In this document: one piece after another, positions 1-64,000 of the stretch
Layout: every line of letters begins with the position of its first letter
How positions within the stretch are numbered: the stretch's first letter is position 1
From: Blastopirellula marina DSM 3645
GTDB lineage: Bacteria; Planctomycetota; Planctomycetia; Pirellulales; Pirellulaceae
Length of the DNA: 64,000 nt
Assembly (NCBI RefSeq): GCF_000153105.1
Contig: NZ_CH672376.1
Span: forward strand, 1,252,817-1,316,816
Direction: 5' to 3'
Notes under the pieces: model-generated
The model's input: only the letters and a program-made list of their open reading frames with translations
Databases searched by the model: none
Told to the model about the DNA's origin: nothing
Made by a program: the position numbers and the translations under genes

Positions 1-242
1 GGCGAGACCGTCGCGCCCCGGTTCGGAACCATCTCGATTACGCCCAGTCCCACGAGCTCCACAAACGCTTCCCGCACCGGCGTACTGCTGACGCCAAACT
101 GAGCGGCGACATGCTGCACCTTCAGTCGAGCGCCAGGGGGGAACTCGCCTTGGAAGATCGCGAGCAAAATCTGCGTGAAGATATCCATGCGGAGAGATCC
201 AGAGATGCTCCCCGTTTCTTGCAGGGAATGAATCGTAGCCAT
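1..242 (-). CDS. GntR-family transcriptional regulator, N-terminal part
   Basis: The first 80 codons of a gene that runs off the left edge. The translation begins MATIHSLQE and contains a winged-helix DNA-binding segment typical of GntR proteins: residues about 18-75 include IFQGEFPPGARL, then VAAQFGVSSTPVREAF, the classic recognition helix of this family (A-x-x-x-G-V-S-x-x-P-V-R-E-A), then GVIEMVPNRGATVS. The ligand-binding domain lies outside the window, so the inducer is unknown; the spacing and PVREA motif fit the FadR/FCD subgroup. Start chosen at the ATG whose complement occupies 240-242. Upstream, at 284-320, lie TGTGCA/TGCACA palindromes that look like an autoregulatory operator. Family call is firm, subfamily is inference. 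Confidence 0.85.
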   Translation of the reverse strand, partial: MATIHSLQETGSISGSLRMDIFTQILLAIFQGEFPPGARLKVQHVAAQFGVSSTPVREAFVELVGLGVIEMVPNRGATVS

Positions 243-283
243 CAGGCGAAGACTCCAGTTGAGAACGGACAAAACGCCCAAGT

Positions 284-320
284 TGCACATCAATATTGTG
301 CATTGTGCATAATGCACAAT
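284..320. promoter_or_regulatory. Palindromic operator candidate upstream of the GntR gene
   Basis: A perfect inverted repeat, ATTGTGCAT-A-ATGCACAAT, occupies 302-320 with 9-bp arms and a 1-bp centre. A second, wider repeat, TGCACA (284-289) and TGTGCA (297-302), abuts it. GntR-family dimers bind short palindromes near their own promoters, and this site lies 40-80 bp upstream of the GntR start codon, so autoregulation is the simplest reading. Confidence 0.6.
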
Positions 321-502
321 CTGCGTCAAGCAAAAAAGGAAGTTTTTACTTTCATCCCTCAGGCGGAATGAAATTCACCTAATCGGGGAGGGTTATCGGC
401 TCGTGTTAAACGGCAAGTCGCAGCTTACAGGCTGGGAAGTATCAGACAGTTCGCGCACTTGACGCATGAGCAGTTCGCGTCGGCGTCTGCACGCGCGACG
501 AT

Positions 503-1366
503 TTAGAAGCGAACGCCGCCGCCGAAGTTGCTGAAGAAGTTGGGCGATTGATCGTTCAAGCCCCAGCCGACGCGGAAGCCGACTTCTAGATTGGGCGTGA
601 CAAGGTAATGCAGTCCGGGGCTGAAAAAGTGCTGCACGCTTTCCGTTTCGCGGCCGTCAGTGTAGATTCCGAAGTATTCGGCGTGCGCCTTCCAGCGTTC
701 GCCAACAGGGACCTTGAGCACGGTCGACGGCGCCCAGGCGTTGAAATGATCTTCTTCCTGGCTATTGGTGCTGTAGCGGATCGCTGAGTCCCACTGCCAG
801 CCGTCCCAAAACTGCCAACCACTTACGTAGGAGGTCGAAAAGCTGCTGTCGTTCGCGTCACCGCTGGTCGGCGTGTAGCCTTGCAAAATGAGCGAGCTGC
901 GCGGAGTCCAGCCGCATTGCTGGGTCAGCAAAAATTTGCCGCCATACAACAGACTGCTTTCACGCTCGATTTCCGCTTCTTCTTCATCGTAGTCCGGCAC
1001 ATTGCCCGACACGGGATTGCCGGCGCCGCCGACTTCGTAGTTCCAGCCCAAGCGCAATTCGATCGTCTCGCTCAGCCCTATGCGGGCAATCAGTTCCGGA
1101 TAACTGTGCGTCTCCGGCACGCCGCGGTTATCAATAAACGTATAGGCCGATTCGATCACCGTATGGTGATAACCCACCACCGAAGTCGCCGGTGTAAACG
1201 AGTCTCGATCGGTCTCAATCTCGTCTTCTTCATCACCTTCGCCGCGGTGAGCAAAAGCATGCTCGGAAATGCTTGGCAGAGGAAACTGTGCTACAGCAAT
1301 CGCCGGAGCATCGGTGACGCTTAGCACCAAGAGAAACAGAAAGGTCCGCGTCATCATCCACAGCAT
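503..1366 (-). CDS. Outer-membrane transporter-like protein (Phenol_MetA_deg type)
   Basis: A 287-residue exported protein. Residues 1-27 form a signal peptide (basic start, hydrophobic FLFLLVLSV, cleavage near AVAQ). An acidic linker (GDEEDEIETDRD) follows, then a beta-rich body with motifs common to the Phenol_MetA_deg/transporter family: YPELIARIGLSETIELRLGW near the N-side and LEVGFRVGWGLND near the C-side. The protein ends GGGVRF; a terminal Phe is the usual outer-membrane barrel assembly signal. Function in planctomycetes is unproven; despite the family name there is no phenol-degradation gene nearby. It is monocistronic. Length matches the family (about 250-300). Confidence 0.7.
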   Translation of the reverse strand: MLWMMTRTFLFLLVLSVTDAPAIAVAQFPLPSISEHAFAHRGEGDEEDEIETDRDSFTPATSVVGYHHTVIESAYTFIDNRGVPETHSYPELIARIGLSETIELRLGWNYEVGGAGNPVSGNVPDYDEEEAEIERESSLLYGGKFLLTQQCGWTPRSSLILQGYTPTSGDANDSSFSTSYVSGWQFWDGWQWDSAIRYSTNSQEEDHFNAWAPSTVLKVPVGERWKAHAEYFGIYTDGRETESVQHFFSPGLHYLVTPNLEVGFRVGWGLNDQSPNFFSNFGGGVRF

Positions 1367-1541
1367 GGGTCAAAACAATTTTGCCGACAAAAGCCTCTCG
1401 TCTGTTGTTCGGCCTTCCATTCGCGGCGACGTGAACCAGGCCAACGGCGCCAGCAAAATTGGTATGACCGGGGCAAAAAGCTGCTAGCACTAGAATTCCC
1501 AGCTGCAATTTTGCCGTTGTTGGGCCCGATTCGGCGGGCGC

Positions 1542-1578
1542 ATAAAAAAACGCTGAGAGTAAAACTCTCAGCGTTTCA
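1542..1578 (-). terminator. Rho-independent terminator of tRNA-Asp
   Basis: Perfect 13-bp inverted repeat AAACGCTGAGAGT / ACTCTCAGCGTTT (1548-1560 and 1564-1576) around a 3-base loop. On the minus strand it is followed by a run of T (complement of 1544-1550). It lies 33 bp beyond the 3' end of tRNA-Asp and is correctly oriented to end that transcript. Confidence 0.88.
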
Positions 1579-1610
1579 AATATCTCGTGCTGACGACAAG
1601 TCGCAGCAAG

Positions 1611-1684
1611 CGAGGCCGACGGGGATCGAACCCGCAACCTCCGGATCGACAGTCCGGGACTCTAACCAATTGAGCTACGGCCCC
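1611..1684 (-). tRNA. tRNA-Asp (anticodon GTC)
   Basis: A 74-nt cloverleaf read on the minus strand. The acceptor stem GGGGCCG pairs with CGGCCTC (one G-U). The D arm contains AGCTCAATTGGTTAGAG. The anticodon stem CCGGA/TCCGG holds the loop CTGTCGA with anticodon GTC. The T arm contains GGTTCGATCC. The discriminator is G, as required for tRNA-Asp. The CCA end is not encoded. A strong terminator follows at 1542-1578. Confidence 0.96.
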
Positions 1685-1983
1685 AATTTCTTGGGTTTCC
1701 CGATGATTGTCGCCTTCAGGGGACCTGAAAAGCGACTTGGTCAAATTTGCCTGGGTTACAGGCGGCCTTGGACCATCACTGGGAAGTTTTCAAGTATAGC
1801 TTCGACTCTCTGCCGGGCAAGGGGCCCTGGGGAAGCTTTTTGAACTCCTTGGACGCCCAGGCAGTGCTCGACGTCGTCCCCTCATTTTCCATGTTGCCGC
1901 TACGGAATCAAGGGGCCGCGCAGCAGGACACGAACTAGTCGGAGTGGTTCGGGTCGGAATGGCCAATGGTTGGGGTAGGGCGA
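1685..1983. other. Intergenic region upstream of tRNA-Asp
   Basis: About 300 bp with no convincing gene. It should hold the tRNA-Asp promoter, but no clear -35/-10 pair stands out. Two short inverted repeats are visible close to the tRNA: CCCAA/TTGGG around 1682-1695 and TTCAGG/CCTGAA at 1715-1729. Confidence 0.4.
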
Positions 1984-2826
1984 TTACAACAATTGCAGAT
2001 GGCCGGTTACGGCGTCAATTTTTTGGGCCTCATCTGGGCCGATCGCCAGGCAAGTGTGAGTGGGTTGGCCGTGAAATTCGGTTCGCCCGCTGTCGGTGAT
2101 CAGGTGAACTTCGAGTCTCGCCTTTTGGGCGGCGGCGTAGATGTCGAGCAGTTCCTGCTCGCTGTTGACCCGGCAGCAGATTTTGGCGAAATGCCCCGAG
2201 AGCCAGGCCTGCTGAGCAGGGCCAAAGTCTTCGATCGCAACGGGGCCCTGAAACATGCGGTAGGCCAGAAACGCCAGCGATGCGTGAGCGCCTTGGGCGA
2301 TTTGTTTGCCGCGGCGCATCCCCAGATCGTGCCGCATGACGATGACCTGCTTGACGATGGTCGTCTCGTGGGTCGTGTTGACCGAAGAATCGAGCGGATG
2401 GATGTCGGCCATGACGAAGGTGCGGCGAGCCTCGAGCGATTTCAGCACTTCGGTTGAGTAGTAATGCAGCAAGACCCCTTTTTTCAGCAGGTCGGGATTG
2501 CGGTGGCAAAAGTCGACCGAGTCGGCGTAGCTGTCGACCGCGAGGCGCTGAAAAATCAATTGGGCGTAAGCGGCGGTCATCGTCTCGTGATAGCCGCTGT
2601 CGGGCGCGTCAACGACGCCGTTTCGCTGATTGAGGGCCTGAATGCCGCGACGAATTTTCTCGAGCGCTTCGTCAAACGGGCGCTGTGTCAGATAGAGATA
2701 GGCGATCTGAAAATGCCGACGATGGGTCCATTGATCGCGGGGGATCGCTTGTTGTTCAAAGCGAGCCAGCAGAGCGGCGTCATTATCCAGACGTCCGCTC
2801 GGGGGGCTTTCGTCATTCAGCGGCAT
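1984..2826 (-). CDS. Pth2-type peptidyl-tRNA hydrolase with an unknown N-terminal helical domain
   Basis: A 280-residue two-part protein. Residues about 157-280 match the Pth2 family (the archaeal/eukaryotic type): KQVIVMRHDLGMRRGKQIAQ followed by GAHASLAFL, then LITDSGRTEFHGQPTHTCLAIGP near the end, carrying the Lys, His and Asp/Thr positions of the family's active site. Pth2 cleaves peptide from peptidyl-tRNA in the cytoplasm. Residues 1-150 form a separate, mostly helical domain with WTHRRHFQIAYLYL and GYHETMTAAYAQLI; I recognise this pattern from uncharacterised bacterial proteins but know no function. It is the last gene of a run (TM2, DUF2007) on the same strand. Pth2 is uncommon in bacteria, which normally use Pth1. 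Confidence 0.8.
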   Translation of the reverse strand: MPLNDESPPSGRLDNDAALLARFEQQAIPRDQWTHRRHFQIAYLYLTQRPFDEALEKIRRGIQALNQRNGVVDAPDSGYHETMTAAYAQLIFQRLAVDSYADSVDFCHRNPDLLKKGVLLHYYSTEVLKSLEARRTFVMADIHPLDSSVNTTHETTIVKQVIVMRHDLGMRRGKQIAQGAHASLAFLAYRMFQGPVAIEDFGPAQQAWLSGHFAKICCRVNSEQELLDIYAAAQKARLEVHLITDSGRTEFHGQPTHTCLAIGPDEAQKIDAVTGHLQLL

Positions 2827-2867
2827 TTACGGCGCTCCAGGCGAAGGAAATTACGCCTGATGACGCA

Positions 2868-3272
2868 TCAAACAGGCGTGCGGTTCACTTCGTCGATTTG
2901 TGCGTTCAGGGTCCAGAGGTCGTACAGCCAACCAACCCCAAAGAGTCCAATCGTGAAAAACCAGATGATCGCCGTCACCCATTTGCCCATATACAGGCGA
3001 TGCGCACCTAGGGTTCCGATTCCGGGAATCGCCAACAAGATCCACGCGATATTGTAGTCAACTCGGCCTGGCGCATAACGCTGGTCGGCGGCGCGATCCA
3101 TCGACGGGATGAGAAAGAGATCGACGATCCAGCCGATAAAGCAAAGCCCCAACGTGAAAAACCAGATCGTACCGGTAATCGGGCGACCATAGTAAAATCG
3201 ATGAGCGCCGAAAAATCCAAAGATCCAGCAGATATAGCCGATCAGCAGCGAATGCGTATTGCTTTGATTCAT
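2868..3272 (-). CDS. Tandem TM2-domain membrane protein
   Basis: A 134-residue integral membrane protein with two TM2 domains. Each has the family signature: an aromatic helix, a G-x-H-R-F/L-Y turn (GAHRFYYGR near 23 and GAHRLYMGK near 89), a second helix (TGTIWFFTLGLCFIGWIVDL and TAIIWFFTIGLFGVGWLYDL) and an acidic WxxDL/VDL end. A duplicated TM2 unit in one polypeptide is less common than a single one. The family is found widely with no agreed biochemical role. The gene lies 84 bp downstream of the DUF2007 gene and 41 bp before the Pth2 gene, all on the minus strand, so a shared transcript is possible. Confidence 0.85.
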   Translation of the reverse strand: MNQSNTHSLLIGYICWIFGFFGAHRFYYGRPITGTIWFFTLGLCFIGWIVDLFLIPSMDRAADQRYAPGRVDYNIAWILLAIPGIGTLGAHRLYMGKWVTAIIWFFTIGLFGVGWLYDLWTLNAQIDEVNRTPV

Positions 3273-3356
3273 CCAAAATCCTTGTTGTTCGAGAGCGGGG
3301 CAGACCCTTGCTCTGCTATTCGCCAGCGCCGGCTGAATCTTACCGGCGACCCTCTA

Positions 3357-3569
3357 TTATTTTTGTTGGTGCGCGTCAAGCAATTTTTTGGCGGCGGCGG
3401 CGTAGTCTTCCGGCACCAAGACGCGCGCTTGAAAGACGCCGGTGAAGCCGCCTTGATGGGCGTTTTCAATCGTGCAGGGAATTCCTTCTTCGGCCAGCGC
3501 GATCTTGATCACTTCGGCCTGGCTCTCGTCGTAGGCGGTCAGGACTTCGGTCCAGTTGATGTCAGTCAT
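3357..3569 (-). CDS. DUF2007 small signal-transducing-type protein
   Basis: A complete 70-residue protein. WTEVLTAYDESQAEVIKIAL followed by AEEGIPCTIEN and VLVPEDYAAAAKKLLD is the DUF2007 pattern: an alternating alpha/beta fold resembling half of an ACT-like or PII-like module, predicted to sense or bind a small ligand. The length equals the family's usual 65-80 residues. It is the first gene of a minus-strand group with TM2 and Pth2 and is divergent from the small membrane protein at 3719. No enzyme motif is visible; the role is unknown. Confidence 0.8.
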   Translation of the reverse strand: MTDINWTEVLTAYDESQAEVIKIALAEEGIPCTIENAHQGGFTGVFQARVLVPEDYAAAAKKLLDAHQQK

Positions 3570-3718
3570 CGGTTCTCTCGCAAACGGGGTGAAATCCCTT
3601 CAGGGCAGTTGGTGTATTGTACCTCATTTCGGCTCGGGAAAAGCAAAAACTGATTTGCGACCGGGATTGGCTGCCGAAATAATAGAGTCGTCGATTTCGA
3701 TCTCCCAGGGAGCAGAAA

Positions 3719-4000
3719 ATGACGTTGATCGTGGTGCTGTTGATTCTCAATATTCCCGTCTATTGGCTGCTGGGCTGGATTATGTTCGATTCGACGCACA
3801 ACGCCGCCGATTCGTTTTGGGAGACGACGCTGGCGATTATCAAAGCGGCCTTGGTCCCCTCCTTCATGCGAGCATTTATCGACAGTGAGCCCGAAACGGA
3901 CGGCAGCGTCTTTAATACGCTCTTCTTTTTCGTTTCGTGCGCGGCCGTGATCGGCGGCGAGTATTACTTGCTGACCAAGTACGTTTGGCCGGTCGAGTAG
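3719..4000 (+). CDS. Small two-helix membrane protein, unknown
   Basis: A 93-residue hydrophobic protein. The N-terminal helix (MTLIVVLLILNIPVYWLLGW) and a second helix (about 68-85, LFFFVSCAAVIGGEYYLL) flank a soluble stretch with several acidic residues. An AGGGAG ribosome-binding site sits 7 bases before the ATG. I do not recognise the family. The gene stands alone between convergent and divergent neighbours, so context gives no clue. Confidence 0.65.
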   Translation: MTLIVVLLILNIPVYWLLGWIMFDSTHNAADSFWETTLAIIKAALVPSFMRAFIDSEPETDGSVFNTLFFFVSCAAVIGGEYYLLTKYVWPVE

Positions 4001-4033
4001 AGAGAATCGGAGTAGATTAGGCCAAGGCCGGAC

Positions 4034-4636
4034 CTACCTCGGCACGCGGCGGAAACCGACGGCGATTTCTCCGCGCCGGATGAGGACGCCGGCGTCGTCT
4101 TCGGCGAGTTGCCCAAACAGCTTTCGTTCCCAGATCGGAAACTCTTCGCGGTCGCCGCTTTCGTATTCAAACGTGGCGAAATAGCAGGCCATGTTTCCAT
4201 TTTTGCCGCGCATTTCGACTCGCTTTGTCGCGACGATTGCCGGAATCGGTGTCGCAGGCGACGTAGCGAATGAGTGAATCGTGGAGCCTGACTTCGCCAG
4301 CATAAAGCAACCGAATAGGGCCATCCCTAAGGGGACAATGCACATCGGTCCCGCCATGAGGGCGAAGACAATTGTCATGAAGATCGTTACGCCGATAAAC
4401 AGGGTCAGAAATCCGGCTTGCGCATAGAGAGCAAAGGGCGCCGACTGCGGTTCCAATCCTTGCCCAAGCGCCGCTGCTTGAAATTGAGGAGAACTTTTGA
4501 TTTGCGCGAAGATGTCAGATCGCGAACGAGACTTAGGAGCATGAGCGACCGGCGCTGCACGATGCACGTGTGAACCGCAGAAGGCGCAGCGCAGCGAGTC
4601 TGGTGAGATGTCGGCGCTGCAACTGTCGCATTTCAT
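4034..4636 (-). CDS. Zinc-ribbon membrane protein with DUF2500-like domain (copy A)
   Basis: A 200-residue protein starting MKCDSCSADISPDSLRCAFC, a CxxC...CxxC zinc ribbon. Next comes a linker with SRSDIFAQIKSSPQFQAAAL, two membrane helices (about 85-130), then a C-terminal DUF2500-like beta domain: ATKRVEMRGKNGNMACYFAT, then REEFPIWERKLFGQLAEDDA and GVLIRRGEIAVGFRRV. An in-frame upstream ATG exists but would overlap the neighbouring gene; the zinc-ribbon Met at 4636 matches the start of the paralogue upstream. DUF2500 proteins are usually small bitopic proteins of unknown role. This copy lies 31 bp downstream of copy B and shares its architecture, so it arose by tandem duplication. Confidence 0.75.
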   Translation of the reverse strand: MKCDSCSADISPDSLRCAFCGSHVHRAAPVAHAPKSRSRSDIFAQIKSSPQFQAAALGQGLEPQSAPFALYAQAGFLTLFIGVTIFMTIVFALMAGPMCIVPLGMALFGCFMLAKSGSTIHSFATSPATPIPAIVATKRVEMRGKNGNMACYFATFEYESGDREEFPIWERKLFGQLAEDDAGVLIRRGEIAVGFRRVPR

Positions 4637-4667
4637 GATAGGTGCTCGGTCCCAGATCGCTCGATAA

Positions 4668-5342
4668 CTAAAGGGTGATCGCGACGCGATCAAAGTCGAC
4701 GGCGAATTTGTCACGCAAGAAGAGGACGCCGGCATCCTGTTCGGCAATTCGGCCGTACATCCGGCCATCCCAGACAGGAAACTCGCGGCGCTCCGCATCT
4801 TCCAACTCAAAGGTGACATAGTAATGCGTAGACGCCGAATGGTCACCGCCGCCGCCTGAGATGTGGGTCCGTTTCGCGACGGCGATCACCGGTTCAGTAT
4901 GGACCGGAGCGTTCTCCATCTTGTTCATATTGCTGCGGAGATTTTTGAACAGATAGATGCCGACCCCAATCGCAATCAAAGGAACGGGAATCGCAATCAG
5001 CGGGACGATCCCCAGGAGTCCCCCCCACGGCGATCGCGACGAAAACCCAACCACGGCAAAGATGCCCCCCATGACCAGCGGTATAAAGAGCATCGGCACA
5101 GCGACCAAGAGGATCATGAGCGGAGCGATCGTCACCATCGCCTTTTGAATGCCGTGAATCTTGGGGAGCTTGACGATTCGCGCCGACGATAGAGCCTGCT
5201 GGAATTGTTGCGAAGCACGAATCTTGGCGAACGTCTGTTCGCGACTAAGCTCTTCAACGCTCTTCCAGACCAGCGTAGCGCCGCAGTATTGACAAAAGCT
5301 CGCCCCAGGCGATGAATCTCCTCCACAGTTGTCGCACTTCAA
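4668..5342 (-). CDS. Zinc-ribbon membrane protein with DUF2500-like domain (copy B)
   Basis: A 224-residue paralogue of the downstream gene. It has an N-terminal zinc ribbon (CDNCGG...CQYC), the same SREQTFAKIRASQQFQQAL-type linker, two or three hydrophobic helices (about 68-128) and a C-terminal DUF2500-like domain with TEPVIAVAKRTHISGGGGDH, THYYVTFELEDAERREFPV and YGRIAEQDAGVLFLRDKFAV. The beta domain probably faces the periplasm or the cytoplasmic face; topology cannot be fixed by eye. It is the upstream member of the pair and divergent from fhcB. No catalytic residues are evident. It could be an envelope-quality or stress protein, but that is a guess. Confidence 0.75.
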   Translation of the reverse strand: MKCDNCGGDSSPGASFCQYCGATLVWKSVEELSREQTFAKIRASQQFQQALSSARIVKLPKIHGIQKAMVTIAPLMILLVAVPMLFIPLVMGGIFAVVGFSSRSPWGGLLGIVPLIAIPVPLIAIGVGIYLFKNLRSNMNKMENAPVHTEPVIAVAKRTHISGGGGDHSASTHYYVTFELEDAERREFPVWDGRMYGRIAEQDAGVLFLRDKFAVDFDRVAITL

Positions 5343-5515
5343 CAGTGATCATCTCCCCATGTGACTACGGTCTTCCTCGTGAAAACGCTATGGTATTCGC
5401 TCGCGGCGGCAAAATCTTGTCCTGGGCGGCGAATTTCATCGCGAAAAGGGGGACATTTCGGCGAAATGGTTTCGTTATAATATCAAATCACCACCTAGCA
5501 GCGGATCGGATCGAA

Positions 5516-6811
5516 TTGAGCCAGCCCATTACCTTTGCCGACGTCGTTTGTTGCGGTTGCAGTTGTCTCTGTGATGACTTGCAAATCACCGTCGCCGCGG
5601 GACAAATTGCGCAAATTGCCCCAGCTTGTCCACACGCGGCTAGCTATTTTGCGATCGCAGAGGATGCCCAGTCGAATTGCCAGATCAACGGAAAAGCCGC
5701 GACCATCGACACTGCGATCGCCGCCGCTACCAAGTTGCTCGCCGGCGCCAAGTCGCCGCTGCTGTTGGGGCTGGGCGAACTGACGATCGACGGCCAACGT
5801 GCGGCGCTCGATTGGGCTGACCGGTTAGGCGCCTATGTCGACGCCGGAAATCCTGCCGAATCCGATCCGAGCGGCGTCGTCTTGCAGTCGACCGGAATGA
5901 TTACTGCGACGCTGGGAGAAATTCGCGATCGGGCCGACGTGATTCTCTTTTGGAACGCCGATCCGGCGACGACGCAGCCGCGTCACTTCACACGATTTAG
6001 TCTCGACGCGCCAGGCCGGTTTTTGACAGCTCCGCGAACGGCGCTGGCGATCGACAGTCAGGCGACAGCGACCACGGCGCGCGCTGAATTGTTTTGCGAG
6101 TCGCCGCTCTCTCAAAATCTGGAAACGGCGCATACGCTGTTAGCACTGGCCCGCGGTAAGAAGATCGATCGAAAGCGTGTGCCGCAACTGCAGGATATCG
6201 AATCGATTCACGCGCGACTCTCGTCGGCGACCTACGCGGCGATCGTCTGCGCCCCCAGGTTTTATGGCGGCGCTGACGGAGCCGCCATTTTGGAAACGTT
6301 GGCCGATTATGTGCGTGAGTTAAATCGTAACAGCCGCGCGATCATCTCACTCGAGCGCAGCGGACCTAATTGGATCGGAGCTGCGGAGTCGATCGCCTGG
6401 CGAACCGGCTATCCCAGCCCCGTTCGCTTTGCCGCCGATGGTCCGACGTTTGATCCGACCGGTTATCGAGCGGCGAAATTATTGTCGCGTGGGCAAGTTG
6501 ACGCGCTGATTCGCTTTGACGGCGATTGGCTGACCAGCGCGCCGTCAGAATTGCTGACCGCGATGGCGAAGCTACCGACGATCTCGCTGGGTTGGCGTCA
6601 GAGCGAACTGCCGGCCAACATCCAATTTCGCGTCGCCAAACCCGGCGTCGAGTGCGGCGGCAGCATGCACCGACTAGATGATGTGCCGCTGCCGCTGACG
6701 CAGGTATTGCCGACGACGCGAATGACGGCGGAAGACGCGATTCGGCGAATGACGAATGCATCGTGTGCCGCTTCTGGCTTGACCAGCAGCCTACGCTCCC
6801 CAAGTGTTTGA
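5516..6811 (+). CDS. fhcB: Formylmethanofuran dehydrogenase subunit B-like protein (FhcB)
   Basis: A 431-residue protein of the FwdB/FhcB family. The N-terminus carries CCGCSCLCDDL, the Cys cluster that holds a [4Fe-4S] centre in this family. Later come TATLGEIRDRADVILFWNAD and PRHFTRFSLD, the typical molybdopterin-oxidoreductase fold signature, and VECGGSMHRLDDVPLPL near the end. In methylotrophs and planctomycetes FhcB is a subunit of the formyltransferase/hydrolase complex in tetrahydromethanopterin-linked C1 oxidation. The loop where FwdB carries its metal-binding Cys reads NPAESDPSGVV here, with no Cys, as expected for a non-redox FhcB; that comparison is from memory. I chose the TTG at 5516 because a TATAAT box (5476-5481) lies upstream and the length then fits; an in-frame ATG at 5390 is the alternative. 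Confidence 0.82.
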   Translation: MSQPITFADVVCCGCSCLCDDLQITVAAGQIAQIAPACPHAASYFAIAEDAQSNCQINGKAATIDTAIAAATKLLAGAKSPLLLGLGELTIDGQRAALDWADRLGAYVDAGNPAESDPSGVVLQSTGMITATLGEIRDRADVILFWNADPATTQPRHFTRFSLDAPGRFLTAPRTALAIDSQATATTARAELFCESPLSQNLETAHTLLALARGKKIDRKRVPQLQDIESIHARLSSATYAAIVCAPRFYGGADGAAILETLADYVRELNRNSRAIISLERSGPNWIGAAESIAWRTGYPSPVRFAADGPTFDPTGYRAAKLLSRGQVDALIRFDGDWLTSAPSELLTAMAKLPTISLGWRQSELPANIQFRVAKPGVECGGSMHRLDDVPLPLTQVLPTTRMTAEDAIRRMTNASCAASGLTSSLRSPSV

Positions 6812-7012
6812 ACTCGGAACGATCGATTCGCTCGACGGTAATTCCCCTCGAGACGCGTTGGCGTTACCCCATCGTCCCCTCTTGCTCCGCAAAAGCAGCG
6901 CTTGGGCGCCACCAAAATCTCGCCACTCAAACTGGATCCAGTAAGACGCTTCTTTCGCAGAGCGAAAGGCGAAGATGGTCTCGCCGTAACCCGTGATAGT
7001 CTCTTTTAAGTG

Positions 7013-7041
7013 TTGACAAAGTCTTAGGACTTCGTTAATAT
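7013..7041 (+). promoter_or_regulatory. Strong promoter with operator-like repeat
   Basis: A consensus -35 (TTGACA, 7013-7018), a 17-bp spacer and a -10 (TAATAT, 7036-7041). The spacer begins with AAGTCTTAGGACTT, a near-perfect palindrome (12 of 14 positions symmetrical). It lies in a 346-bp gap after fhcB, about 115 bp upstream of the ATPase gene. The rest of that gap (6812-7157) shows no convincing gene. Confidence 0.65.
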
Positions 7042-7157
7042 TTGGTTCTTAATCGATCGGTAAAGGCGTGCGGTTTGTTGCCCGGCGACCAGGGCGGATC
7101 TCTCTGCGCGCATTTCTGTCATCTTTACTTCTCTTCTCTCGATAGGGGGCAATTCGC

Positions 7158-8804
7158 ATGGGAACCAAGCGACTTCGTCAGCGGCGAAAGCGAGTTCGAA
7201 AGCTCCAAGCAGCGGGGCGAAGCCGTTCGGTCGCGCGCAATCCGTTGCCGCGAGAACCGGTCGAATCTCAATGGGTGGTCTACAACGTCGATCGCAATCC
7301 GGTGATTGCGGAGCGATGTTTCCAGGGCGATCCGCCGGAGGATATTGCCGTCGACAGCTTGGCGCACAACGGAAAAGATGCCCTGCCTACCTCGACAAAC
7401 GACAGTTCGTTCTTAGAGCTCACCACCGCCGAACTTCTTGACGAACAAGCTCCGCTACAGTGGCTGCTACCGGGCATTCTGGTCCGCAACGAACCGGCGG
7501 TCATCGTGGGACCGAGCAAAAGTATGAAGAGCTCGTTGGCGGTCGACTTGTGTGCTGCGCTGGCGTTCGGGGGGGAATTCCTCGGGCAATATTCGGCCGA
7601 ACGTCCGTTTCGGGTCGGCTTTCTCAGTGCCGAAGGGGAGCGGCCAACGTTGGCCGATGTCGCGCGGCGCCGCAGCGGTGCGGCCCACGACGATCCCTGC
7701 AAGCGTGCGAACTTGTTCTGGGCGTTGATGATGAACAACGCGACCAGCGCCGCGAGCCTGAGCCAGCTGCGCGACTGGATTTCGCGCCATCGGTTGGAAG
7801 CGGTCGTGATCGATCCGCAGCAACTCATCGCAGTTCGCGGAGCGGCGCAAGCGACGCAGTTGCGCGTGCTAGTCCGCTGTTGTCTCGAAGCAGGCGCTAC
7901 GCCGATCGTCTGTTGCCTGGCCCGCAAGTCGCTTCCGTTACGCCCGATGAATGTCTCCGACATGCAAAGCGCCGGTTGTCTCGATTTCGCTCGGCAGTGG
8001 CTGCTGATAAATCGCCGCCAACAATATGAACCGGGGAGCGGTCAGCATCATTTGTGGTTAACGTACGGCGGCAACGCGGGGCACGGCGGCATCCTAGGCG
8101 TCGACATTGATGAAGGAACATTCGCCGATCCGGCGCGTCGAAAATGGGAGGTCACGCTGCACGAGACCAAGTCGCTGCAAGACGAAGCGGCTCAGTTAGA
8201 AGCCAGTTCAGTCGCCCAAAAGTTACGAGCCAAAATCCGCGCCGCGATCCAGCGCTTGGATCCGGAGAAAGCGACCAAGTCGAAAATTCGCGAGCAGAGC
8301 GGCATCAGCGGCACAAGGTTTAGTCCCATCTGGGACGAAATGATCGACATCAGCGAAATCGTCATGACCGCGCGTGACAAAGAAAAGCCGACCGGGGTTA
8401 ACGCCAGGTATTACCTGAGCGATCACCCAAAGGCGCCGGTAGAAAAAAAGTGTCCTGTCCCATCCAACGATCAAATCCTGTCCAACGATCGAGTCCCATC
8501 CAACGAGCGAGTCCCGTCCAACGAGCGAGTCCCGTCCAACGAGCGAGTCCTGTCCAACGATCGAGTCCCATCCAACGATCGAGTCCCATCCAACGATCGA
8601 GTCCCATCCAACGATCGAGTCCCATCCAACGATCGAGTCCCATCCAACGAGCGAGTCCCATCCAACGAGCGAGTCCCGTCCAACGATCGAGTCCTGTCCA
8701 ACGAGCGAGTCCCGTCCAAGTTTTCAGCCCCGCCGTATTCCGCGGCTGGATGGTCCAGCCGGGCTTGTGCTTCACGTGTTCAACCTGAGACCGCTCGGCA
8801 ATGA
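7158..8804 (+). CDS. RecA-like AAA ATPase (RepA/AAA_25 type) with repetitive C-terminus
   Basis: A 548-residue protein. A very basic N-terminus (MGTKRLRQRRKRVRK) precedes a RecA-fold ATPase: Walker A GPSKSMKSS at 118-126, the FLSAEGE strand near 155, and Walker B-like LEAVVIDPQQLI near 215. This matches plasmid RepA-like and phage-type helicase ATPases. Residues about 345-410 look like a small helical DNA-binding region (KSKIREQSGISGTRFSPIWD). Residues 434-519 are 14 copies of a six-residue repeat, VPSN(D/E)R, encoded by an 18-bp minisatellite. The gene has an AGGGGGC ribosome-binding site and its own promoter at 7013. Role (replication, repair or mobile-element remnant) is unknown; no integrase or phage gene is adjacent. 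Confidence 0.7.
   Translation: MGTKRLRQRRKRVRKLQAAGRSRSVARNPLPREPVESQWVVYNVDRNPVIAERCFQGDPPEDIAVDSLAHNGKDALPTSTNDSSFLELTTAELLDEQAPLQWLLPGILVRNEPAVIVGPSKSMKSSLAVDLCAALAFGGEFLGQYSAERPFRVGFLSAEGERPTLADVARRRSGAAHDDPCKRANLFWALMMNNATSAASLSQLRDWISRHRLEAVVIDPQQLIAVRGAAQATQLRVLVRCCLEAGATPIVCCLARKSLPLRPMNVSDMQSAGCLDFARQWLLINRRQQYEPGSGQHHLWLTYGGNAGHGGILGVDIDEGTFADPARRKWEVTLHETKSLQDEAAQLEASSVAQKLRAKIRAAIQRLDPEKATKSKIREQSGISGTRFSPIWDEMIDISEIVMTARDKEKPTGVNARYYLSDHPKAPVEKKCPVPSNDQILSNDRVPSNERVPSNERVPSNERVLSNDRVPSNDRVPSNDRVPSNDRVPSNDRVPSNERVPSNERVPSNDRVLSNERVPSKFSAPPYSAAGWSSRACASRVQPETARQ
8457..8717 (+). repeat. 18-bp coding minisatellite, 14 copies
   Basis: Fourteen uninterrupted units of GTCCCATCCAACGATCGA with substitutions only at a few positions (CCA/CCG/CTG, GAT/GAG), then a partial unit at 8709-8717. 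The unit is a multiple of three and has no stop in the frame used, so copy-number change would keep the ATPase gene in frame. It is not a CRISPR array: there are no spacers. Confidence 0.95.
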
Positions 8805-9000
8805 TTTACATCGAATCGGGGCTACGTTTTACTTTGTCGTGATCTTCATTGGCGGTCGCGAAGTTAGAAGCCGCAGCTAACGCCGTGCGGCTGATTTTTG
8901 GGGGAAGTCCGGTCCATCCGGTAGAGGCCGCGATGCATCGGCTTGCGCCTCTGGATCGTGTTTTTTCGGATTCGACGTTCGTCCTTAGACATTTGCATCA

Positions 9001-10212
9001 TTACTCCACCCGACAAATGAAGCACTTGAGATACTGCGTCTCGGGGCAGGTCAGCAGCGTCGGGTGATCGATCGAGGCGCTGCGTTGCTCGAGCAATTGA
9101 ATATCGCGGCCGGACTTTTGGGCGACGCCGAGCAGCGTCATCTGAAAGTCGTCGCGTGAGATGTTTCCCGAGCAGCTGCAGGTGACCAGGATGCCGCCGG
9201 GGTTGAGCAGATTGACGGCCTGACGGTTGATGTGATAGTAGGCCTTCAGCGCTTCGTTGATATTGCGGCGGGTCTTGGTGAACTTCGGCGGATCAAGAAT
9301 CACCGCGTCGAATTTTTCACCGGCGTCGACCAGCGCTTTCAAATGATCGAAAGCGTCGACCGATTCAAAGCGGACGTTTGACAGACCGTTGCGCTCGGCG
9401 TTGCGACGAGCCAGATCGATCGCTTTGTCACTGCCGTCGATGCCGATCACTTCGCTCGCTCCGCCCAACTTGGCGGCGGCCAATGCGAATCCGCCGGTAT
9501 AGCAAAACATGTCGAGGACGCGGCGGCCCGAAAAATACTTGGCCGCAGCGACCCGATTTTCGCGCTGATCGAGATAGAAGCCGGTCTTTTGCCCGGTGGA
9601 GAGATCGAGCTCAAACTCGATGCCGTTCTCTTGGATGAAGATCGGCTCGGTCGGAACTTCTCCTTGCAGGACGCGGGGTTCGATCGTGACCCCTTCGGCC
9701 TTGATGACGCCGGCTTCGCCGCGGAGCGTGATGCTCTTGGGAGAAACCTGCTCGTTTAAAGCGGCGACAATCACATCGAGACGACGTTCCATCGCCAGCG
9801 CGTTGACTTGCAACACGATGTGCCCGGCGAAGTAGTCGACGATCAAACCGCTTAGCCCATCCGCTTCGCTATAGATCAAGCGACAGCCGGCGTTTTCGTC
9901 GAACAGGCCCAGTTGCCGGCGCGCGTCGATCGACGTCGCGATCTTTTGTTTCCAGAAGTCGTCTGTCAGCGGCTGCTCGACATCCCAGCTGTAAAGTCGG
10001 ACATGAATGCGGCTCTTGCGATTGACGACGCCGTAAGCGACGAAGCGACCATGGTCGCCGACCAACTGCACGACGTCGCCGTCGACAGCCGCTGTATCAA
10101 TGTGATCAAACGCCGAGTGCAGCGCCCAGGGATGACGTCCGTATAAGGGCTGCGCCTTGCGCGGGAGCAAGACTGCCTTGGGTACGTCTGAGGCGGGAAT
10201 TTGTTGCGACAT
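9001..10212 (-). CDS. rlmI: 23S rRNA (cytosine-C5)-methyltransferase, RlmI family
   Basis: A 403-residue class I SAM methyltransferase. The N-terminal PUA domain (about 10-85, LYGRHPWALHSAFDHID and VAYGVVNRKSRIHVRLYSWD) binds RNA. A linker with STGQKTGFYLDQRENR leads into the Rossmann domain: VLDMFCYTGGFALAAAKLG (SAM-binding loop), EVIGIDGSDKAI, and the catalytic region AVILDPPKFTKTR, followed by CSCSGNISRDDF carrying the catalytic Cys. Members methylate C1962 of 23S rRNA in E. coli; a close relative such as RlmL/RlmK-type is possible. Length and domain order match RlmI. It lies 18 bp downstream of gltX on the same strand, so co-transcription is likely. Confidence 0.9.
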   Translation of the reverse strand: MSQQIPASDVPKAVLLPRKAQPLYGRHPWALHSAFDHIDTAAVDGDVVQLVGDHGRFVAYGVVNRKSRIHVRLYSWDVEQPLTDDFWKQKIATSIDARRQLGLFDENAGCRLIYSEADGLSGLIVDYFAGHIVLQVNALAMERRLDVIVAALNEQVSPKSITLRGEAGVIKAEGVTIEPRVLQGEVPTEPIFIQENGIEFELDLSTGQKTGFYLDQRENRVAAAKYFSGRRVLDMFCYTGGFALAAAKLGGASEVIGIDGSDKAIDLARRNAERNGLSNVRFESVDAFDHLKALVDAGEKFDAVILDPPKFTKTRRNINEALKAYYHINRQAVNLLNPGGILVTCSCSGNISRDDFQMTLLGVAQKSGRDIQLLEQRSASIDHPTLLTCPETQYLKCFICRVE

Positions 10213-10230
10213 GTTGGTTGTATAGCGACG

Positions 10231-11808
10231 TTACGTCGCGTTCCTTTCTGCGGCCAGGGCCAGCGTCCGATCGATGCGGGCCAGGCACGATTCTTTTCCC
10301 AAAATGTCGAGACAGTCGAACAATCCGGGGCCGACTCCTTGGCCGGTGGTCCCGATGCGGACTGCGTGAATGATTTCGCCGATCTTGATCCCTTCGGCGG
10401 CGACAAAGTCGTGCATCGCCTTATCCAGGGTTGCGACGTCCCAGGTCTCGAGCGCGGCGAGCGTCTGTCGAAACTTGGCGAGCAGCGCTTGCGGCTGTGG
10501 GTCGCTCAGTCGTTTGGCGAACGCTTTCTCGTCGTACTTCATCTGATCGTCGGCGACGAAGAAGTAGTCGGCGTAGGCGATGATGTCGCCCAGCACTTTC
10601 AAGCGATCGCCGCAGGCTTCGATGATGCGGGTCAGCTTCGGGCCTGCTTCGCACGGCGCCGGATCAGCGACCAACTCGGCCGCTTGCAGGAACGACAAGC
10701 ACTTGGCGGTCTTCTGCTTGAGCGGCAACTTTTGCATGTAGCGATCTTGAAACGACCACAGCTTTTTACAGTCGAAGCTGGCCGGCGCTTTGGTGACGCG
10801 CTCCAACGAAAAGTTGGCGATCATCTCGTCGATCGTCAGGTCTTCGGTCTTGTCATCCAGCGACCAACCGAGCAAGACCAGATAGTTCAGAATGGCTTCC
10901 GGCAAATAGCCGGTCAGTTCGTAGAAGTCGACGATCACCGGATTGAAGGTCTCGGCCGACGTTTGCAGCTTGATTTGCTCGGCGATCGCTTGACCATGTT
11001 CGTTCAACCGTTTGAAATCGGCGTTCTTCAGGTACTTTTCGAGCTTCCGCTTGCTCAGCTTGTTTTTGCTGCCGGGCTCGGCGACATACGGCAAGTGAGC
11101 GTACTGCGGCAGTTCGTAACCGAGCGACTGCCCGATGAAGATCTGACGCGGCGTGTTCGAGAGATGCTCTTCGGCCCGAATGACGTGCGTGATTTCCAGG
11201 TCGTGATCGTCGACGACGCTCGCCAAGTGATACAAGCAAGTGCCGTCGGCCCGCTGGATGACGTGGTCATTCTCTTTGGACCATTGGAACTCGACATCGC
11301 CGCGGACGCTGTCGTTAAAGGCGCAAACTCCTTCGCGGGGCATTTTCAGCCGAACGACAAAACTGCGGCCTTCCGCTTCCCATTTGGCGCGCTCGGCCTC
11401 GGTTTCGGCCATGTAGGCGCGGCTGTACTGGAAGGGGCGTTTCGCGGCTTCGGCCGCTTTTCGCTCGGCGTCTAGTTCTTCTGGCGTTGCGTAGTCGTAG
11501 TAAGCGAAACCATCGGCCAGCAATTTTTTAGCGGCCGTTTGATAGCGCTCGAGTCGCTGCGATTGGTAGTAGGGTTCAAACGGTCCGCCGACTTCGGGGC
11601 CTTCGTCCCAGTCCATGCCGAGCCAGCGAAACCCATGCAGAATCGGGGCCAGGGCCTCGTCGACGTTCCGCTGTTGGTCGGTATCGTCGATGCGCAAAAC
11701 GAACTGTCCGCCATGTCGTTTGGCGAACAACCAATTGAACAGCGCGGTGCGAACCCCGCCGATGTGGAGATATCCGGTCGGACTGGGAGCGAAGCGTGTG
11801 CGAACCAT
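10231..11808 (-). CDS. gltX: Glutamate--tRNA ligase
   Basis: A 525-residue class I aminoacyl-tRNA synthetase. The N-terminal [19 protein letters not shown] holds the HIGH-type ATP motif (HIGG at 15-18), and KNKLSKRK near 253 is the KMSKS loop. Between them are [11 protein letters not shown], the glutamate-pocket signature, and [20 protein letters not shown]. The C-terminal anticodon-binding domain is present, so the protein is full length (family about 470-530). It charges tRNA-Glu in the cytoplasm. It sits 110 bp downstream of purF and just upstream of rlmI. Whether it discriminates tRNA-Gln or serves both tRNAs cannot be told from sequence by eye. Confidence 0.95.
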
Positions 11809-11918
11809 AGCGATCTGCTGTTGCGGACGGAGGGTAGAATCGAACCAACCAGCTTAAAGCGCCGGCCCGCCGCTCGCAAAGGGGCATTCGAGCGAAGCAA
11901 GTCGCAAAAGCGACCTAC

Positions 11919-13517
11919 TTACGTGGTCGAAATCGCCGGATCGCGTCGTTCGTAGGTTCGTCCTTCGTTGCCGCTGATGCAATTATCGAGCGCCACTTGA
12001 TACAAGCGTTCTCCACCAACCGTCGGATAATCGCCGCTGATACAGGCCTGACAGAGTTGTTCGCCGGAAAGACCGACAGCGCGGGAAATCGCGGCCCGCG
12101 GAAGGAAACGGACCGAATCGGCGCCCAACGCGACCGCCATTTCGGCTTGCGCCTCTTCGGTCAGTTGACCATCCGGCAAAAACGGCGGAGCGAACAGCTC
12201 TCCGATCGTCGACATGTCGATGCCGTAAAAGCAAGGAGCGATGATCGGCGGACAAGCGACGCGAACGTGAATTTCTTTCACGCCGCCGCGATCCCGCAGG
12301 CGATCGAGCAGCACTCGCATGGTGGTCGAGCGGACGATCGAGTCTTCGACCAGAAAGATGCGTTTACCTTCTAGTACTTCGCGGAGCGGCGTGTATTTGA
12401 CCTCGGCGGCTCGACGGCGCTGATTGCCGGTTTCGATAAACGTACGGCCTGAGTAGCGATTGCGGATCAGCCCTTCGCGAGACGGTATTTTCAACTCAAA
12501 CGCCATCGCATCGGCGGCCGCTTTGCTCGTGTCGGGAACCGGCACGACAATTGTGTCGTCGTCGATCGTGACGCGTCCGTCTTCCCGTTCCATCTTGGCC
12601 AGTTCGACCCCCAGATTGGTGCGGGTGACGTACACGCTCCGCTCATCCAGAGTACTCGCGACATTGGCGAAATAAATCCACTCGAAGAAGCAGTGCGCTT
12701 TGCGGGGGGATTTGGCGAATTCCTGAATCGCGAACTTCCCTTTCGAGATCGTGATCGCGTGACCCGGCTCAAGCGACTTGATGCTTTCCGGCTCAAAGCC
12801 CAGGTTCAGCAGCGCAACGCTTTCGCTGGCGGCGGCGAACATCGGACCTTCGATCGCATAGCAAAGGGGCTTGATGCCGAGCGGATCGCGGGCGATCAGC
12901 ATTTCGCCTTCGGCGTTCATCATGACCAGGCTATACGCACCGTCAAAGCGTTTGCTGGCGTTGCGGAGCGCCTCGATCAACGGCACTTTGCGTTCGCCGT
13001 TCATCTCGCGGCTCAGCTCGTGCATGATGATTTCGGTGTCGGTCTCACGCGCCAAATGGTGATCATTGTCGGCCAATAGGCGATCGCGCAGCTCGTCGTA
13101 GTTGGCCAACTGGCCATTGAACGCGAAGCTGAACCATTTGTGTTTGATCAGATGGTGCCGCTCGAACGGCTGGGCGTAGCTGCGGTCGTCTTGGCCGCAG
13201 GTCGCATAGCGAACATGCCCGATCGCAGCGCAGCCAGCGTATTCTCGCATCAGCGCTTCGCTCTTGCCGCGATGCGACAAGCGAAAGACTTCGCGCACCG
13301 TGCCGATGTCGCGATGCGTGTCGATCAACTGCTTGCGGTCGGGATTATAAGAAGTCATCCCAGCCGCTAGCTGACCTCGATTTTGAATATCGAGCAACAT
13401 TCGCGGCAATAACCGCGACACATGATCGATCCCTTGGTCCGGGCAAAGAGGGCTGATCTCGTCGCTGGGAAGGTGATAAACGGCGGCGATCCCGCACTCG
13501 TGAAATAGCTCGCTCAT
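11919..13517 (-). CDS. purF: Amidophosphoribosyltransferase (PurF type)
   Basis: A 532-residue enzyme of de novo purine synthesis that transfers glutamine amide nitrogen to PRPP. The N-terminus [13 protein letters not shown] puts the class II glutaminase nucleophile at Cys8 behind a 7-residue propeptide, which must be removed to expose it, as in B. subtilis Pur[26 protein letters not shown] and [12 protein letters not shown] complete the glutaminase domain. The phosphoribosyltransferase half carries [13 protein letters not shown] and the PRPP loop [20 protein letters not shown]. No other purine gene is nearby. The body is somewhat longer than the E. coli enzyme (505). Confidence 0.92.
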
Positions 13518-13859
13518 GAACGACTCGCGCTAAAAACCGTTGCCGGACTGGGACTTACGTCGCTGCTTGCGACGCTGTCTTCACAGAAAATTCCATCGAA
13601 GAGGCGGGAAACTTCATTCTAGGAGTCGCCCCCCAAAGACTCAACCGTCCTAGACAGCGGATTTCCGCTTGTTAGGGAAGTAAAAATGCCCCCCTTGTGG
13701 TACGGCTTTTGAGTATGGAATCTCGATCTTCATCGAATTAACATGAAAGCTATTGCATTTGCGCGTTAAGCCGTGATAATCATGCCCTCTCTGCCGTTGA
13801 TTGCTGCTGGGCAGCATATTGCATCTATCCCGCCTATATTCCCGCCCGAAGGTCATGCC
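13518..13859. other. Intergenic region between purF and the DUF1559 gene
   Basis: About 340 bp without a convincing gene. A possible plus-strand promoter, TTGCAT (13753-13758), 16-bp spacer, GATAAT (13775-13780), lies 80 bp before the DUF1559 start codon. The evidence for it is weak. Confidence 0.35.
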
Positions 13860-14936
13860 ATGAAACGTTCTGCTTTTACGCTCGTCGAGTTATTGGTGGT
13901 GATCGCGATCATCGGGGTCTTGATCGCGCTCCTCTTGCCTGCCGTTCAGCAAGCCCGAGAAGCGGCGCGGCGGATGCAATGTACGAACAAGCTAAAACAA
14001 ATCGGTTTAGCGCTGCACAACTACCATGACACTTTCGGCGCGTTGCCGGCGCGTCAGGGGGGGACCACAGGCGCATCGGGCGAATATTACGTCCATAACG
14101 CGTCGCGTCTCAGCGGCTGGGTTTCGCTGTTGTCGTTTCTCGAAGAAGGAAATTTGTACGACCAAATCAAGTCGCCGCAAACCTTCAATGGCCACGATTG
14201 GAATCCTTACGGCGGCGCTCCGTGGTACAACGAATACACGCTCTGGCATACGAAGATCGACGCGCTGCGTTGCCCCTCGGATGGCGCCGACAGTAACTTC
14301 GATACCGAGCTGGGTTTTTGCAATTTTGCATTTTCGATCGGGGATACGCCGCGGCGGTCGCACAATCCCGTGTCGAACGGCATGTTTGGAGCGTTGAGTT
14401 GGTTCAAATTCAGCGCTGTGACCGATGGACTCAGTAACACGCTGGCGGTCGCCGAGCGAACCGTCGGAGTGGATACGAACAAGATCATCGGCGGTGGGTT
14501 GGTCCTAGCGGCCGACGCTTGGCCGGGCTCTGTGAGCGATTCTAATGACAATCAGGTGACGCCTGCGGTTTGTGCGGCGAAAGCCGGCGCTGGCAAACGA
14601 TATTTGCCGGGAGTGACGACCAAAAACTATCTCGGTCGTCGTTGGAGTGATGGCGCCAATCCGTATGGCGGATCGATCACGACCATTTTGCCCCCGAACT
14701 CACCGTCTTGCTTTTCGGACTCGACCTGGGATGGCTCGGCGGCCATTATGACCCCCAATAGTTTTCATCCCGGCGGAGCGAATGGGTTGCTCGGCGACGG
14801 CTCGGCTCATTTCTATACCGAGACGATTGACACCGGAAATCTCTCGACCATCCCCACCGGCAGCGGTCCTTCTCCGTTCGGAGTGTGGGGCGCTATCGGA
14901 ACCAAGAGCGGCGGTGAAGTAAGTACTTCGCTTTAG
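13860..14936 (+). CDS. DUF1559 pilin-like protein (copy 1)
   Basis: A 358-residue planctomycete-type protein. MKRSAFTLVELLVVIAIIGV is a type IV pilin/pseudopilin N-methylation signal: after prepilin-peptidase cleavage the Phe would be methylated and the hydrophobic helix used for membrane anchoring or fibre assembly. QQAREAARRMQCTNKLKQIG is the DUF1559 continuation. The C-terminus has HPGGANGLLGDG, the H-x9-DG motif of the family. The start at 13860 is chosen because the pilin motif begins directly after the Met; an upstream in-frame start would bury it. A small lipoprotein gene follows 114 bp downstream, an arrangement repeated in mirror image at 19492-20977. The biological role is unknown. 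Confidence 0.88.
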   Translation: MKRSAFTLVELLVVIAIIGVLIALLLPAVQQAREAARRMQCTNKLKQIGLALHNYHDTFGALPARQGGTTGASGEYYVHNASRLSGWVSLLSFLEEGNLYDQIKSPQTFNGHDWNPYGGAPWYNEYTLWHTKIDALRCPSDGADSNFDTELGFCNFAFSIGDTPRRSHNPVSNGMFGALSWFKFSAVTDGLSNTLAVAERTVGVDTNKIIGGGLVLAADAWPGSVSDSNDNQVTPAVCAAKAGAGKRYLPGVTTKNYLGRRWSDGANPYGGSITTILPPNSPSCFSDSTWDGSAAIMTPNSFHPGGANGLLGDGSAHFYTETIDTGNLSTIPTGSGPSPFGVWGAIGTKSGGEVSTSL

Positions 14937-15050
14937 TTGTCCGTGACCTGTTTCCCGTACTCTCCTTTCCGCAGGCGGCGGCCGATTGACGCCGTCATCC
15001 CGCGTGCGGTCGATTTTGCGACCGCATTTCGCTTTGGAGGAAATCGATTC

Positions 15051-15506
15051 ATGCGATTCATCATTTACTGCGCGGCAAGCGCCGCGATGATTTTGACGGG
15101 CTGCAGCAGCAATTTGCTTCCCGGCGGCGTCGAGGCCAAAGGAATCGTCTTGCTAGACGGCGTGCCGTTGGAAGGCGCGACGGTCATATTTTCGCCGAGC
15201 GGAGATGGTCGCTCGGCCAATGCAATGACCAACGAAGCGGGCGAGTTCTCGCTAGGAACCCTGGAGCCGGCCGACGGAATCTTGCCGGGCGACTATCAAG
15301 TCGCCATTATCAAATCGATCGTGGATACGAACAAAGTGACCCTCGATCCGCAGGCGGTCCAAGAGAAAACCGGCCAATATCCCCCTTCGCCGCCAAACAT
15401 TCATCTCGTGCCGCGCAAGTACGCCAATCCTGAAAGATCAGGTTTGACGGCGACGATCTCAGACGAAGGATCGCGCGATCTGAAGTTTGAGATCGTGACG
15501 AAGTAG
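15051..15506 (+). CDS. Carboxypeptidase regulatory-like lipoprotein
   Basis: A 151-residue lipoprotein. Signal MRFIIYCAASAAMILTGCSS ends in a lipobox (LTGC). The mature part starts EAKGIVLLDGVPLEGATVIF, the usual beta-sandwich fold of the carboxypeptidase-regulatory-like/transthyretin-type domain found in many small planctomycete lipoproteins, and continues FSLGTLEPADGILPGDYQVA and IHLVPRKYANPERSGLTATI. A GGAGG ribosome-binding site lies 10 bases before the ATG at 15051. It directly follows the DUF1559 gene, and such pairs recur across planctomycete genomes, which suggests a joint surface function, not yet known. Confidence 0.82.
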   Translation: MRFIIYCAASAAMILTGCSSNLLPGGVEAKGIVLLDGVPLEGATVIFSPSGDGRSANAMTNEAGEFSLGTLEPADGILPGDYQVAIIKSIVDTNKVTLDPQAVQEKTGQYPPSPPNIHLVPRKYANPERSGLTATISDEGSRDLKFEIVTK

Positions 15507-15537
15507 CGCTACGGCGCCGCTGAATGATCGGAACATG

Positions 15538-15570
15538 AAAAAAGCCCTCGGCGATGTCGGGGGCTTTTTT
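15538..15570. terminator. Bidirectional rho-independent terminator
   Basis: The hairpin AAAAAAGCCCTCG / TCGGGGGCTTTTTT (one mismatch-type pair) has a T run on the plus strand and an A run on the left that gives a T run on the minus strand. It lies between the convergent lipoprotein (ends 15506) and CsrA-receiver (ends 15597) genes and can serve both. Confidence 0.85.
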
Positions 15571-15596
15571 GGTGGTGGGCGAGAATGATTGCGTCT

Positions 15597-16373
15597 TTAG
15601 CGGGCCGCCAGGGCCGGGCGAATCTTTTGGCTGACCGCTTCGACAATTTCGGCCGGATCCAACGGCTTGCGGAACCACGCGTCGAATTGATCTTCGGGTT
15701 CATTTCCGTCGTCTGCAAATTGCTTCGGATCGCTGCCGGTGACGGCAAACACTTTGAGCTTGCCCATCCGGGGGTCATTTCGCAGGACGCGTAACGTGGC
15801 CGGGCCGTCGAACCGCGGCATGCTGAGGTCGAGCAGCACATAGTCGGGCAGATCGTTCAGCGCCAGATACTCGAGCGCCGCCTGGCCATCTTTGGCGACC
15901 GAGACGTTGAAGCCGTACATCCGCAGCAGGCCGGCGAGCAGCTCACGTTCGTTGTCGTCATCTTCGACCACCAGCAGATTGCGCGATTTGTCACTGGAGC
16001 GGTCGCGTTGGATCGAGGCGCGGCCTTGGCCCACTTCGGCGTCCAGGTCTTTCAGTTCCGAAAGTAGACGCTGCAGCGTATTGGTCGCTTCGGCGGTCAT
16101 CCCGGCGTCAATCTGTTTGCTGCAAAGATGCAAACCCAGATTGAGCGTATTCAGGCGATTGCGAAACTGATGGCTCCCTAGCAAGGGGGAAGCTTTGCGT
16201 TGCATTTCTTCTAACTCCCCTTCGCTGCAAGCGTCGGGGCGGATGATCGATACCTCTTTGGGAGCATCGATCCCGATCTTCACCATCTTTCCCCGAATCT
16301 GGAGCAGTTCGACGGTGATCGCGAGATTGGGAAAAACAATCTTTTCTTTGGCGCGGCGAGATAGAACTAACAT
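15597..16373 (-). CDS. CsrA RNA-binding domain fused to a response-regulator receiver
   Basis: A 258-residue fusion. Residues 1-48 read as CsrA/RsmA: MLVLSRRAKEKIVF, GKMVKIGIDAPKEVSIIRPD, with Leu4 and Arg45 (equivalent to E. coli Arg44) in the RNA-contacting places. Residues 55-115 are helical and contain SHQFRNRLNTLNLG, which resembles a histidine-kinase dimerisation helix (His68). Residues 131-258 are a receiver domain: VVEDDDNERELL, phospho-acceptor Asp182 in VLLDLSMPRFDG, Thr212 in AVTGSD and Lys236. CsrA normally is a 60-residue dimer that blocks translation at GGA sites; here phosphorylation could control it. The start at 16373 is the CsrA Met with GGAGA upstream; a longer in-frame start adds 48 unrelated residues. 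It is divergent from a hybrid histidine kinase. Confidence 0.85.
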   Translation of the reverse strand: MLVLSRRAKEKIVFPNLAITVELLQIRGKMVKIGIDAPKEVSIIRPDACSEGELEEMQRKASPLLGSHQFRNRLNTLNLGLHLCSKQIDAGMTAEATNTLQRLLSELKDLDAEVGQGRASIQRDRSSDKSRNLLVVEDDDNERELLAGLLRMYGFNVSVAKDGQAALEYLALNDLPDYVLLDLSMPRFDGPATLRVLRNDPRMGKLKVFAVTGSDPKQFADDGNEPEDQFDAWFRKPLDPAEIVEAVSQKIRPALAAR

Positions 16374-16609
16374 GGGGAGGTCTCCATACCAGGGCCGCAA
16401 AACAAGCGGCGGACAATCATCCTGTGAGGGCCGCTCAAGCAAGAGAGCGTTCACCCTGCGACAACCCGGCTCACTCCTTAAGCCTGATCGCGGATCAATC
16501 CTGGCGTGGATTTCCATTTCACACGCAACTTCTCAGAACGTTCAATGTAGGATCTAGTGCGGTTTTCCGGCAATAGGGAAATACTAACCATTTCTTTCCG
16601 TATTGCTGC

Positions 16610-16639
16610 TTGGCGAATGGACCAGCGCGGGTTTATAAA
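16610..16639 (+). promoter_or_regulatory. Candidate promoter of the hybrid kinase
   Basis: TTGGCG (16610-16615), an 18-bp spacer and TATAAA (16634-16639), 67 bp before the kinase ATG. The 332-bp divergent gap (16374-16705) shows no gene. The promoter of the CsrA-receiver gene must lie in the same gap but is not obvious. Confidence 0.4.
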
Positions 16640-16705
16640 GTTGCGAAGCCGATCGAGGATTCGTATCGGCGTCTCATCCGCAATAAAGCCCAAGGGAGTG
16701 CTAGC

Positions 16706-18211
16706 ATGCGAAATGTTTTGGTGGAGCATTTTCGCGGTTACATTTTCGCGATTGCCGCTACCGCGGCCGCGCTGTGGGTCAGAACGCTGCTTGATCCCGT
16801 GTTGCAAGAGCGGCTTCCCTTCGGCGTCTTCTATCTGTCGGTCATCATCAGCGCTTGGTTAGGCGGCACGCATGCCGCCGCCGTCGCGATGGTGTTGGGA
16901 ACGTTGGCCGCCGCTCATTTTATCATTCCGCCGGCCTCCAGCTTGTGGATCACCGAACCAGCCGACTGGGTCTCGCTGTTGATCTATGCGATTGTCGGTT
17001 GCGTTACGATCGTGACGTTTGAAAAGACGCGTTGCGACCAACGCAAAGCGGAGCAACGTTCGACCGAAAACCAGGCGCTGACCGAAACGCTGAAGAAGTC
17101 GGACCTGCAAAAAGATGAATACCTGGCGCTGTTGGCCCACGAACTGCGCAATCCGCTCGCGCCGATCGCGACCAGCGTCGATCTGATGGCTCGTTGTCGC
17201 GATGACGGTCGCCGGTTTGATGCGCTCCGCCGCGCCGTGCAGCGGCAGTTGTCGCAATTGGTCCGGATCGTCGACGATCTGTTGGACGTCTCCCGTTACT
17301 TACAGGGGAAGATGCGGCTGGTGCGCGACCCGTTTGATTTTCGAGAAGCGATCGGCGCCGCGGTCGAAATGTTGCAGCCGCAAATTGACGAGCGAGAGCA
17401 TGACGTCCGTCTGTTAATTCCGGACGAACCGATCGGCGTCAATGGGGATCGCGTTCGCCTGGTCCAGGTCGTTTCTAATTTGCTGAGCAATTCGGCGAAG
17501 TATACGCCGCGTCGGGGCCGTATCTGTATTGATTTGCGCACCGAAAATGGATTCGCGATTCTCGCCGTCTCCGACAACGGCGTCGGCATTGCCGAAGGGG
17601 ATCGCGCTCGCATTTTTGAAGCGTTCGCCCAAGTTGATTCTTCGCATACCCGCGACCATGGGGGACTCGGTTTGGGATTGGCGCTGGTGCGACAATTGTG
17701 CGAGTTGCACGACGGCACGGTCGACGCCATCAGTCGCGGCCCCGGCAAGGGGAGTCGCTTTGAAGTTCGTCTGCCGCTGGTCGAATTGCCGACGCCGTCG
17801 GTTCGCGTGGTCAAGAGTCGCGAGTTGGTTGATCTGGCTTCGATCTCGGTCATGATCGTCGACGACAATCGGGATGCGGCCGAGACGTTGTCGATGTTAT
17901 TGACCTTTGAAGGGATGAAGATCACCGTCGCCTACGATGGACCGATGGCGATCGATTTACTGCGTCGCCAGAAGCCGCAGTTCATCTTGCTCGACATCGG
18001 TCTTCCTGGGATGGACGGCTACGAAGTTGCGCGACGCATCCGCGCCGATCAGCGGCAAGATGGAGTGAAGATTATCGCGTTGACCGGCTGGGGCGGACCT
18101 GAGGATCGTCGTCGCAGCAAAGAGGCAGGCTTCGACGACCACGTCGTCAAACCGGTCGATCCCAGCAGTTTGGTCGCACTGCTGCGTGACGTGCAGCCGC
18201 AATCGGCTTAA
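16706..18211 (+). CDS. Hybrid histidine kinase with receiver domain
   Basis: A 501-residue membrane sensor kinase. Residues 10-105 hold four hydrophobic helices of the KdpD-like DUF4118 type. A short coiled coil leads to the HisKA helix with LALLAHELRNPLAPI (phospho-acceptor His145), then an HATPase_c domain with NLLSNSAKYTPRRG (N box), SDNGVGIAEGD (G1) and GGLGLGLALVRQL (G2). Residues 379-500 are a receiver: MIVDDNRDAAETL, Asp429 in FILLDIGLPGMDG. There is no HPt domain, so the phosphoryl group may pass to another protein. Its divergent neighbour is the CsrA-receiver fusion, a natural candidate partner. The signal is unknown. Start at 16706 preceded by AAGGGAG. Confidence 0.87.
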   Translation: MRNVLVEHFRGYIFAIAATAAALWVRTLLDPVLQERLPFGVFYLSVIISAWLGGTHAAAVAMVLGTLAAAHFIIPPASSLWITEPADWVSLLIYAIVGCVTIVTFEKTRCDQRKAEQRSTENQALTETLKKSDLQKDEYLALLAHELRNPLAPIATSVDLMARCRDDGRRFDALRRAVQRQLSQLVRIVDDLLDVSRYLQGKMRLVRDPFDFREAIGAAVEMLQPQIDEREHDVRLLIPDEPIGVNGDRVRLVQVVSNLLSNSAKYTPRRGRICIDLRTENGFAILAVSDNGVGIAEGDRARIFEAFAQVDSSHTRDHGGLGLGLALVRQLCELHDGTVDAISRGPGKGSRFEVRLPLVELPTPSVRVVKSRELVDLASISVMIVDDNRDAAETLSMLLTFEGMKITVAYDGPMAIDLLRRQKPQFILLDIGLPGMDGYEVARRIRADQRQDGVKIIALTGWGGPEDRRRSKEAGFDDHVVKPVDPSSLVALLRDVQPQSA

Positions 18212-18303
18212 CTCATTTGTTGGCGTCCCCTTGCCGCGATTGCGGCGGGGGTCGATAACTACGGTTTGTCGTAACTCGTCCTTGTTCGCCGCTCTTGCTT
18301 GCT

Positions 18304-19452
18304 ATGACCGATCTTCTGCGCCAGGAAATCGCCGCGACCGCCGATCTGATCGTTGTGAAGGTCGGAACGCGCGTGCTGACCGCGCCGGATGGAACGCTCA
18401 ATCGCGAGCGAATCGCCCAATTTGCCGAAGAAATGAGCCGTTTGCTCGATTCGGGCCGCAAGATGGTGCTGGTTTCGAGCGGAGCGGTCGGCGCCGGAAT
18501 GGATCGCTTGAAGCTCAAGCAGCGTCCGACCGACCTGGCTCGCTTGCAAGCGGTCGCCGCCGTCGGTCAGGCTCGCTTGATCGAAGCGTACGATCAAACG
18601 TTGGCCGTGCATGGTCGCCATGGCGCCCAGGTCTTGCTGACGGCCGAAGATCTTGATCATCGCGTTCGGTATCTGAACATCCGCAATACGCTCGTTTCGC
18701 TGCTTGAGTTTGGCGTGCTGCCGATCATCAACGAGAACGACACCGTCGCCGTCGACGAGTTGATGACCACCTTTGGCGATAACGATCGCCTAGCGGCTCG
18801 CGTCACCAATCTGCTGCGAGCGCCGCTGTTGGTCATCTTGTCCGACGTCGCCGGTTTGTACGATCGCTCCCCCGATGATCCGCAGGCCCAGGTCATTCCG
18901 GTCGTACACAAATTTGACGACCAGTTAATGTCGTTTGTCCGCGACAAAAAGACAGGCCTCTCCAAAGGGGGCATGGCCAGCAAGTTAGAAGCGGCTCGGC
19001 TGGTGACGACGGCCGGCGAGAACGTGATCATCGCATCTGGTCGCGATCCGCAGGCGATCACCAAAATTGTCGCCGGTGAAACGATCGGCACGCTCTTTCT
19101 GCCGCAAGGCAAAACGGTCTCGCCGCGGAAGCGTTGGATCGGCTTCTCGGTCGAACCGCGGGGACGCATCACCGTCGACGCCGGCGCGAAACGAGCCGTC
19201 GAAGAGTCAGGCCGCAGCTTGCTGGCGATTGGCGTGGTCGGCGTCGAAGGAGACTTTGAAAAAGGGGACGTCGTCCGCGTATGCGGACCGGAAGGAAACG
19301 AAGTTGCGCGCGGTCTGACTAACTATTCCGCCGCCGAAGTGGCCCGCATTCGCGGCATTCAAAGCGACAAGATCAGCGACATCTTGGGACACTGTCCCTA
19401 CGTCGAACTGATCCACCGCGACAATCTAACGCTCAGCCGCGCCGCGAAGTAG
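18304..19452 (+). CDS. proB: Glutamate 5-kinase
   Basis: A 382-residue enzyme phosphorylating glutamate as the first step of proline synthesis. The amino-acid-kinase domain has LIVVKVGTRVLTAPDG, MVLVSSGAVGAGMDRL, LPIINENDTVAVDEL, FGDNDRLAARV and GGMASKLEAARL. The C-terminal PUA domain (about 285-375) includes AGAKRAVEESGRSLLAIGVV and VRVCGPEGNEVARGLTNYSA. Length matches bacterial ProB with PUA (about 370). The proA gene is not adjacent. The ATG at 18304 is preferred; an in-frame TTG three codons earlier is possible. It follows the hybrid kinase by 92 bp, but a functional link is unlikely. Confidence 0.95.
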   Translation: MTDLLRQEIAATADLIVVKVGTRVLTAPDGTLNRERIAQFAEEMSRLLDSGRKMVLVSSGAVGAGMDRLKLKQRPTDLARLQAVAAVGQARLIEAYDQTLAVHGRHGAQVLLTAEDLDHRVRYLNIRNTLVSLLEFGVLPIINENDTVAVDELMTTFGDNDRLAARVTNLLRAPLLVILSDVAGLYDRSPDDPQAQVIPVVHKFDDQLMSFVRDKKTGLSKGGMASKLEAARLVTTAGENVIIASGRDPQAITKIVAGETIGTLFLPQGKTVSPRKRWIGFSVEPRGRITVDAGAKRAVEESGRSLLAIGVVGVEGDFEKGDVVRVCGPEGNEVARGLTNYSAAEVARIRGIQSDKISDILGHCPYVELIHRDNLTLSRAAK

Positions 19453-19491
19453 TCGCGCAGCGGGCTCGTGTTGGCTCGGCCGCTTAAATCG

Positions 19492-19929
19492 CTATTCGCT
19501 CATCTCGATATCAAACGAATTGTCGCCTTCGCGCACGTCGATCCTCAAGCCGCTTTTCTTGGGATCGCGATACTTGGCTGGGATATCTTTCGAGACGACT
19601 CGGACGATCAGTTGTCGGGGGTCCTCCGGCGGCGGTTGTGACGGCGGCAGGATGGTCACGGTGTAGCTGCCGGTTCGGATAGGCGTTTGCGTGACGTATT
19701 TGCCGTCCGCATCCAACGCTTCCGAGATGCCGCTTCCTAATTCGCCCGAGTAAAAAGTGATATCGCCGTTGGTGACTGGTTTTCCATCAAAGGTGACCTG
19801 ACCTTGGACGACGCCGGTTGGTGGTCCTGAGGTAGCGTTGCAGCCGGATGCGCCCACGTAAGTCGCGGCGACAAACAGAACGCAGGGGATGAGATCCCTC
19901 CAGGTTCTGGTGGAAATTGTGTTTGTCAT
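19492..19929 (-). CDS. Carboxypeptidase regulatory-like lipoprotein
   Basis: A 145-residue lipoprotein. The signal peptide runs through CVLFVAATYVGASGC, ending in an ASGC lipobox. The mature domain begins VVQGQVTFDGKPVTNGDITF and ends IPAKYRDPKKSGLRIDV then an acidic tail, closely paralleling the lipoprotein at 15051 and clearly of the same family. It follows a DUF1559 gene by 64 bp on the same strand, so this is the second DUF1559-lipoprotein pair in the window, in mirror orientation around the kinase/proB block. The function is unknown. Confidence 0.82.
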   Translation of the reverse strand: MTNTISTRTWRDLIPCVLFVAATYVGASGCNATSGPPTGVVQGQVTFDGKPVTNGDITFYSGELGSGISEALDADGKYVTQTPIRTGSYTVTILPPSQPPPEDPRQLIVRVVSKDIPAKYRDPKKSGLRIDVREGDNSFDIEMSE

Positions 19930-19993
19930 ATCGATGTACCTGATAGCTGGAATATTGCGTGAACGTAGAACGAGAGCGACTCGATTGCTGGGA

Positions 19994-20977
19994 CTAGAAA
20001 GGTCCAATCACGAGTCCGTCGTCACGAACGCATAGCTGTCGCAGCGTGAGAAAATCAAGCGTCTCCCCGATAAATCGGACCGATCCATCGGCGAGCAGCA
20101 CCTGGATGCCGCCGGGATGGTACGACGTCAGAATGGTGTTGCCGGCGTAGGGCCGGTCCGATTTTGGCACCGTAGCTCCACCTGTTTGTCCTGACTTTGC
20201 GTTGATGCTGAACGCGACGCTGGTGACTCCGGAAATGTGATGCGCCCCAGTTTTCGTGACTACATCTCCACTGCTGGACCAGCCGCGCCAGCCGCCATGG
20301 TAGTTGGCGCGATAGTCGCTGTTGCCAACCGGCGCTGACTGCTCGGACACCATAATCGTGTTGGTCGTCCCATCGGTCGCATCACGGAATTTCAACTTTT
20401 TATTGGGGACCAGCATCCCGGTGTTGCAATAGACGCCGTAATCGGCGCCAGTCGAACAAACGTCGTCCCGATCGGCCGGATCAGGAAAGGCGCCGCTGAC
20501 TCCGACATAGTCGATCGTTTGCAGACGATCGTAGTTGCACATGCTCGTTTCTGCATGATCGGACAGTGCGCTAGAAGGGCAACTGTAAACCGGAACCGTC
20601 AAGTCGATCAAAATGAGATTCGAGTCGTACGCTTGCTGACCATACGTGCTGTCTGAGTTGCAGCCGGAATGCATCGCTCCATCGGGATCGACCTGATCGA
20701 AAAGCGACTTTTGCTCGAGTCCTGGTAACAGTTGAAACCGCCAATTGGGGCGCTGAGAATTGGGAGCGCCGTCGGGAAAGGTCAGATAGGTGTCGTGATG
20801 CGTGTGCATCGCCAGACCTTGTTGCTTTAGATTGTTACTGCATTGCATCCGCCGAGCCGCTTCGCGCGCTTGTTGTACGGCCGGTAAAAGGAGTGCGATC
20901 AAAACGCCGATAATCGCGATCACGACCAGCAGTTCCACGAGCGTAAAACCGTTGCGAGAGAATCTTTGCATAGACAT
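19994..20977 (-). CDS. DUF1559 pilin-like protein (copy 2)
   Basis: A 327-residue protein: MSMQRFSRNGFTLVELLVVI carries the prepilin-type signal with cleavage after Gly, then QQAREAARRMQCSNNLKQQG. The C-terminal motif is HPGGIQVLLADG (H-x9-DG). Several cysteines (VYSCPSS, DVCSTG, YCNTG) may form disulphides in the exported domain. The Met at 20977 has AAAAGG seven bases upstream. The downstream lipoprotein gene probably shares the transcript, and a good promoter is visible at 21087-21114. It is only moderately similar to copy 1 outside the two ends, so it is not a recent duplicate. Confidence 0.88.
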   Translation of the reverse strand: MSMQRFSRNGFTLVELLVVIAIIGVLIALLLPAVQQAREAARRMQCSNNLKQQGLAMHTHHDTYLTFPDGAPNSQRPNWRFQLLPGLEQKSLFDQVDPDGAMHSGCNSDSTYGQQAYDSNLILIDLTVPVYSCPSSALSDHAETSMCNYDRLQTIDYVGVSGAFPDPADRDDVCSTGADYGVYCNTGMLVPNKKLKFRDATDGTTNTIMVSEQSAPVGNSDYRANYHGGWRGWSSSGDVVTKTGAHHISGVTSVAFSINAKSGQTGGATVPKSDRPYAGNTILTSYHPGGIQVLLADGSVRFIGETLDFLTLRQLCVRDDGLVIGPF

Positions 20978-21086
20978 GCCCAAGCCTTTTGGTGAGGGAG
21001 GAGCCGAGGTCAACGAGAAAGCGGAATGACTGATGTGCAATCTCGCGCCTAGGCGATTTAAAGCCAAAAACTGCGGAAACGTTGCT

Positions 21087-21114
21087 AATATATCGTGACA
21101 TCATGCGATGTTAA
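21087..21114 (-). promoter_or_regulatory. Promoter of the DUF1559-lipoprotein pair
   Basis: On the minus strand: -35 TTAACA (complement of 21109-21114), a 16-bp spacer, and -10 TATATT (complement of 21087-21092); each box is five of six to consensus. It is about 110 bp upstream of the DUF1559 start. Confidence 0.55.
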
Positions 21115-21538
21115 GCAAATTCTTTTGCAATTGACGTACCAGTGGGCAATGCTGGCGAAATTTAGCCGGAGAGATCCGGCAAGATGAAAAGCAAAGTAGA
21201 AATGACTGGCCTAAGGACGTTCTTTGGAGGGGATTATCGGTCCCTTGCGGCCCTTAAGAATTCGCGGTAGGGGAGGGCAAATCTTGTGATAAATTTTTTG
21301 GAGAGTGCATCATCGATAGGCAACTGCAAAAACCGGCAATCTGGCGCTTGCGTAAAAATAAGGCGGTTCAAGAGAAGAGTTGGGAACAGCGAACAAAGCG
21401 CAAAGTCGGCCGAAACTTTCGGTTGGATTGATCTTCAATTCTCAAGAACGACGTGCGCAGATGCTGGGTTGCCATCCAGTCTGCGGATCCGTCCCGTTAC
21501 ATGCGCAGCGAGATGCAGAGAAAAATGCTGCGCTGGCT
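21115..21538. other. Intergenic region, no gene seen
   Basis: About 420 bp between the DUF1559 promoter and the end of hpnH, less GC-rich than the flanking genes. Short open frames here lack ribosome sites and known motifs. No hairpin with a T run was found for the hpnH end. Confidence 0.4.
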
Positions 21539-22690
21539 CTAGCGGTCGTTGATCAGCGGCAGCGGAATATCATCGGGACGCGTGGTCGGCGATGGTTTGG
21601 CGCTGGGGATGTCGCGGCGCAGCTTGAGCTCTTGCGCCTGGCGATCGGCCGGCGCGGCGAGCGGCTTGGTGCTGCGTTTGGGCGGACCGAGCAGCGTCAG
21701 TTTGACCGTATTCCAGAAGCCGTTGAGCGAACCGAACGTCGCATCGACGGCGCTCGGCTCGTAACCGCTGTGAACCATGCAGTCGGCGCACTTAGGATTG
21801 CCGCTGGCGCAGCCGTAGTTTTCCCACTGTGTTGTCGCCATCAACTCTGCAAACGTTTCGCAGTAGCCTTCGTCCATTAGGTAGCAAGGCTTCTGCCAGC
21901 CGAACAAGTTGTAGGTGGGATTGCCCCACGGCGTGCATTCCAGCTGATAGTTCCCCTTGAGGAACTCTAGGAAGAGCGGGCTTTGATTGAAGCGCCACTT
22001 TCTCGCGTTGTCGAGCAACTGACGAAACAGCGTCTTCGTTTCGTTGCGCGCCAGGAAATGGTCCTGGTCGGGCGCTTTTTCGTAGCGATAGCCGGGAGAG
22101 ATCATCATTCCTTCGACGCCCAATTCCATCATGTCGTCAAAGAAGTCGCGAATCCGCTCGGGCTGGACGCCGTCATAGATGGTGGTATTGGTCGTCACGC
22201 GAAAGCCGGCGTCAATCGCCGCTTTGATGGCGCTGGCGGCGATGTCGTACGTCCCTTCGCGGCAGACGGCGGCGTCATGCTCTTCGCGCGGACCATCCAT
22301 ATGGACCGAGAACGACAGGTACTTGCTGGGCGTGAAGCTCGGCAGCGCCGCTTCCAGCTTTAATGCGTTGGTGCAGAGGTAGATATACTTTTTACGCGCG
22401 ACCAGACCGTCGACGATCTCGTTGATCTGCGGGTGCAGCAGCGGTTCGCCGCCGGGGATCGAAACGATCGGCGCTCCGCATTCGTCGACCGCGCGGAAGC
22501 ATTGCTCCGGCGTCAGATGGCGACGGAGCGTTTCGACCGGATGCTGAATCTTGCCGCAACCGGCGCAGGCCAGATTGCAGCGAAAGAGGGGCTCGAGCAT
22601 CAAAACCAGCGGATAGCGTTTGCGCCCTGAAAGGCGTTCTTTCAGCACGTAGCTGGCCACTGTCCACATTTGCGAGACGGGTACGCCCAT
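21539..22690 (-). CDS. hpnH: Adenosyl-hopene transferase HpnH (radical SAM)
   Basis: A 383-residue radical SAM enzyme that joins adenosyl to diploptene to start extended (bacteriohopane) hopanoids. MGVPVSQMWTVASYVLKERL is the characteristic start. RCNLACAGCGK carries the CX3CX2C [4Fe-4S] ligands (Cys38, 42, 45). SIPGGEPLLHPQI and the SFSVHMDGPREEHD segment are the SAM-binding and family motifs. The C-terminal region holds GNPKCADCMVHSGYEPSAVD, cysteines conserved in HpnH. It begins 8 bp after squalene-hopene cyclase, so the two are one operon and act in sequence. A 12-residue longer start is possible; the Met at 22690 fits the family. Confidence 0.93.
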   Translation of the reverse strand: MGVPVSQMWTVASYVLKERLSGRKRYPLVLMLEPLFRCNLACAGCGKIQHPVETLRRHLTPEQCFRAVDECGAPIVSIPGGEPLLHPQINEIVDGLVARKKYIYLCTNALKLEAALPSFTPSKYLSFSVHMDGPREEHDAAVCREGTYDIAASAIKAAIDAGFRVTTNTTIYDGVQPERIRDFFDDMMELGVEGMMISPGYRYEKAPDQDHFLARNETKTLFRQLLDNARKWRFNQSPLFLEFLKGNYQLECTPWGNPTYNLFGWQKPCYLMDEGYCETFAELMATTQWENYGCASGNPKCADCMVHSGYEPSAVDATFGSLNGFWNTVKLTLLGPPKRSTKPLAAPADRQAQELKLRRDIPSAKPSPTTRPDDIPLPLINDR

Positions 22691-22698
22691 GTCGATTC

Positions 22699-24774
22699 CT
22701 AACTTCGCGCGGTTGCGCGGTTCCACTCGGCCAAGGCCAAGAGGGGAAAATAGATCGGGTAATAGTGATACTTCAGATAGAAGACGCGGGGGAAACCGGT
22801 TCCGGTGAACTCGATTTCGTCCCAGGCTCCATCCTCGCGCTGCGTATCCATCAGATACTGCACGCCGTGAACAACTTCAGCCAAGTTGGCGCCGCCGGCG
22901 GCGATGATTCCCAGCAACGCCCACGCGGTTTGCGAAGCAGTCGGGCTCCCTTGTCCGCGTAGCGACGGGTCTTCGTACGTTTCGCACGATTCGCCCCAAC
23001 CGCCGCAGGCTTGCTGATGCGCGAGCAGCCAGAGCTTGCCTTGCTCGATCGCAGGATCGTTGGCCGGCACGCCGACAGCCCGTAGACCGACCAGACACTG
23101 CCAAGTGCCATAGATGTAGTTGACGCCCCAGCGGCCGAACCACGAGCCGTCCGAGAGTTGATTGGCCCGAATGTAAGCGACCGCGCGACGAACGGTGTCG
23201 CCCAGCTTACCGGGAGATTCGATCGTGACGCCGAGCCGGCCGAACGATTCGATCACGCGGGCCGAAAGATCGGGCGTGCTGGGATCGATCATCGCGTTGT
23301 GATCGGCGAACGGCACATGGCAGAGGAACTCGGCGTCATTGTTCTTGTCGAACGCGCCCCAGCCGCCATCTTTGTTTTGCATCGCGACCATCCACGCGAC
23401 GGCGCGGCGCGTCGCCGCGGCCGCTTGTTCCATCATCGCGGCGGAGGAGCCGGCGAGCTGCTCAGCAATGCCGCGACCACCGACAACGACCGAAGTATTG
23501 GCCAGCGTTTCGCCGGGATGAACTTCCAGCGTGATGTTGGCGGCGGCCAATTGATCGGCCAGCGCCATGATCCCCATCGACGTGTCGTCGTTATCGGGAT
23601 AGAACGCGTTTTCGTATTCAAAGAACCAGCCGCCTGGTTCGCAGTCAACGTTATTGGTCCAGTCGCCGGGGACGCGGACCTCTTTTGACAGTAACCACTC
23701 GACGCCGCGGCAGGTCGGCTCTTGAGCGAGTCCCAAGCCGGCGGCGGCCAAAGCTCGCAATGTGATCGACGTATCCCAGACCGGCGATTTGCAAGGTTGC
23801 AGCTTGGTCGTTTCACCATCTTCCAGCACCAGTCGCTCCAGATGATCCAAGCAGTACTGGATCTCTGGGCTATCCTCGGCGTAGCCAAGCGTTCGCAGCG
23901 CGATGGCGCTCCAGACGATCGGCGGAAAGATTGCGCCAGGACCGTCACTCTGTTGAAAGCGGTCGAGCATCCACTGCTGTGCTTGTCGTAGCGCTCGTTT
24001 GCGTAGCGGACGCAGGCCATATTTTTCGAGTAATTTGAGCCCGCTATCGGCGGTGCGAAAGAAACGATCCCAACTGAACAGTCCGGCAGGCTTTTCCAGT
24101 CCAGGGCAGCGGAGCTCGGGCCAATCTTCCGGCTTACGAATGAAGAGTTCGTGGATCGACACGTCTTCGACAATGTCGCGAGCGGCGCGATGGGCCCAGA
24201 CAATCGACAGCGGCACGAAGATCGTTCGTGACCACGAACTGATTCGATAGATGTTGATCGGCGACCAGTTGGGCAACAAGACCATCTCGGGCGGAACGGC
24301 CGGGCAAAGCTCGAACGGAATTTGACCGAGCAGCGCCAGATAGAACCGCGTAAAGCTGTTGACCTTGTCGGCGCCGCCGGCTTCGAGGATCGCATTGCGA
24401 GCGCGGACCATATAATCGGCCGCTGCGTCATGCCCGGTCAGCTTGAGGGCGAAGTAGGCTTTTACGCTCGAACCGACGTCAATCGGCGCACCGGGAAATT
24501 GCGTCCAGGCGCCGTTGGGCTCTTGTTGTTTCAGCAGATGCGCGGCGCAGCGCCGCGCGATTTCGGTTCGCTCTTTGCCCAGCCAGGCGAGCAGCAGGAT
24601 GTACTCGCTTTGCAGGATCGAGTCGCCTTCGAGCTCGGCGCACCAATGACCGTCTGCGTGTTGGTGAGAGAGGAGCCAATCGCAGGTCGAAGCGACAGCC
24701 GCGCGAGCTTTCGCGCGCAGGTCGACAGCGTATTGCGAGATGCGATTGCTCGCCGTGGGGGAGGCGCCTTCCAT
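22699..24774 (-). CDS. shc: Squalene--hopene cyclase
   Basis: A 691-residue class II triterpene cyclase that turns squalene into hopene at the membrane. The acid motif DxDD appears as DNDD at 394-397 (in FYPDNDDTSMG). Multiple QW repeats are present, for example QHADGHWCAEL, QEPNGAWTQF, QNKDGGWGAFD, NQLSDGSWFGRWG, QACGGWGESC and QREDGAWDE. FYLKYHYYPIYFPLLAL is the usual C-terminal segment. Length matches bacterial Shc (630-720). It is immediately upstream of hpnH (8-bp gap). Upstream by 117 bp is a polytopic glycosyltransferase-like gene on the same strand. Confidence 0.95.
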   Translation of the reverse strand: MEGASPTASNRISQYAVDLRAKARAAVASTCDWLLSHQHADGHWCAELEGDSILQSEYILLLAWLGKERTEIARRCAAHLLKQQEPNGAWTQFPGAPIDVGSSVKAYFALKLTGHDAAADYMVRARNAILEAGGADKVNSFTRFYLALLGQIPFELCPAVPPEMVLLPNWSPINIYRISSWSRTIFVPLSIVWAHRAARDIVEDVSIHELFIRKPEDWPELRCPGLEKPAGLFSWDRFFRTADSGLKLLEKYGLRPLRKRALRQAQQWMLDRFQQSDGPGAIFPPIVWSAIALRTLGYAEDSPEIQYCLDHLERLVLEDGETTKLQPCKSPVWDTSITLRALAAAGLGLAQEPTCRGVEWLLSKEVRVPGDWTNNVDCEPGGWFFEYENAFYPDNDDTSMGIMALADQLAAANITLEVHPGETLANTSVVVGGRGIAEQLAGSSAAMMEQAAAATRRAVAWMVAMQNKDGGWGAFDKNNDAEFLCHVPFADHNAMIDPSTPDLSARVIESFGRLGVTIESPGKLGDTVRRAVAYIRANQLSDGSWFGRWGVNYIYGTWQCLVGLRAVGVPANDPAIEQGKLWLLAHQQACGGWGESCETYEDPSLRGQGSPTASQTAWALLGIIAAGGANLAEVVHGVQYLMDTQREDGAWDEIEFTGTGFPRVFYLKYHYYPIYFPLLALAEWNRATARS

Positions 24775-24891
24775 GCAATCCTTCCTGACGTCGACGGAAA
24801 CATGAGGTTAGAAGCGATCCTACGCGTTCTAACGAATCATCAAGGTAGGCGAGCCAGGCCATTCTGGCAAGAGCGACGGGTTAGCCGAAGG

Positions 24892-27126
24892 TTAAGGAAT
24901 GACCTCATAAAACTGGCCCCACGCGGCGGAAGGCTGATTTTCGTCGTCAGATGGCGGCGGAGCGACCGGCTGCAGGACGTTTTGGGCGACCAGCTCCGCG
25001 AAAAACTCGGGGGTCACCAGTTTCGCAAACCCATAGTTGCCGGGGCTGCGAAACCGGGCTATTTCACTCCAGTTTACGTAGACGTGGCTGACTTTGCGGG
25101 CTCTCAGGATCTCCTTTCGCTCGGCCGCCGTTTTGTCTTTCAGCCAAACGAGGGGAGAACTGTCGAAGCACGTGTGATAGTGGATCGGCGTCTGCATATA
25201 GAAGACGTCCGCTTTCCCTTCCACAATCGCGCAGTGATCAGGCGGAACCAGTGCAGCGAGCAGCGGGACATCGGGACCGGCGTTGGCCTCTTTCAGCAAC
25301 CGATAATCGGTGAAGTAGAAGGTGGGCGCCAGAAACGAGTTTTGCCAGTTGATCCAAAAAAAGCAGAAGACTAGGCCCGCGGCGGTGATCGAGTTGCAAA
25401 CGACTCGCCAACCGGCAGCCCGAAATCGGGCGGCGCCATATCCGGCGATCAGCGCCACCACCGGCGCGAGCGGGATCAAAAAGCGATCGTACCGATGTGT
25501 GAACAGCCACCAAACGGCGAAGTAGTAAACCGCGTAAAGAGCCAATCGCCAGACCGCGGCGTCGGCGAGCGACCCATCGGATTCGTCCTTCGGAAACGAC
25601 CGCGGCCACCAACGTGCTAAGGAAAAAACCGCGAGCGCCGCTAGCGCCAACGGCGTCAGCGCTACGTTGGTCCAATCGCTGGCGTAGGCGACTTTTTTAA
25701 GCCCGTTCAATAGCAAAGTGGGCGTAACGCTATGGCCGGAGGCGTCGGTCGGAACGCGATGCGCGGCGCGCCACTGGGCGATTTGTTCCGGCGTGCGAAT
25801 CGAATCGGCGAAGACCGAGCCCGCCAACGGATAGACCGGGTTGCCGGTGTAGACGACATTTTTGATCAGCCACGGCGCGAATAGTAGCGTCACGCCGATC
25901 GTAAACGCGATGGCCGACTTGAAGTTCAACCGGCCCCCTTCCAGCGAGATCCAAACTGCCAGCGGCATCACCAGCAGCGGCAATGCCGGATACTTACAGG
26001 CCGTCGCCATGCCGGCCATGAGTCCACACAACAGCGCGAGCCGCGGAAGTGGAGCCGCCGATTCAGCTTCGCTGCTGCGTTTGGCTTGAAACCAGAGGAT
26101 CGCGACCAAGATCGTCGCCAACGTGTAAAAGGCCCAAACGCCGTCGACCAGGCCATAGACGGCGACGAAGACGATCCAGGGAGTTCCGACCACGACGATG
26201 GCCGCGATTTGCCCGGCATAGGACCCTGCGATGCGTCTTGCGGCGCAGTAAGCGGCGAGCGCGGTCAGCGGCGCGAACATGCTGATCAGCGTCTTGCCGA
26301 CCAGCGCGCCACAGAACCAGGCTTGATCGCTGGGCCACAACGTCATCGGCAACAGCGCAAACATCTCGGCGCCCATCGGCAGCCCGCTGTAGGCGTTGTA
26401 TGACTCCACGGCGATCCGGCCGCTGGCGAGCCACTCGGTCGGCAGTCGCAGGTGATACTCCAATACGTCGTATTCGTAAGGCGGCATCATCCCGCCCAAC
26501 AAAGTGCAAATGACAATCGGCGCCGCCGCGGCGATCCAGGGCCAAGGAATTGGCTCGCTGGTCGACGCTTCAACGCGGCTCAACCGATGTTGTCGATACC
26601 AATCGAATGCTCCCCATGCGGCCATCAACAGGAGCGGAGCGACGATCAATAAGGGGTAGTGAAGCAAGCCGGCGAAACCAATGGCGAACGTCCAGAGCGA
26701 AACGGCCGCCATGCCGAGAGCCGCCGAAAGGACGAACATTTCTAGCCGCGACAAGATCGCCGGCAAACCTATTCTGGTCAGCAAAAATCGACCGACCAGC
26801 GTTGCGCTGACCAGGATGGCGATCGCTGCCAGCAACACCGGCGTCCGCTGAGTAAAGAAGGGCAGGGGATCAACCAGTAGATCAGCCCAAGTCGCCAAGA
26901 CCGACGTGAAGTTGCCCAGGATGGTGAACAGCACGGTTAGGCGATCGGCTGGTTCCTGACGGTAGACCGGCAGCGGCGCTTGGAAATAAACGAGCAAATA
27001 GCCGAAGCTCAGCAGGGCCAACAACGCCGCCGGGACAAATCGGCGGTGATCGTGAAGGGGGGATCCCACTTCTGTGGCGTCAGAAGATGAGGAAGCAGTT
27101 CGCTCGCGGCGAGATTTTTTCGACAT
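24892..27126 (-). CDS. Polytopic glycosyltransferase-like membrane protein (GT39/PMT type)
   Basis: A 744-residue membrane protein with about 12 hydrophobic helices between residues 30 and 600 and a soluble C-terminal tail. After helix 6 or so comes PPYEYDVLEYHLRLPTEWLA, which resembles the acidic first periplasmic loop of ArnT/PMT-like (GT-C fold) glycosyltransferases, where an Asp/Glu is catalytic and the donor is polyprenyl-linked sugar. Later loops include YAVYYFAVWWLFTHRYDRFL. The exact donor and acceptor cannot be inferred. It is followed on the same strand by shc and hpnH; a role in modifying hopanoids or cell-wall polymers is only a guess. The ASCH/winged-helix gene ends 4 bp before it. 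Confidence 0.65.
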   Translation of the reverse strand: MSKKSRRERTASSSSDATEVGSPLHDHRRFVPAALLALLSFGYLLVYFQAPLPVYRQEPADRLTVLFTILGNFTSVLATWADLLVDPLPFFTQRTPVLLAAIAILVSATLVGRFLLTRIGLPAILSRLEMFVLSAALGMAAVSLWTFAIGFAGLLHYPLLIVAPLLLMAAWGAFDWYRQHRLSRVEASTSEPIPWPWIAAAAPIVICTLLGGMMPPYEYDVLEYHLRLPTEWLASGRIAVESYNAYSGLPMGAEMFALLPMTLWPSDQAWFCGALVGKTLISMFAPLTALAAYCAARRIAGSYAGQIAAIVVVGTPWIVFVAVYGLVDGVWAFYTLATILVAILWFQAKRSSEAESAAPLPRLALLCGLMAGMATACKYPALPLLVMPLAVWISLEGGRLNFKSAIAFTIGVTLLFAPWLIKNVVYTGNPVYPLAGSVFADSIRTPEQIAQWRAAHRVPTDASGHSVTPTLLLNGLKKVAYASDWTNVALTPLALAALAVFSLARWWPRSFPKDESDGSLADAAVWRLALYAVYYFAVWWLFTHRYDRFLIPLAPVVALIAGYGAARFRAAGWRVVCNSITAAGLVFCFFWINWQNSFLAPTFYFTDYRLLKEANAGPDVPLLAALVPPDHCAIVEGKADVFYMQTPIHYHTCFDSSPLVWLKDKTAAERKEILRARKVSHVYVNWSEIARFRSPGNYGFAKLVTPEFFAELVAQNVLQPVAPPPSDDENQPSAAWGQFYEVIP

Positions 27127-27130
27127 ACGA

Positions 27131-27727
27131 CTACGCGTCCTGCGCTTGTTGCTTCAAGTGATCGAGCAGCGCCGCGCCCCGGGGAGAAATTCGATAGCCC
27201 GGCGTCAGGCTTTCGGTCAGTCCCAGTTGCTTTAACTTACGGATGTTGAGCTTCAGCCATTCTTTATCGACCCGCAGCAAGTCAGCCAAGTCGCCGGCTT
27301 TGGTCTTGGGCTGGCGATCAATCATCGTCAGCACGCGCTCGGTCCAGGCGCCCTGTTTCGACGCGGCGTCGTATCTGCCCAATTTTTTCAGCAACAGGGC
27401 CAGGTCTTCCGCGGTCAGGTCGTCATCGCGACGCAGGGCGATCCGGGGATCTTCGCCAGCCAGGCGAAACCGAATCCGGTAAAGCGGAGCGTCACGCTGC
27501 GTCGTGAGATTGGCCCGGAGGTCGGCAAGCGAGTCAAAGCCGGCCTGGGCCGCCTGGCGTTCATTGATTTGCTGGGGCTGGATCGGCTTTACTTCCTCAA
27601 TCGCCAGCACGCCGATCGCCGTGGTGAGCGTCCCACCCACTTTGACGGTGGGCCGTTTCCAGCGCCGAAAAGCGAGCGTCACCTTGCCGGCGGCGATTTG
27701 TTCAAGGATATGTTGTTTGAAAAGCAC
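27131..27727 (-). CDS. ASCH-like domain protein with C-terminal winged helix
   Basis: A 198-residue protein from a GTG start. The N-terminal 95 residues read as an ASCH-type domain (MLFKQHILEQIAAGKVTLAF, then RRWKRPTVKVGGTL and IGVLAIEEVKPI), a PUA-like fold expected to bind RNA or modified nucleosides. Residues about 125-195 form a winged-helix-like unit (KTKAGDLADLLRVDKEWLKL then NIRKLKQLGLTESL and GYRISPRGAALLDHL). A longer in-frame start at 27850 would overlap the divergent DHDPS gene, so I prefer the GTG at 27727. It ends 4 bp before the glycosyltransferase gene. Combination suggests an RNA- or DNA-linked regulator; the function is unknown. Confidence 0.6.
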   Translation of the reverse strand: MLFKQHILEQIAAGKVTLAFRRWKRPTVKVGGTLTTAIGVLAIEEVKPIQPQQINERQAAQAGFDSLADLRANLTTQRDAPLYRIRFRLAGEDPRIALRRDDDLTAEDLALLLKKLGRYDAASKQGAWTERVLTMIDRQPKTKAGDLADLLRVDKEWLKLNIRKLKQLGLTESLTPGYRISPRGAALLDHLKQQAQDA

Positions 27728-27848
27728 GAAAAATCCAAAGAGGAAGTCACCGCTGACTTCGAGCGGAACATGAACTAAGATATCTAAATCGTATAAAATT
27801 GATTTTACCTCCGTCAGCCCGTCGCCGTTAGGCCAAGCCTCGCTAATC

Positions 27849-28868
27849 ATGTCGAATCAAGCCCGTCTCGCCGGTATTTTTACACCCAATATTGTCCCGT
27901 TGGATGCTCGCGGAGATATCAATGAGCCAGAGCTGCGGCGCTACGTCGATTGGCTGATCGAACGCGGCGTGCATGGTCTTTACCCGAATGGATCAACCGG
28001 CGAGTTCCTCCGTTTTACGGCCGAAGAACGCCGTCGGATCATCGAGATCATGGCCGACCAGACGGCCGGTCGCGTGCCGATCTTGGCCGGCGCCGCCGAA
28101 GCGAATGTTCGTGAAACGATCAAAGCTTGCGAAAACTATTATGAGTATGGCTGCCGCGCCGTCGCGATTGTGTCGCCGTTTTACTACAAACTGAGCCCGG
28201 CCGGCGTTTACGCCTACTTCAAAGAGATCGGCGACAACACGCCGATCGACGTCACGCTTTACAACATTCCGATGTTCGCGTCGCCGATCGATGTGCCGAC
28301 GGTGCAGCGGTTGGCCGAAGAGTGTCCGCGAGTGATTGCGATCAAAGATTCGTCGGGCGATTTGCCTCACATGATGCGGATGATCGCGGCCGTTCGCCCG
28401 CTGCGTCCTGATTTTGGCTTTATGACCGGCTGGGACGCCGCGCTGATGCCGATGATGTTGATCGGTTGCGACGGCGGAACCAACGCGACCAGCGGTGTCG
28501 TGCCGGAAATCACCCGCAAACTTTATGACCTGACCAAAGCCGGGCGCTTGGATGAAGCTTGCGATTTGCAGTATCGGCTGCTCAAGCTGTTTGACGCGAT
28601 GCTCTATAACAGCGAATTTCCGGAAGGTTTCCGAGCGGCGCTGGCGCTGCGCGGTTTCCAGCCAGGGCGAGGACGTCAGCCGCAGTCGGACAGTCAGCTT
28701 TTGGCGATTGATGAACTGAAACGCGAACTGCAATGTTTGTTGGCGGCCGAAGGGTACGTTGACGAACCGATCGGCGGTTGTGCGATCAAAGAAGAAGTCG
28801 ACTCGGACGAAGTCGCCCGCATCGTGCAAAATGTCGTCGGCGAACTGAAGCGGCGCGGTTTGGCGTAA
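27849..28868 (+). CDS. Dihydrodipicolinate synthase family aldolase
   Basis: A 339-residue class I aldolase of the DapA/NAL superfamily. The catalytic pieces are visible: GSTGEFLRF (48-56, carboxylate-binding), Tyr138 in TLYNIP and the Schiff-base Lys166 in AIKDSSGD. The (beta/alpha)8 barrel takes residues 1-300. A further 30-40 residues ([20 protein letters not shown]) extend past the usual C-terminus. True DapA is about 295 residues and lies with lysine genes; here there are none, so a sugar-acid or sialic-acid-type substrate is equally possible. An AT-rich stretch with TATAAA near 27798 lies in the divergent promoter region. A terminator follows at 28899. Confidence 0.83.
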
Positions 28869-28898
28869 GCGTCGCAACTTTCGACAAGAAGCAAGCAG

Positions 28899-28934
28899 AA
28901 GCGTGCGGGAGAGATTACTCCGGCACGCTTTTTT
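28899..28934 (+). terminator. Rho-independent terminator after the DHDPS-family gene
   Basis: AGCGTGCGGGAG (28900-28911) pairs with CTCCGGCACGCT (28918-28929), eleven of twelve positions, and is followed by TTTTTT. It lies 31 bp after the stop codon and before the convergent lipoprotein gene. Confidence 0.85.
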
Positions 28935-28948
28935 GTTTTTCGCCTTCT

Positions 28949-29353
28949 TTATCGCGGCAACTTCAGACCGGGAATATCTAACTCAAGCGGTTGGTCAGGC
29001 AGCCAGTCGACTTCCAACGGCGTCGTTTTGCGGCTGGCGTACTTCTTCGGCAAGATGACCGGCGAACCAACAGACTCGACCGTAAACAAATACTTGCCAG
29101 GCTCTAACTGCAGCGGCCCCGCCGCGGCTGGCTGAACCAACTCAAACGAACCATCGGCGGCGGTGACGCCAAAACCGAGCGGCGTATCGTCGGCTGCATC
29201 AGACCGATAGACGTGCACCTGCATCTCGCCGAGCGGATTTCCGCTGGTCACGAGCGTGCCGGAAGTTCCGCCGGTAACCGGCTGCGGGCCGCAACCGACG
29301 CTGAGCGGCAATAAAATCGCGGACAACGTCAGGAGTATATTCAAACGGTTCAT
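28949..29353 (-). CDS. Small lipoprotein downstream of PepSY gene
   Basis: A 134-residue lipoprotein. The signal MNRLNILLTLSAILLPLSVG ends in a lipobox at Cys21 (SVGC). The mature part is a beta-sandwich of the carboxypeptidase-regulatory type: SGTLVTSGNPLGEMQVHVYR, then DGSFELVQPAAAGPLQLEPG and KYLFTVESVG. The start codon overlaps the stop of the PepSY gene by 4 bp (ATGA), so they are translationally coupled. Such pairing implies the lipoprotein works with the PepSY membrane protein on the outside of the membrane, possibly in metal or siderophore handling; this is inference. Confidence 0.8.
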   Translation of the reverse strand: MNRLNILLTLSAILLPLSVGCGPQPVTGGTSGTLVTSGNPLGEMQVHVYRSDAADDTPLGFGVTAADGSFELVQPAAAGPLQLEPGKYLFTVESVGSPVILPKKYASRKTTPLEVDWLPDQPLELDIPGLKLPR

Positions 29354-30690
29354 TGAGGAGTGACCTCCGGCGTATGAAAACTGCGTAAACCAAGCCAACC
29401 GCGGACGCTGGGGATGCGACGCAGCAAGAGACGTTCGACCAGGCAAATGGCCAGGAGCGACGCGCCGAACAGAGGAAGATAGATCGCGAGTCCAAGCACG
29501 ATCGCAGTCAACCCAATCGATAGCCGGGGAGCGGCGCCGACGCTGGGAGCCCCCAAGACGCCGCGATCGCGGCGTCGCCACCACAAGATGACGCCGCTGG
29601 CGCAAAGCAGGATCAGCCCGCTGGTTGTGATGACGGCCAGCAGTTGATTGAGCCAGCCAAACAACTGTCCCTCGTGCAGCGCGATGCCGACGCCCACGAT
29701 TTGATCGATCGCGTGGCGATCGGCAAAATCTTTTCGGCTGGTCACTTCGCCGCGCTCGCCGTCGATCGTCAAATCAACACGATAGGGACGATTTTGCGTC
29801 ATGGACTGCACCTTCCAGTCGGTGGAATCGCCGCGCGGCGGTGAGATAATCACCGGCGGCGGCAAACGTAGCGTCGTCGCCGCGGCGGCGACCTGATCCA
29901 CGGATTGGAAATCGAACGGCGGTTTCTCGTCGGTCGACTGCTCTTTTCGAGGCCGGTTGATTTGCCAATCCTGGCGCGCCACGGCCGTTCCGGTCCATTG
30001 CCGTGCAGTGCGAAAGTAGTTTCCCCAAAAGCTGGACCAGGGAAGACCGGAGAGAATCAGCACGATCGCGAACCCAGAGATCCAGATTCCCGTGACGCTG
30101 TGGATGTCGCGCCAGAAGATTTTCTTGCCGCTCGTCAAACGCGGAAAAAGGACTCCGCCAAACCCGCTCCACTTGCGGGGGCACCACAGGTAGAGACCGG
30201 TGAAGATCAAGACGATGGTCCAGCAAGCGGTCAGTTCGACCAGGTACGATCCGCGGCTGCCGAGAAACAATTCTCCATGCAAACGACGCACGACCGCAAT
30301 GAAGCGATCCGCCTCGGGCGTTTGATGCAGCAACTGCCCGCTCGCTGGATCGACATAGCAGCGAATCCGCTCGCCCTGTTGCGTGACCACGATCCGAGTC
30401 GCCGCATTATCCGCCGTCGGCAATTCGAGCGAGTGGAACTTGGAGCCAGGCAGAGTCGCCAGCGTCGTTTCGATCAGCGTCGAAATCGGCTGCGTATTTT
30501 CGGTGACCGCTTGTTGATCGTATGGCCGGTCAAGCCAAGCTTCGATCTGCGGCTTGAACAAATAGATCGTGCCGCTGATCGACAGCACGAGCAAAACGGG
30601 AATGCAAAACAGGCCTGCATAAAAGTGCCAACGCCATACGGCGCGGTAGTCAGGCCAAGGCCGCTTGCGCGGCGCTTCACGAGTATTCAT
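29350..30690 (-). CDS. PepSY-associated transmembrane protein
   Basis: A 446-residue protein of the PepSY_TM family. Four membrane helices are visible: FYAGLFCIPVLLVLSISGTI (26-46), LVELTACWTIVLIFTGLYLW (about 145-165), GIWISGFAIVLILSGLPW (about 200-217) and the final pair around 350-420. The periplasmic loops hold the PepSY segments. HFYAGLF near the start, and HEGQLFGWLNQLL before the last helices, carry conserved His residues seen in PepSY proteins linked to siderophore iron reduction. Its downstream partner is a coupled lipoprotein, and upstream on the same strand are a DUF1559 and a cysteine-rich protein. Substrate not determined. Confidence 0.85.
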   Translation of the reverse strand: MNTREAPRKRPWPDYRAVWRWHFYAGLFCIPVLLVLSISGTIYLFKPQIEAWLDRPYDQQAVTENTQPISTLIETTLATLPGSKFHSLELPTADNAATRIVVTQQGERIRCYVDPASGQLLHQTPEADRFIAVVRRLHGELFLGSRGSYLVELTACWTIVLIFTGLYLWCPRKWSGFGGVLFPRLTSGKKIFWRDIHSVTGIWISGFAIVLILSGLPWSSFWGNYFRTARQWTGTAVARQDWQINRPRKEQSTDEKPPFDFQSVDQVAAAATTLRLPPPVIISPPRGDSTDWKVQSMTQNRPYRVDLTIDGERGEVTSRKDFADRHAIDQIVGVGIALHEGQLFGWLNQLLAVITTSGLILLCASGVILWWRRRDRGVLGAPSVGAAPRLSIGLTAIVLGLAIYLPLFGASLLAICLVERLLLRRIPSVRGWLGLRSFHTPEVTPQ

Positions 30691-30801
30691 AGTTCGCTGA
30701 CTGTTGGAGGGGGAATGGACCGATGGGGGCGCAACGCGAGCCGGCGCGCTTCCGCAACGAAGCGCGCTAGCCGCAATTTGCGAGCAGGCGAAAGGGTTCG
30801 C

Positions 30802-31872
30802 CTAGAATCCGCCGAGAACTTCGCCGCCGTTGGTGCTGTGCAGCCCCCGGTGCGTCGTCAGGTCGATCGTGTCGGGAAGGAAACGAACCGATCCGTCGCC
30901 GAGCGTGACATTCGCGCCGCCGGAGTGGAAACTGCGCGGCGCGAAGTAACCGGTCCAATGCGTCACGATGTCAGGAATACGACTGTTGGGCGTATGGAAC
31001 CCATTGGTGAGCGAGTTGATCGCTCCGCAAAACGCCCATGACATCCCACGCCCGCGGATCGCCGAACTTTCGCCGCCGCGCCATGAGGTGAAATCGGTCC
31101 AAAAGCTGGAGAGGTCTGGGTTGAAGATCACGCCGTCGCCGTTGGTATAGCCGCTCCAGCCTCCGCCGGAAGCGGTCATTCCTTGTCCCGGCTGCGAGCC
31201 CGAGTCGACGCCGGAGGATCCGTTGAGCGTGAACTGATAAGGAAACGGCGGCTTCTCCCCAGAAGCGAGCGTCATATCAGGACCGACGCTGCGAACTGTT
31301 TCGCTAATTACGACCGTGTTGGACGTTCCATCGGTCATGTCTCGGAAACCAACGGCCGAATTCTCATAGACGATACCGTCGGTTCTCTTTTTTAAGTCAT
31401 AGTTGGTTCCGGTTCCGCTGCCGAAACTGACCATGTAGTTGTTGCCGCCATAGGTGTATCCGTTCGCTGTGGTTTGCGACGGCGCCGGATCACTGGGGCA
31501 AAGAAACAATTCTAGGGGAGTTTCAAATGCGGTGACGAACTCCGGAGCTGGCGATTTGCCGCTCCAACCTCCGGTGAATGCATCCTGTGAGAAATCAAGT
31601 TGATCTTGCAGATTCGCTTGTTCGACAAAGGGGAGCAGGCGGGCCTGTACCGAGAAATCAACGTCGACCGTTCCCATCATCGGGAAGACCGTAAACGTCG
31701 ATTCGTAGTTGTGCAGCCCTAGTCCCAACTGCTTCAGGTTGTTCGTGCAAGACATTCGTCTCGCCGCTTCGCGGGCCTGTTGAACGGCCGGCAGTAGCAA
31801 TGCGATCAAAACGCCGATGATGGCGATCACCACCAGCAGTTCGACTAAGGTAAATGCGTGACGTATTTTCAT
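30802..31872 (-). CDS. DUF1559 pilin-like protein (copy 3)
   Basis: A 356-residue protein beginning MKIRHAFTLVELLVVIAIIG with the prepilin-type signal, continuing QQAREAARRMSCTNNLKQLG, and ending with HSGGANVTLGDG (H-x9-DG) and STNGGEVLGGF. The start at 31872 places the pilin motif at the N-terminus; an upstream in-frame ATG at 32097 would add 75 unrelated residues. The gene lies 111 bp before the PepSY gene and 116 bp after the cysteine-rich membrane protein on the same strand, so the four genes from 32672 to 28949 could form one transcription unit. Confidence 0.88.
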   Translation of the reverse strand: MKIRHAFTLVELLVVIAIIGVLIALLLPAVQQAREAARRMSCTNNLKQLGLGLHNYESTFTVFPMMGTVDVDFSVQARLLPFVEQANLQDQLDFSQDAFTGGWSGKSPAPEFVTAFETPLELFLCPSDPAPSQTTANGYTYGGNNYMVSFGSGTGTNYDLKKRTDGIVYENSAVGFRDMTDGTSNTVVISETVRSVGPDMTLASGEKPPFPYQFTLNGSSGVDSGSQPGQGMTASGGGWSGYTNGDGVIFNPDLSSFWTDFTSWRGGESSAIRGRGMSWAFCGAINSLTNGFHTPNSRIPDIVTHWTGYFAPRSFHSGGANVTLGDGSVRFLPDTIDLTTHRGLHSTNGGEVLGGF

Positions 31873-31988
31873 GTCGATTGAATTCAGGGGATCTGGTTGC
31901 GATTGGTAGAAAACGCATGCGCAGCAAAATGCGCAAGCACATCCGGCGATCGAATAGTTCGGATTCGTTGGAGCCAACGAAATTCGTA

Positions 31989-32672
31989 CTAAACCGCAGT
32001 CGCATCCGGCGGTGGACTTACCGGCGTCGTAAAGATAGACGCGGGCACTTTGTCGCAGGCCAAGAGATAGCCACAGAACTCTAGTCGCGGGCTCCACGAA
32101 GGAGCGACCGTTTCGACAACCGAGCTAGAGAAGATCGCAAACAACTCAGGCAAGCCGCCGCAGCGCGAGACCGTGAAGAACGGACCTTTATAGGGCTGCG
32201 GTCGGGCGGGGGTAGTTTTTGTTTCGCAACAGCTTCCTGGTGTAGGCGTACTGCACAAGGGGGCGCTCTGCGTAGCGCAGCAACTTTTTGTCTTAGCCGC
32301 ACAGCAGGAAGCGACCTTCGGCGTTTCACAACTGCCAGCGGCAGTGATTAGCGCCGCTTCTTGCAGCAATCGCGCCATGACATTATTGGGCGGCGTGACG
32401 CCGTTGGCTTTCGCCCAGGCCAGCCGTTCTGCGGCCGTATTGCAGCAGCAGTTGTTCCAGCAGGTATATGCGTCGCGACAACCGCATGTTCCCCCTTGGC
32501 AGGGAAATGGAATCGAGAGGTCCTGCAGCACCGTCCCGTGAAAACGAACGCCGAACGACAGGAAGATAATGTTGGCGATCAGCAGGATCGCGATCAGGCT
32601 ATGCCGGCGCATGAGAACGCTGCTGCGAGCTATTCGCAGTATCCGTTGGCCGCGTTGGGCGAGGCCGAGCAT
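31989..32672 (-). CDS. Cysteine-rich single-pass membrane protein
   Basis: A 227-residue protein. One hydrophobic helix (about 22-40, SLIAILLIANIIFLSFGVRF) follows a basic N-terminus. The next segment is strongly Cys-rich: FPCQGGTCGCRDAYTCWNNC then CCNTAAERLAWAKANGVTPP. A second cluster, ASCCAAKTKSCCATQ...GSCCETK, precedes a C-terminal domain with SRCGGLPELFAIF. I recognise the first motif from hypothetical planctomycete proteins but know no function; the CC pairs would suit metal binding. The Met at 32672 has GGAGG/AGG-type sequence upstream, and a longer in-frame start is unlikely. Same strand as DUF1559, PepSY and lipoprotein genes downstream. Confidence 0.7.
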   Translation of the reverse strand: MLGLAQRGQRILRIARSSVLMRRHSLIAILLIANIIFLSFGVRFHGTVLQDLSIPFPCQGGTCGCRDAYTCWNNCCCNTAAERLAWAKANGVTPPNNVMARLLQEAALITAAGSCETPKVASCCAAKTKSCCATQSAPLCSTPTPGSCCETKTTPARPQPYKGPFFTVSRCGGLPELFAIFSSSVVETVAPSWSPRLEFCGYLLACDKVPASIFTTPVSPPPDATAV

Positions 32673-32817
32673 CACGCCTAATTCCTCCAATCCGAATAAT
32701 TGATTGAGATTAACTGCTGAAAGCAGTGCTGGCAACTGCGGCGAATTGTCGCAGGCGCTGCCAAAAATAGAGGCGTTAGAATTCGCCCGATCTTGCCTTT
32801 CCTCCGTAGAGGGCGCG

Positions 32818-32846
32818 ATTATCCGCATGCTGACGGTTGCTAGCAA
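32818..32846 (-). promoter_or_regulatory. Candidate promoter of the cysteine-rich/PepSY cluster
   Basis: On the minus strand TTGCTA (complement of 32841-32846), a 17-bp spacer and GATAAT (complement of 32818-32823), 146 bp upstream of the Cys-rich gene. The whole divergent gap (32673-33047) shows no gene. No equivalent plus-strand promoter for the TolC gene is clear. Confidence 0.4.
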
Positions 32847-33047
32847 GGTGCGGATTTGGGGAAAGAATCCGAAATTGCGGGTTTGGTGGAGCAGGTATGC
32901 CGCATTTGCCGAAAAGACAAACGATGGATTCTGTTTCTGCCGGAAGACGTTGCGCGTTGTGCTGACGGGCTCAACCGGCCGAAGCGGTCTCTGCAGAGGG
33001 GAGGCGCGTGGATCCCCTTGGTCGGAAGCCTCGAGGAAAGGACGGCG

Positions 33048-35270
33048 ATGCCGCATCGCTGGACACGATGGATCATTGCGACGCTAGGTTGCGTCGCGCT
33101 TGCGCTCAACGGTTGTTCGTTGCAGTGCTGGCGACTCTATGATTGTCCTGATCCGCCGGCCTACGAAGAGGACTTAATTCTGAAGTACGCGGGCCGCGGT
33201 CTAAAGATCGAGGACCCGGAGCGCAACGTTTGTGAAGATGACAGTTTTCCCAGCGTCCCGGTGTCGCCCGATACGGCGGTCAGCGGGGAAGTGAAGTACA
33301 AGAACCTCTCGCTGCAGGAAGCGGTCGAAACGGCGCTGGCGAACTCGCAAGTCATGAAAGACCTGGGGGGCGTACTCCGCAGCCCGGCGGCTTTGGCGAC
33401 GATCTACGATCCGGCCCGTACTTACACCGATGGCCGCTTTGGTGAAGAAGCGGCGTTGAGCGCTTTCGACGCTAGTTTCGGCGCCAGCGCCTATTTTGAA
33501 CAAAACGACTACGGCGTGAACAACGTGACGGTCGGGCAGAACGGCCTGTTCAAGCAAGACTACAACAACTACGAGATGTCGCTGCAAAAGAAGAGCGTTA
33601 CCGGCGCTACGTTCACTTTGCGAAACGTCACGCAATACGACAATAACAATCAAGAAGCGTCGTTCATCACCAACCCGTTTGTCTTTGGCCAGTCCTGGAC
33701 GAACTACGCCGAAGCCCAGTGGCGTCAACCGTTGTTGCAAGGCGCCGGCGTGATGTACAACCGGATCGCCGGTCCCAACGGCGAACCTGGTTTCGCCAAC
33801 GGCGTATTAGTCGCTCGCACGCGTACTGACATCAGCTTGGCCGACTTTGAGATCGCCGTCCGCAATCTGGTCAGCGATACCGAAAACGCCTACTGGGATC
33901 TCTACTACGCGTATCGCGATCTGGACGCCAAAGTGGAAGCGCGTGACAACGCGCTGCGAGTTTGGCAAAACGTTCAAGCCAACGCCGGACAAGGTCGCCG
34001 GACCGCCGATCAGGAAGGTCAGGCGCGCGAGCAATATTATCGCTTCGAGTCGGAAGTGATCAACGCGCTGCATGGTCGTTTGACCCCGCGGACGCAAACC
34101 AACTACGGCAGTAACGGCGGTACGTTCATCCAAAACGGCGGCGTTCGCGTTTCGGAACGCCGACTGCGAGTGATCATGGCCGTCGAGATCAACGGACAGC
34201 AGTTGCTGCGTCCAGACGATGATCCTCCCGTGGCGCAGGTGAAGTTCGACTGGGACGCGATCGCACTGGAAGCAGTCGCGCGTCGCCCAGAGCTTCGCCG
34301 CCAGAAGTGGGTCATCAAGCAGCGCGAGCTGGAGTTGATCGCCAACAAGAACTTCCTGAAGCCGCAATTGGACCTGGTCGCTCGCTATCGGCTGCGCGGC
34401 TTCGGTAAAGACTTGTGGGGCTACGATCAGCCGCAATACGACAACGCGATTCAAAGCATGATGGACCGCGACTTCCAAGAGTATCAAATGGGGGTCGAGT
34501 TCGACATGCCGATCGGCTTCCGCCGCGGACATGCGGCGGTACGCAGCTCTGAGTTGGCGCTTGCTCGCGAAAAGGCGATTCTGCGCGAGCAGGAAAACTT
34601 CATCATGTACGGGCTGAGCAACACCTACGGCGAGATCGAACGCGCCCATCAGGTGATGGAAGCCCAGTTCAATCGGCGAGAAGCGGCCTATGCTCAGCAG
34701 CGTGCCGTCGAAGCTTCGCACGAAGCCGGCTTTGCTCCGCTCGACTTGCTGCTCGAAGCGCAGCGCCGCGTGATCGACGCCAACATCTTGTTTTATCAGG
34801 CCCGCGTCGACTACGCCCAAGCGATCAAGAACGTGCATTACGAGAAGGGCTCGCTGCTAGAGCACAACAACATCTATATGGCTGAAGGCCCGTGGCCGCA
34901 AAAAGCGTACAACGACGCTTTGCAACGCGACTTGAACAAACGGCATGCGTTGACCAATTTTGTGATCAACGACGCGGTGATCGGGCGTCCAAAAAAGGTC
35001 GACTTCTCACTCGAGCCGTCGAAGAAGCCGTATAAGTCGACGCCGATCTTTGAAGGTCCGGCCTTCCCCGAGACGTCAGAAGCCGACACGACGCCGGAGA
35101 ATCCGCTGCGACAAGAGAAAAGCGAGACGCCGAGCGTTCAACAGGCCTCGGCGGACAATCCGCTGGGCGCCGAGAACTCGCCGCCGATGGTCAGCGAAGC
35201 GTCCAACGAGCAGGAAATCGATTTCGGCGGCGAAGAGCCAGGCGCGTCGGCCTTCTGGATTTCTCGCTAA
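33048..35270 (+). CDS. TolC-family outer-membrane efflux lipoprotein
   Basis: A 740-residue protein. Signal MPHRWTRWIIATLGCVALAL followed by NGC gives a lipobox (Cys23), so it is an outer-membrane lipoprotein like OprM. LSLQEAVETALANSQVM is the first TolC-type helix, and paired coiled-coil repeats run to about residue 615, with FEIAVRNLVSDTENAYWDLY and ALEAVARRPELRRQKWVIKQ among the expected motifs. The remaining 110 residues are polar, rich in Pro/Glu/Ser and without predicted structure. TolC proteins are usually 430-500 residues; the insert around 360-420 and the tail make this one long. It forms the outer channel for type I secretion or efflux. It may serve the HlyD/M50 proteins at 39.1-44.3 kb, but it is not contiguous with them. 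Confidence 0.87.
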   Translation: MPHRWTRWIIATLGCVALALNGCSLQCWRLYDCPDPPAYEEDLILKYAGRGLKIEDPERNVCEDDSFPSVPVSPDTAVSGEVKYKNLSLQEAVETALANSQVMKDLGGVLRSPAALATIYDPARTYTDGRFGEEAALSAFDASFGASAYFEQNDYGVNNVTVGQNGLFKQDYNNYEMSLQKKSVTGATFTLRNVTQYDNNNQEASFITNPFVFGQSWTNYAEAQWRQPLLQGAGVMYNRIAGPNGEPGFANGVLVARTRTDISLADFEIAVRNLVSDTENAYWDLYYAYRDLDAKVEARDNALRVWQNVQANAGQGRRTADQEGQAREQYYRFESEVINALHGRLTPRTQTNYGSNGGTFIQNGGVRVSERRLRVIMAVEINGQQLLRPDDDPPVAQVKFDWDAIALEAVARRPELRRQKWVIKQRELELIANKNFLKPQLDLVARYRLRGFGKDLWGYDQPQYDNAIQSMMDRDFQEYQMGVEFDMPIGFRRGHAAVRSSELALAREKAILREQENFIMYGLSNTYGEIERAHQVMEAQFNRREAAYAQQRAVEASHEAGFAPLDLLLEAQRRVIDANILFYQARVDYAQAIKNVHYEKGSLLEHNNIYMAEGPWPQKAYNDALQRDLNKRHALTNFVINDAVIGRPKKVDFSLEPSKKPYKSTPIFEGPAFPETSEADTTPENPLRQEKSETPSVQQASADNPLGAENSPPMVSEASNEQEIDFGGEEPGASAFWISR

Positions 35271-35280
35271 CGTCGCTGCG

Positions 35281-35676
35281 TTACTCCCCCATTTGAATCC
35301 AACAGGATGGGTGCTGCGCCATGCCGATGTGAGGGTAGAAGTCGGCCGCATCCGGCGCCGACAGCAAAATAAGCATCGTATTGAGCCCTGCCGCTTCGTG
35401 CGTTTGCTGGATCAGTTGCTTGCCAATCCCTTGCCTTTGATAGGCGACGTCGACCGCTAGGTCGGCCAGATAGGTGCAATAGTGGAAATCACTGATCGCT
35501 CGGGAAATGCCGACCAGCAAGTCTCCCTCGCGAGCAGCGACAATTATGTCAGCGCCTCGCAACATCCCTTCTAGACAAGCATCATCGACCATCCGACGCT
35601 CGGCCAGGGTAGAGCGCTCGAGCAGATCTTGAAATTCGGGGACCGTAAGATCCGGCTCAAGTTGATAGGTCGGCAT
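35281..35676 (-). CDS. GNAT-family N-acetyltransferase
   Basis: A 131-residue acetyltransferase. [20 protein letters not shown] holds the acetyl-CoA pyrophosphate motif (Q/R-x-x-G-x-G/A) typical of GNAT enzymes, preceded by [13 protein letters not shown] and followed by [20 protein letters not shown], the usual late strand with a Tyr that can act as acid. The length is that of a minimal GNAT fold. The acceptor (protein, antibiotic, small amine) cannot be told. It converges on the TolC gene, 10 bp away, and stands alone. Confidence 0.87.
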
Positions 35677-35981
35677 GACAGTGGAAGACTAGGATATTGC
35701 GAGATTCTGGGAAACGGAGAAGACAAGCATCATGAATGGTATCCGGCAGGCGAGAGTTCGCCTAGAAGCCGCCTAGGTTCGACGAGAAGCTAGAGCGGTG
35801 TGAAAAGGCCGAAAACTCGCGTGATCAAATACTAGGAATGGTTTGCTTTTCGCAGGAAGATCCGAACGAGCTTATTCGACGCTTGTGCGGAGAAGTTTCC
35901 GACCGTGTCTTTCCGTTCTTCCTCTGTGCCGTTGCCGTGTTCCATGCTTCGCTGGAAACGATCTCGAGTCGTCAAGAAACC
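35677..35981. other. Intergenic region, no gene seen
   Basis: About 300 bp between the GNAT start and the clpV terminator. A 60-codon open frame at 35843 has no ribosome site or recognisable motif. The GNAT promoter should lie here but is not obvious. Confidence 0.4.
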
Positions 35982-36014
35982 AAAAGAGGGCGGTCCTGCT
36001 GAGTGACCGCCCCC
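35982..36014 (-). terminator. Rho-independent terminator of clpV
   Basis: GGGCGGTC (35988-35995) and GACCGCCC (36005-36012) form a perfect stem with a 9-base loop. On the minus strand the stem is followed by TCTTTTGG, a short T run. It lies 30 bp beyond the clpV stop codon. Confidence 0.7.
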
Positions 36015-36044
36015 GACGTGCGTAAGATTGGCGACTTGTTTGGC

Positions 36045-38726
36045 TTACAAAATCTCGTAAGCGAAGTCGCCTGTTTGGTTGACCGTGACATTGACGCCGC
36101 CGATCTCTCCCCCGTCGGCCATCCGCGCGAGGAACTCGGACGAGAGCTCCGGCAGCAGCGTGCGGGTCAAAATCTTGTCGACGTTACGAGCGCCGGTGTC
36201 AACTTCGGTGCAGCGCGCGGCGATCGCGTCGACCAGTTGGTCGGTATACTCGAACGCGGCGTTGTAGTTCTCTTTGACGCGCTTGCCCACTTTTTTCAGC
36301 TTCAGCCGGACGATCTGCTTCATCACGTCGTCGGCCAAGGGGAAGTAGGGAATGACGCTCACACGGCCGAGAAACGCCGGCTTGAACGTCTTGAGCAATT
36401 CTTCGTGCAGCGCTTCGCCCAAGACCGTTGGGCTCGGTTGTTGTTGCGGGTCGCGGCACATGTGCATGATCAGGTCCGTGCCGGCGTTGGACGTCATGAT
36501 GATCACGGTATTTTTGAAGTCGATGTCGCGACCTTCGCCATCTTTCATATGACCTTTGTCAAAGACTTGGTAGAAGATGTCCTGCACGCCGGGGTGCGCC
36601 TTCTCCATTTCGTCGAGCAAGATCACGCTGTACGGCTTGCGACGCACCGCTTCGGTCAGCACGCCTCCTTCTCCGTAACCGACATAGCCGGGAGGCGAAC
36701 CCATCAACAGGGAGACTTTATGCTCTTCTTTGAACTCCGACATGTTAATGACGGTCAGATTCTGCTCGCCGCCGTACAACAAGTTGGCCAAGGTCAGCGC
36801 CGTTTCGGTCTTACCGACGCCGCTGGTGCCGGCCAGCAAAAAAGTGCCGATCGGGCGGCTCGGGTCATCCAGGTGAGCCCGCGACGTCCGAATGCTTTCG
36901 GCGATCTGCAGCATGGCGTGCGTTTGGCCCACCACCGCTTCTTCCATGAGACCTTGGAGGTTCATCACCGTTTTGAGCTCGTTTGAGACCATGCGGCCGA
37001 CCGGAATTCCGGTCCAAGCGGCGACGGTTTCGGCGACGGCGGCCGAGTCGCAGCAGACATGAACGAGCGGATCTTCGCCTTGAGCGGTTTCCAATTCGGC
37101 GTGCGTCGTTTGGATTTGCGTGCGAATCTCGCTCCGCTCTTCGTCGGTCAACAGAACCGGCGGTTCTTCCCCTTCTTTGACGGGGGCGCCGCGCAGCGCG
37201 TCGTCTTCGATCAGTTGCTTTTGCAGGTCGCGAATTTTGAAGACCAGCTCTTTTTCATTCGCCCAGCGCTGGTTGAGCTTGGCGAGACGCTCGGTCTCGA
37301 CATCGCGGGTCGCTTCTAGATCGGCGATCGTCGACGTGTGATCATCGGCGCCGGCGGCCATTTCTCGTTCGAGAATGACGATCTCGGTCGTCAGCTGTTC
37401 GATGTGGCGATGCGAGTCTTCGATCTCCGGCGGAGTCGAGTTCTGGCTCAGCCCGATCCGAGCACAGGTCGTATCGAGCAAGCTGACCGCTTTGTCCGGA
37501 AGCTGCCGACCGGTGATGTAGCGATTCGACAGTTTGACGGCGGCTTCGACTCCTTCGTTCAAAATGCGGACCGAGTGATGCTTTTCGAGCGTCGCAACCA
37601 GACCACGCATCATGTCCATGCATTTCGGTTCGCTCGGCTCTTCGACTTTCACCACTTGAAAACGTCGCGCTAGAGCAGCGTCGCGTTCAAAATACTTTTT
37701 GTACTCGGCCCAAGTGGTCGCTGCGATCGTGCGTAATTCGCCGCGAGCGAGCGCCGGCTTCAGCAAGTTGGCGGCGTCTCCTTGGCCTGCCTGACCGCCG
37801 GCGCCGATCATGGTGTGGGCTTCGTCGATGAATAGAATGATCGGCTTGGGCGAGCTTTTGACTTCCTCGATGACCGACTTCAAGCGGTTTTCAAATTCAC
37901 CTTTAACCCCGGCGCCTGCTTGCAACAGGGCGAGATCGAGCGTGCGGATCGAAACGTTGGCCAACACTTCCGGCACGTCGCCGGCGGCGATGCGGAGCGC
38001 GAAGCCTTCGACGACCGCCGTTTTGCCCACGCCGGCCTCGCCGGTGAGGATGGGATTGTTTTGTCGACGGCGACAGAGGATGTCGACGATCTGGCGGATT
38101 TCGTCATCGCGGCCGAGGACCGGATCAATCGCGCCGCTTTTGGCTCGCTCTGTCAGGTCGACCGTAAATTGATCGAGTGACGGCGTTTTGGAAGGTTTGC
38201 CTGATTTGCCGGTCGCCGCGGCATCTTTGGATTCAGGCTTTTTGGTCGCTTCATCCGTTTCGGCGATAATGCTGGGGAGTTCACGTTTCAGCGATTCGAC
38301 CGAGATCTTGCCGAGCGCCGACGAACTGCCGACGATCGCCCGCGACGAATTTTCGTCACTTAGCAAGGCCAGCAAGATGTGGCCGGTGCGTACTTCGGGT
38401 TCGCCGTATTCGATCGAAGCCAACAGCCAGGCTTCGCGAGCCAGATCGACGATCGCCGGAGCAATGCTCGGCGGACGGCCGTTGCCGGTTTTGAAGCGAT
38501 CGATCGCTTTTGTCAGTTCTGAGGTGAACTGCGAGCGGTCGATTTCGTAGTACTTGAGGATTGCTTCCAGGTCGGTGAACGGGGCTTCCAAGATCTTGGT
38601 GAGCCAATGTTCGACCTCGATGTTGTAGTTGGTGCGCGATAGGCAGAGCCCCGCGGCAGATTCGAGAGCGCCTCGGCAGACGGGATTCAGTTTGCCGACG
38701 AGTGATTTCAGATTGAGTCCGGACAT
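36045..38726 (-). CDS. clpV: ClpV/TssH-type AAA+ ATPase of type VI secretion
   Basis: An 893-residue double-AAA+ unfoldase. The N-domain (1-150) has MSGLNLKSLVGKLNPVCRGA, EVEHWLTKILE and AREAWLLASIEYGEP, the ClpV rather than ClpB signature. AAA1 carries GEAGVGKT (229-236) and ILFIDEAHT; a coiled-coil middle domain follows; AAA2 carries GTSGVGKTE, VINMSEFKEEH, the pore loop GSPPGYVGYGEGG and ILLDEMEKAHP. In type VI secretion ClpV disassembles the contracted TssB/TssC sheath. No other T6SS gene is in the window, so it is an orphan here. ClpV start chosen at the family Met; an in-frame ATG 18 codons earlier is less likely. A terminator follows. Confidence 0.87.
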   Translation of the reverse strand: MSGLNLKSLVGKLNPVCRGALESAAGLCLSRTNYNIEVEHWLTKILEAPFTDLEAILKYYEIDRSQFTSELTKAIDRFKTGNGRPPSIAPAIVDLAREAWLLASIEYGEPEVRTGHILLALLSDENSSRAIVGSSSALGKISVESLKRELPSIIAETDEATKKPESKDAAATGKSGKPSKTPSLDQFTVDLTERAKSGAIDPVLGRDDEIRQIVDILCRRRQNNPILTGEAGVGKTAVVEGFALRIAAGDVPEVLANVSIRTLDLALLQAGAGVKGEFENRLKSVIEEVKSSPKPIILFIDEAHTMIGAGGQAGQGDAANLLKPALARGELRTIAATTWAEYKKYFERDAALARRFQVVKVEEPSEPKCMDMMRGLVATLEKHHSVRILNEGVEAAVKLSNRYITGRQLPDKAVSLLDTTCARIGLSQNSTPPEIEDSHRHIEQLTTEIVILEREMAAGADDHTSTIADLEATRDVETERLAKLNQRWANEKELVFKIRDLQKQLIEDDALRGAPVKEGEEPPVLLTDEERSEIRTQIQTTHAELETAQGEDPLVHVCCDSAAVAETVAAWTGIPVGRMVSNELKTVMNLQGLMEEAVVGQTHAMLQIAESIRTSRAHLDDPSRPIGTFLLAGTSGVGKTETALTLANLLYGGEQNLTVINMSEFKEEHKVSLLMGSPPGYVGYGEGGVLTEAVRRKPYSVILLDEMEKAHPGVQDIFYQVFDKGHMKDGEGRDIDFKNTVIIMTSNAGTDLIMHMCRDPQQQPSPTVLGEALHEELLKTFKPAFLGRVSVIPYFPLADDVMKQIVRLKLKKVGKRVKENYNAAFEYTDQLVDAIAARCTEVDTGARNVDKILTRTLLPELSSEFLARMADGGEIGGVNVTVNQTGDFAYEIL

Positions 38727-39105
38727 CAGGGCGGCTTTCGCAGTACGGATGGAGGTTGGCGGGCTGACAGCGGCATGCAATGTATCTTCGGGAGTGTAGG
38801 ATCCGCTAAACGCCGTGGGCGAAAATGCATCCCCCGGCGATTCGCTTCCTACTGATAGACGTACCGTTTGGGTGGGTTAGAGCGGTTGTAGTAACCAAAT
38901 GTCGCACCCTGGGTCGCGGAATCACGAAAGAGTCGTCTGGCGGGACGATGTGTGAATATATTGGAACTTGTCGATCGCTTCGATTTGCCCCCAGCGAAGG
39001 TCGACCATTATCATGCAACGGATGCGCAGCGAGGATCGCCGCCGCACAAAGAGGCCCCGGCCTGGGTAGGATGTCCAGCCGTTTGCGCCGCTTTTTAGTC
39101 CGACT
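38727..39105. other. Divergent intergenic region clpV / GAF-HlyD
   Basis: About 380 bp without a gene. TATATT occurs near 38957, but no matching -35 is seen on either strand. Promoters for both divergent genes must lie here; I cannot place them. Confidence 0.35.
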
Positions 39106-41130
39106 ATGTCTTCCGAGACTCCTATTTCCGTTCGAACAGCAGATGATGCTCGCCGGCAGCTTGATTCGTTGTTAGACGAACTCGCGGATCTGGCTGAGGG
39201 GGCCTCTGCGCCGGAAGAGTTCTGGCCCGAACTGTTGTCGCGGTTAGTCTTCGCCGCTTCCGCCCACGGCGCCGCGATCTGGCAATGGGGAGGATCACGG
39301 CGGTTGCAGCCGCTGTTTGAGCAAGGCTTTGACAAAGTCTATCCCGGTCACCAGCGGGATGTGGCGATCGAAATCGACGCGTGCTCGCTAGAAGCGGCTC
39401 TCCGCAAACCGAAGGCGTCGACCATCGTTAGCGGTGGTCAGGCAGGCGGTCCCGCCCGCTTGATGTTGGTCGCCCCTTTAACCACCGCCGCGCGGGCGAC
39501 TGGTTTGTTGGTGTTGTATCAACCGGCCGATCTGCCGGCCGTGACGCAAAACGGTCATCTTCGGCTGTTGGACGCATTTGGCGAAATCGCCATCCACTTC
39601 CAAGAACGGCGTTTGCTGGCCGATTTTTCCGGCGCCGAACAAAACTGGAAGAATCAGCTTCACTTTGCCCGCGACGTTCATCGCGAATTGGACGTCAAAC
39701 AGACCTGTTACCGGATCGCCAACGACGCACGACAAGCGCTTGACGCCGATCGGGTCAGCGTCGCCGAGTGGGATGGACCTGCGGCGCAGGTCCAAGCGAT
39801 CAGCGGCGTGGACGTCCTCAACCGTCGCGCCGCTGTCGTCCGCAAGCTAGAACGCTTGGCGACCGCCGTCGCCAAACAAAGACAACCATTGATCTTTCGC
39901 GGCGATCGAGAAAATCTGCCGCCGCAAATCGAAGAGGCGCTGGTCGACTACTTGGAAGAGTCGCCTGCTCGTCTGTTGATCGCCGTGCCGCTTGTCCGCG
40001 AAACGGAGGACGCCGCCGCAGAACCTCGGACGTCGAATGACGGAATCCTGATCGGCGTGATGATTGTCGAGCAATTGGAATCGACCGAAGTAGAACGCCT
40101 GCTCGCACGCACGCGTAGTCTGGCCGAGTCGGCGACTTTGGCTCTGGCCAACGCGCAGCGCTACGAGCGACTTCCGCTTCGCGGCGTCATGCAACTGATC
40201 GGTACGACGCTCGCCCAATTCGGTTGGCGCAAACTATCGCGAACGATGCGCTACGTGCTGCCGGTGCTATTAGCGCTATTGGCGACCTGGTGGATTCCGG
40301 CGCCGTTTGAAATCGACGTCCGCGGGCAATTGCAGCCGGAGGTCGAACGGCAACTGTTCGCACCGCTCGACGGTTATGTCGATGAGATTCTGGTGAAACA
40401 TGGCGAGCTGGTCGCCGCCGGCCAGGTGGTCGCGACGTTGCGTTCGCCTGACTTGGAACTGAGACAAACCGAAACGGCGGGGCTGCTTTCCGCCGCCCAG
40501 TCTGAGCTGGATGCGGTGCGCGTCGAACGAACGCAAAACGTTCGTCGCGATGACGATCGTCGCAACAGTCGCAGCGCCGATCGCGACAAGCTTTCGGCCG
40601 ACGAGATTCGCCTTACCCGGCGGATCGCTAACCTGCAAGAACAACTGCTGCTGCTGGAAGCGCAAGGGAAAGCGTTGACGCTAGTCGCGCCTGTCGCCGG
40701 CCAAATCTTAAGCTGGGATATCGCAGAGACGTTGCAGTCTCGGCCGGTTTCTCGGGGAGACTCGTTGCTGAAAGTTGCCGAAGTCGACGGTCCCTGGGTG
40801 CTGAAATTAGAAGCCGCCGATCGTCGCACCAAACATATTTTAAACGCTCAGGCCGCAGCCGACGAACCGCTGCCGATCACGTTTCACTTGGTGAGCGAGC
40901 CCGGCGTCAAGCATCCCGCGACGTTGGCCGAGATTTCGCAGGTCATCGAAGTTGGAACCGAGACCGACGAGCCGGCGGCGCTGCTGACGGCTCACTTCGA
41001 CAAAGCGGAAGTCGATTTTCTGCGCCCCGGCGTGACGGTTGCGGGACGCGTCAACTGCGGCACGCGCAGTTTGGCTTATGTCTGGACGCACGAACTGTTC
41101 GACGCGGTTCGCCGCCGCCTTTTCTGGTAA
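39106..41130 (+). CDS. GAF-domain / HlyD-like membrane fusion protein
   Basis: A 674-residue fusion. Residues 20-170 and 185-355 look like two GAF-type domains (for example VHRELDVKQTCYRIANDARQ and LDADRVSVAEW), cytoplasmic small-molecule or redox sensors. One membrane helix at 382-400 (MRYVLPVLLALLATWWIPAP) leads to a periplasmic adaptor: FEIDVRGQLQPEVERQLFAP then LDGYVDEILVKHGELVAAGQ, the biotinyl-lipoyl hinge, a coiled coil (445-530), VAPVAGQILSW (second lipoyl half) and a beta-barrel. HlyD proteins bridge inner-membrane transporters to TolC. It is the first of three genes (9-bp and 3-bp gaps) with a second HlyD and an M50 protease, so they form an operon. Sensor input on a fusion protein is unusual. 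Confidence 0.8.
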   Translation: MSSETPISVRTADDARRQLDSLLDELADLAEGASAPEEFWPELLSRLVFAASAHGAAIWQWGGSRRLQPLFEQGFDKVYPGHQRDVAIEIDACSLEAALRKPKASTIVSGGQAGGPARLMLVAPLTTAARATGLLVLYQPADLPAVTQNGHLRLLDAFGEIAIHFQERRLLADFSGAEQNWKNQLHFARDVHRELDVKQTCYRIANDARQALDADRVSVAEWDGPAAQVQAISGVDVLNRRAAVVRKLERLATAVAKQRQPLIFRGDRENLPPQIEEALVDYLEESPARLLIAVPLVRETEDAAAEPRTSNDGILIGVMIVEQLESTEVERLLARTRSLAESATLALANAQRYERLPLRGVMQLIGTTLAQFGWRKLSRTMRYVLPVLLALLATWWIPAPFEIDVRGQLQPEVERQLFAPLDGYVDEILVKHGELVAAGQVVATLRSPDLELRQTETAGLLSAAQSELDAVRVERTQNVRRDDDRRNSRSADRDKLSADEIRLTRRIANLQEQLLLLEAQGKALTLVAPVAGQILSWDIAETLQSRPVSRGDSLLKVAEVDGPWVLKLEAADRRTKHILNAQAAADEPLPITFHLVSEPGVKHPATLAEISQVIEVGTETDEPAALLTAHFDKAEVDFLRPGVTVAGRVNCGTRSLAYVWTHELFDAVRRRLFW

Positions 41131-41139
41131 CGAAGCCCT

Positions 41140-42060
41140 ATGAAGCGATTGTTCTCGATGACGTTCTGCTTGGCGGCGCTAGCCGTATCGTCGGCCAACG
41201 CAGACGACATACCGGTCAGTGCGACGCTGCTCAAAATTATTGAAACGGTCGAAGTTCCGGCTCAGCAGTCGGGCGCACTGGAGAAAGTCAACGTCCATGA
41301 AGGCTCGCTCGTTGAGCGAGGAGAGGTGATCGCCAACGTCGCCGCCAAAGAGATGGAGTTGGAGCTGAGCGTCAAACGCTCCGAACAAGCGATCGCCCAA
41401 CGCGAAGCGACGAACGACGTTAATATTCGCTTTTCCCGCAAATCATTGGAGGTTTCTCAGTCCGAGCTGCAACGAGCGCTCGACGCGATCGCGACCTTTC
41501 CGAACGCCGTTACCGATACCGAACTCGATCGCTTGCGACTGTTGGTCGAGAAGAATCGCCTGGAGATTGAACAGTCGAGCGAACAGCAGGCAATCGCCAA
41601 GCTGACCGCCGAATTGAAATCAGCCGAAGCGGAGATTACCGCCGAGAAATTGGCCAAGCATCAGATCGCCGCGCCGATCGAAGGGATGGTAGTTCGCGTC
41701 TTTCGTCGCGCCGGCGAATGGGTCGACATCGCCGATCCGGTCGTCAAGATCGTACGGATCGATCGACTACGAGCCGAAGGATTCGTACGGAGTGAAGAAG
41801 CGGCGCTGGGGCTGCAAGGTCGCTCGGCGACCGTTCGCGTGACGCTGCCGCGCAGCGCAGAGTTGGTAGCGCCCGGCAAGGTGACCTTTGTCGATCCCGA
41901 AGTCGACCCGGTCAGCGGCGACGTACGCGTTTGGGTAGAGATCGAGAATGTCGACTTAAAACTTCGTCCCGGGTTGCGAGTCGAGATGTCGATCTCCAAC
42001 GCGGCGGTGACCGACAACACCGACGATCAGGCGGCCGAAGAGGTCGCAGTGGGAAGCTAA
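41140..42060 (+). CDS. Periplasmic HlyD-family adaptor
   Basis: A 306-residue exported adaptor. MKRLFSMTFCLAALAVSSAN is a signal peptide (cleavage after ANA). The mature protein has VEVPAQQSGALEKVNVHEGS (first lipoyl half), a long coiled-coil hairpin (about 60-165) and IAAPIEGMVVRVFRRAGEW (second half), then a beta-barrel with VRVTLPRSAELVAPGKVTFV. It lacks a membrane helix, so it is periplasmic, probably held by partner proteins. It starts 9 bp after the GAF-HlyD gene and ends 3 bp before the M50 gene; all three are expected to be made together. RND-type adaptors have the same fold, but no RND pump is nearby. Confidence 0.85.
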   Translation: MKRLFSMTFCLAALAVSSANADDIPVSATLLKIIETVEVPAQQSGALEKVNVHEGSLVERGEVIANVAAKEMELELSVKRSEQAIAQREATNDVNIRFSRKSLEVSQSELQRALDAIATFPNAVTDTELDRLRLLVEKNRLEIEQSSEQQAIAKLTAELKSAEAEITAEKLAKHQIAAPIEGMVVRVFRRAGEWVDIADPVVKIVRIDRLRAEGFVRSEEAALGLQGRSATVRVTLPRSAELVAPGKVTFVDPEVDPVSGDVRVWVEIENVDLKLRPGLRVEMSISNAAVTDNTDDQAAEEVAVGS

Positions 42061-42063
42061 GCC

Positions 42064-44250
42064 GTGGCCGCATCGCTGCAAGTTCGCGTTCGCCCCGATC
42101 TGAAGATCGTTCGTCAGCAGGGGACGTTAGAGCCGCGGTACGTAGTGAAGGACCCTGTCGCGCTGCGCTATTTCTACTTTGGCGAACACGAGATGTTCAT
42201 CATGCGGCGTCTGAATGGTCAGATGTCGGTCGCCGAAATTCAAACGGCGTACCAAGAAGAATATGCTCCCCTGAAGATTCGCCCGATCGAGATCACCTCG
42301 TTCTGTCACTCGCTGCATTCGCGTGGGTTGGCGATCGGCGGCGTGACCGGCGAATCGCAGCAACTACTGCAGCGAGCCGATCAGCAACGACTTTGGCGCT
42401 GGTCGACGACGCCGCTCTCGATTCTCTCGATTCGCTTACCAGGCGTCGATCTCGATCAAACGCTGACGGCGGTCGCTCCCTACTTCGCGTGGCTCTTTCA
42501 ACGAACGACGGTCGCGTTGGTCTTGAGCTTCGCAAGCGTGCTGATGTTGCTGGGGCTGTTGCATGCCGAGGAGATCTTCGACCGGATGCCGAGTGCGCAG
42601 TCGCTATTGCAGGGTGAAAATCTGCTGTGGATGACGCTCGCGCTGGCGCTGGTCAAAATTCTGCATGAGCTGGGACACGGACTGGCCTGTAAGCATTTTG
42701 GCGGCGAATGTCATCAGATCGGCGTCATGCTGTTGGCGTTTGTCCCTTGTCTCTACTGCGATGTATCGGATGCTTGGCTGCTGCCGGAGCGTAAAAAGCG
42801 AATGTTCGTCTCGGCGGCGGGAATGTACGTCGAGCTGATTATCGCTTCGCTCTGCGCGGTGCTGTGGTACTTCAGTGAGCCGGGGATCGTGCAGTCGATC
42901 TGCTTGAGCGTGATGTTGATCGCCGGCGTCAGCACGGTGCTAGTCAACGGCAATCCGTTGATGCGCTACGATGGATATTATTTGTTCGCCGATTGGGTTG
43001 ACGTGCCGAATTTGTCGCAACAAGCGAGCGAAGCGTTGCAACGCCCGCTGGCGCACTTTTTCACACGCCGCGCAACCAGTGACATCCGGCTCGACGCAAG
43101 TCCGGCGTTCCTGCGAACCTATGCGGTGCTGGCGCTCGCCTATCGCACGATGGTGATCGGAGTTCTGCTCTGGTTCGTCTATAAAATGTTAAAAGCGAAC
43201 GACATGGCGCCGCTGGGCGATGCGGTCGTGATGCTGGTGCTCGCCGGGTTGCTGTTGCAGCCGGCGATTGGTTTAGCGAGGTGGTGGAAACGTCCGATGG
43301 CGATGCGTGAACTTCGAGGAAAACGTTTCGCGGCGGCGGTAGTTGTCGTCGGTCTATTGCTGCTGGGGATGCTGCAAATCCGTTGGGCGGCGCGCGTGCA
43401 AGCGCCGATCTTGGCCCAGTTGGCCGATTCGCAAACGATTTATGTTCCGGTCGAAGGTCGCATCGAGTCGACGGTCGCAGCGGGTGAAAGAGTCGTCGCC
43501 GGCGCGGCGTTGGCTAAACTATTGAACGAGGAGATCGAACTGCGGCGCGTCGAGTTAACCGGCGATCTGGACGAGCAGCGACAGCATGTCGAGAACCTGC
43601 GTCGGCAGTTGAACAATGATCCGACCGCCGCGGCGCAAATTCCTGCGGCCGCCGCGGTGCTGACCGATTTAGAGCGGCAATTGGAGGTGGTGAATCGAGA
43701 CGTCGAGCGGCTGACCATTCGAGCGCCCAGCGATGGGATCGTCTTTCCCCCTCCACTACGCGTAGAACAACCTAGTAGCGATCGCCAGCTTCCCTCGTGG
43801 AGCGGAACGCCGCTGGATCTGACGAATCGCGGAGCGCTGCTTCGCCGCGGCGAACCGCTGGCGATCGTCGCCGCGACCAATCGGATCGAGGCGCAACTGC
43901 TCGTCCATCAGCGAGATGTCGATCTGATCGCCGCAGGAGACGCGGTCGAACTGCTATTTGACGGACTCTCAGGCAGTACGATCCGGGGACGAATCGTTGA
44001 GATCTCGCGGGCCGAACTGCTCGCCGCTCCGCGCAATCTGGCCCAAGGCGCCGAGGTGGCGATCCAGCAGGGAGAATCCGGCGAATTGGCGCTGGTCGAG
44101 CGAACCTATCAAGCGACGGTCGAATTGGATTCGCTGCCGGCGACTCTTTTGCCGGGAACTCGCGGCAAAGCGATCGTCCTGGGACGCTCGCTCTCTGTGG
44201 GAGAGCGGATCTCTCGGTGGATCAGCGGCAACTTTCGTTTTGAACTGTAG
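42064..44250 (+). CDS. PqqD-like / M50 metalloprotease / HlyD-like fusion membrane protein
   Basis: A 728-residue protein from a GTG start 3 bp after the HlyD gene. Residues 1-95 resemble a PqqD/RRE winged helix: RPDLKIV, RYVVKDPVALRYFYFGEHEM, IMRRLNGQMSVAEIQ and FCHSLHSRGLAI. The membrane part has about eight helices with the site-2-protease zinc motif HELGH (201-205) and the third-ligand motif NGNPLMRYDG (295-304), so the protease is intact. Residues about 430-728 are a HlyD-like periplasmic region: IYVPVEGRIESTVAAGERVV, a coiled coil (495-570), IRAPSDGIVFPPPL and a beta-barrel. Such 'peptide zinc metalloprotease' proteins occur beside HlyD/TolC in cyanobacteria and planctomycetes. Here it lies upstream of a giant LEPR-XLL protein, its likely substrate. 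Confidence 0.85.
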   Translation: MAASLQVRVRPDLKIVRQQGTLEPRYVVKDPVALRYFYFGEHEMFIMRRLNGQMSVAEIQTAYQEEYAPLKIRPIEITSFCHSLHSRGLAIGGVTGESQQLLQRADQQRLWRWSTTPLSILSIRLPGVDLDQTLTAVAPYFAWLFQRTTVALVLSFASVLMLLGLLHAEEIFDRMPSAQSLLQGENLLWMTLALALVKILHELGHGLACKHFGGECHQIGVMLLAFVPCLYCDVSDAWLLPERKKRMFVSAAGMYVELIIASLCAVLWYFSEPGIVQSICLSVMLIAGVSTVLVNGNPLMRYDGYYLFADWVDVPNLSQQASEALQRPLAHFFTRRATSDIRLDASPAFLRTYAVLALAYRTMVIGVLLWFVYKMLKANDMAPLGDAVVMLVLAGLLLQPAIGLARWWKRPMAMRELRGKRFAAAVVVVGLLLLGMLQIRWAARVQAPILAQLADSQTIYVPVEGRIESTVAAGERVVAGAALAKLLNEEIELRRVELTGDLDEQRQHVENLRRQLNNDPTAAAQIPAAAAVLTDLERQLEVVNRDVERLTIRAPSDGIVFPPPLRVEQPSSDRQLPSWSGTPLDLTNRGALLRRGEPLAIVAATNRIEAQLLVHQRDVDLIAAGDAVELLFDGLSGSTIRGRIVEISRAELLAAPRNLAQGAEVAIQQGESGELALVERTYQATVELDSLPATLLPGTRGKAIVLGRSLSVGERISRWISGNFRFEL

Positions 44251-44267
44251 CGCCGCCTGCATCCGCT

Positions 44268-45053
44268 TTACGGCAGGACGAACGCGGCCCCGGTATAGAA
44301 CGTTCCCATGTAGGCGGCTCCACGCCAGCTCCAGGGGAGTCCGTGTCGATCGTGCGGATTGTTGTCGCCCGGGCGATAGTGACCCAGCGTATAGATCCGT
44401 TCGCACGGCGGATTAACGCCGATCTTGTAGGGCAAGATCAGCGTGTTGGCGAAGAAGTGAGCCGCCGAGACCGCCGGTTGTACGACGCGATGGCGATTGC
44501 CATAACGCTCTAAGTTCACTTCTTCGAAGTAAAGCGGGCGATGATAGAAAGCAGGAGCTTCCCACATCGCAACCGACGGCGCCCAAGGGCGCTGCCTGCC
44601 GTAGATCGTGTCGACTTCGGGATATTCGGCGAAGAGTTCCTGGGCGACGTTGGCCGGCAGTTTGACTTGATGCTCGGCGTTGGTCTGGATTTCAGGATCG
44701 CGGTAGCCGGTGTTAATCGTGTAGGAGTCGGCCGGTCGGCGCTCTAGCAAAGTTTGCAATTGCTCAGGCGTCATGCTGCTGAAGGGATCGTGACCGCTCG
44801 CGACAGAGCGATAGAGTTCGCCGTAGCGTTTGCCGGGGGGAAGGATGTCATCCTCGGAGATGATTTCCCCTTGGGGAACGATTTCATCCGGCGGAGGATC
44901 GACCGGTCCAAACTCAGGCTCCGCCGTTTCAACGAGCACGACGGGCCGAATCCCATACGGGGTCTCCGCAGGCTCAGCACGGACCTCCCACGAAGCAAGA
45001 ATGGCTCCACAGAGGGGGAATGCGATCAGGCAGAGGCTATTAATTAGACGCAT
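44268..45053 (-). CDS. Secreted planctomycete-type protein, unknown
   Basis: A 261-residue protein with a signal peptide (MRLINSLCLIAFPLCGAILA, cleavage near VRAEP), then an acidic, proline-rich stretch (PVDPPPDEIVPQGEIISEDD). The C-terminal half holds PAFYHRPLYFEEVNLERYGN, SAAHFFANTLILPYKIGVNP and RIYTLGHYRPGDNNP. I have seen this C-terminal pattern in hypothetical planctomycete secreted proteins; no function is known. It points against the flanking export genes and converges with the M50 gene (18 bp apart), so it has its own promoter, upstream in the 45054-45431 gap. Confidence 0.65.
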   Translation of the reverse strand: MRLINSLCLIAFPLCGAILASWEVRAEPAETPYGIRPVVLVETAEPEFGPVDPPPDEIVPQGEIISEDDILPPGKRYGELYRSVASGHDPFSSMTPEQLQTLLERRPADSYTINTGYRDPEIQTNAEHQVKLPANVAQELFAEYPEVDTIYGRQRPWAPSVAMWEAPAFYHRPLYFEEVNLERYGNRHRVVQPAVSAAHFFANTLILPYKIGVNPPCERIYTLGHYRPGDNNPHDRHGLPWSWRGAAYMGTFYTGAAFVLP

Positions 45054-45277
45054 CCTTCGTCTTCACCATGCGAGTGCGAACGGGCCAAATGTCTCCGTTT
45101 CCTCTCCATCGGCGTTTACCGGGAATTTAGTCCAGTCGACTGGGGGACAGACGGTAAAGCTTCCGCATATTTGGCAAAATCGGCGCCATCGGAGAAGTTG
45201 GGTGGGTAGGATTGTGGGGGTTTGCGTGGGTTGGGGAGTTGAAAGCCGCAGGAATGAGGAAATGCCGTCGCGATTCG
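45054..45277. other. Divergent intergenic region before the giant gene
   Basis: Part of a 378-bp gap separating the minus-strand secreted protein from the giant gene. No gene is supported here: an open frame on the minus strand extends into the giant gene and has no recognisable motif. Confidence 0.4.
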
Positions 45278-45306
45278 TTGACATCCTCGGGATTCGTAAC
45301 TTGAAT
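45278..45306 (+). promoter_or_regulatory. Candidate promoter of the giant LEPR-XLL gene
   Basis: TTGACA (45278-45283), a 17-bp spacer and TTGAAT (45301-45306, four of six to the -10 consensus), about 125 bp before the giant gene's ATG. The -35 is perfect, the -10 weak, which might fit activator-dependent expression. Confidence 0.5.
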
Positions 45307-45431
45307 GGGAAAATACGTATCTTTTGACGGCTAGAGGGGTTATGCGCACATGACGCGTTCCTCGCTGGCGACGAACCTCTTGCCGCGCGCCGCCGAGCGC
45401 CAGGCGAGCGACCGACCAAGGGCGCTACCGA

Positions 45432-48400
45432 ATGAACCGAAAGCGAATCTTTTCGCGTTGGCTGAAGCGAAAAACGCGCCGTGCGGATGGGCCCGCTCCT
45501 CGTTTTTTCGATCAGTTCGACACCAAGCTCCGCTTTCGAGAGTTGGAACCTCGCGTCGTTTTGAATGCCGATGCGAACCTTGTCGGTGACGTTCTTCAAA
45601 TTGAAGTCGACGACGCCAACGACGCGGTCGAAGTCCGGTTCTACGACGATGGCGGCACCAGCTATTACCAAGTCACCGATGGCAAAGGGTTTGACCAGAA
45701 ATGGGATGCGAGCCTTGTTGCCGGAATCACGGTCAGCGACACTTCGCCAGGAGTCGAAGACGGGCAACAGGTGACGCTCCTCGATGATCATGCGACGCTG
45801 GATCCTTCGCTCGGTAAAGGGTTGATCACCAAGGGCGTCGAAGCCGTTTCTTTCCAAGGATCCGCACCTGGCGATTCGTGGACCTTCGCAACCGAAGTTT
45901 CGATTACGGCCGACACCCACGCCGCGCAGGTCAATCAGTCCGGCGCTGATTTGCTGACCCCGGCGACGACGCCGGTCAGCTTCGCCGCGATCAACGGCGC
46001 CAAGATCGACGTCACTTTGAACTCGACGGACAATGAGATCTCGCTGTTGAACGTCAGCCAAGGGGGCGACGTAAAGGTCGCGACGGCGGATGATATTTCG
46101 CTGGATCAGGTCAAAACGCAAGCTCTCGAACTGGTTTCGACTAAATCGATCACCAACCAGGTGAACGCCGCGGTCGATGTGACCAACAACGCCAGCTTTA
46201 AGGGCGCTAGCGTGACTTTGGGAGACCAAGCCGGCGACGATCTGTCATTCGGCTCGCTGACGTTCGATGGAGCCATGGTATCGATCGCGGAAGATGCCGA
46301 TACGCTGCTGTCTGGGAAGAACGCAGCAACATCGCTCGATCTGAGTTCGACCGGGAAGATCGAAAACGCCGTCGGTACCGAACTGAAGGTGACCAACAAC
46401 GCTTCGTTCGCAGCCGCCGACGGCATGGTGAACGCCAACAATCAGATCACGCTCGGTCAGGATGGGAGCGACGCTTTTGAGTTTGGTTCGCTGACGTTCA
46501 ATACCCTGGACGAGGTGAAGATCGCCGAGGCCGGCGATACGCAGTTGATCGCCGCGAGTTCGGCGGGCGCTCTCGTCTTGAATTCGACCGGCAAAATCGA
46601 AAACGTCGTCGGCGCGGAACTAAAGGTCACTGGCAACGCTTCGTTCATCGCCGCCGACGGTCTGGCGAACGGCAACAATCAGATCACGCTCGGTCAGGAT
46701 GGAAGCGACGTCTTTGAATTTGGTTCGCTGACGTTCAATACGGTTGACGCCGTGAACATCGCTGAGATCGGCGATACCTTGTTGAGTGGGGTTAGCAAGG
46801 CTGATTCGCTGATATTGGACTCGACCGGTTCGATTCAGAATGAAATGAAGGCCGAACTGGTCGTCGCGCAGAACGCCAAGTTCGTCGCCGGTAGTTCCAT
46901 TGCGCTGGGCAATGAAACGAATGACTTGATTCAGCTTGGTTCGCTGACGTTTGTCTCCAATTTTGGCGTATCGCTCCGCGAAGATGACGGTACGAAGCTT
47001 CGTGGGGTCAGTAAAGCAGCGACGCTTTATCTGCATTCGACCGGTTCAATTACCAATGAGGCCAACGCCGAGCTGAAGGTCAATTTCGTCGCTCAGTTCG
47101 CCGCCGACGATGGGGATGCGAAGAACGCCAACAATCAAATTACGCTAGGGGATCAGGCGGACGACAAGTTTCAATTCGCCTCCCTGAACTTTAATACCGT
47201 GGACAGCGTCTCGATCGCCGAAGATAGCGACATGCTGCTAGAAGCGACCAATACGGCGGGTTCACTCAGGCTCGCGTCGACCGGTAAGATCGAGAACAAA
47301 GCGAACGCAACGCTGAACGCGACCGGCGACGCGGTGCTGATCGCGGGAACCGATATCTCGATCGGTAATCAGTCGAAGGATCTCATCACTTTCGGTTCGC
47401 TCAACTTCAGTGGCGTCGCAGTCACGATCCAAGAAAACAACGATACGTTGCTGACTGGGAAGAGCGCGGCAACATCGCTCGATCTGAGTTCGACCGGCAA
47501 AATCGAAAATGCTGTCGGCACGGAACTGAAGGTCACTGGCAACGCTTCGTTTCTCGCCACGGATAGTCTGGCGAACGCCAACAATCAGATCACGCTCGGC
47601 CAGGATGGGAGCGACGCTTTTGAGTTTGGCGCTCTGACGTTCAATACGCTCGATGAGGTGAAAATCTCCGAGTCGGGCGATACGCAGTTGATCAATGCAA
47701 ATTCGGCAGGCGCTCTCGTCTTGAGTTCGACCGGCAAAATCGAAAATGCTGTCGGCACCGAGCTAAAGGTCACTGGCAACGCTTCGTTCATCGCCACGGA
47801 TAGTCTGGCGAACGGCAACAATCAGATCACGCTCGGTCAGGATGGGAGCGACGCTTTTGAGTTTGGCACACTGACGTTTAACACGCTCGACGCGGTGAAG
47901 ATCACCGAGATCAGTGATACGACACTTTCTGGCATGAGCACGGCTGGTTCGCTGGAACTCAAGTCAACCGGATCGATGACCGATGCTTCGATGACTTCGA
48001 TCATTGTTACCGGCGCGGCGACATGGACCGCGAAGAACGCCATCACGCTGGCGGACGAGGCTAGTAATACGCTGCAAATCAACGGCCTGGCGACGTTGAA
48101 GGCGGGTGCATCGATCGACATCGGCCCAGCCGGGACGGCGAATTTTGGGTTGCTGAATTTTCAGGGCGACGCGGTCACGATCCAGGAGGATAGCGACACC
48201 ATTCTCTCCGGTTCAAGCACGGCAAATTCTCTGGGTCTCACGTCGAGCGACTCGATTACCGACGCGAGCGGCGCTTCGGTCGTAGTTAGTGGACCAGCGA
48301 CGTTCGACGCGGGGACGACGATCAATCTGGCGAACGAAGGAACGGATCTGCTGCAGGTCACTGGCCTGGCAACGTTTAAAGCAGTCGGTTCGATCGACAT

Positions 48401-51400
48401 CGGTCCCGCGGGCACAGCAAACTTTGGCCTGCTGAATTTTCAGGGGGACGTGGTCACGATCCAAGAGGATAGCGACACCATTCTCTCTGGTTCAAGCACG
48501 GCGAACTCGCTGGATCTCACCTCCAAGGATTCAATCACCGACGCGACCGGCGCTTCGGTCGTAGTTAGCGGTTCGGCGACGTTTGATGCAGGCACAACGA
48601 TCAACCTGGCCAACGAAGCCGGCGACATCTTGCAGGTTAATGACCTGGCGACATTCATCGCAGTCGGCTCGATTGACATCGGCCCCGCGGGCACAGCGAA
48701 TTTCGGGCTGCTGAATTTTCAAGGGGATGCGGTCACGATCCAGGAGGATAGCGACACCATTCTCTCCGGTTCGAGCACGGCGAACTCGCTGGACTTAACC
48801 TCTGAGGATTCGATCACCGACGCGACCGGGGCTTCGATTGTAGTCAGCGGACCAGCGACGTTTGATGTAGGCACAACGATCAACCTGGCCAATGAAGCCG
48901 GCGACATCTTGCAGGTTAATGACCTGGCGACATTCATCGCAGTCGGCTCGATTGACATCGGCCCCGCGGGCATAGCGAATTTTGGGTTGCTGAATTTCCA
49001 AGGGGATGCGGTCACGATCCAGGAGGATAGCGACACCATTCTCTCTGGTTCAAGCACGGCGAATTCTCTGGGGCTCACGTCGAGCGACTCGATTACCGAC
49101 GCGAGCGGCGCTTCGGTCGTAGTCAGCGGACCAGCGACGTTTGATGCAGGCACAACGATCAACCTGGCCAATGAAGCCGGCGACATCTTGCAAGTAGACG
49201 ACTTAGCGACTTTCATCGCAGTCGGCTCGATCGACATCGGCCCCGCGGGCACAGCGAATTTTGGGTTGCTGAATTTCCAAGGGGATGTGGTCACGATCCA
49301 AGAGGATAGCGACACCATTCTCTCCGGTTCGAGTACGGCGAACTCGCTGGATCTCACATCGAGTGATTCGATCACGGATGCGACCGGCGCTTCGGTCGTA
49401 GTTAGTGGACCAGCGACGTTCGATGCGGGGACGACGATCAATCTGGCGAACGAAGGAACGGATCTGCTGCAGGTCACTGGCCTGGCAACGTTTAAAGCAG
49501 TCGGTTCGATCGACATCGGTCCCGCGGGCACAGCAAACTTTGGCCTGCTGAATTTTCAGGGGGACGTGGTCACGATCCAAGAGGATAGCGACACCATTCT
49601 CTCCGGTTCGAACACGGCGAATTCTCTGGATCTCGTATCGAGTGATTCGATCACGGATGCGACCGGCGCTTCGATTGTAGTCAGCGGACCAGCGACGTTC
49701 GATGCAAGCACGACGATCGACCTCGCGAATGAAGGAACGGATCTGCTGCAGGTAAATGGCCTGGCGACGTTTAAAGCAGTCGGTTCGATCGACATCGGCC
49801 CCGCAGGCACAGCGAATTTTGGGTTGCTGAATTTTCAAGGGGACGTGGTCACGGTCCAAGAGGATAGCGACACCATTCTCTCTGGTTCAAGCACGGCGAA
49901 TTCTCTGGATCTCGTATCGAGTGATTCGATCACGGATGCGACCGGCGCTTCGATTGTAGTCAGCGGACCAGCGACGTTCGATGCAAGCACCACGATCGAC
50001 CTCGCGAATGAAGGAACGGATCTGCTGCAGGTAAATGGCCTGGCGACGTTTAAAGCAGTCGGTTCGATCGACATCGGCCCCGCAGGCACAGCGAATTTCG
50101 GGTTGCTGAATTTCCAAGGGGATGTGGTCACGATCCAGGAGGATAGCGACACCGTTCTCTCCGGTTCGAGCACGGCGAACTCTCTGGGTCTCACATCCAG
50201 TGATTCAATCGCCGACGCGACCGGCGCTTCGATCGTAGTTAGCGGTTCGGCGACGTTCGACGCGGGCACGACGATCAACCTGGCGAACGAAGCCGGCGAC
50301 ATCTTGCAGGTCAATGACCTGACGACATTCATCGCGGCCGGCTCGATCGACATCGGCCCCGCAGGCACAGCGAATTTTGGGTTGCTGAATTTCCAAGGGG
50401 ACGCGGTCACGATCCAGGAGGATAGCGACACCATTCTCTCCGGTTCGAGTACGGCGAACTCGCTGGATCTCACATCGAGTGATTCGATCACGGATGCGAC
50501 CGGCGCTTCGATCGTAGTCAGCGGTCCAGCGACGTTCGACGCGGGCACAACGATCAACCTGGCCAATGAAGCCGGCGACATCTTGCAAGTAGACGACTTA
50601 GCGACATTCATCGCGGCCGGCTCGATCGACATCGGCCCCGCAGGCACAGCGAATTTTGGCTTGCTGAATTTCCAAGGGGACGTGGTCACGATCCAGGAGG
50701 ATAGCGACACCGTTCTCTCCGGTTCGAGCACGGCCAACTCGCTGGACTTAACCTCTGAGGATTCGATCACCGACGCGACTGGGGCTTCGATCGTAGTTAG
50801 CGGTTCGGCGACGTTCGACGCGGGCACAACGATCAACCTAGCGAATGAGGGGACGGATCTGCTGCAGGTGGATGGCCTGGCGACGTTCATCTCGAGCGGC
50901 GGCCAGACGATTGACGTTGGCGTCGACAATGGTATTAATCGTGGGGATGACAGCGGCGCTACGGTCTTGCTCGGGCAAGTGACGTTCGTCAGCGACAACG
51001 GCTTGAATGTGCGTGATTCGGTCACGATTCGCGAAGATTCCGACGTGGAAGTAACGGGAGTCAATCTGGCGGCCGATTTATTTTTGGCGGCGGACGGATC
51101 GATCATTCAAGTCGAAGATGGGAACCCGCTGACGGCGGATCGGATTGATCTGGATGTGAACGGCGATGGTAGCGTGGTTGGCGACGCCCTGTTTGAAGCG
51201 GCCGTTGGCGCTGTCATCCATCTTTTTGGCGACACTTCGGCCAATCCGCTAGGTGAGCCGGTCTCGACGTTTTTGGCGGATAACAAAATCGCGGGCGTCG
51301 AATTTCGCGCCCCAGGCGGCGGCGATCTGTCCGATATCTACTATCGCAATATCAGCACGGCGGCGCTCTTTCCGACCTTGCCAGGCACGGTGACTGGGAA

Positions 51401-54400
51401 CCTGAGGATCCAGTTTGCGGCGGCGGATATGCTGATTGATGACGATCTCAATGTCGGCGCTCAGTTGATTCTCGAAGCGCTCGGAACTTTGAACAGCATT
51501 GCGGATATGGATGGCGTTTCGATCGTTGCGCAAGACGCAATCATCGTCGCCGACGGCACGATCACGCTGGCCGACGAGGCGAACAATGAACTGAAGATCG
51601 GCGCCGCGGCGGATGACAACGCGTTCTTCTATTCGCGTGCCGGCAAAGCGATTGTCATCGGCGCCAGCGATGCGAATGGAACCGCCAGCGGAGCGACGGT
51701 CGAACTCTCCTCGCTGACTTTCCATAGCAGTGATCGAATGACGGCCCGCGGCGATATCGTTATTCACGAGACCGACTCGACGCTGTTGGCTTCACGACGG
51801 TTCGATCTTGACGGTTCGCCGGTGATCTTCGTGAACCGGGGCGACTCGTTGGTGTTGATCACCGAAGGCGATTTGACCGACGCCGATTCGGACGGCTCGC
51901 TCAACGGAAATATTTTGCGAGCCAGCGTCGATGTCGCCAACAGTTCGGTGATGATTGCGGACGGAGAAATTCATCTGGCCGATCAAGCGACGATCATGGT
52001 GGATGGCGTCGACCTGGGCGTCTACTCGCTCGGCTTGAATGACGGCGCCTTGGATAACGATATCGCATTGTTCGTGACGACCGCAGGTCAAGATATTCGC
52101 GTGGGCGTGTCCGACATGTTGGCGACCGACAGCGGCGCGTCGGTGAAGGTCGATGGCCTGACTTTCCACACGGTGGGCGGAACGGGGAGCGTCTATCTGC
52201 AAACCGACAGCGATACCCTTCTGGCCAACCGTAAATTCGCCGGCACCACTTATGAGAATCTCGCCGACAATCTGGTGTTGCGTACGACGGGACTGATCGG
52301 TTCGGCCGGAAGCGACAAGACCTCGGTTATCGGTGACGCACGTTTTCTCGCGAGCGGCGACATTAAGTTAGTGAACTCGGATGCCGACGCTCAATTGCTG
52401 GTCGGCGACAACGCATTCTTCCAGTCTGGCGGATCCGTCACGGTAGGCGTAGGGACGAGCGGCGTCAATTTGGGCACGTTGACGTTTAATGCGAAGGCCG
52501 CGGTGAGAATCACCGAAACGAACGCGAGCGGCGGCTTTGTCGCGCCCGCGGCCGGAATGACGATCATCGACACCAACTTTGCCGGCGGCAGCACGAATTA
52601 CGCTTCCTCGGCGACGCTCCTCTCTGACAGTTTTATTGCCGACGCTTTGGCGACGACCATTGAAGTCGATACGTTTGCTGCGCTGACGGCCGCTACGACG
52701 ATCACGCTAGGTGACAACGTCGGCGACAAGCTAGTCGTGAAGGGCGGCGCATCGTTCACTTCGACCGGCGGAGAGCAGATTGACATCGGCGTAACGCCAA
52801 CAGCGAAACTTGCGACCGATCGCGGGGCCGATAGCGGCGCGACCGTCGAACTAGGCGCGCTGCGGTTCGAGAGCAGCGGCGGTGACGTGACCGTCCATGA
52901 GGATGGGGGGATGTTGCTGGCCGGGACGAGTCAAGCCGATACGCTTGTCTTGGTCGCGAACCAGGGGGATCTTCGCGACGCTGTCGAGACCAAGGTCACG
53001 GTGACCGATTTCGCGGAGTTTCATGCCGAACTGGATGTGGTGCTCGCCGATCAGAAGACCGACGAATTGACCGTCATCGGCAACGCACTGTTCACTTCCG
53101 GCGACACCAACTACTTTGCAACGCCCGGCGTTGTGCGCGAGATTAGCGTCGGCGTGATCGATGTCGATGCAGCGAGTAACCCGAATGCTTCTGGACGGGG
53201 AGCCGAAAGCGGCGCGATGGTGTCGCTGGGAAGTGTGACGTTTTTTGGTTTCGCCAATCTGGATGCCGGCGTCCATGCGACGATTCGCGAAGACGCGTCG
53301 ATGGTGATCACCCACGCCGAGCGTCGCGAAGGGGGCGGTTCGACCGAGATCACCAACTTTGCTCAGACGGCGATGCTGATTGCCGACAACGCCGCAAATA
53401 ATGCGACGATCACCGATTCGCAAATCGACGGGGTCGGCGGTACTTCGATCGAAGCGACCGACTACGCCCTATTTCAGGCCAACTCGCACATTGTGTTAGC
53501 GAATGAATCGGCGGACGTGTTTAGTATCGAAGGAAACGCCTACTTTGCGTCGCAGCTGGGTGATATCGATCTGGGCGTTCTGGCCAAGAGCGTCAACGCG
53601 CTCGATCGGGGCGCTGACAGCGGCGCCAACGTACAACTGGGGACGCTCACATTTCAGGCGACCCTGGGTGACGTCACGATTCATGAAGATAGCGATACGA
53701 CGCTGGCCCAGGGAAACCCCTTGCGAGGAACCGGTAGTACGGCCAATTCGCTGGTGCTTGAGAGCAGCGGATCGATCGACGATACGGCTGGGACCAGTCT
53801 GGTCGTCGCCCAACGGATTGCGGCGCCGGTCGCCGGTTCGGCCGAGGATCAGGTCGACGGCTTAGCGATCTTGCGAGCCGGCGCCGATGTGCATCTGGGA
53901 GACTCGGCCGGGGACGCGATTGATCTGCGGCGGTTGTCGCTGACGGTCGGCGGCGACGTTTCGATCACGGAAACTTCGGCCAGCGACGGCGGTTTATTGT
54001 TGGTCGATGGTTCGCAAACCGCCGGAACGATGGCGATCAGGTCCGACGGCCATCTCGTCCAAATCAACGACGAGCGAACCGGCGCCGCGTTTAGCATGAT
54101 CGTCGCCGATCAAGCGTTGTTGGTCGCCGGCGGAGCGATCGTGATGACCAACGTCGATTTCCAACAGGCGACAATGCAGGCCCACGGAACTTTGCAGGTG
54201 ACGCCTGGCGCTGCGCTGAATACGACTGATGCGGCGAACGGCGGATTGCTCGGTCGCCGTACGACCGATGCGATTTCGAGCTACTTGCCCAACTCGAACG
54301 ACGACACGTTCGCGCCGAAGGGACCCAGTACGACGCCAGACACGCAAACCAATATGGATGGCGCCTATTCGGTGGTGTTGTCGGACGTGAACAGTCTGAC

Positions 54401-56078
54401 GATTGCGTTGGTGACGGACGCATTAGGAACCATCGCGGCCGATCCGGTGACGCTGGCGTTTGAAGTCGCCAATAGCGATGACTTGGCGATCGCCGATTTT
54501 ACACCGGCGTTTTCAGCGGTTGGAGTTGCGGCGGGGCACATGTTTGTACAGACAGTCGGCGACTTGACCTTTGCCGAGCAAGCGGCCGATCCGTCGGACA
54601 ACGTCGTCGTGTACGGCGAAGTGCGGATGACCGGCGGTGGGACCACTAACAATGCGTTCACCGCATTGGCCGGCGGCACGCTGGACATCGCGGGAGACTC
54701 GATGTTGGTGATGCGTTCGGCGGCCGATTTTTATCTGTTGAACGACGCGAATAACACGTTGACTCCTTTTGTCGGCGGCGGGTTGGCCGACTCGATCGGC
54801 TCGTTGGGCGCCGTCAGTTCGTTTGCAACTTTCGTGGACGTGGATACTCAGCCTGGCTTTATCGAAGTCGGCGAGTTTGGCCCCATCTATCAGCGAACGC
54901 CGCAGAGCCCTGATCCCAACGCATCGACTTCGCAAATCGCCAAAGGGCTTGGCAATGGGCAGTTTCAAGTCAACGCGACGATCACGAAGCTGGGAGATTC
55001 GTCGACGCTGATTGTCGACGGGAAACCGGTCTATGTCGAACAGAACTCGCGCGTCTTGGTCGATTGGGGTGATGGTTCGCAAGACATCTATCTCTTCCAG
55101 GATCCGATCAACGGCGCCCAGACGTTGCAGCATACCTACAACTCTGGTTTTGCGTTGACCGAACAGCGCGCGACGGTGACTATTACTGCATTCAACGATC
55201 CGCAGATCAATCTGTATGACAACGTCGTGGATGCGACGACGTTCCGCGATTTGAACTCGGTCACGGATACCTTTGAAGTCATCATCCCGGTCGGCGTGCA
55301 ATATGCGCCCGAGTCGCCGCCGTTCACGCAGCCTGTCGCTCCCGAAATTGCGCCGGCCGCGCTGTTGCCCGAGACTGTCTTCGCTGTGACGACGAACTCC
55401 ACCTCCAGTTCGGATGGAAGCTCGCTAAATCAAGTCCAAGAAGTCGTAGTCGTGATCGTCAACGCTTTGGATGAAGAGGTCGGGGAACGTGTGGTGCTGC
55501 AAGGTTTCAGCACGATCGAAGAGGTCAAGCAATACATTCAAGAGAGTACGCGCTTTTTGCCTGGCCGATACAAGGTTTCGATTCTGCTGGCCGGGCAACA
55601 AGAGCCGGACGTCTATTACTTTGATAAGGTCGCTGCCGACGCGCCGGATGGCGCTAGCAGCGGAGCCGACGGTGGATTGGAACGGCATGTGCAATCCGCG
55701 TCGCCAGAGCTGCCGGCGGATGCGTCGGCCGAGCAAGTCTGGGCGCTGCAATACGAAAAATGGTTCGACGCCGACGACACTTCACCGGAAGAAGAAAATT
55801 CGCCAGCTGCAGATGACGCTTGGACTCCCGGCCTCTCCGCCGCATGGCAAAGCGAAAAGCTTGCAGAGCCGCGTGACGAACATTCTTCGCTGCGTCGCCG
55901 CTGGATGCTGCCGGGGGGGATTGGCGGCGCGCTGATGATGGCCGCATTCGCACTCAATCCGCAAGCCGATCGTGAGCGAGCCGACGCGGTCGACGAAGCG
56001 CTTGAGCGGGAGACTCAGCAGCCGAGCGAGCCAAAGCAAAGTCTTTCGCGTCGCCGCTGGCGACGACGCGTTCGATAA
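45432..56078 (+). CDS. Giant LEPR-XLL surface protein, 3548 residues
   Basis: The largest gene in the window. A basic N-terminus (MNRKRIFSRWLKRKTRR) leads to the LEPR-XLL motif RFRELEPRVVLNADANL at about 34-50, diagnostic of a class of giant bacterial exported proteins; no ordinary Sec signal is visible. Residues 260-1820 are 70-93-residue beta-rich repeats. Residues 1820-3050 hold looser modules with SGA(T/N)V(E/Q)LG(A/T)LTF. An EF-hand-like DVNGDGS occurs near 1907. Around 3180-3290 is a PKD-like piece (VLVDWGDGSQDIYL, LQHTY). The C-terminus ends in a short hydrophobic helix (GGIGGALMMAAFAL) and an Arg-rich tail, suggesting a membrane anchor. Likely an adhesin or surface-layer protein exported by the upstream HlyD/M50 set. 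No enzyme domain is seen. Confidence 0.88.
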   Translation: MNRKRIFSRWLKRKTRRADGPAPRFFDQFDTKLRFRELEPRVVLNADANLVGDVLQIEVDDANDAVEVRFYDDGGTSYYQVTDGKGFDQKWDASLVAGITVSDTSPGVEDGQQVTLLDDHATLDPSLGKGLITKGVEAVSFQGSAPGDSWTFATEVSITADTHAAQVNQSGADLLTPATTPVSFAAINGAKIDVTLNSTDNEISLLNVSQGGDVKVATADDISLDQVKTQALELVSTKSITNQVNAAVDVTNNASFKGASVTLGDQAGDDLSFGSLTFDGAMVSIAEDADTLLSGKNAATSLDLSSTGKIENAVGTELKVTNNASFAAADGMVNANNQITLGQDGSDAFEFGSLTFNTLDEVKIAEAGDTQLIAASSAGALVLNSTGKIENVVGAELKVTGNASFIAADGLANGNNQITLGQDGSDVFEFGSLTFNTVDAVNIAEIGDTLLSGVSKADSLILDSTGSIQNEMKAELVVAQNAKFVAGSSIALGNETNDLIQLGSLTFVSNFGVSLREDDGTKLRGVSKAATLYLHSTGSITNEANAELKVNFVAQFAADDGDAKNANNQITLGDQADDKFQFASLNFNTVDSVSIAEDSDMLLEATNTAGSLRLASTGKIENKANATLNATGDAVLIAGTDISIGNQSKDLITFGSLNFSGVAVTIQENNDTLLTGKSAATSLDLSSTGKIENAVGTELKVTGNASFLATDSLANANNQITLGQDGSDAFEFGALTFNTLDEVKISESGDTQLINANSAGALVLSSTGKIENAVGTELKVTGNASFIATDSLANGNNQITLGQDGSDAFEFGTLTFNTLDAVKITEISDTTLSGMSTAGSLELKSTGSMTDASMTSIIVTGAATWTAKNAITLADEASNTLQINGLATLKAGASIDIGPAGTANFGLLNFQGDAVTIQEDSDTILSGSSTANSLGLTSSDSITDASGASVVVSGPATFDAGTTINLANEGTDLLQVTGLATFKAVGSIDIGPAGTANFGLLNFQGDVVTIQEDSDTILSGSSTANSLDLTSKDSITDATGASVVVSGSATFDAGTTINLANEAGDILQVNDLATFIAVGSIDIGPAGTANFGLLNFQGDAVTIQEDSDTILSGSSTANSLDLTSEDSITDATGASIVVSGPATFDVGTTINLANEAGDILQVNDLATFIAVGSIDIGPAGIANFGLLNFQGDAVTIQEDSDTILSGSSTANSLGLTSSDSITDASGASVVVSGPATFDAGTTINLANEAGDILQVDDLATFIAVGSIDIGPAGTANFGLLNFQGDVVTIQEDSDTILSGSSTANSLDLTSSDSITDATGASVVVSGPATFDAGTTINLANEGTDLLQVTGLATFKAVGSIDIGPAGTANFGLLNFQGDVVTIQEDSDTILSGSNTANSLDLVSSDSITDATGASIVVSGPATFDASTTIDLANEGTDLLQVNGLATFKAVGSIDIGPAGTANFGLLNFQGDVVTVQEDSDTILSGSSTANSLDLVSSDSITDATGASIVVSGPATFDASTTIDLANEGTDLLQVNGLATFKAVGSIDIGPAGTANFGLLNFQGDVVTIQEDSDTVLSGSSTANSLGLTSSDSIADATGASIVVSGSATFDAGTTINLANEAGDILQVNDLTTFIAAGSIDIGPAGTANFGLLNFQGDAVTIQEDSDTILSGSSTANSLDLTSSDSITDATGASIVVSGPATFDAGTTINLANEAGDILQVDDLATFIAAGSIDIGPAGTANFGLLNFQGDVVTIQEDSDTVLSGSSTANSLDLTSEDSITDATGASIVVSGSATFDAGTTINLANEGTDLLQVDGLATFISSGGQTIDVGVDNGINRGDDSGATVLLGQVTFVSDNGLNVRDSVTIREDSDVEVTGVNLAADLFLAADGSIIQVEDGNPLTADRIDLDVNGDGSVVGDALFEAAVGAVIHLFGDTSANPLGEPVSTFLADNKIAGVEFRAPGGGDLSDIYYRNISTAALFPTLPGTVTGNLRIQFAAADMLIDDDLNVGAQLILEALGTLNSIADMDGVSIVAQDAIIVADGTITLADEANNELKIGAAADDNAFFYSRAGKAIVIGASDANGTASGATVELSSLTFHSSDRMTARGDIVIHETDSTLLASRRFDLDGSPVIFVNRGDSLVLITEGDLTDADSDGSLNGNILRASVDVANSSVMIADGEIHLADQATIMVDGVDLGVYSLGLNDGALDNDIALFVTTAGQDIRVGVSDMLATDSGASVKVDGLTFHTVGGTGSVYLQTDSDTLLANRKFAGTTYENLADNLVLRTTGLIGSAGSDKTSVIGDARFLASGDIKLVNSDADAQLLVGDNAFFQSGGSVTVGVGTSGVNLGTLTFNAKAAVRITETNASGGFVAPAAGMTIIDTNFAGGSTNYASSATLLSDSFIADALATTIEVDTFAALTAATTITLGDNVGDKLVVKGGASFTSTGGEQIDIGVTPTAKLATDRGADSGATVELGALRFESSGGDVTVHEDGGMLLAGTSQADTLVLVANQGDLRDAVETKVTVTDFAEFHAELDVVLADQKTDELTVIGNALFTSGDTNYFATPGVVREISVGVIDVDAASNPNASGRGAESGAMVSLGSVTFFGFANLDAGVHATIREDASMVITHAERREGGGSTEITNFAQTAMLIADNAANNATITDSQIDGVGGTSIEATDYALFQANSHIVLANESADVFSIEGNAYFASQLGDIDLGVLAKSVNALDRGADSGANVQLGTLTFQATLGDVTIHEDSDTTLAQGNPLRGTGSTANSLVLESSGSIDDTAGTSLVVAQRIAAPVAGSAEDQVDGLAILRAGADVHLGDSAGDAIDLRRLSLTVGGDVSITETSASDGGLLLVDGSQTAGTMAIRSDGHLVQINDERTGAAFSMIVADQALLVAGGAIVMTNVDFQQATMQAHGTLQVTPGAALNTTDAANGGLLGRRTTDAISSYLPNSNDDTFAPKGPSTTPDTQTNMDGAYSVVLSDVNSLTIALVTDALGTIAADPVTLAFEVANSDDLAIADFTPAFSAVGVAAGHMFVQTVGDLTFAEQAADPSDNVVVYGEVRMTGGGTTNNAFTALAGGTLDIAGDSMLVMRSAADFYLLNDANNTLTPFVGGGLADSIGSLGAVSSFATFVDVDTQPGFIEVGEFGPIYQRTPQSPDPNASTSQIAKGLGNGQFQVNATITKLGDSSTLIVDGKPVYVEQNSRVLVDWGDGSQDIYLFQDPINGAQTLQHTYNSGFALTEQRATVTITAFNDPQINLYDNVVDATTFRDLNSVTDTFEVIIPVGVQYAPESPPFTQPVAPEIAPAALLPETVFAVTTNSTSSSDGSSLNQVQEVVVVIVNALDEEVGERVVLQGFSTIEEVKQYIQESTRFLPGRYKVSILLAGQQEPDVYYFDKVAADAPDGASSGADGGLERHVQSASPELPADASAEQVWALQYEKWFDADDTSPEEENSPAADDAWTPGLSAAWQSEKLAEPRDEHSSLRRRWMLPGGIGGALMMAAFALNPQADRERADAVDEALERETQQPSEPKQSLSRRRWRRRVR
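46215..48060 (+). repeat. Degenerate 70-79-residue repeats of the giant protein
   Basis: About eight copies of a 70-79-residue unit (210-237 bp). The common pattern is ITLGQDGSDAFEFGSLTFNT, then V.I.E..DT.L, a T-A/G-x-L-x-L-x-STGKIEN block and ELKVTGNASF. Spacing between the best copies is 237 bp (46437 to 46674, 47580 to 47817). Copies range from near-identical to strongly diverged. They share the core of the 93-residue repeats that follow. Confidence 0.85.
48108..50897 (+). repeat. Ten tandem 279-bp repeats (93 residues each) in the giant gene
   Basis: Ten in-register copies of a 279-bp unit. Each encodes SIDIGPAGTANFGLLNFQGD, VTIQEDSDTILSGSSTANSL, TSSDSITDATGAS and TFDAGTTINLANE. Two sub-types alternate in the end of the unit (NEGTDLLQV.GLATFKA and NEAGDILQV.DLATFIA) in the order G A A A G G G A A G. 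Copies 6 and 7 are almost identical over more than 150 bases, indicating recent homogenisation or expansion. Confidence 0.93.
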
Positions 56079-56279
56079 TTCGGACTGAAATGGCGATTTT
56101 CTCGCATCTACCCCCGCGAAATGCCGGTTTTGTTGGTGAATCGAGAGGCTTTGATTTATGATCGAAGGGTAATCGATGCGCGATCGATCCCAGGCCTTGA
56201 TCACGATTTCGCCATCCTTTTTCCTGCCTTACTTCAACCGCTCCAATCGCTTCTTACTTGATTGCCGGAAAGCTAGTTC

Positions 56280-59200
56280 ATGTTTGTCTGCCCGCAATGT
56301 GCCGCCCAGCTGACCGATACTCAGCAGTCGGAAGGACGCTGTCCTGACTGTGGGGTTGCATGGGATGCTGAACCGGCGATCGGCGGAACGATCGATCTGC
56401 CGGATAGCGAAGACCTTGGGCAGACGTACGAATTTGATCTGGTCGACGACAATCCCGACAAATCAAATCCATCCGCAGCTTCTTCGAGCGACGCAACGAC
56501 TCTGGATGGGCGCCAAGGCACGGTCGAAATCGAGACGCCGGATCCCGCGGAAGCGCGCGAAGTGAAGCAGACGATCGATCTGCCCGACGCGGAAGCGGCG
56601 CCGGTTCCGCCGCGCAGTATTCTAGAGTCGCCTGCTTCCGGTGGCGCTGAGTCGTCGCCAACGCATCCGCCCAGCGATGAGGAGTTTGAATTTTCGTTGT
56701 CAAGCGACGCGGAAGAAGTTGAAGAAGCGACGGAAGTGAATCGTACGATCGATCTTCCTCCGCCGAATTCGTCTCCCGGTGATACGATCGATTTGCCTGA
56801 CCATGTGCTTTCGGCGCAAAATACGCTGGATCTTCCGGACGGCGGCGGACCGATTTTCGGACAAACGCTCGATTTGCCCAGCGACGGCGCGGGACGAACG
56901 ATCGACTTGCCGCCTGACTTGGGAATCGGACAGACGGTCGACAGCGTAGGCGCCGACAATTCTGAGTTCGATCTCGCCCTGGGCTCACAGCCGCTTTCGG
57001 CCGATGGCGTCCGTCGATATTGGGACGGCGCAGAAAACCCGGGGGATTCTCCGCTGACGTCGCTCAAGACGGCGACCGTCGCCAAGGGACGCGAACTGGG
57101 CGTTGAAATTCGCGAGCGGATTCTGGCCAAAAATGCACAGCAAGGCGTATCCTCGGACTACGAGTTAATCAACATCCTCGGCGAAGGAGGAATGGGAACC
57201 GTCTACGCAGCCGATCAAAAATCGGTGCGTCGTCGCGTCGCGATCAAGACGCTGAAAAACAAAGGAGGAAAACGGAAAGACGATCGCGCCAAGTTCTTAA
57301 GTGAAGCGGTGCTGACCGGTTTTCTGGATCATCCGAATATTGTGCCGATTCACGAACTGGGACAGACCGGCGACGGCACGCTCTTCTACTCGATGAAGCT
57401 GGTGAGCGGCACGCCCTGGCACGAGGCGATTCGCAACAAGACGGAGCTGGAGAATCTTGAGTATTTAGACCGCGTCTGCGACGCCGTGGCGTTTGCGCAT
57501 TCGCGCGGCGTGATTCACCGCGATCTCAAACCTGAAAACGTGATGCTCGGCGAGTATGGCGAAGTCTTGGTCATGGACTGGGGCTTGGCGGTCGATCTCA
57601 ATCGCGGCGACCATTTCAGCATGGGCGGTACGCCGGCCTACATGGCGCCAGAGATGGTGCGCGGCCCCATCGAAACAATTGGAATCGGCAGCGACATCTA
57701 TTTGCTGGGCGCGATCCTGTATGAGATCGTCACCGGCGCGCCGCCACATGCGGCCAAGACGGTGACCGAGTGCCTGGTCGCGGCGGCCGAAAACAAAATT
57801 ACCCCTGTCGAGTCAAGCAGCACGCTGCTCAAGATCGCACTTCGCGCGATGTCGAGTGAGATCAGTCATCGCCATGTCTCGGTCGCCCAGTTCCAGTCAG
57901 CGATTCGCGAGTATCAGTTCCATTCGCAAAGCTTGGGGATGGCGGCGCGGGCACGCGAAGATCTGGAAGAAGCGCGGACGACGCAAAACTACGAGCAATT
58001 CTCTCGCTCCCTCTTCGGCTTTCAAGATGCGATGGATCTTTGGCCAAAGAACGATGCGGCGATCGTTGGATTTCGCGACGCACGTCGGGCCTACGCCGAA
58101 TGCGCGCTGGCCAAAGCGGACTTTGATCTCGGTTTGCAGCAACTGGACGAGAACGATCCCGAGACGCAAGCGTTATACGCTGCGTTGATTCGGGGACAAA
58201 CTGATCGTCGACTCGCCCAATCGCGAAAACGCTTCGCCCAAGTGTCTGCGATTGCGGCCATGTTGCTGTTGATGGTGGGCGCCGTCGCGTTTGGCGTGGT
58301 CGTCTACGGCAAGAATGCGGCCATCGCCAAAGAACGAGACAATGCCGAAGTGCAACGTCAGCGGGCGGTGAAAAATGAAGAACAGGCCGTCAAGGAGAAA
58401 AACGCCGCAGACGCGGCGAAGAAAGTAGCCGAGAATGAGAGAGCGATCGCCAATGCAGCAAAGTTAACTGCGGAGATGGAAAAAGCGGCCGCGGACAAGG
58501 CGAAGTTGACCGCGGAGAAAGAAAAAGCGGCTGCGGACGTAGCGAGGGAAACGGCTGTGAATGAGAAGGCGCTCGCCGACATAGCCCGCGCCGAAGCCGA
58601 ATTTGCCGCGGTCTTTTCTCGGATAGGTTTGGCCCAGGCCAAAATCGAAGCGAACGATATCGGCCGCGCCATTGAGCTTCTGGAGCAGGTTCCCAAACGC
58701 TTCCGCAATTGGGAGTGGGGCCACCTGTACGATCGATGTCATGCCGACGTGCCGCAGATCGATGCGCTGCGTCCAATCACGGCAGTCGCGTTGTCTCCTC
58801 AAGGAGACCTTTCGGCGGCAGGCGGAACCGATGGAATCGTTTCACTCTACTCCCAAGCGGAAGGAGCGATCGCCCAAAAATCATTGAATCTGCAGGGAGC
58901 GTCGATTACGTCGATCGCCTTCGCTCCGCCTGGAGATTACTTGCTCATCGGTTGCGATGATCCGCAGCAACCCCTGGTCGCTTGGTATCCGGCGAACGAT
59001 GAAAAACAGTCGATCCTCGTGCGAAATATATTTGTCCCCGAGAGAATCGATTCACGTTATCACGTAGAGCGAATTACGTTTCATCCGGAAAGCGGCGTCG
59101 CCTATATCGCCGCGAATGGCTATCTGTTCTCTGTCGCGTCACCAGAAGCGACCGCCAAACCGCTCCGCTATTTCACGGACGGTTTGAATGCGGTGAGCCT

Positions 59201-61538
59201 GTCGTCGGATGGCTCGACGCTGTTGTTGGCCGGCGGGAACGTCCGCCGCGGTCAGATCGAAACGCTTGACCTGGAGACGACCGAGACCTCGGCGGAACTA
59301 GCGCTGCGCGAGATCCCGATCGCCGCCTGTTGGATCGCGCCCGGCATCGCCGCCGTGGCGACCAGCGACGGAGCGATGTCGACCTGGACCGTGGGCGATT
59401 CTGAAGTATTGGAGTTCGATCGGCTGAACTCGCGTGTGAATTCGCTTGACTACAATCCGCAAACCGGCTTGTTGGCGGCGGCGATGGAAGATGGCTCGAT
59501 CTGCGTTTGGAACGTTACCGGCAGCGCCACGCAGCCGACGCGCGGCAAGACGCTGCGGGGGCATTTGGATGTCGTCAGCTCGGCGCGTTGGAGCAAGGAT
59601 GGCAAGACGCTGGTCTCGGGGAGCGTCGATCAACATCTTCGCTTTTGGGACTACGAAGCCTACCGCGATCAGCTGACGATTCAGCATGATCACGGCATCC
59701 TCACGGCCGCTTACTCCAGCGACGGACGTTTGGCCGCGACCGGTGATAGCGGCGGCGTCGTCCGAATTTTTCAGCCAGGCCTGTTGAACGGCGGTGATGT
59801 TTTAGAACTGCATGAAGGCGACTGGCTGGCCGAAAGTCGCGCGACCGAATTTGGCGCTCAGTTTGTCGGTCCGAATCATCTAGTGACCCAAATCGGCGGC
59901 GTCAGCGCCGCGGTCTGGCGACTTGACACGACGGAACAGGTTAGCGCATTTCCAGTGGGGGGCAATTCGGTAGCGATTGCCGCATCGCCCGACGGCGAAC
60001 ATTTTGCGCTGCAAGATGGAGAAGCGTCGCTACTAAGAATTTGCGACTTCTCTGGAAACGAAACGACCATCGCACAACGGGCGAAAGCCTGGGGACTCGA
60101 TTTTTCTCCCAGCGGAAATAAGCTCGCCATCGCAAAATTGGTGATGGCCTCGATCTATTCGACTCAGCCTGCCAGCGAGCCGCTGATTTGGAAGCGCGCG
60201 ATGAACGGCGTGAAGCAAATCGGATTCCTCGAAGAGGACGTCGTCGCCATCGGGAGCGCGAACGGCGCCGGGGGAGGAGTGGCCGTTCTGGAGACGGAGT
60301 CAGGTAGCGAACTAGCCGAGTTCCGCGCCAAAGAGGATGAGTCGTATCAGTTCTTCTGTTTGTCTCCCGATCGCACGATGATCGCCGTACTGCTGCGCCG
60401 CGGCGCAGAAAGCGAACACGTCGTAAGGATTTGGCGTCCCCGGTCTGAAACGATCGCCGAGACCTCGGTTCCGTACGAAGTCCGCTCCGCTGCATTTACG
60501 GCCGAGGGCAATTTGCTTTTGGCCAGCGAACGCGACGTTGCGCTGTGGGACCTCAAGGGAGAACCGCGGTCGATCCCGGGAGTCGCGCAAGCGGCGGCCA
60601 GCAACGGCCGCAAGATCGGCGGCGTGATCAGCTCGCCGACGAGCGACGATGAGTTTGCGATTTACTTCACCAATCGCGATGTCGAAATTTGGAACACGAT
60701 GGCAGGCCGCATTCAGCGGTTGAATTCGGCTCGCTCGGTCATCTACGTTGGGTTTTCTCGTGATGATTCAGAAGTTATCGCCGTTCATAGCGACGGCATG
60801 ATCCGACGCTGGAGCGTCATCGACGGTAAGAAGATCGGCCAATGGACGACCTCGAGCAACGACGTCACCTCGGCGGCGCTAGTGGATGACAAACTGGCGA
60901 TCGCCTGCCGCGACGCAAGCTTGACGATCTTCGATTGGAAGACCGGCAAACCGGTCGCCGAGGGGAAACTTGACTCGGCGGCGCTCGATATGACTTGGGC
61001 GAGTCAGCCGCACGATCAATTGATCGCCGGTTGCGTCGACGGACAACTACGGATCGTCTCTGGCGAGACGGCGCAGCAAGTTGGTGAGCCATTTGGCAAG
61101 CACAACGGCAGCTACTTGGGCGTTGCGATGGACGCTGACAGCAAGCGTTTGGCGGCGGTCAGCAGCGACCGAAAAGTGCGTGTTTGGCTAGAAGTCGACC
61201 TAGCGGCGGGAAAAATAGGGAAACCGCTCACGCACGATGGGCACTCCGCCGAAGTGAATAGCGTCGCCTTTTCAGCGGATGGTCGTCGCCTGGTGACCGG
61301 CAGTTCGGATAGTATGGTCATTGTCTGGTACGTGGATCGTCCTGATAAAGACAAGCTCTCGCTTATGCGAGAGATCATGCCTCTGCGAGGACATCAGAAG
61401 GGGATTAAGGCGATCAAGTTTTCGCCGCAAAAGACCGACTTGATGACAGCCGGCGACGATGGGCGAGCCACGATCTGGTTTGCCGTGGATTGGCAAGAAG
61501 AACAGAATGCTCCGCAGCCGATGACGGAAGAGGAGTAA
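56280..61538 (+). CDS. Ser/Thr protein kinase with zinc ribbon, TIDLP motifs and WD40 repeats
   Basis: A 1752-residue protein. Residues 1-25 form a zinc ribbon (CPQC...CPDC). Residues 37-211 are acidic and contain seven T(I/L)DLP motifs. The kinase domain covers about 293-560: GEGGMGTVY (301), Lys323 in VAIKTLK, HRDLKPEN (Asp415), DWG in place of DFG (433-435), and GTPAYMAPE. A membrane helix at 655-676 is followed by a long Ala/Lys/Glu coiled coil (680-775), then WD40 repeats to the end (for example SVAFSADGRRLVTGSSDSMV). The propeller therefore lies on the other side of the membrane from the kinase. Such kinases are typical of planctomycetes. It follows the giant gene by 200 bp and precedes an FHA gene. 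Signal and substrates are unknown. Confidence 0.9.
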   Translation: MFVCPQCAAQLTDTQQSEGRCPDCGVAWDAEPAIGGTIDLPDSEDLGQTYEFDLVDDNPDKSNPSAASSSDATTLDGRQGTVEIETPDPAEAREVKQTIDLPDAEAAPVPPRSILESPASGGAESSPTHPPSDEEFEFSLSSDAEEVEEATEVNRTIDLPPPNSSPGDTIDLPDHVLSAQNTLDLPDGGGPIFGQTLDLPSDGAGRTIDLPPDLGIGQTVDSVGADNSEFDLALGSQPLSADGVRRYWDGAENPGDSPLTSLKTATVAKGRELGVEIRERILAKNAQQGVSSDYELINILGEGGMGTVYAADQKSVRRRVAIKTLKNKGGKRKDDRAKFLSEAVLTGFLDHPNIVPIHELGQTGDGTLFYSMKLVSGTPWHEAIRNKTELENLEYLDRVCDAVAFAHSRGVIHRDLKPENVMLGEYGEVLVMDWGLAVDLNRGDHFSMGGTPAYMAPEMVRGPIETIGIGSDIYLLGAILYEIVTGAPPHAAKTVTECLVAAAENKITPVESSSTLLKIALRAMSSEISHRHVSVAQFQSAIREYQFHSQSLGMAARAREDLEEARTTQNYEQFSRSLFGFQDAMDLWPKNDAAIVGFRDARRAYAECALAKADFDLGLQQLDENDPETQALYAALIRGQTDRRLAQSRKRFAQVSAIAAMLLLMVGAVAFGVVVYGKNAAIAKERDNAEVQRQRAVKNEEQAVKEKNAADAAKKVAENERAIANAAKLTAEMEKAAADKAKLTAEKEKAAADVARETAVNEKALADIARAEAEFAAVFSRIGLAQAKIEANDIGRAIELLEQVPKRFRNWEWGHLYDRCHADVPQIDALRPITAVALSPQGDLSAAGGTDGIVSLYSQAEGAIAQKSLNLQGASITSIAFAPPGDYLLIGCDDPQQPLVAWYPANDEKQSILVRNIFVPERIDSRYHVERITFHPESGVAYIAANGYLFSVASPEATAKPLRYFTDGLNAVSLSSDGSTLLLAGGNVRRGQIETLDLETTETSAELALREIPIAACWIAPGIAAVATSDGAMSTWTVGDSEVLEFDRLNSRVNSLDYNPQTGLLAAAMEDGSICVWNVTGSATQPTRGKTLRGHLDVVSSARWSKDGKTLVSGSVDQHLRFWDYEAYRDQLTIQHDHGILTAAYSSDGRLAATGDSGGVVRIFQPGLLNGGDVLELHEGDWLAESRATEFGAQFVGPNHLVTQIGGVSAAVWRLDTTEQVSAFPVGGNSVAIAASPDGEHFALQDGEASLLRICDFSGNETTIAQRAKAWGLDFSPSGNKLAIAKLVMASIYSTQPASEPLIWKRAMNGVKQIGFLEEDVVAIGSANGAGGGVAVLETESGSELAEFRAKEDESYQFFCLSPDRTMIAVLLRRGAESEHVVRIWRPRSETIAETSVPYEVRSAAFTAEGNLLLASERDVALWDLKGEPRSIPGVAQAAASNGRKIGGVISSPTSDDEFAIYFTNRDVEIWNTMAGRIQRLNSARSVIYVGFSRDDSEVIAVHSDGMIRRWSVIDGKKIGQWTTSSNDVTSAALVDDKLAIACRDASLTIFDWKTGKPVAEGKLDSAALDMTWASQPHDQLIAGCVDGQLRIVSGETAQQVGEPFGKHNGSYLGVAMDADSKRLAAVSSDRKVRVWLEVDLAAGKIGKPLTHDGHSAEVNSVAFSADGRRLVTGSSDSMVIVWYVDRPDKDKLSLMREIMPLRGHQKGIKAIKFSPQKTDLMTAGDDGRATIWFAVDWQEEQNAPQPMTEEE

Positions 61539-61716
61539 ACGTCATTCGCCTCGGTAAACCGGTGGGGTGATGAGCCCCAAGTTGTGATTGTTTTCCTGCT
61601 TTTTACCACGACTGATGGGTAGGAATTGGGAATAATGGATAACGAGAAGGAGGTCGAATGGATTTTGGCCTTTGCGTTTCGCCTTCCTTTGACTAGCGAA
61701 CCGAGAGAATAAGACC

Positions 61717-62922
61717 GTGCGATGCGCGCTTAACATTTATGCCGGACCGAGCGCTGGCCAACGAATCTGGATCGGTGACGGTCAAACGATCAAAGTAGGT
61801 CGAACGCATGCTGCTGAGTTTCTCATACCGGGCGACCCGCACGTTTCGGGGCTCCATTTCGCGGTTGAATTGGTTGACGACCAACTGATGCTGACCGATC
61901 TGAAGAGCCGCAACGGCACCTACTTGAACGGCGAGCGATTGACGCAGCCGGTCGCGCTGCACGATGGCGATGTCGTCACGGTCGGAAAAACTCATTTGCA
62001 GGCCGCGATCCCCGGCGAATCGACCGGTTCACGTTCTGGGTTTGGATCGCGCTGGTTTGATGAGCAAACCGCTCTGGCGATGGGTGACGAGACGAATCAG
62101 GTTCCCCAGCCGCCGGCTCCTCCCCGTTATGACTCGGATCTAACCGAATTTCTCCCGTCCCTCTCCGCCAAAGCGGAACATGTCGAATCGGCGGACGAAC
62201 CGCACGAAGTGGGGGATCATTACTCGCGTTTGTCGAGCGGCGATTTCCAAAAACTGCGTCAGAAAGCGGGCTACGGCAGTCAGCCCCATATTGATCCGCC
62301 GGCCCAGCGAGTTGAGCAGCCAGTCGTCCATGGCGCTCATCCGGCCGCTTCCGGTTCCGCAGCGCCGGGACCGCTGGACTATGAGTCAGGCGTCGCTCCG
62401 TCTGGTTTGAACTACTTCACGCAGCGCGTCGTCGTCGATCCGATCGCGGTCGCTCGCTACATTGGACAAGGTCGCAACCTCTATGCGGTTGTCAATTTGA
62501 CGCGTTTGCCAGGTGATGATCGCAGCGCCTTTTATCGCGAAGCGACCTCGCACGGGGCGGTGCCGATTTCTGACAATCAGGTAGTGCTGGATGACCGCAG
62601 CGTCACCCAATTTGAAGCGACCATGCGCTCGATCTGGGGACGGGACGCTGTTATCTGTCTGGCGAGCCGCGCGAGCAAGTTTGCGTTTGTCGCTCACGCA
62701 CTGCGCGTCGCGGACAAACTAACCTTCCCCAGCGAGTTGCTGGAATCGCTCTATACGAAGTCGTCGCAGGACGCCCAAGAGCTGTTCCAGGAAGTTTCCG
62801 CGATTATGCTCGAAGTCGATCGCGGCGCCGGTTGGGCGATCTTTAAGAACGACGCTGAAATTCGAACTTGGCGCACCCTGGGTATGCCGTGTCCGCCGGC
62901 GTCTGCCCAACAGAGCCCCTAG
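61717..62922 (+). CDS. FHA-domain protein with unknown C-terminal domain
   Basis: A 401-residue protein from a GTG start. Residues 1-95 are an FHA domain: IKVGRTHAAEFLIPGD, VSGLHFAVEL, LTDLKSRNGTYLNGERL and DGDVVTVGKTHLQA, with the Arg, Ser-x-x-His and Asn-Gly residues that bind phosphothreonine. A flexible Pro/Ser linker (about 100-220) follows. The last 175 residues (NYFTQRVVVDPIAVARYIGQ to the end) form a folded domain I do not recognise, with AGWAIFKNDAEIRTW near the end. It lies 178 bp downstream of a Ser/Thr kinase whose N-terminus carries repeated Thr-Ile-Asp-Leu motifs, likely phospho-docking sites for this FHA domain; that link is inference. No membrane helix is visible. Confidence 0.83.
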   Translation: MRCALNIYAGPSAGQRIWIGDGQTIKVGRTHAAEFLIPGDPHVSGLHFAVELVDDQLMLTDLKSRNGTYLNGERLTQPVALHDGDVVTVGKTHLQAAIPGESTGSRSGFGSRWFDEQTALAMGDETNQVPQPPAPPRYDSDLTEFLPSLSAKAEHVESADEPHEVGDHYSRLSSGDFQKLRQKAGYGSQPHIDPPAQRVEQPVVHGAHPAASGSAAPGPLDYESGVAPSGLNYFTQRVVVDPIAVARYIGQGRNLYAVVNLTRLPGDDRSAFYREATSHGAVPISDNQVVLDDRSVTQFEATMRSIWGRDAVICLASRASKFAFVAHALRVADKLTFPSELLESLYTKSSQDAQELFQEVSAIMLEVDRGAGWAIFKNDAEIRTWRTLGMPCPPASAQQSP

Positions 62923-63172
62923 CGTCAGTTTGGTCTTGTCGTCTTGCGAGCCGACGCTTTTGTCGCGTCTTGGCGGGATGAGCCTGGGCTTTCGGCGGTG
63001 GCGCACGCAATCTCCCTGGCTTTCCGCATTGAAAAGATGCTCGTGGGGCAGACCGCTTGCGTTATTAATTCTCGGCGCTTCCGTCTCGCGGCGTCCGATT
63101 GTTTTGCAGAATTCGTTTTGTCAGTAGCAATCGCAAAACTCTCTCGGATGCGAAAAAGTCGTTATTAATCTA
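62923..63172. other. Intergenic region, no gene seen
   Basis: About 250 bp between the FHA gene and the MarR promoter. Short open frames at 62930 and 62944 show no motif or ribosome site, and no terminator hairpin was found. Confidence 0.4.
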
Positions 63173-63203
63173 TTGACGATGTATTAGATGACATGTAAAT
63201 TAA
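63173..63203 (+). promoter_or_regulatory. marR promoter overlapping a putative MarR site
   Basis: TTGACG (63173-63178), 17-bp spacer, TAATT-type -10 (TAAATT, 63196-63201). Overlapping the -10 is TGACATGTAAATTAA (63189-63203), nearly the same as TGATATGTAAAATAA at 63746-63760 before the pirin gene, with 13 of 15 positions identical. A repressor binding here would block RNA polymerase. Confidence 0.6.
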
Positions 63204-63225
63204 GTGGATCGAAAGGAGTTTTGTG

Positions 63226-63717
63226 ATGTCTGCGAGTCGATTGCAAGAAGAAATCAAAAAGAAAGAGCCGTTTGCTTCGGCAGAGCAAGAAGCGACGCTC
63301 AATCTCTTGCGGACGAGCGACCAACTTCACAACCGGTTCGGACGCTTGTTTCGCAAATACGGACTGACTTCGTCGCAGTATAACGTGCTGCGAATCTTGC
63401 GCGGCGAGGGGAAAGCGTTGCCCAGTTTGGAAATCGCCGAGCGGATGATCCAGGTCGTTCCCGCGATCACGGGACTGATCGACCGTTTAGAGAAGCAGGA
63501 GTTGGTCGAGCGCCGACGGTGCAACGATGATCGCCGGGTCGTCTTTGTAGAAATCACCGAAAAGGGAATGACGCTGCTGAGCGAGATGGACCAACCGGTC
63601 AGCGACACCCACGTCCAATTGATGGGGCATCTCTCGAAGGCGGAATTGCAAGAGCTGAGCCGTCTGTTGGAGAAGGCCCGGATGAGCCTGGCGCCTGGAA
63701 AAGAAAAAGAAGCGTAA
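63226..63717 (+). CDS. MarR-family transcriptional regulator
   Basis: A 163-residue regulator with the MarR winged helix. After an N-terminal dimerisation helix (ATLNLLRTSDQLHNRFGRLF) come YGLTSSQYNVLRILRGEG, LEIAERMIQVVPAITGLIDR (recognition helix) and the wing LVERRRCNDDRRVVFVEIT, with a C-terminal helix. AAAGGAG precedes the ATG by seven bases, which decides the start over an upstream GTG. MarR proteins are repressors released by small aromatic or oxidising ligands. Its promoter and the pirin gene 69 bp downstream share a motif, so it probably controls itself and pirin. Confidence 0.92.
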   Translation: MSASRLQEEIKKKEPFASAEQEATLNLLRTSDQLHNRFGRLFRKYGLTSSQYNVLRILRGEGKALPSLEIAERMIQVVPAITGLIDRLEKQELVERRRCNDDRRVVFVEITEKGMTLLSEMDQPVSDTHVQLMGHLSKAELQELSRLLEKARMSLAPGKEKEA

Positions 63718-63745
63718 CCATCGCGTCTTTTTTTCATCAGATAGT

Positions 63746-63760
63746 TGATATGTAAAATAA
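63746..63760. promoter_or_regulatory. Second copy of the putative MarR site, before pirin
   Basis: TGATATGTAAAATAA lies between marR and the pirin gene, 26 bp before the pirin ATG, and matches the site at the marR promoter at 13 of 15 positions. Its position suggests pirin can be transcribed separately and repressed by the same regulator. Confidence 0.5.
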
Positions 63761-63786
63761 TGTTGTGAATTTAAAAGGAGAGGACG

Positions 63787-64000
63787 ATGATCCGAATTCG
63801 CAAAGCGGAGGACCGCGGGCACTTTGATCATGGCTGGCTCAACACTTTCCATACGTTCTCGTTTGGCGGATACCAAGATCCGTACAACATGAGTTTCCGT
63901 ACGTTGCGTGTGATGAACGAAGACAGGGTCGCCCCTGGTCAAGGTTTTGGGAAGCATCCGCATCGCGACATGGAAATCGTCACCTACGTCTTGTCAGGCG
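63787..64000 (+). CDS. Pirin-family protein, N-terminal part
   Basis: The first 71 codons of a gene cut by the right edge. [32 protein letters not shown] and [18 protein letters not shown] are the pirin (cupin) N-terminal signature; the HPHRD...E residues are metal ligands in pirins, some of which act as quercetin dioxygenases. AAAAGGAGAGG precedes the ATG. It follows marR on the same strand and is probably repressed by it; this arrangement of MarR with pirin is common in proteobacteria and other phyla and usually relates to oxidative or xenobiotic stress. Residues beyond 71 are outside the window. Confidence 0.9.

Follow-up and report, generated by a model that had tools for sequence, protein, structure and literature searches.

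The closest described relative of the locus analysed here is a secondary SecA_DEAD locus related to type I secretion, in which genes for GAF-HlyD, HlyD, and M50-HlyD proteins, sometimes with an OEP gene, occur without an ABC transporter (Kamneva, Poudel and Ward, 2015; PMC4452313). In the parts of that article on which we draw, Planctomycetes and Proteobacteria are among the hosts, Methylobacterium extorquens AM1 being one that is named, the SecA protein is suggested as the ATPase and the M50 protein as a possible pore, and the broader role of the locus is called 'completely unknown'. Neither LEPR nor PqqD occurs in its text, and no cargo is named. LEPR-XLL proteins are themselves named in excerpts of two articles (PMC10868602; PMC9611531), and a search of the open-licence PMC literature found no paper on their export. 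A third point of reference is daptide biosynthesis. According to the sections of PMC10036551 used here, a RiPP recognition element (RRE) is fused to the N terminus of a site-2 protease, the daptide leader carries the motif ELExMEAP, MpaB-RRE-dependent modification is abolished when either Leu(-7) or Met(-4) is replaced by alanine, and the leader is removed by MpaP, an RRE-dependent intramembrane peptidase.

We analysed a 64,000-nucleotide stretch of DNA from Blastopirellula marina DSM 3645, referred to as the window. Open reading frames and Pfam matches agree with the original prediction that genes for a GAF-HlyD, an HlyD, and an M50-HlyD protein begin at 39106, 41140, and 42064, with a 9-bp gap between the first two and a 3-bp gap between the second and third. 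The TolC lipoprotein predicted at 33048 also holds, with an OEP domain and, if translation starts at 33048, a lipobox-like LNGC. The genes of the locus are as follows.

33048..35270, + strand: TolC-family outer-membrane efflux lipoprotein, candidate outer channel (Pfam OEP, 8e-18)
36045..38780, - strand: Clp-type AAA+ ATPase, divergent from the trio (Pfam AAA_2, ClpB_D2-small)
39106..41130, + strand: GAF-GAF-HlyD adaptor, 674 aa (Pfam GAF, GAF_3, HlyD_3)
41140..42060, + strand: HlyD/RND-type periplasmic adaptor, 306 aa (Pfam HlyD_D23, HlyD_3; signal-peptide-like N terminus)
42064..44250, + strand: fusion of a predicted RRE, an M50 intramembrane protease, and an HlyD half, 728 aa (Pfam Peptidase_M50, HlyD_3; AF2 model)
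45432..56078, + strand: giant acidic surface-type protein, 3,548 aa, 10,647 bp, proposed cargo (DUF5649 repeats, 16 stretches)
56280..61538, + strand: Ser/Thr kinase-WD40 protein, genus-conserved downstream neighbour (Pfam Pkinase, WD40)

The adaptor at 41140-42060 scores 94.6 bits with the RND_mfp model, whose cut-off is 94.9, and the TolC-type ORF scores 29.7 bits, under the cut-off, with the TolC model TIGR01844. An opposite-strand ORF at 44268-45053 stands between the exporter genes and the giant gene. The order OEP, AAA (opposite strand), GAF-HlyD, HlyD, M50-HlyD, a 261-262-aa ORF (opposite strand), giant, and kinase-WD40 is kept in four genomes of the genus (the window's own, G003, G002, and G001, where the HlyD position is a visible but unscored open frame), with the OEP ORF 5' of the trio in all four. 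The Clp-type AAA+ gene is a conserved neighbour that is also found in G001, G002, G003, and G022. An FHA protein is encoded nearby in addition to the kinase-WD40 protein. Elsewhere in the window are ORFs of the SBP_bac_10/DUF1559 type with a prepilin N terminus and H-X9-DG, which we take to be planctomycete hallmark families.

Signalling systems often contain GAF domains and site-2 proteases. Their combination here, next to kinase-WD40 and FHA neighbours, could be read as a sensing or regulated-proteolysis device that controls surface adhesins and offers no export route. We consider that reading very unlikely, because membrane-fusion domains are present in all three proteins of the trio and TolC-like ORFs sometimes lie near them.

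The absence of an ABC ATPase beside the trio was part of the original prediction, and a Pfam scan of the 41 ORFs in the window found none. A search by regular expression likewise returned no ORF of at least 100 aa in the window with both a Walker A motif and an ABC signature, but the Pfam scan carries more weight because the regular expression overlooks some P-loops, such as that of the AAA_25 ORF at 7158. The ABC-free exporter is not new as a proposal: the 2015 article had set out such a module together with a SecA-type ATPase, which in this genome is encoded at a second locus. No ORF with the GEGKT motif of the secondary SecA_DEAD type occurs in the window; the genome instead carries a second copy of the trio, with a gene for a 654-aa SecA-like protein upstream on the same strand (G000:C2:2730022-2731983). 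Of 40 genomes (this one and 39 relatives), 39 have an M50-HlyD homologue and at least 38 a SecA-like protein, all 38 together with M50-HlyD; among the matches listed, 27 of 57 SecA-like genes are no more than 10 kb from an M50-HlyD gene.

SecA-like genes were also followed in the class set of the Granulosicoccus genome G288, which we take to belong to Gammaproteobacteria (the gamma set). In two Granulosicoccus loci the SecA-like ORF overlaps the end of the M50-HlyD gene by 4 bases. Across the gamma set, SecA-like proteins occur in at least 23 of 56 M50-HlyD-positive genomes, and in at least 17 of the 27 in which LEPR is found as well (G288, whose LEPR match is a 77-aa frame, is kept in these counts and in the gamma linkage counts below); all 23 SecA-like genomes listed have M50-HlyD. 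In both this set and the 40 genomes above, SecA-like proteins were selected manually by rank and open frame. In the gamma genomes without a SecA-like protein, the role may be filled by canonical SecA or by an ATPase that has diverged further.

A different route for the giant would be classical type I secretion through an ABC system whose genes lie elsewhere in the genome, with the cluster only processing or regulating the protein. Giant, acidic, Cys-free repeat proteins resemble adhesins exported by type I secretion, and the giant in the window, with a pI of 4.05, a 93-aa repeat period, and no Cys, is acidic, repeat-rich, and Cys-free. A Vibrio LEPR giant with RTX/serralysin C-terminal domains, described in the portion of PMC10868602 consulted, points the same way, and RTX/serralysin C termini on some LEPR proteins suggest that classical type I secretion is used in some lineages. 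For the present locus we nevertheless regard this route as quite unlikely. Across 246 genomes from the window's phylum, its own among them, none passed the cut-off for an LssB-type exporter, the one exporter type covered, in a search that scored the best four or fewer candidates per genome and had no positive control, since 0 of 14 control genomes passed. In addition to the lack of an ABC ATPase among the 41 window ORFs, no RTX flag (three or more GGxGxD) was raised in the ORFs of 20 loci scanned, many of them incomplete.

The protein that would stand at the centre of the exporter is the M50-HlyD fusion, in which four regions can be delimited.

42064..42333, + strand: predicted RRE (PqqD-like) domain, about residues 1-90, boundary approximate (AF2 and Foldseek)
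42664..42678, + strand: HExxH zinc motif, residues 201-205 (H201, E202, and H205 invariant, 19/19 homologues)
42946..42975, + strand: second catalytic motif, N295..P298..D303-G304 (invariant, 19/19 homologues)
43378..44247, + strand: HlyD/membrane-fusion half with a short alpha-hairpin, about residues 439-728, boundary approximate (Foldseek MexA, MacA, AcrA, and ZneB, prob 1.00)

The N-terminal domain has no Pfam match. AF2 modelled residues 1-110 with a pLDDT of 82.5, its models being built on 6 sequences, and a Foldseek search with the modelled domain returned 6jx3_B (E 8e-4), 5v1v_A (E 1e-3), 5v1u, and 5sxy (E 0.01), all with prob 1.00. The structures 6jx3, 5v1v, and 5v1u are lasso-peptide B1 proteins solved with a leader peptide, while 5sxy is PqqD. 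The domain is predicted to adopt the RRE fold, and its earlier description as PqqD-like agrees with these model-based matches. The HlyD half also matches membrane-fusion proteins by profile search, and the best 50 matches of the whole chain in Foldseek are membrane-fusion proteins; the only M50 relative found among solved structures was 3b4r, at E 0.008. Because H201, E202, H205, N295, P298, D303, and G304 are invariant in all 19 aligned homologues, the M50 protease is likely to be active. These residues, the predicted RRE-like domain, and the daptide parallel lend support to the role of processing protease that had been proposed for the protein, whose second proposed role, that of gate, is putative.

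The nearest NCBIfam models for the fusion are RiPP proteases of the daptide and YydH/LiaK types, and the score against daptide_HExxH (NF041824) is 154 bits, short of the cut-off of 300. Together with the predicted RRE fold, these models would fit a RiPP-like system for peptide maturation and export, with short precursor peptides and not giants as cargo. Such a system seems highly improbable to us, as the partner that recurs in two bacterial groups is the LEPR protein, in a screen of ORFs of at least 90 aa, and three adaptors with an outer-membrane channel would exceed what a peptide needs.

Three regions of the giant are relevant to its proposed role as cargo.

45432..45554, + strand: proposed LEPR leader, residues 1-41, basic, ending in LEPR, without a hydrophobic segment (from sequence)
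48129..50921, + strand: most regular 93-aa repeat block (from sequence, autocorrelation at 93, 186, and 279 aa; limits approximate, by eye)
55893..56075, + strand: C terminus, residues 3488-3548, with a hydrophobic stretch and an Arg-rich tail (conserved, 4/4 genus members)

Of the predicted 10.6-kb LEPR-XLL repeat protein next to the trio, the gene, its repeats, and its motif were found. The LEPR motif lies near the N terminus of a very large protein, at residues 38-49 of 3,548, and FRELEPR[VM]VL[NST]A is conserved in all four genus members. Assignment to the family and direct adjacency were not borne out to the same degree: by NF012209 alone the giant is a near miss, since these residues score 15.3-15.7 bits, under the cut-off of 17, and the opposite-strand ORF separates the gene from the trio. 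The leader in the window, FRELEPR, has R at position -2 where E is expected.

Comparable leaders could be read at 65 of 72 LEPR loci, with 7 missed, each taken from the first possible start codon. A hydropathy scan, which is not a signal-peptide predictor, found a hydrophobic segment ahead of the motif in none of the 65. Counted from the first possible start, the motif begins at a median distance of 32 residues; the leaders are basic, with a median of 6 K/R against 3 D/E. The core [LFIMV]-E-x-[LM]-E, whose two conserved hydrophobic residues are at positions -3 and 0, occurs in 51 of the 65 leaders and in 1 of 17 background regex matches, a contrast to which the model that picked the leaders may have contributed, as it perhaps itself contains the upstream E. 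In the LEPR-like protein beside the second exporter copy (L045:6118-9540), a hydrophobic segment precedes the motif if the first start is used. A common C-terminal motif in the LEPR giants was found in only two loci (L061 and L178).

The original prediction had named a lack of statistical association between M50-HlyD and LEPR genes as the result that would count against it, and at genome level the association is strong in two separate bacterial groups. In the phylum set of 246 genomes, 57 have M50-HlyD (E <= 1e-30): 28 of the 30 that are LEPR-positive (NF012209, E <= 0.05) and 29 of the 216 that are LEPR-negative (Fisher 8e-19). At the level of families it is found in 17/17 that are LEPR-positive and in 8 of about 66 others, the total of 83 families being an estimate. 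In the 367 genomes of the gamma set (LEPR E <= 1e-3, M50-HlyD E <= 1e-40; query genomes G286 and G288 dropped from the genome count), the corresponding numbers are 26 of 28 and 28 of 339 (1e-22), with two LEPR genomes lacking M50-HlyD. When the LEPR threshold for this set is loosened to E <= 0.05, M50-HlyD is present in 35 of 51 genomes and absent from 16, several of the extra matches falling in short frames. Only the best four or fewer candidates per genome were scored in the phylum set, and the best two or fewer in the gamma set, so misses are possible. A large-genome effect was considered as the sole cause and rejected, because weaker matches to LssB, another exporter marker, show no positive association with LEPR in the same 246 genomes (3/30 LEPR-positive and 46/216 LEPR-negative).

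Linkage of the genes is clear in one group and uncommon in the other. A LEPR span lies within 10 kb of M50-HlyD at 20 of 62 gamma loci, where 0.6 would be expected (19 of 60 without G288), and at 11 of 109 loci in the window's genome and its 39 relatives, with 1.4 expected; within 20 kb, it does so at 9 of 89 loci of the 246-genome phylum set, with 1.5 expected. These expectations assume uniform gene placement. A minimum open frame of 600 aa was required of LEPR matches in one listing, where it kept 129 of 150 among the matches listed, and in the 40-genome linkage set, but not in the gamma linkage set. Gene order was read in 20 loci chosen for adjacency, 12 from the gamma set and 8 from the window's phylum, and in 8 of the 12 gamma loci (L168, L169, L170, L172, L173, L174, L175, and L178) the first gene on the same strand downstream of the exporter genes is the LEPR ORF.

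For the window's phylum, 20 unselected loci were taken one per genome down the M50-HlyD score list, skipping those already fetched. A strict LEPR-like ORF was found near M50-HlyD in none of the 20, a figure that may be an undercount since the strict regex overlooks true cases such as L058, compared with 1 of 20 control loci. Nineteen of the controls surround canonical SecA and have no strict match; the sole match is in L214, taken from elsewhere on contig G011:C567, a contig on which an M50-HlyD and a SecA-like gene are found as well. Eleven loci of an earlier batch gave two strict matches, the orthologues L045 and L052. A relaxed regex, used without a control and not counted, showed giants beside M50-HlyD in L055, L059, and L064. 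Because of the 0/20 and 1/20 counts, the link in the window's phylum appears to be mostly genomic and not local, and adjacency as a general rule there was rejected. The predicted linkage thus has the backing of gene order in Gammaproteobacteria, but is locally uncommon in the phylum from which it was proposed.

These observations bear on the published reading of the module, in the excerpted form in which we cite it (PMC4452313). On that reading the module exports something and the M50 protein is a pore and not a protease; the LEPR giants would then only share lineages with it. The rarity of adjacency in the window's phylum fits this explanation, as does the lack of a LEPR match in 29 of the 57 phylum-set genomes that have M50-HlyD. 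Catalytic residues invariant in 19/19 homologues would be unexpected in a mere pore, however, the association recurs in a second group with direct gene order, and LssB lacks it in the same genomes. We judge this explanation unlikely.

With moderate confidence, we favour the interpretation that the cluster is a type-I-like, ABC-free exporter whose cargo carries a LEPR leader, and that M50-HlyD binds this leader and cleaves nearby. The giant would be made without a Sec-like hydrophobic N terminus, its basic leader ending in [hydrophobic]-x-x-L-E-P-R-x-[VL]-L, as is seen in the sequence. The RRE of M50-HlyD, a fold that is itself predicted, could bind the LEPR leader as RREs bind RiPP leaders. 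A SecA-type ATPase from the second copy of the cluster might then drive the chain into the membrane complex, an ATPase role first suggested by Kamneva et al (2015). The M50 site-2 protease would cut in the vicinity of the leader and, if daptides are a guide, just past LEPR: with the two leaders aligned on their core, and the cut position taken from the residue numbering in the part of PMC10036551 consulted, the daptide cut is predicted to fall directly after LEPR. Each of the three adaptor-bearing proteins has an HlyD half, and together with the TolC-like lipoprotein these halves may form a conduit across the periplasm and outer membrane.

More tentatively, this could be a distinct class of secretion system that treats giant proteins much as RiPP precursors are treated, in which a membrane-fusion protease with an RRE reads an N-terminal L-E-x-L-E-P-R leader and cuts it within the membrane while a SecA paralogue, in place of an ABC pump, drives export through TolC, serving as a general route for LEPR-XLL proteins in at least two bacterial groups. 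The exporter module has been known as a prediction since 2015, and the cargo assignment and the reading of the fusion as an RRE-protease are new as far as our searches reach. Joining the exporter to LEPR-XLL proteins would answer two questions at once, the role of the exporter and the export route of the giant family. If true, leader recognition of the RiPP type would extend beyond small peptides and include some bacterial proteins of very large size.

Compared with the locus of Kamneva et al (2015), as given in the parts of the article cited here, the window has the GAF/HlyD, HlyD, and M50/HlyD genes together, whereas the SecA-like gene is elsewhere in the genome, at the second cluster copy. 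The giant shares an N-terminal LEPR motif with the LEPR-XLL proteins (NF012209), but its copy of the motif scores under the cut-off of 17. With classical type I secretion, as in HlyB-HlyD-TolC and LapBCE/LssB, the locus has in common HlyD adaptors, a TolC-like protein, and a giant acidic repeat protein as cargo. In contrast to those systems, no ABC transporter was found here, a protease is fused to an adaptor, and the proposed signal is an N-terminal leader and not a C-terminal one. The daptide protease MpaP, in the portions of its description used here (PMC10036551), resembles M50-HlyD in combining an N-terminal RRE with an intramembrane metalloprotease and in a leader with an L-E-x-[ML]-E core. 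Unlike MpaP, the protein in the window carries an HlyD half and is accompanied by further adaptors and a TolC-like protein, and in place of the short daptide peptide the cargo proposed here is a giant protein.

The three export genes and the giant LEPR-XLL protein are bordered, and separated from each other, by the following genes:

Window 36045-38780, minus strand, Clp-type AAA+ ATPase, oriented divergently to the exporter trio
Window 44268-45053, minus strand, 261-aa ORF
Window 56280-61538, plus strand, Ser/Thr kinase-WD40 protein, directly after the giant

The Clp-type AAA+ ATPase also adjoins the export genes in the gene neighbourhoods of three genomes of the same genus (G001, G002, G003) and in genome G022, and is a possible unfoldase for the cargo. 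Between the exporter genes and the giant, an opposite-strand ORF of 261-262 aa occupies the same place in all four genus genomes, with counterparts recognized by position, strand, and length; a Pfam scan of the 261-aa ORF gave no match. The kinase-WD40 protein downstream of the giant is conserved across the genus. Similar proteins also occur near two other M50-HlyD loci, L055 and L064.

Other genes of the B. marina genome include:

Window 21539-22726, radical-SAM/DUF3463 ORF, adjoining the squalene-hopene cyclase
Window 22699-24774, minus strand, squalene-hopene cyclase
G000:C2:222896-223282 (own genome, contig C2); L048:7483-10317, minus strand, further M50 protein, 944 aa
L045:6118-9540, minus strand, 1,140-aa LEPR-like protein, after the second exporter copy

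Within a 19-kb stretch, the 944-aa M50 protein has no neighbour matching the HlyD proteins of the window. The 1,140-aa protein carries a LEPR-like IETLEVREVFDAAG close to its N terminus, preceded by a hydrophobic segment when read from its first possible start, with peptidylprolyl isomerase and tandem-95 repeat matches that both fall below the cut-off. It is a possible cargo of the second exporter copy.

Two LEPR giants from different groups, one of them gammaproteobacterial (L178), share a C-terminal motif:

L061, about 1851, minus strand, LPAWxxxDPLP(I/V)L after a hydrophobic segment
L178, about 13183, plus strand, the same arrangement

Together, the segment and motif perhaps form a membrane anchor.
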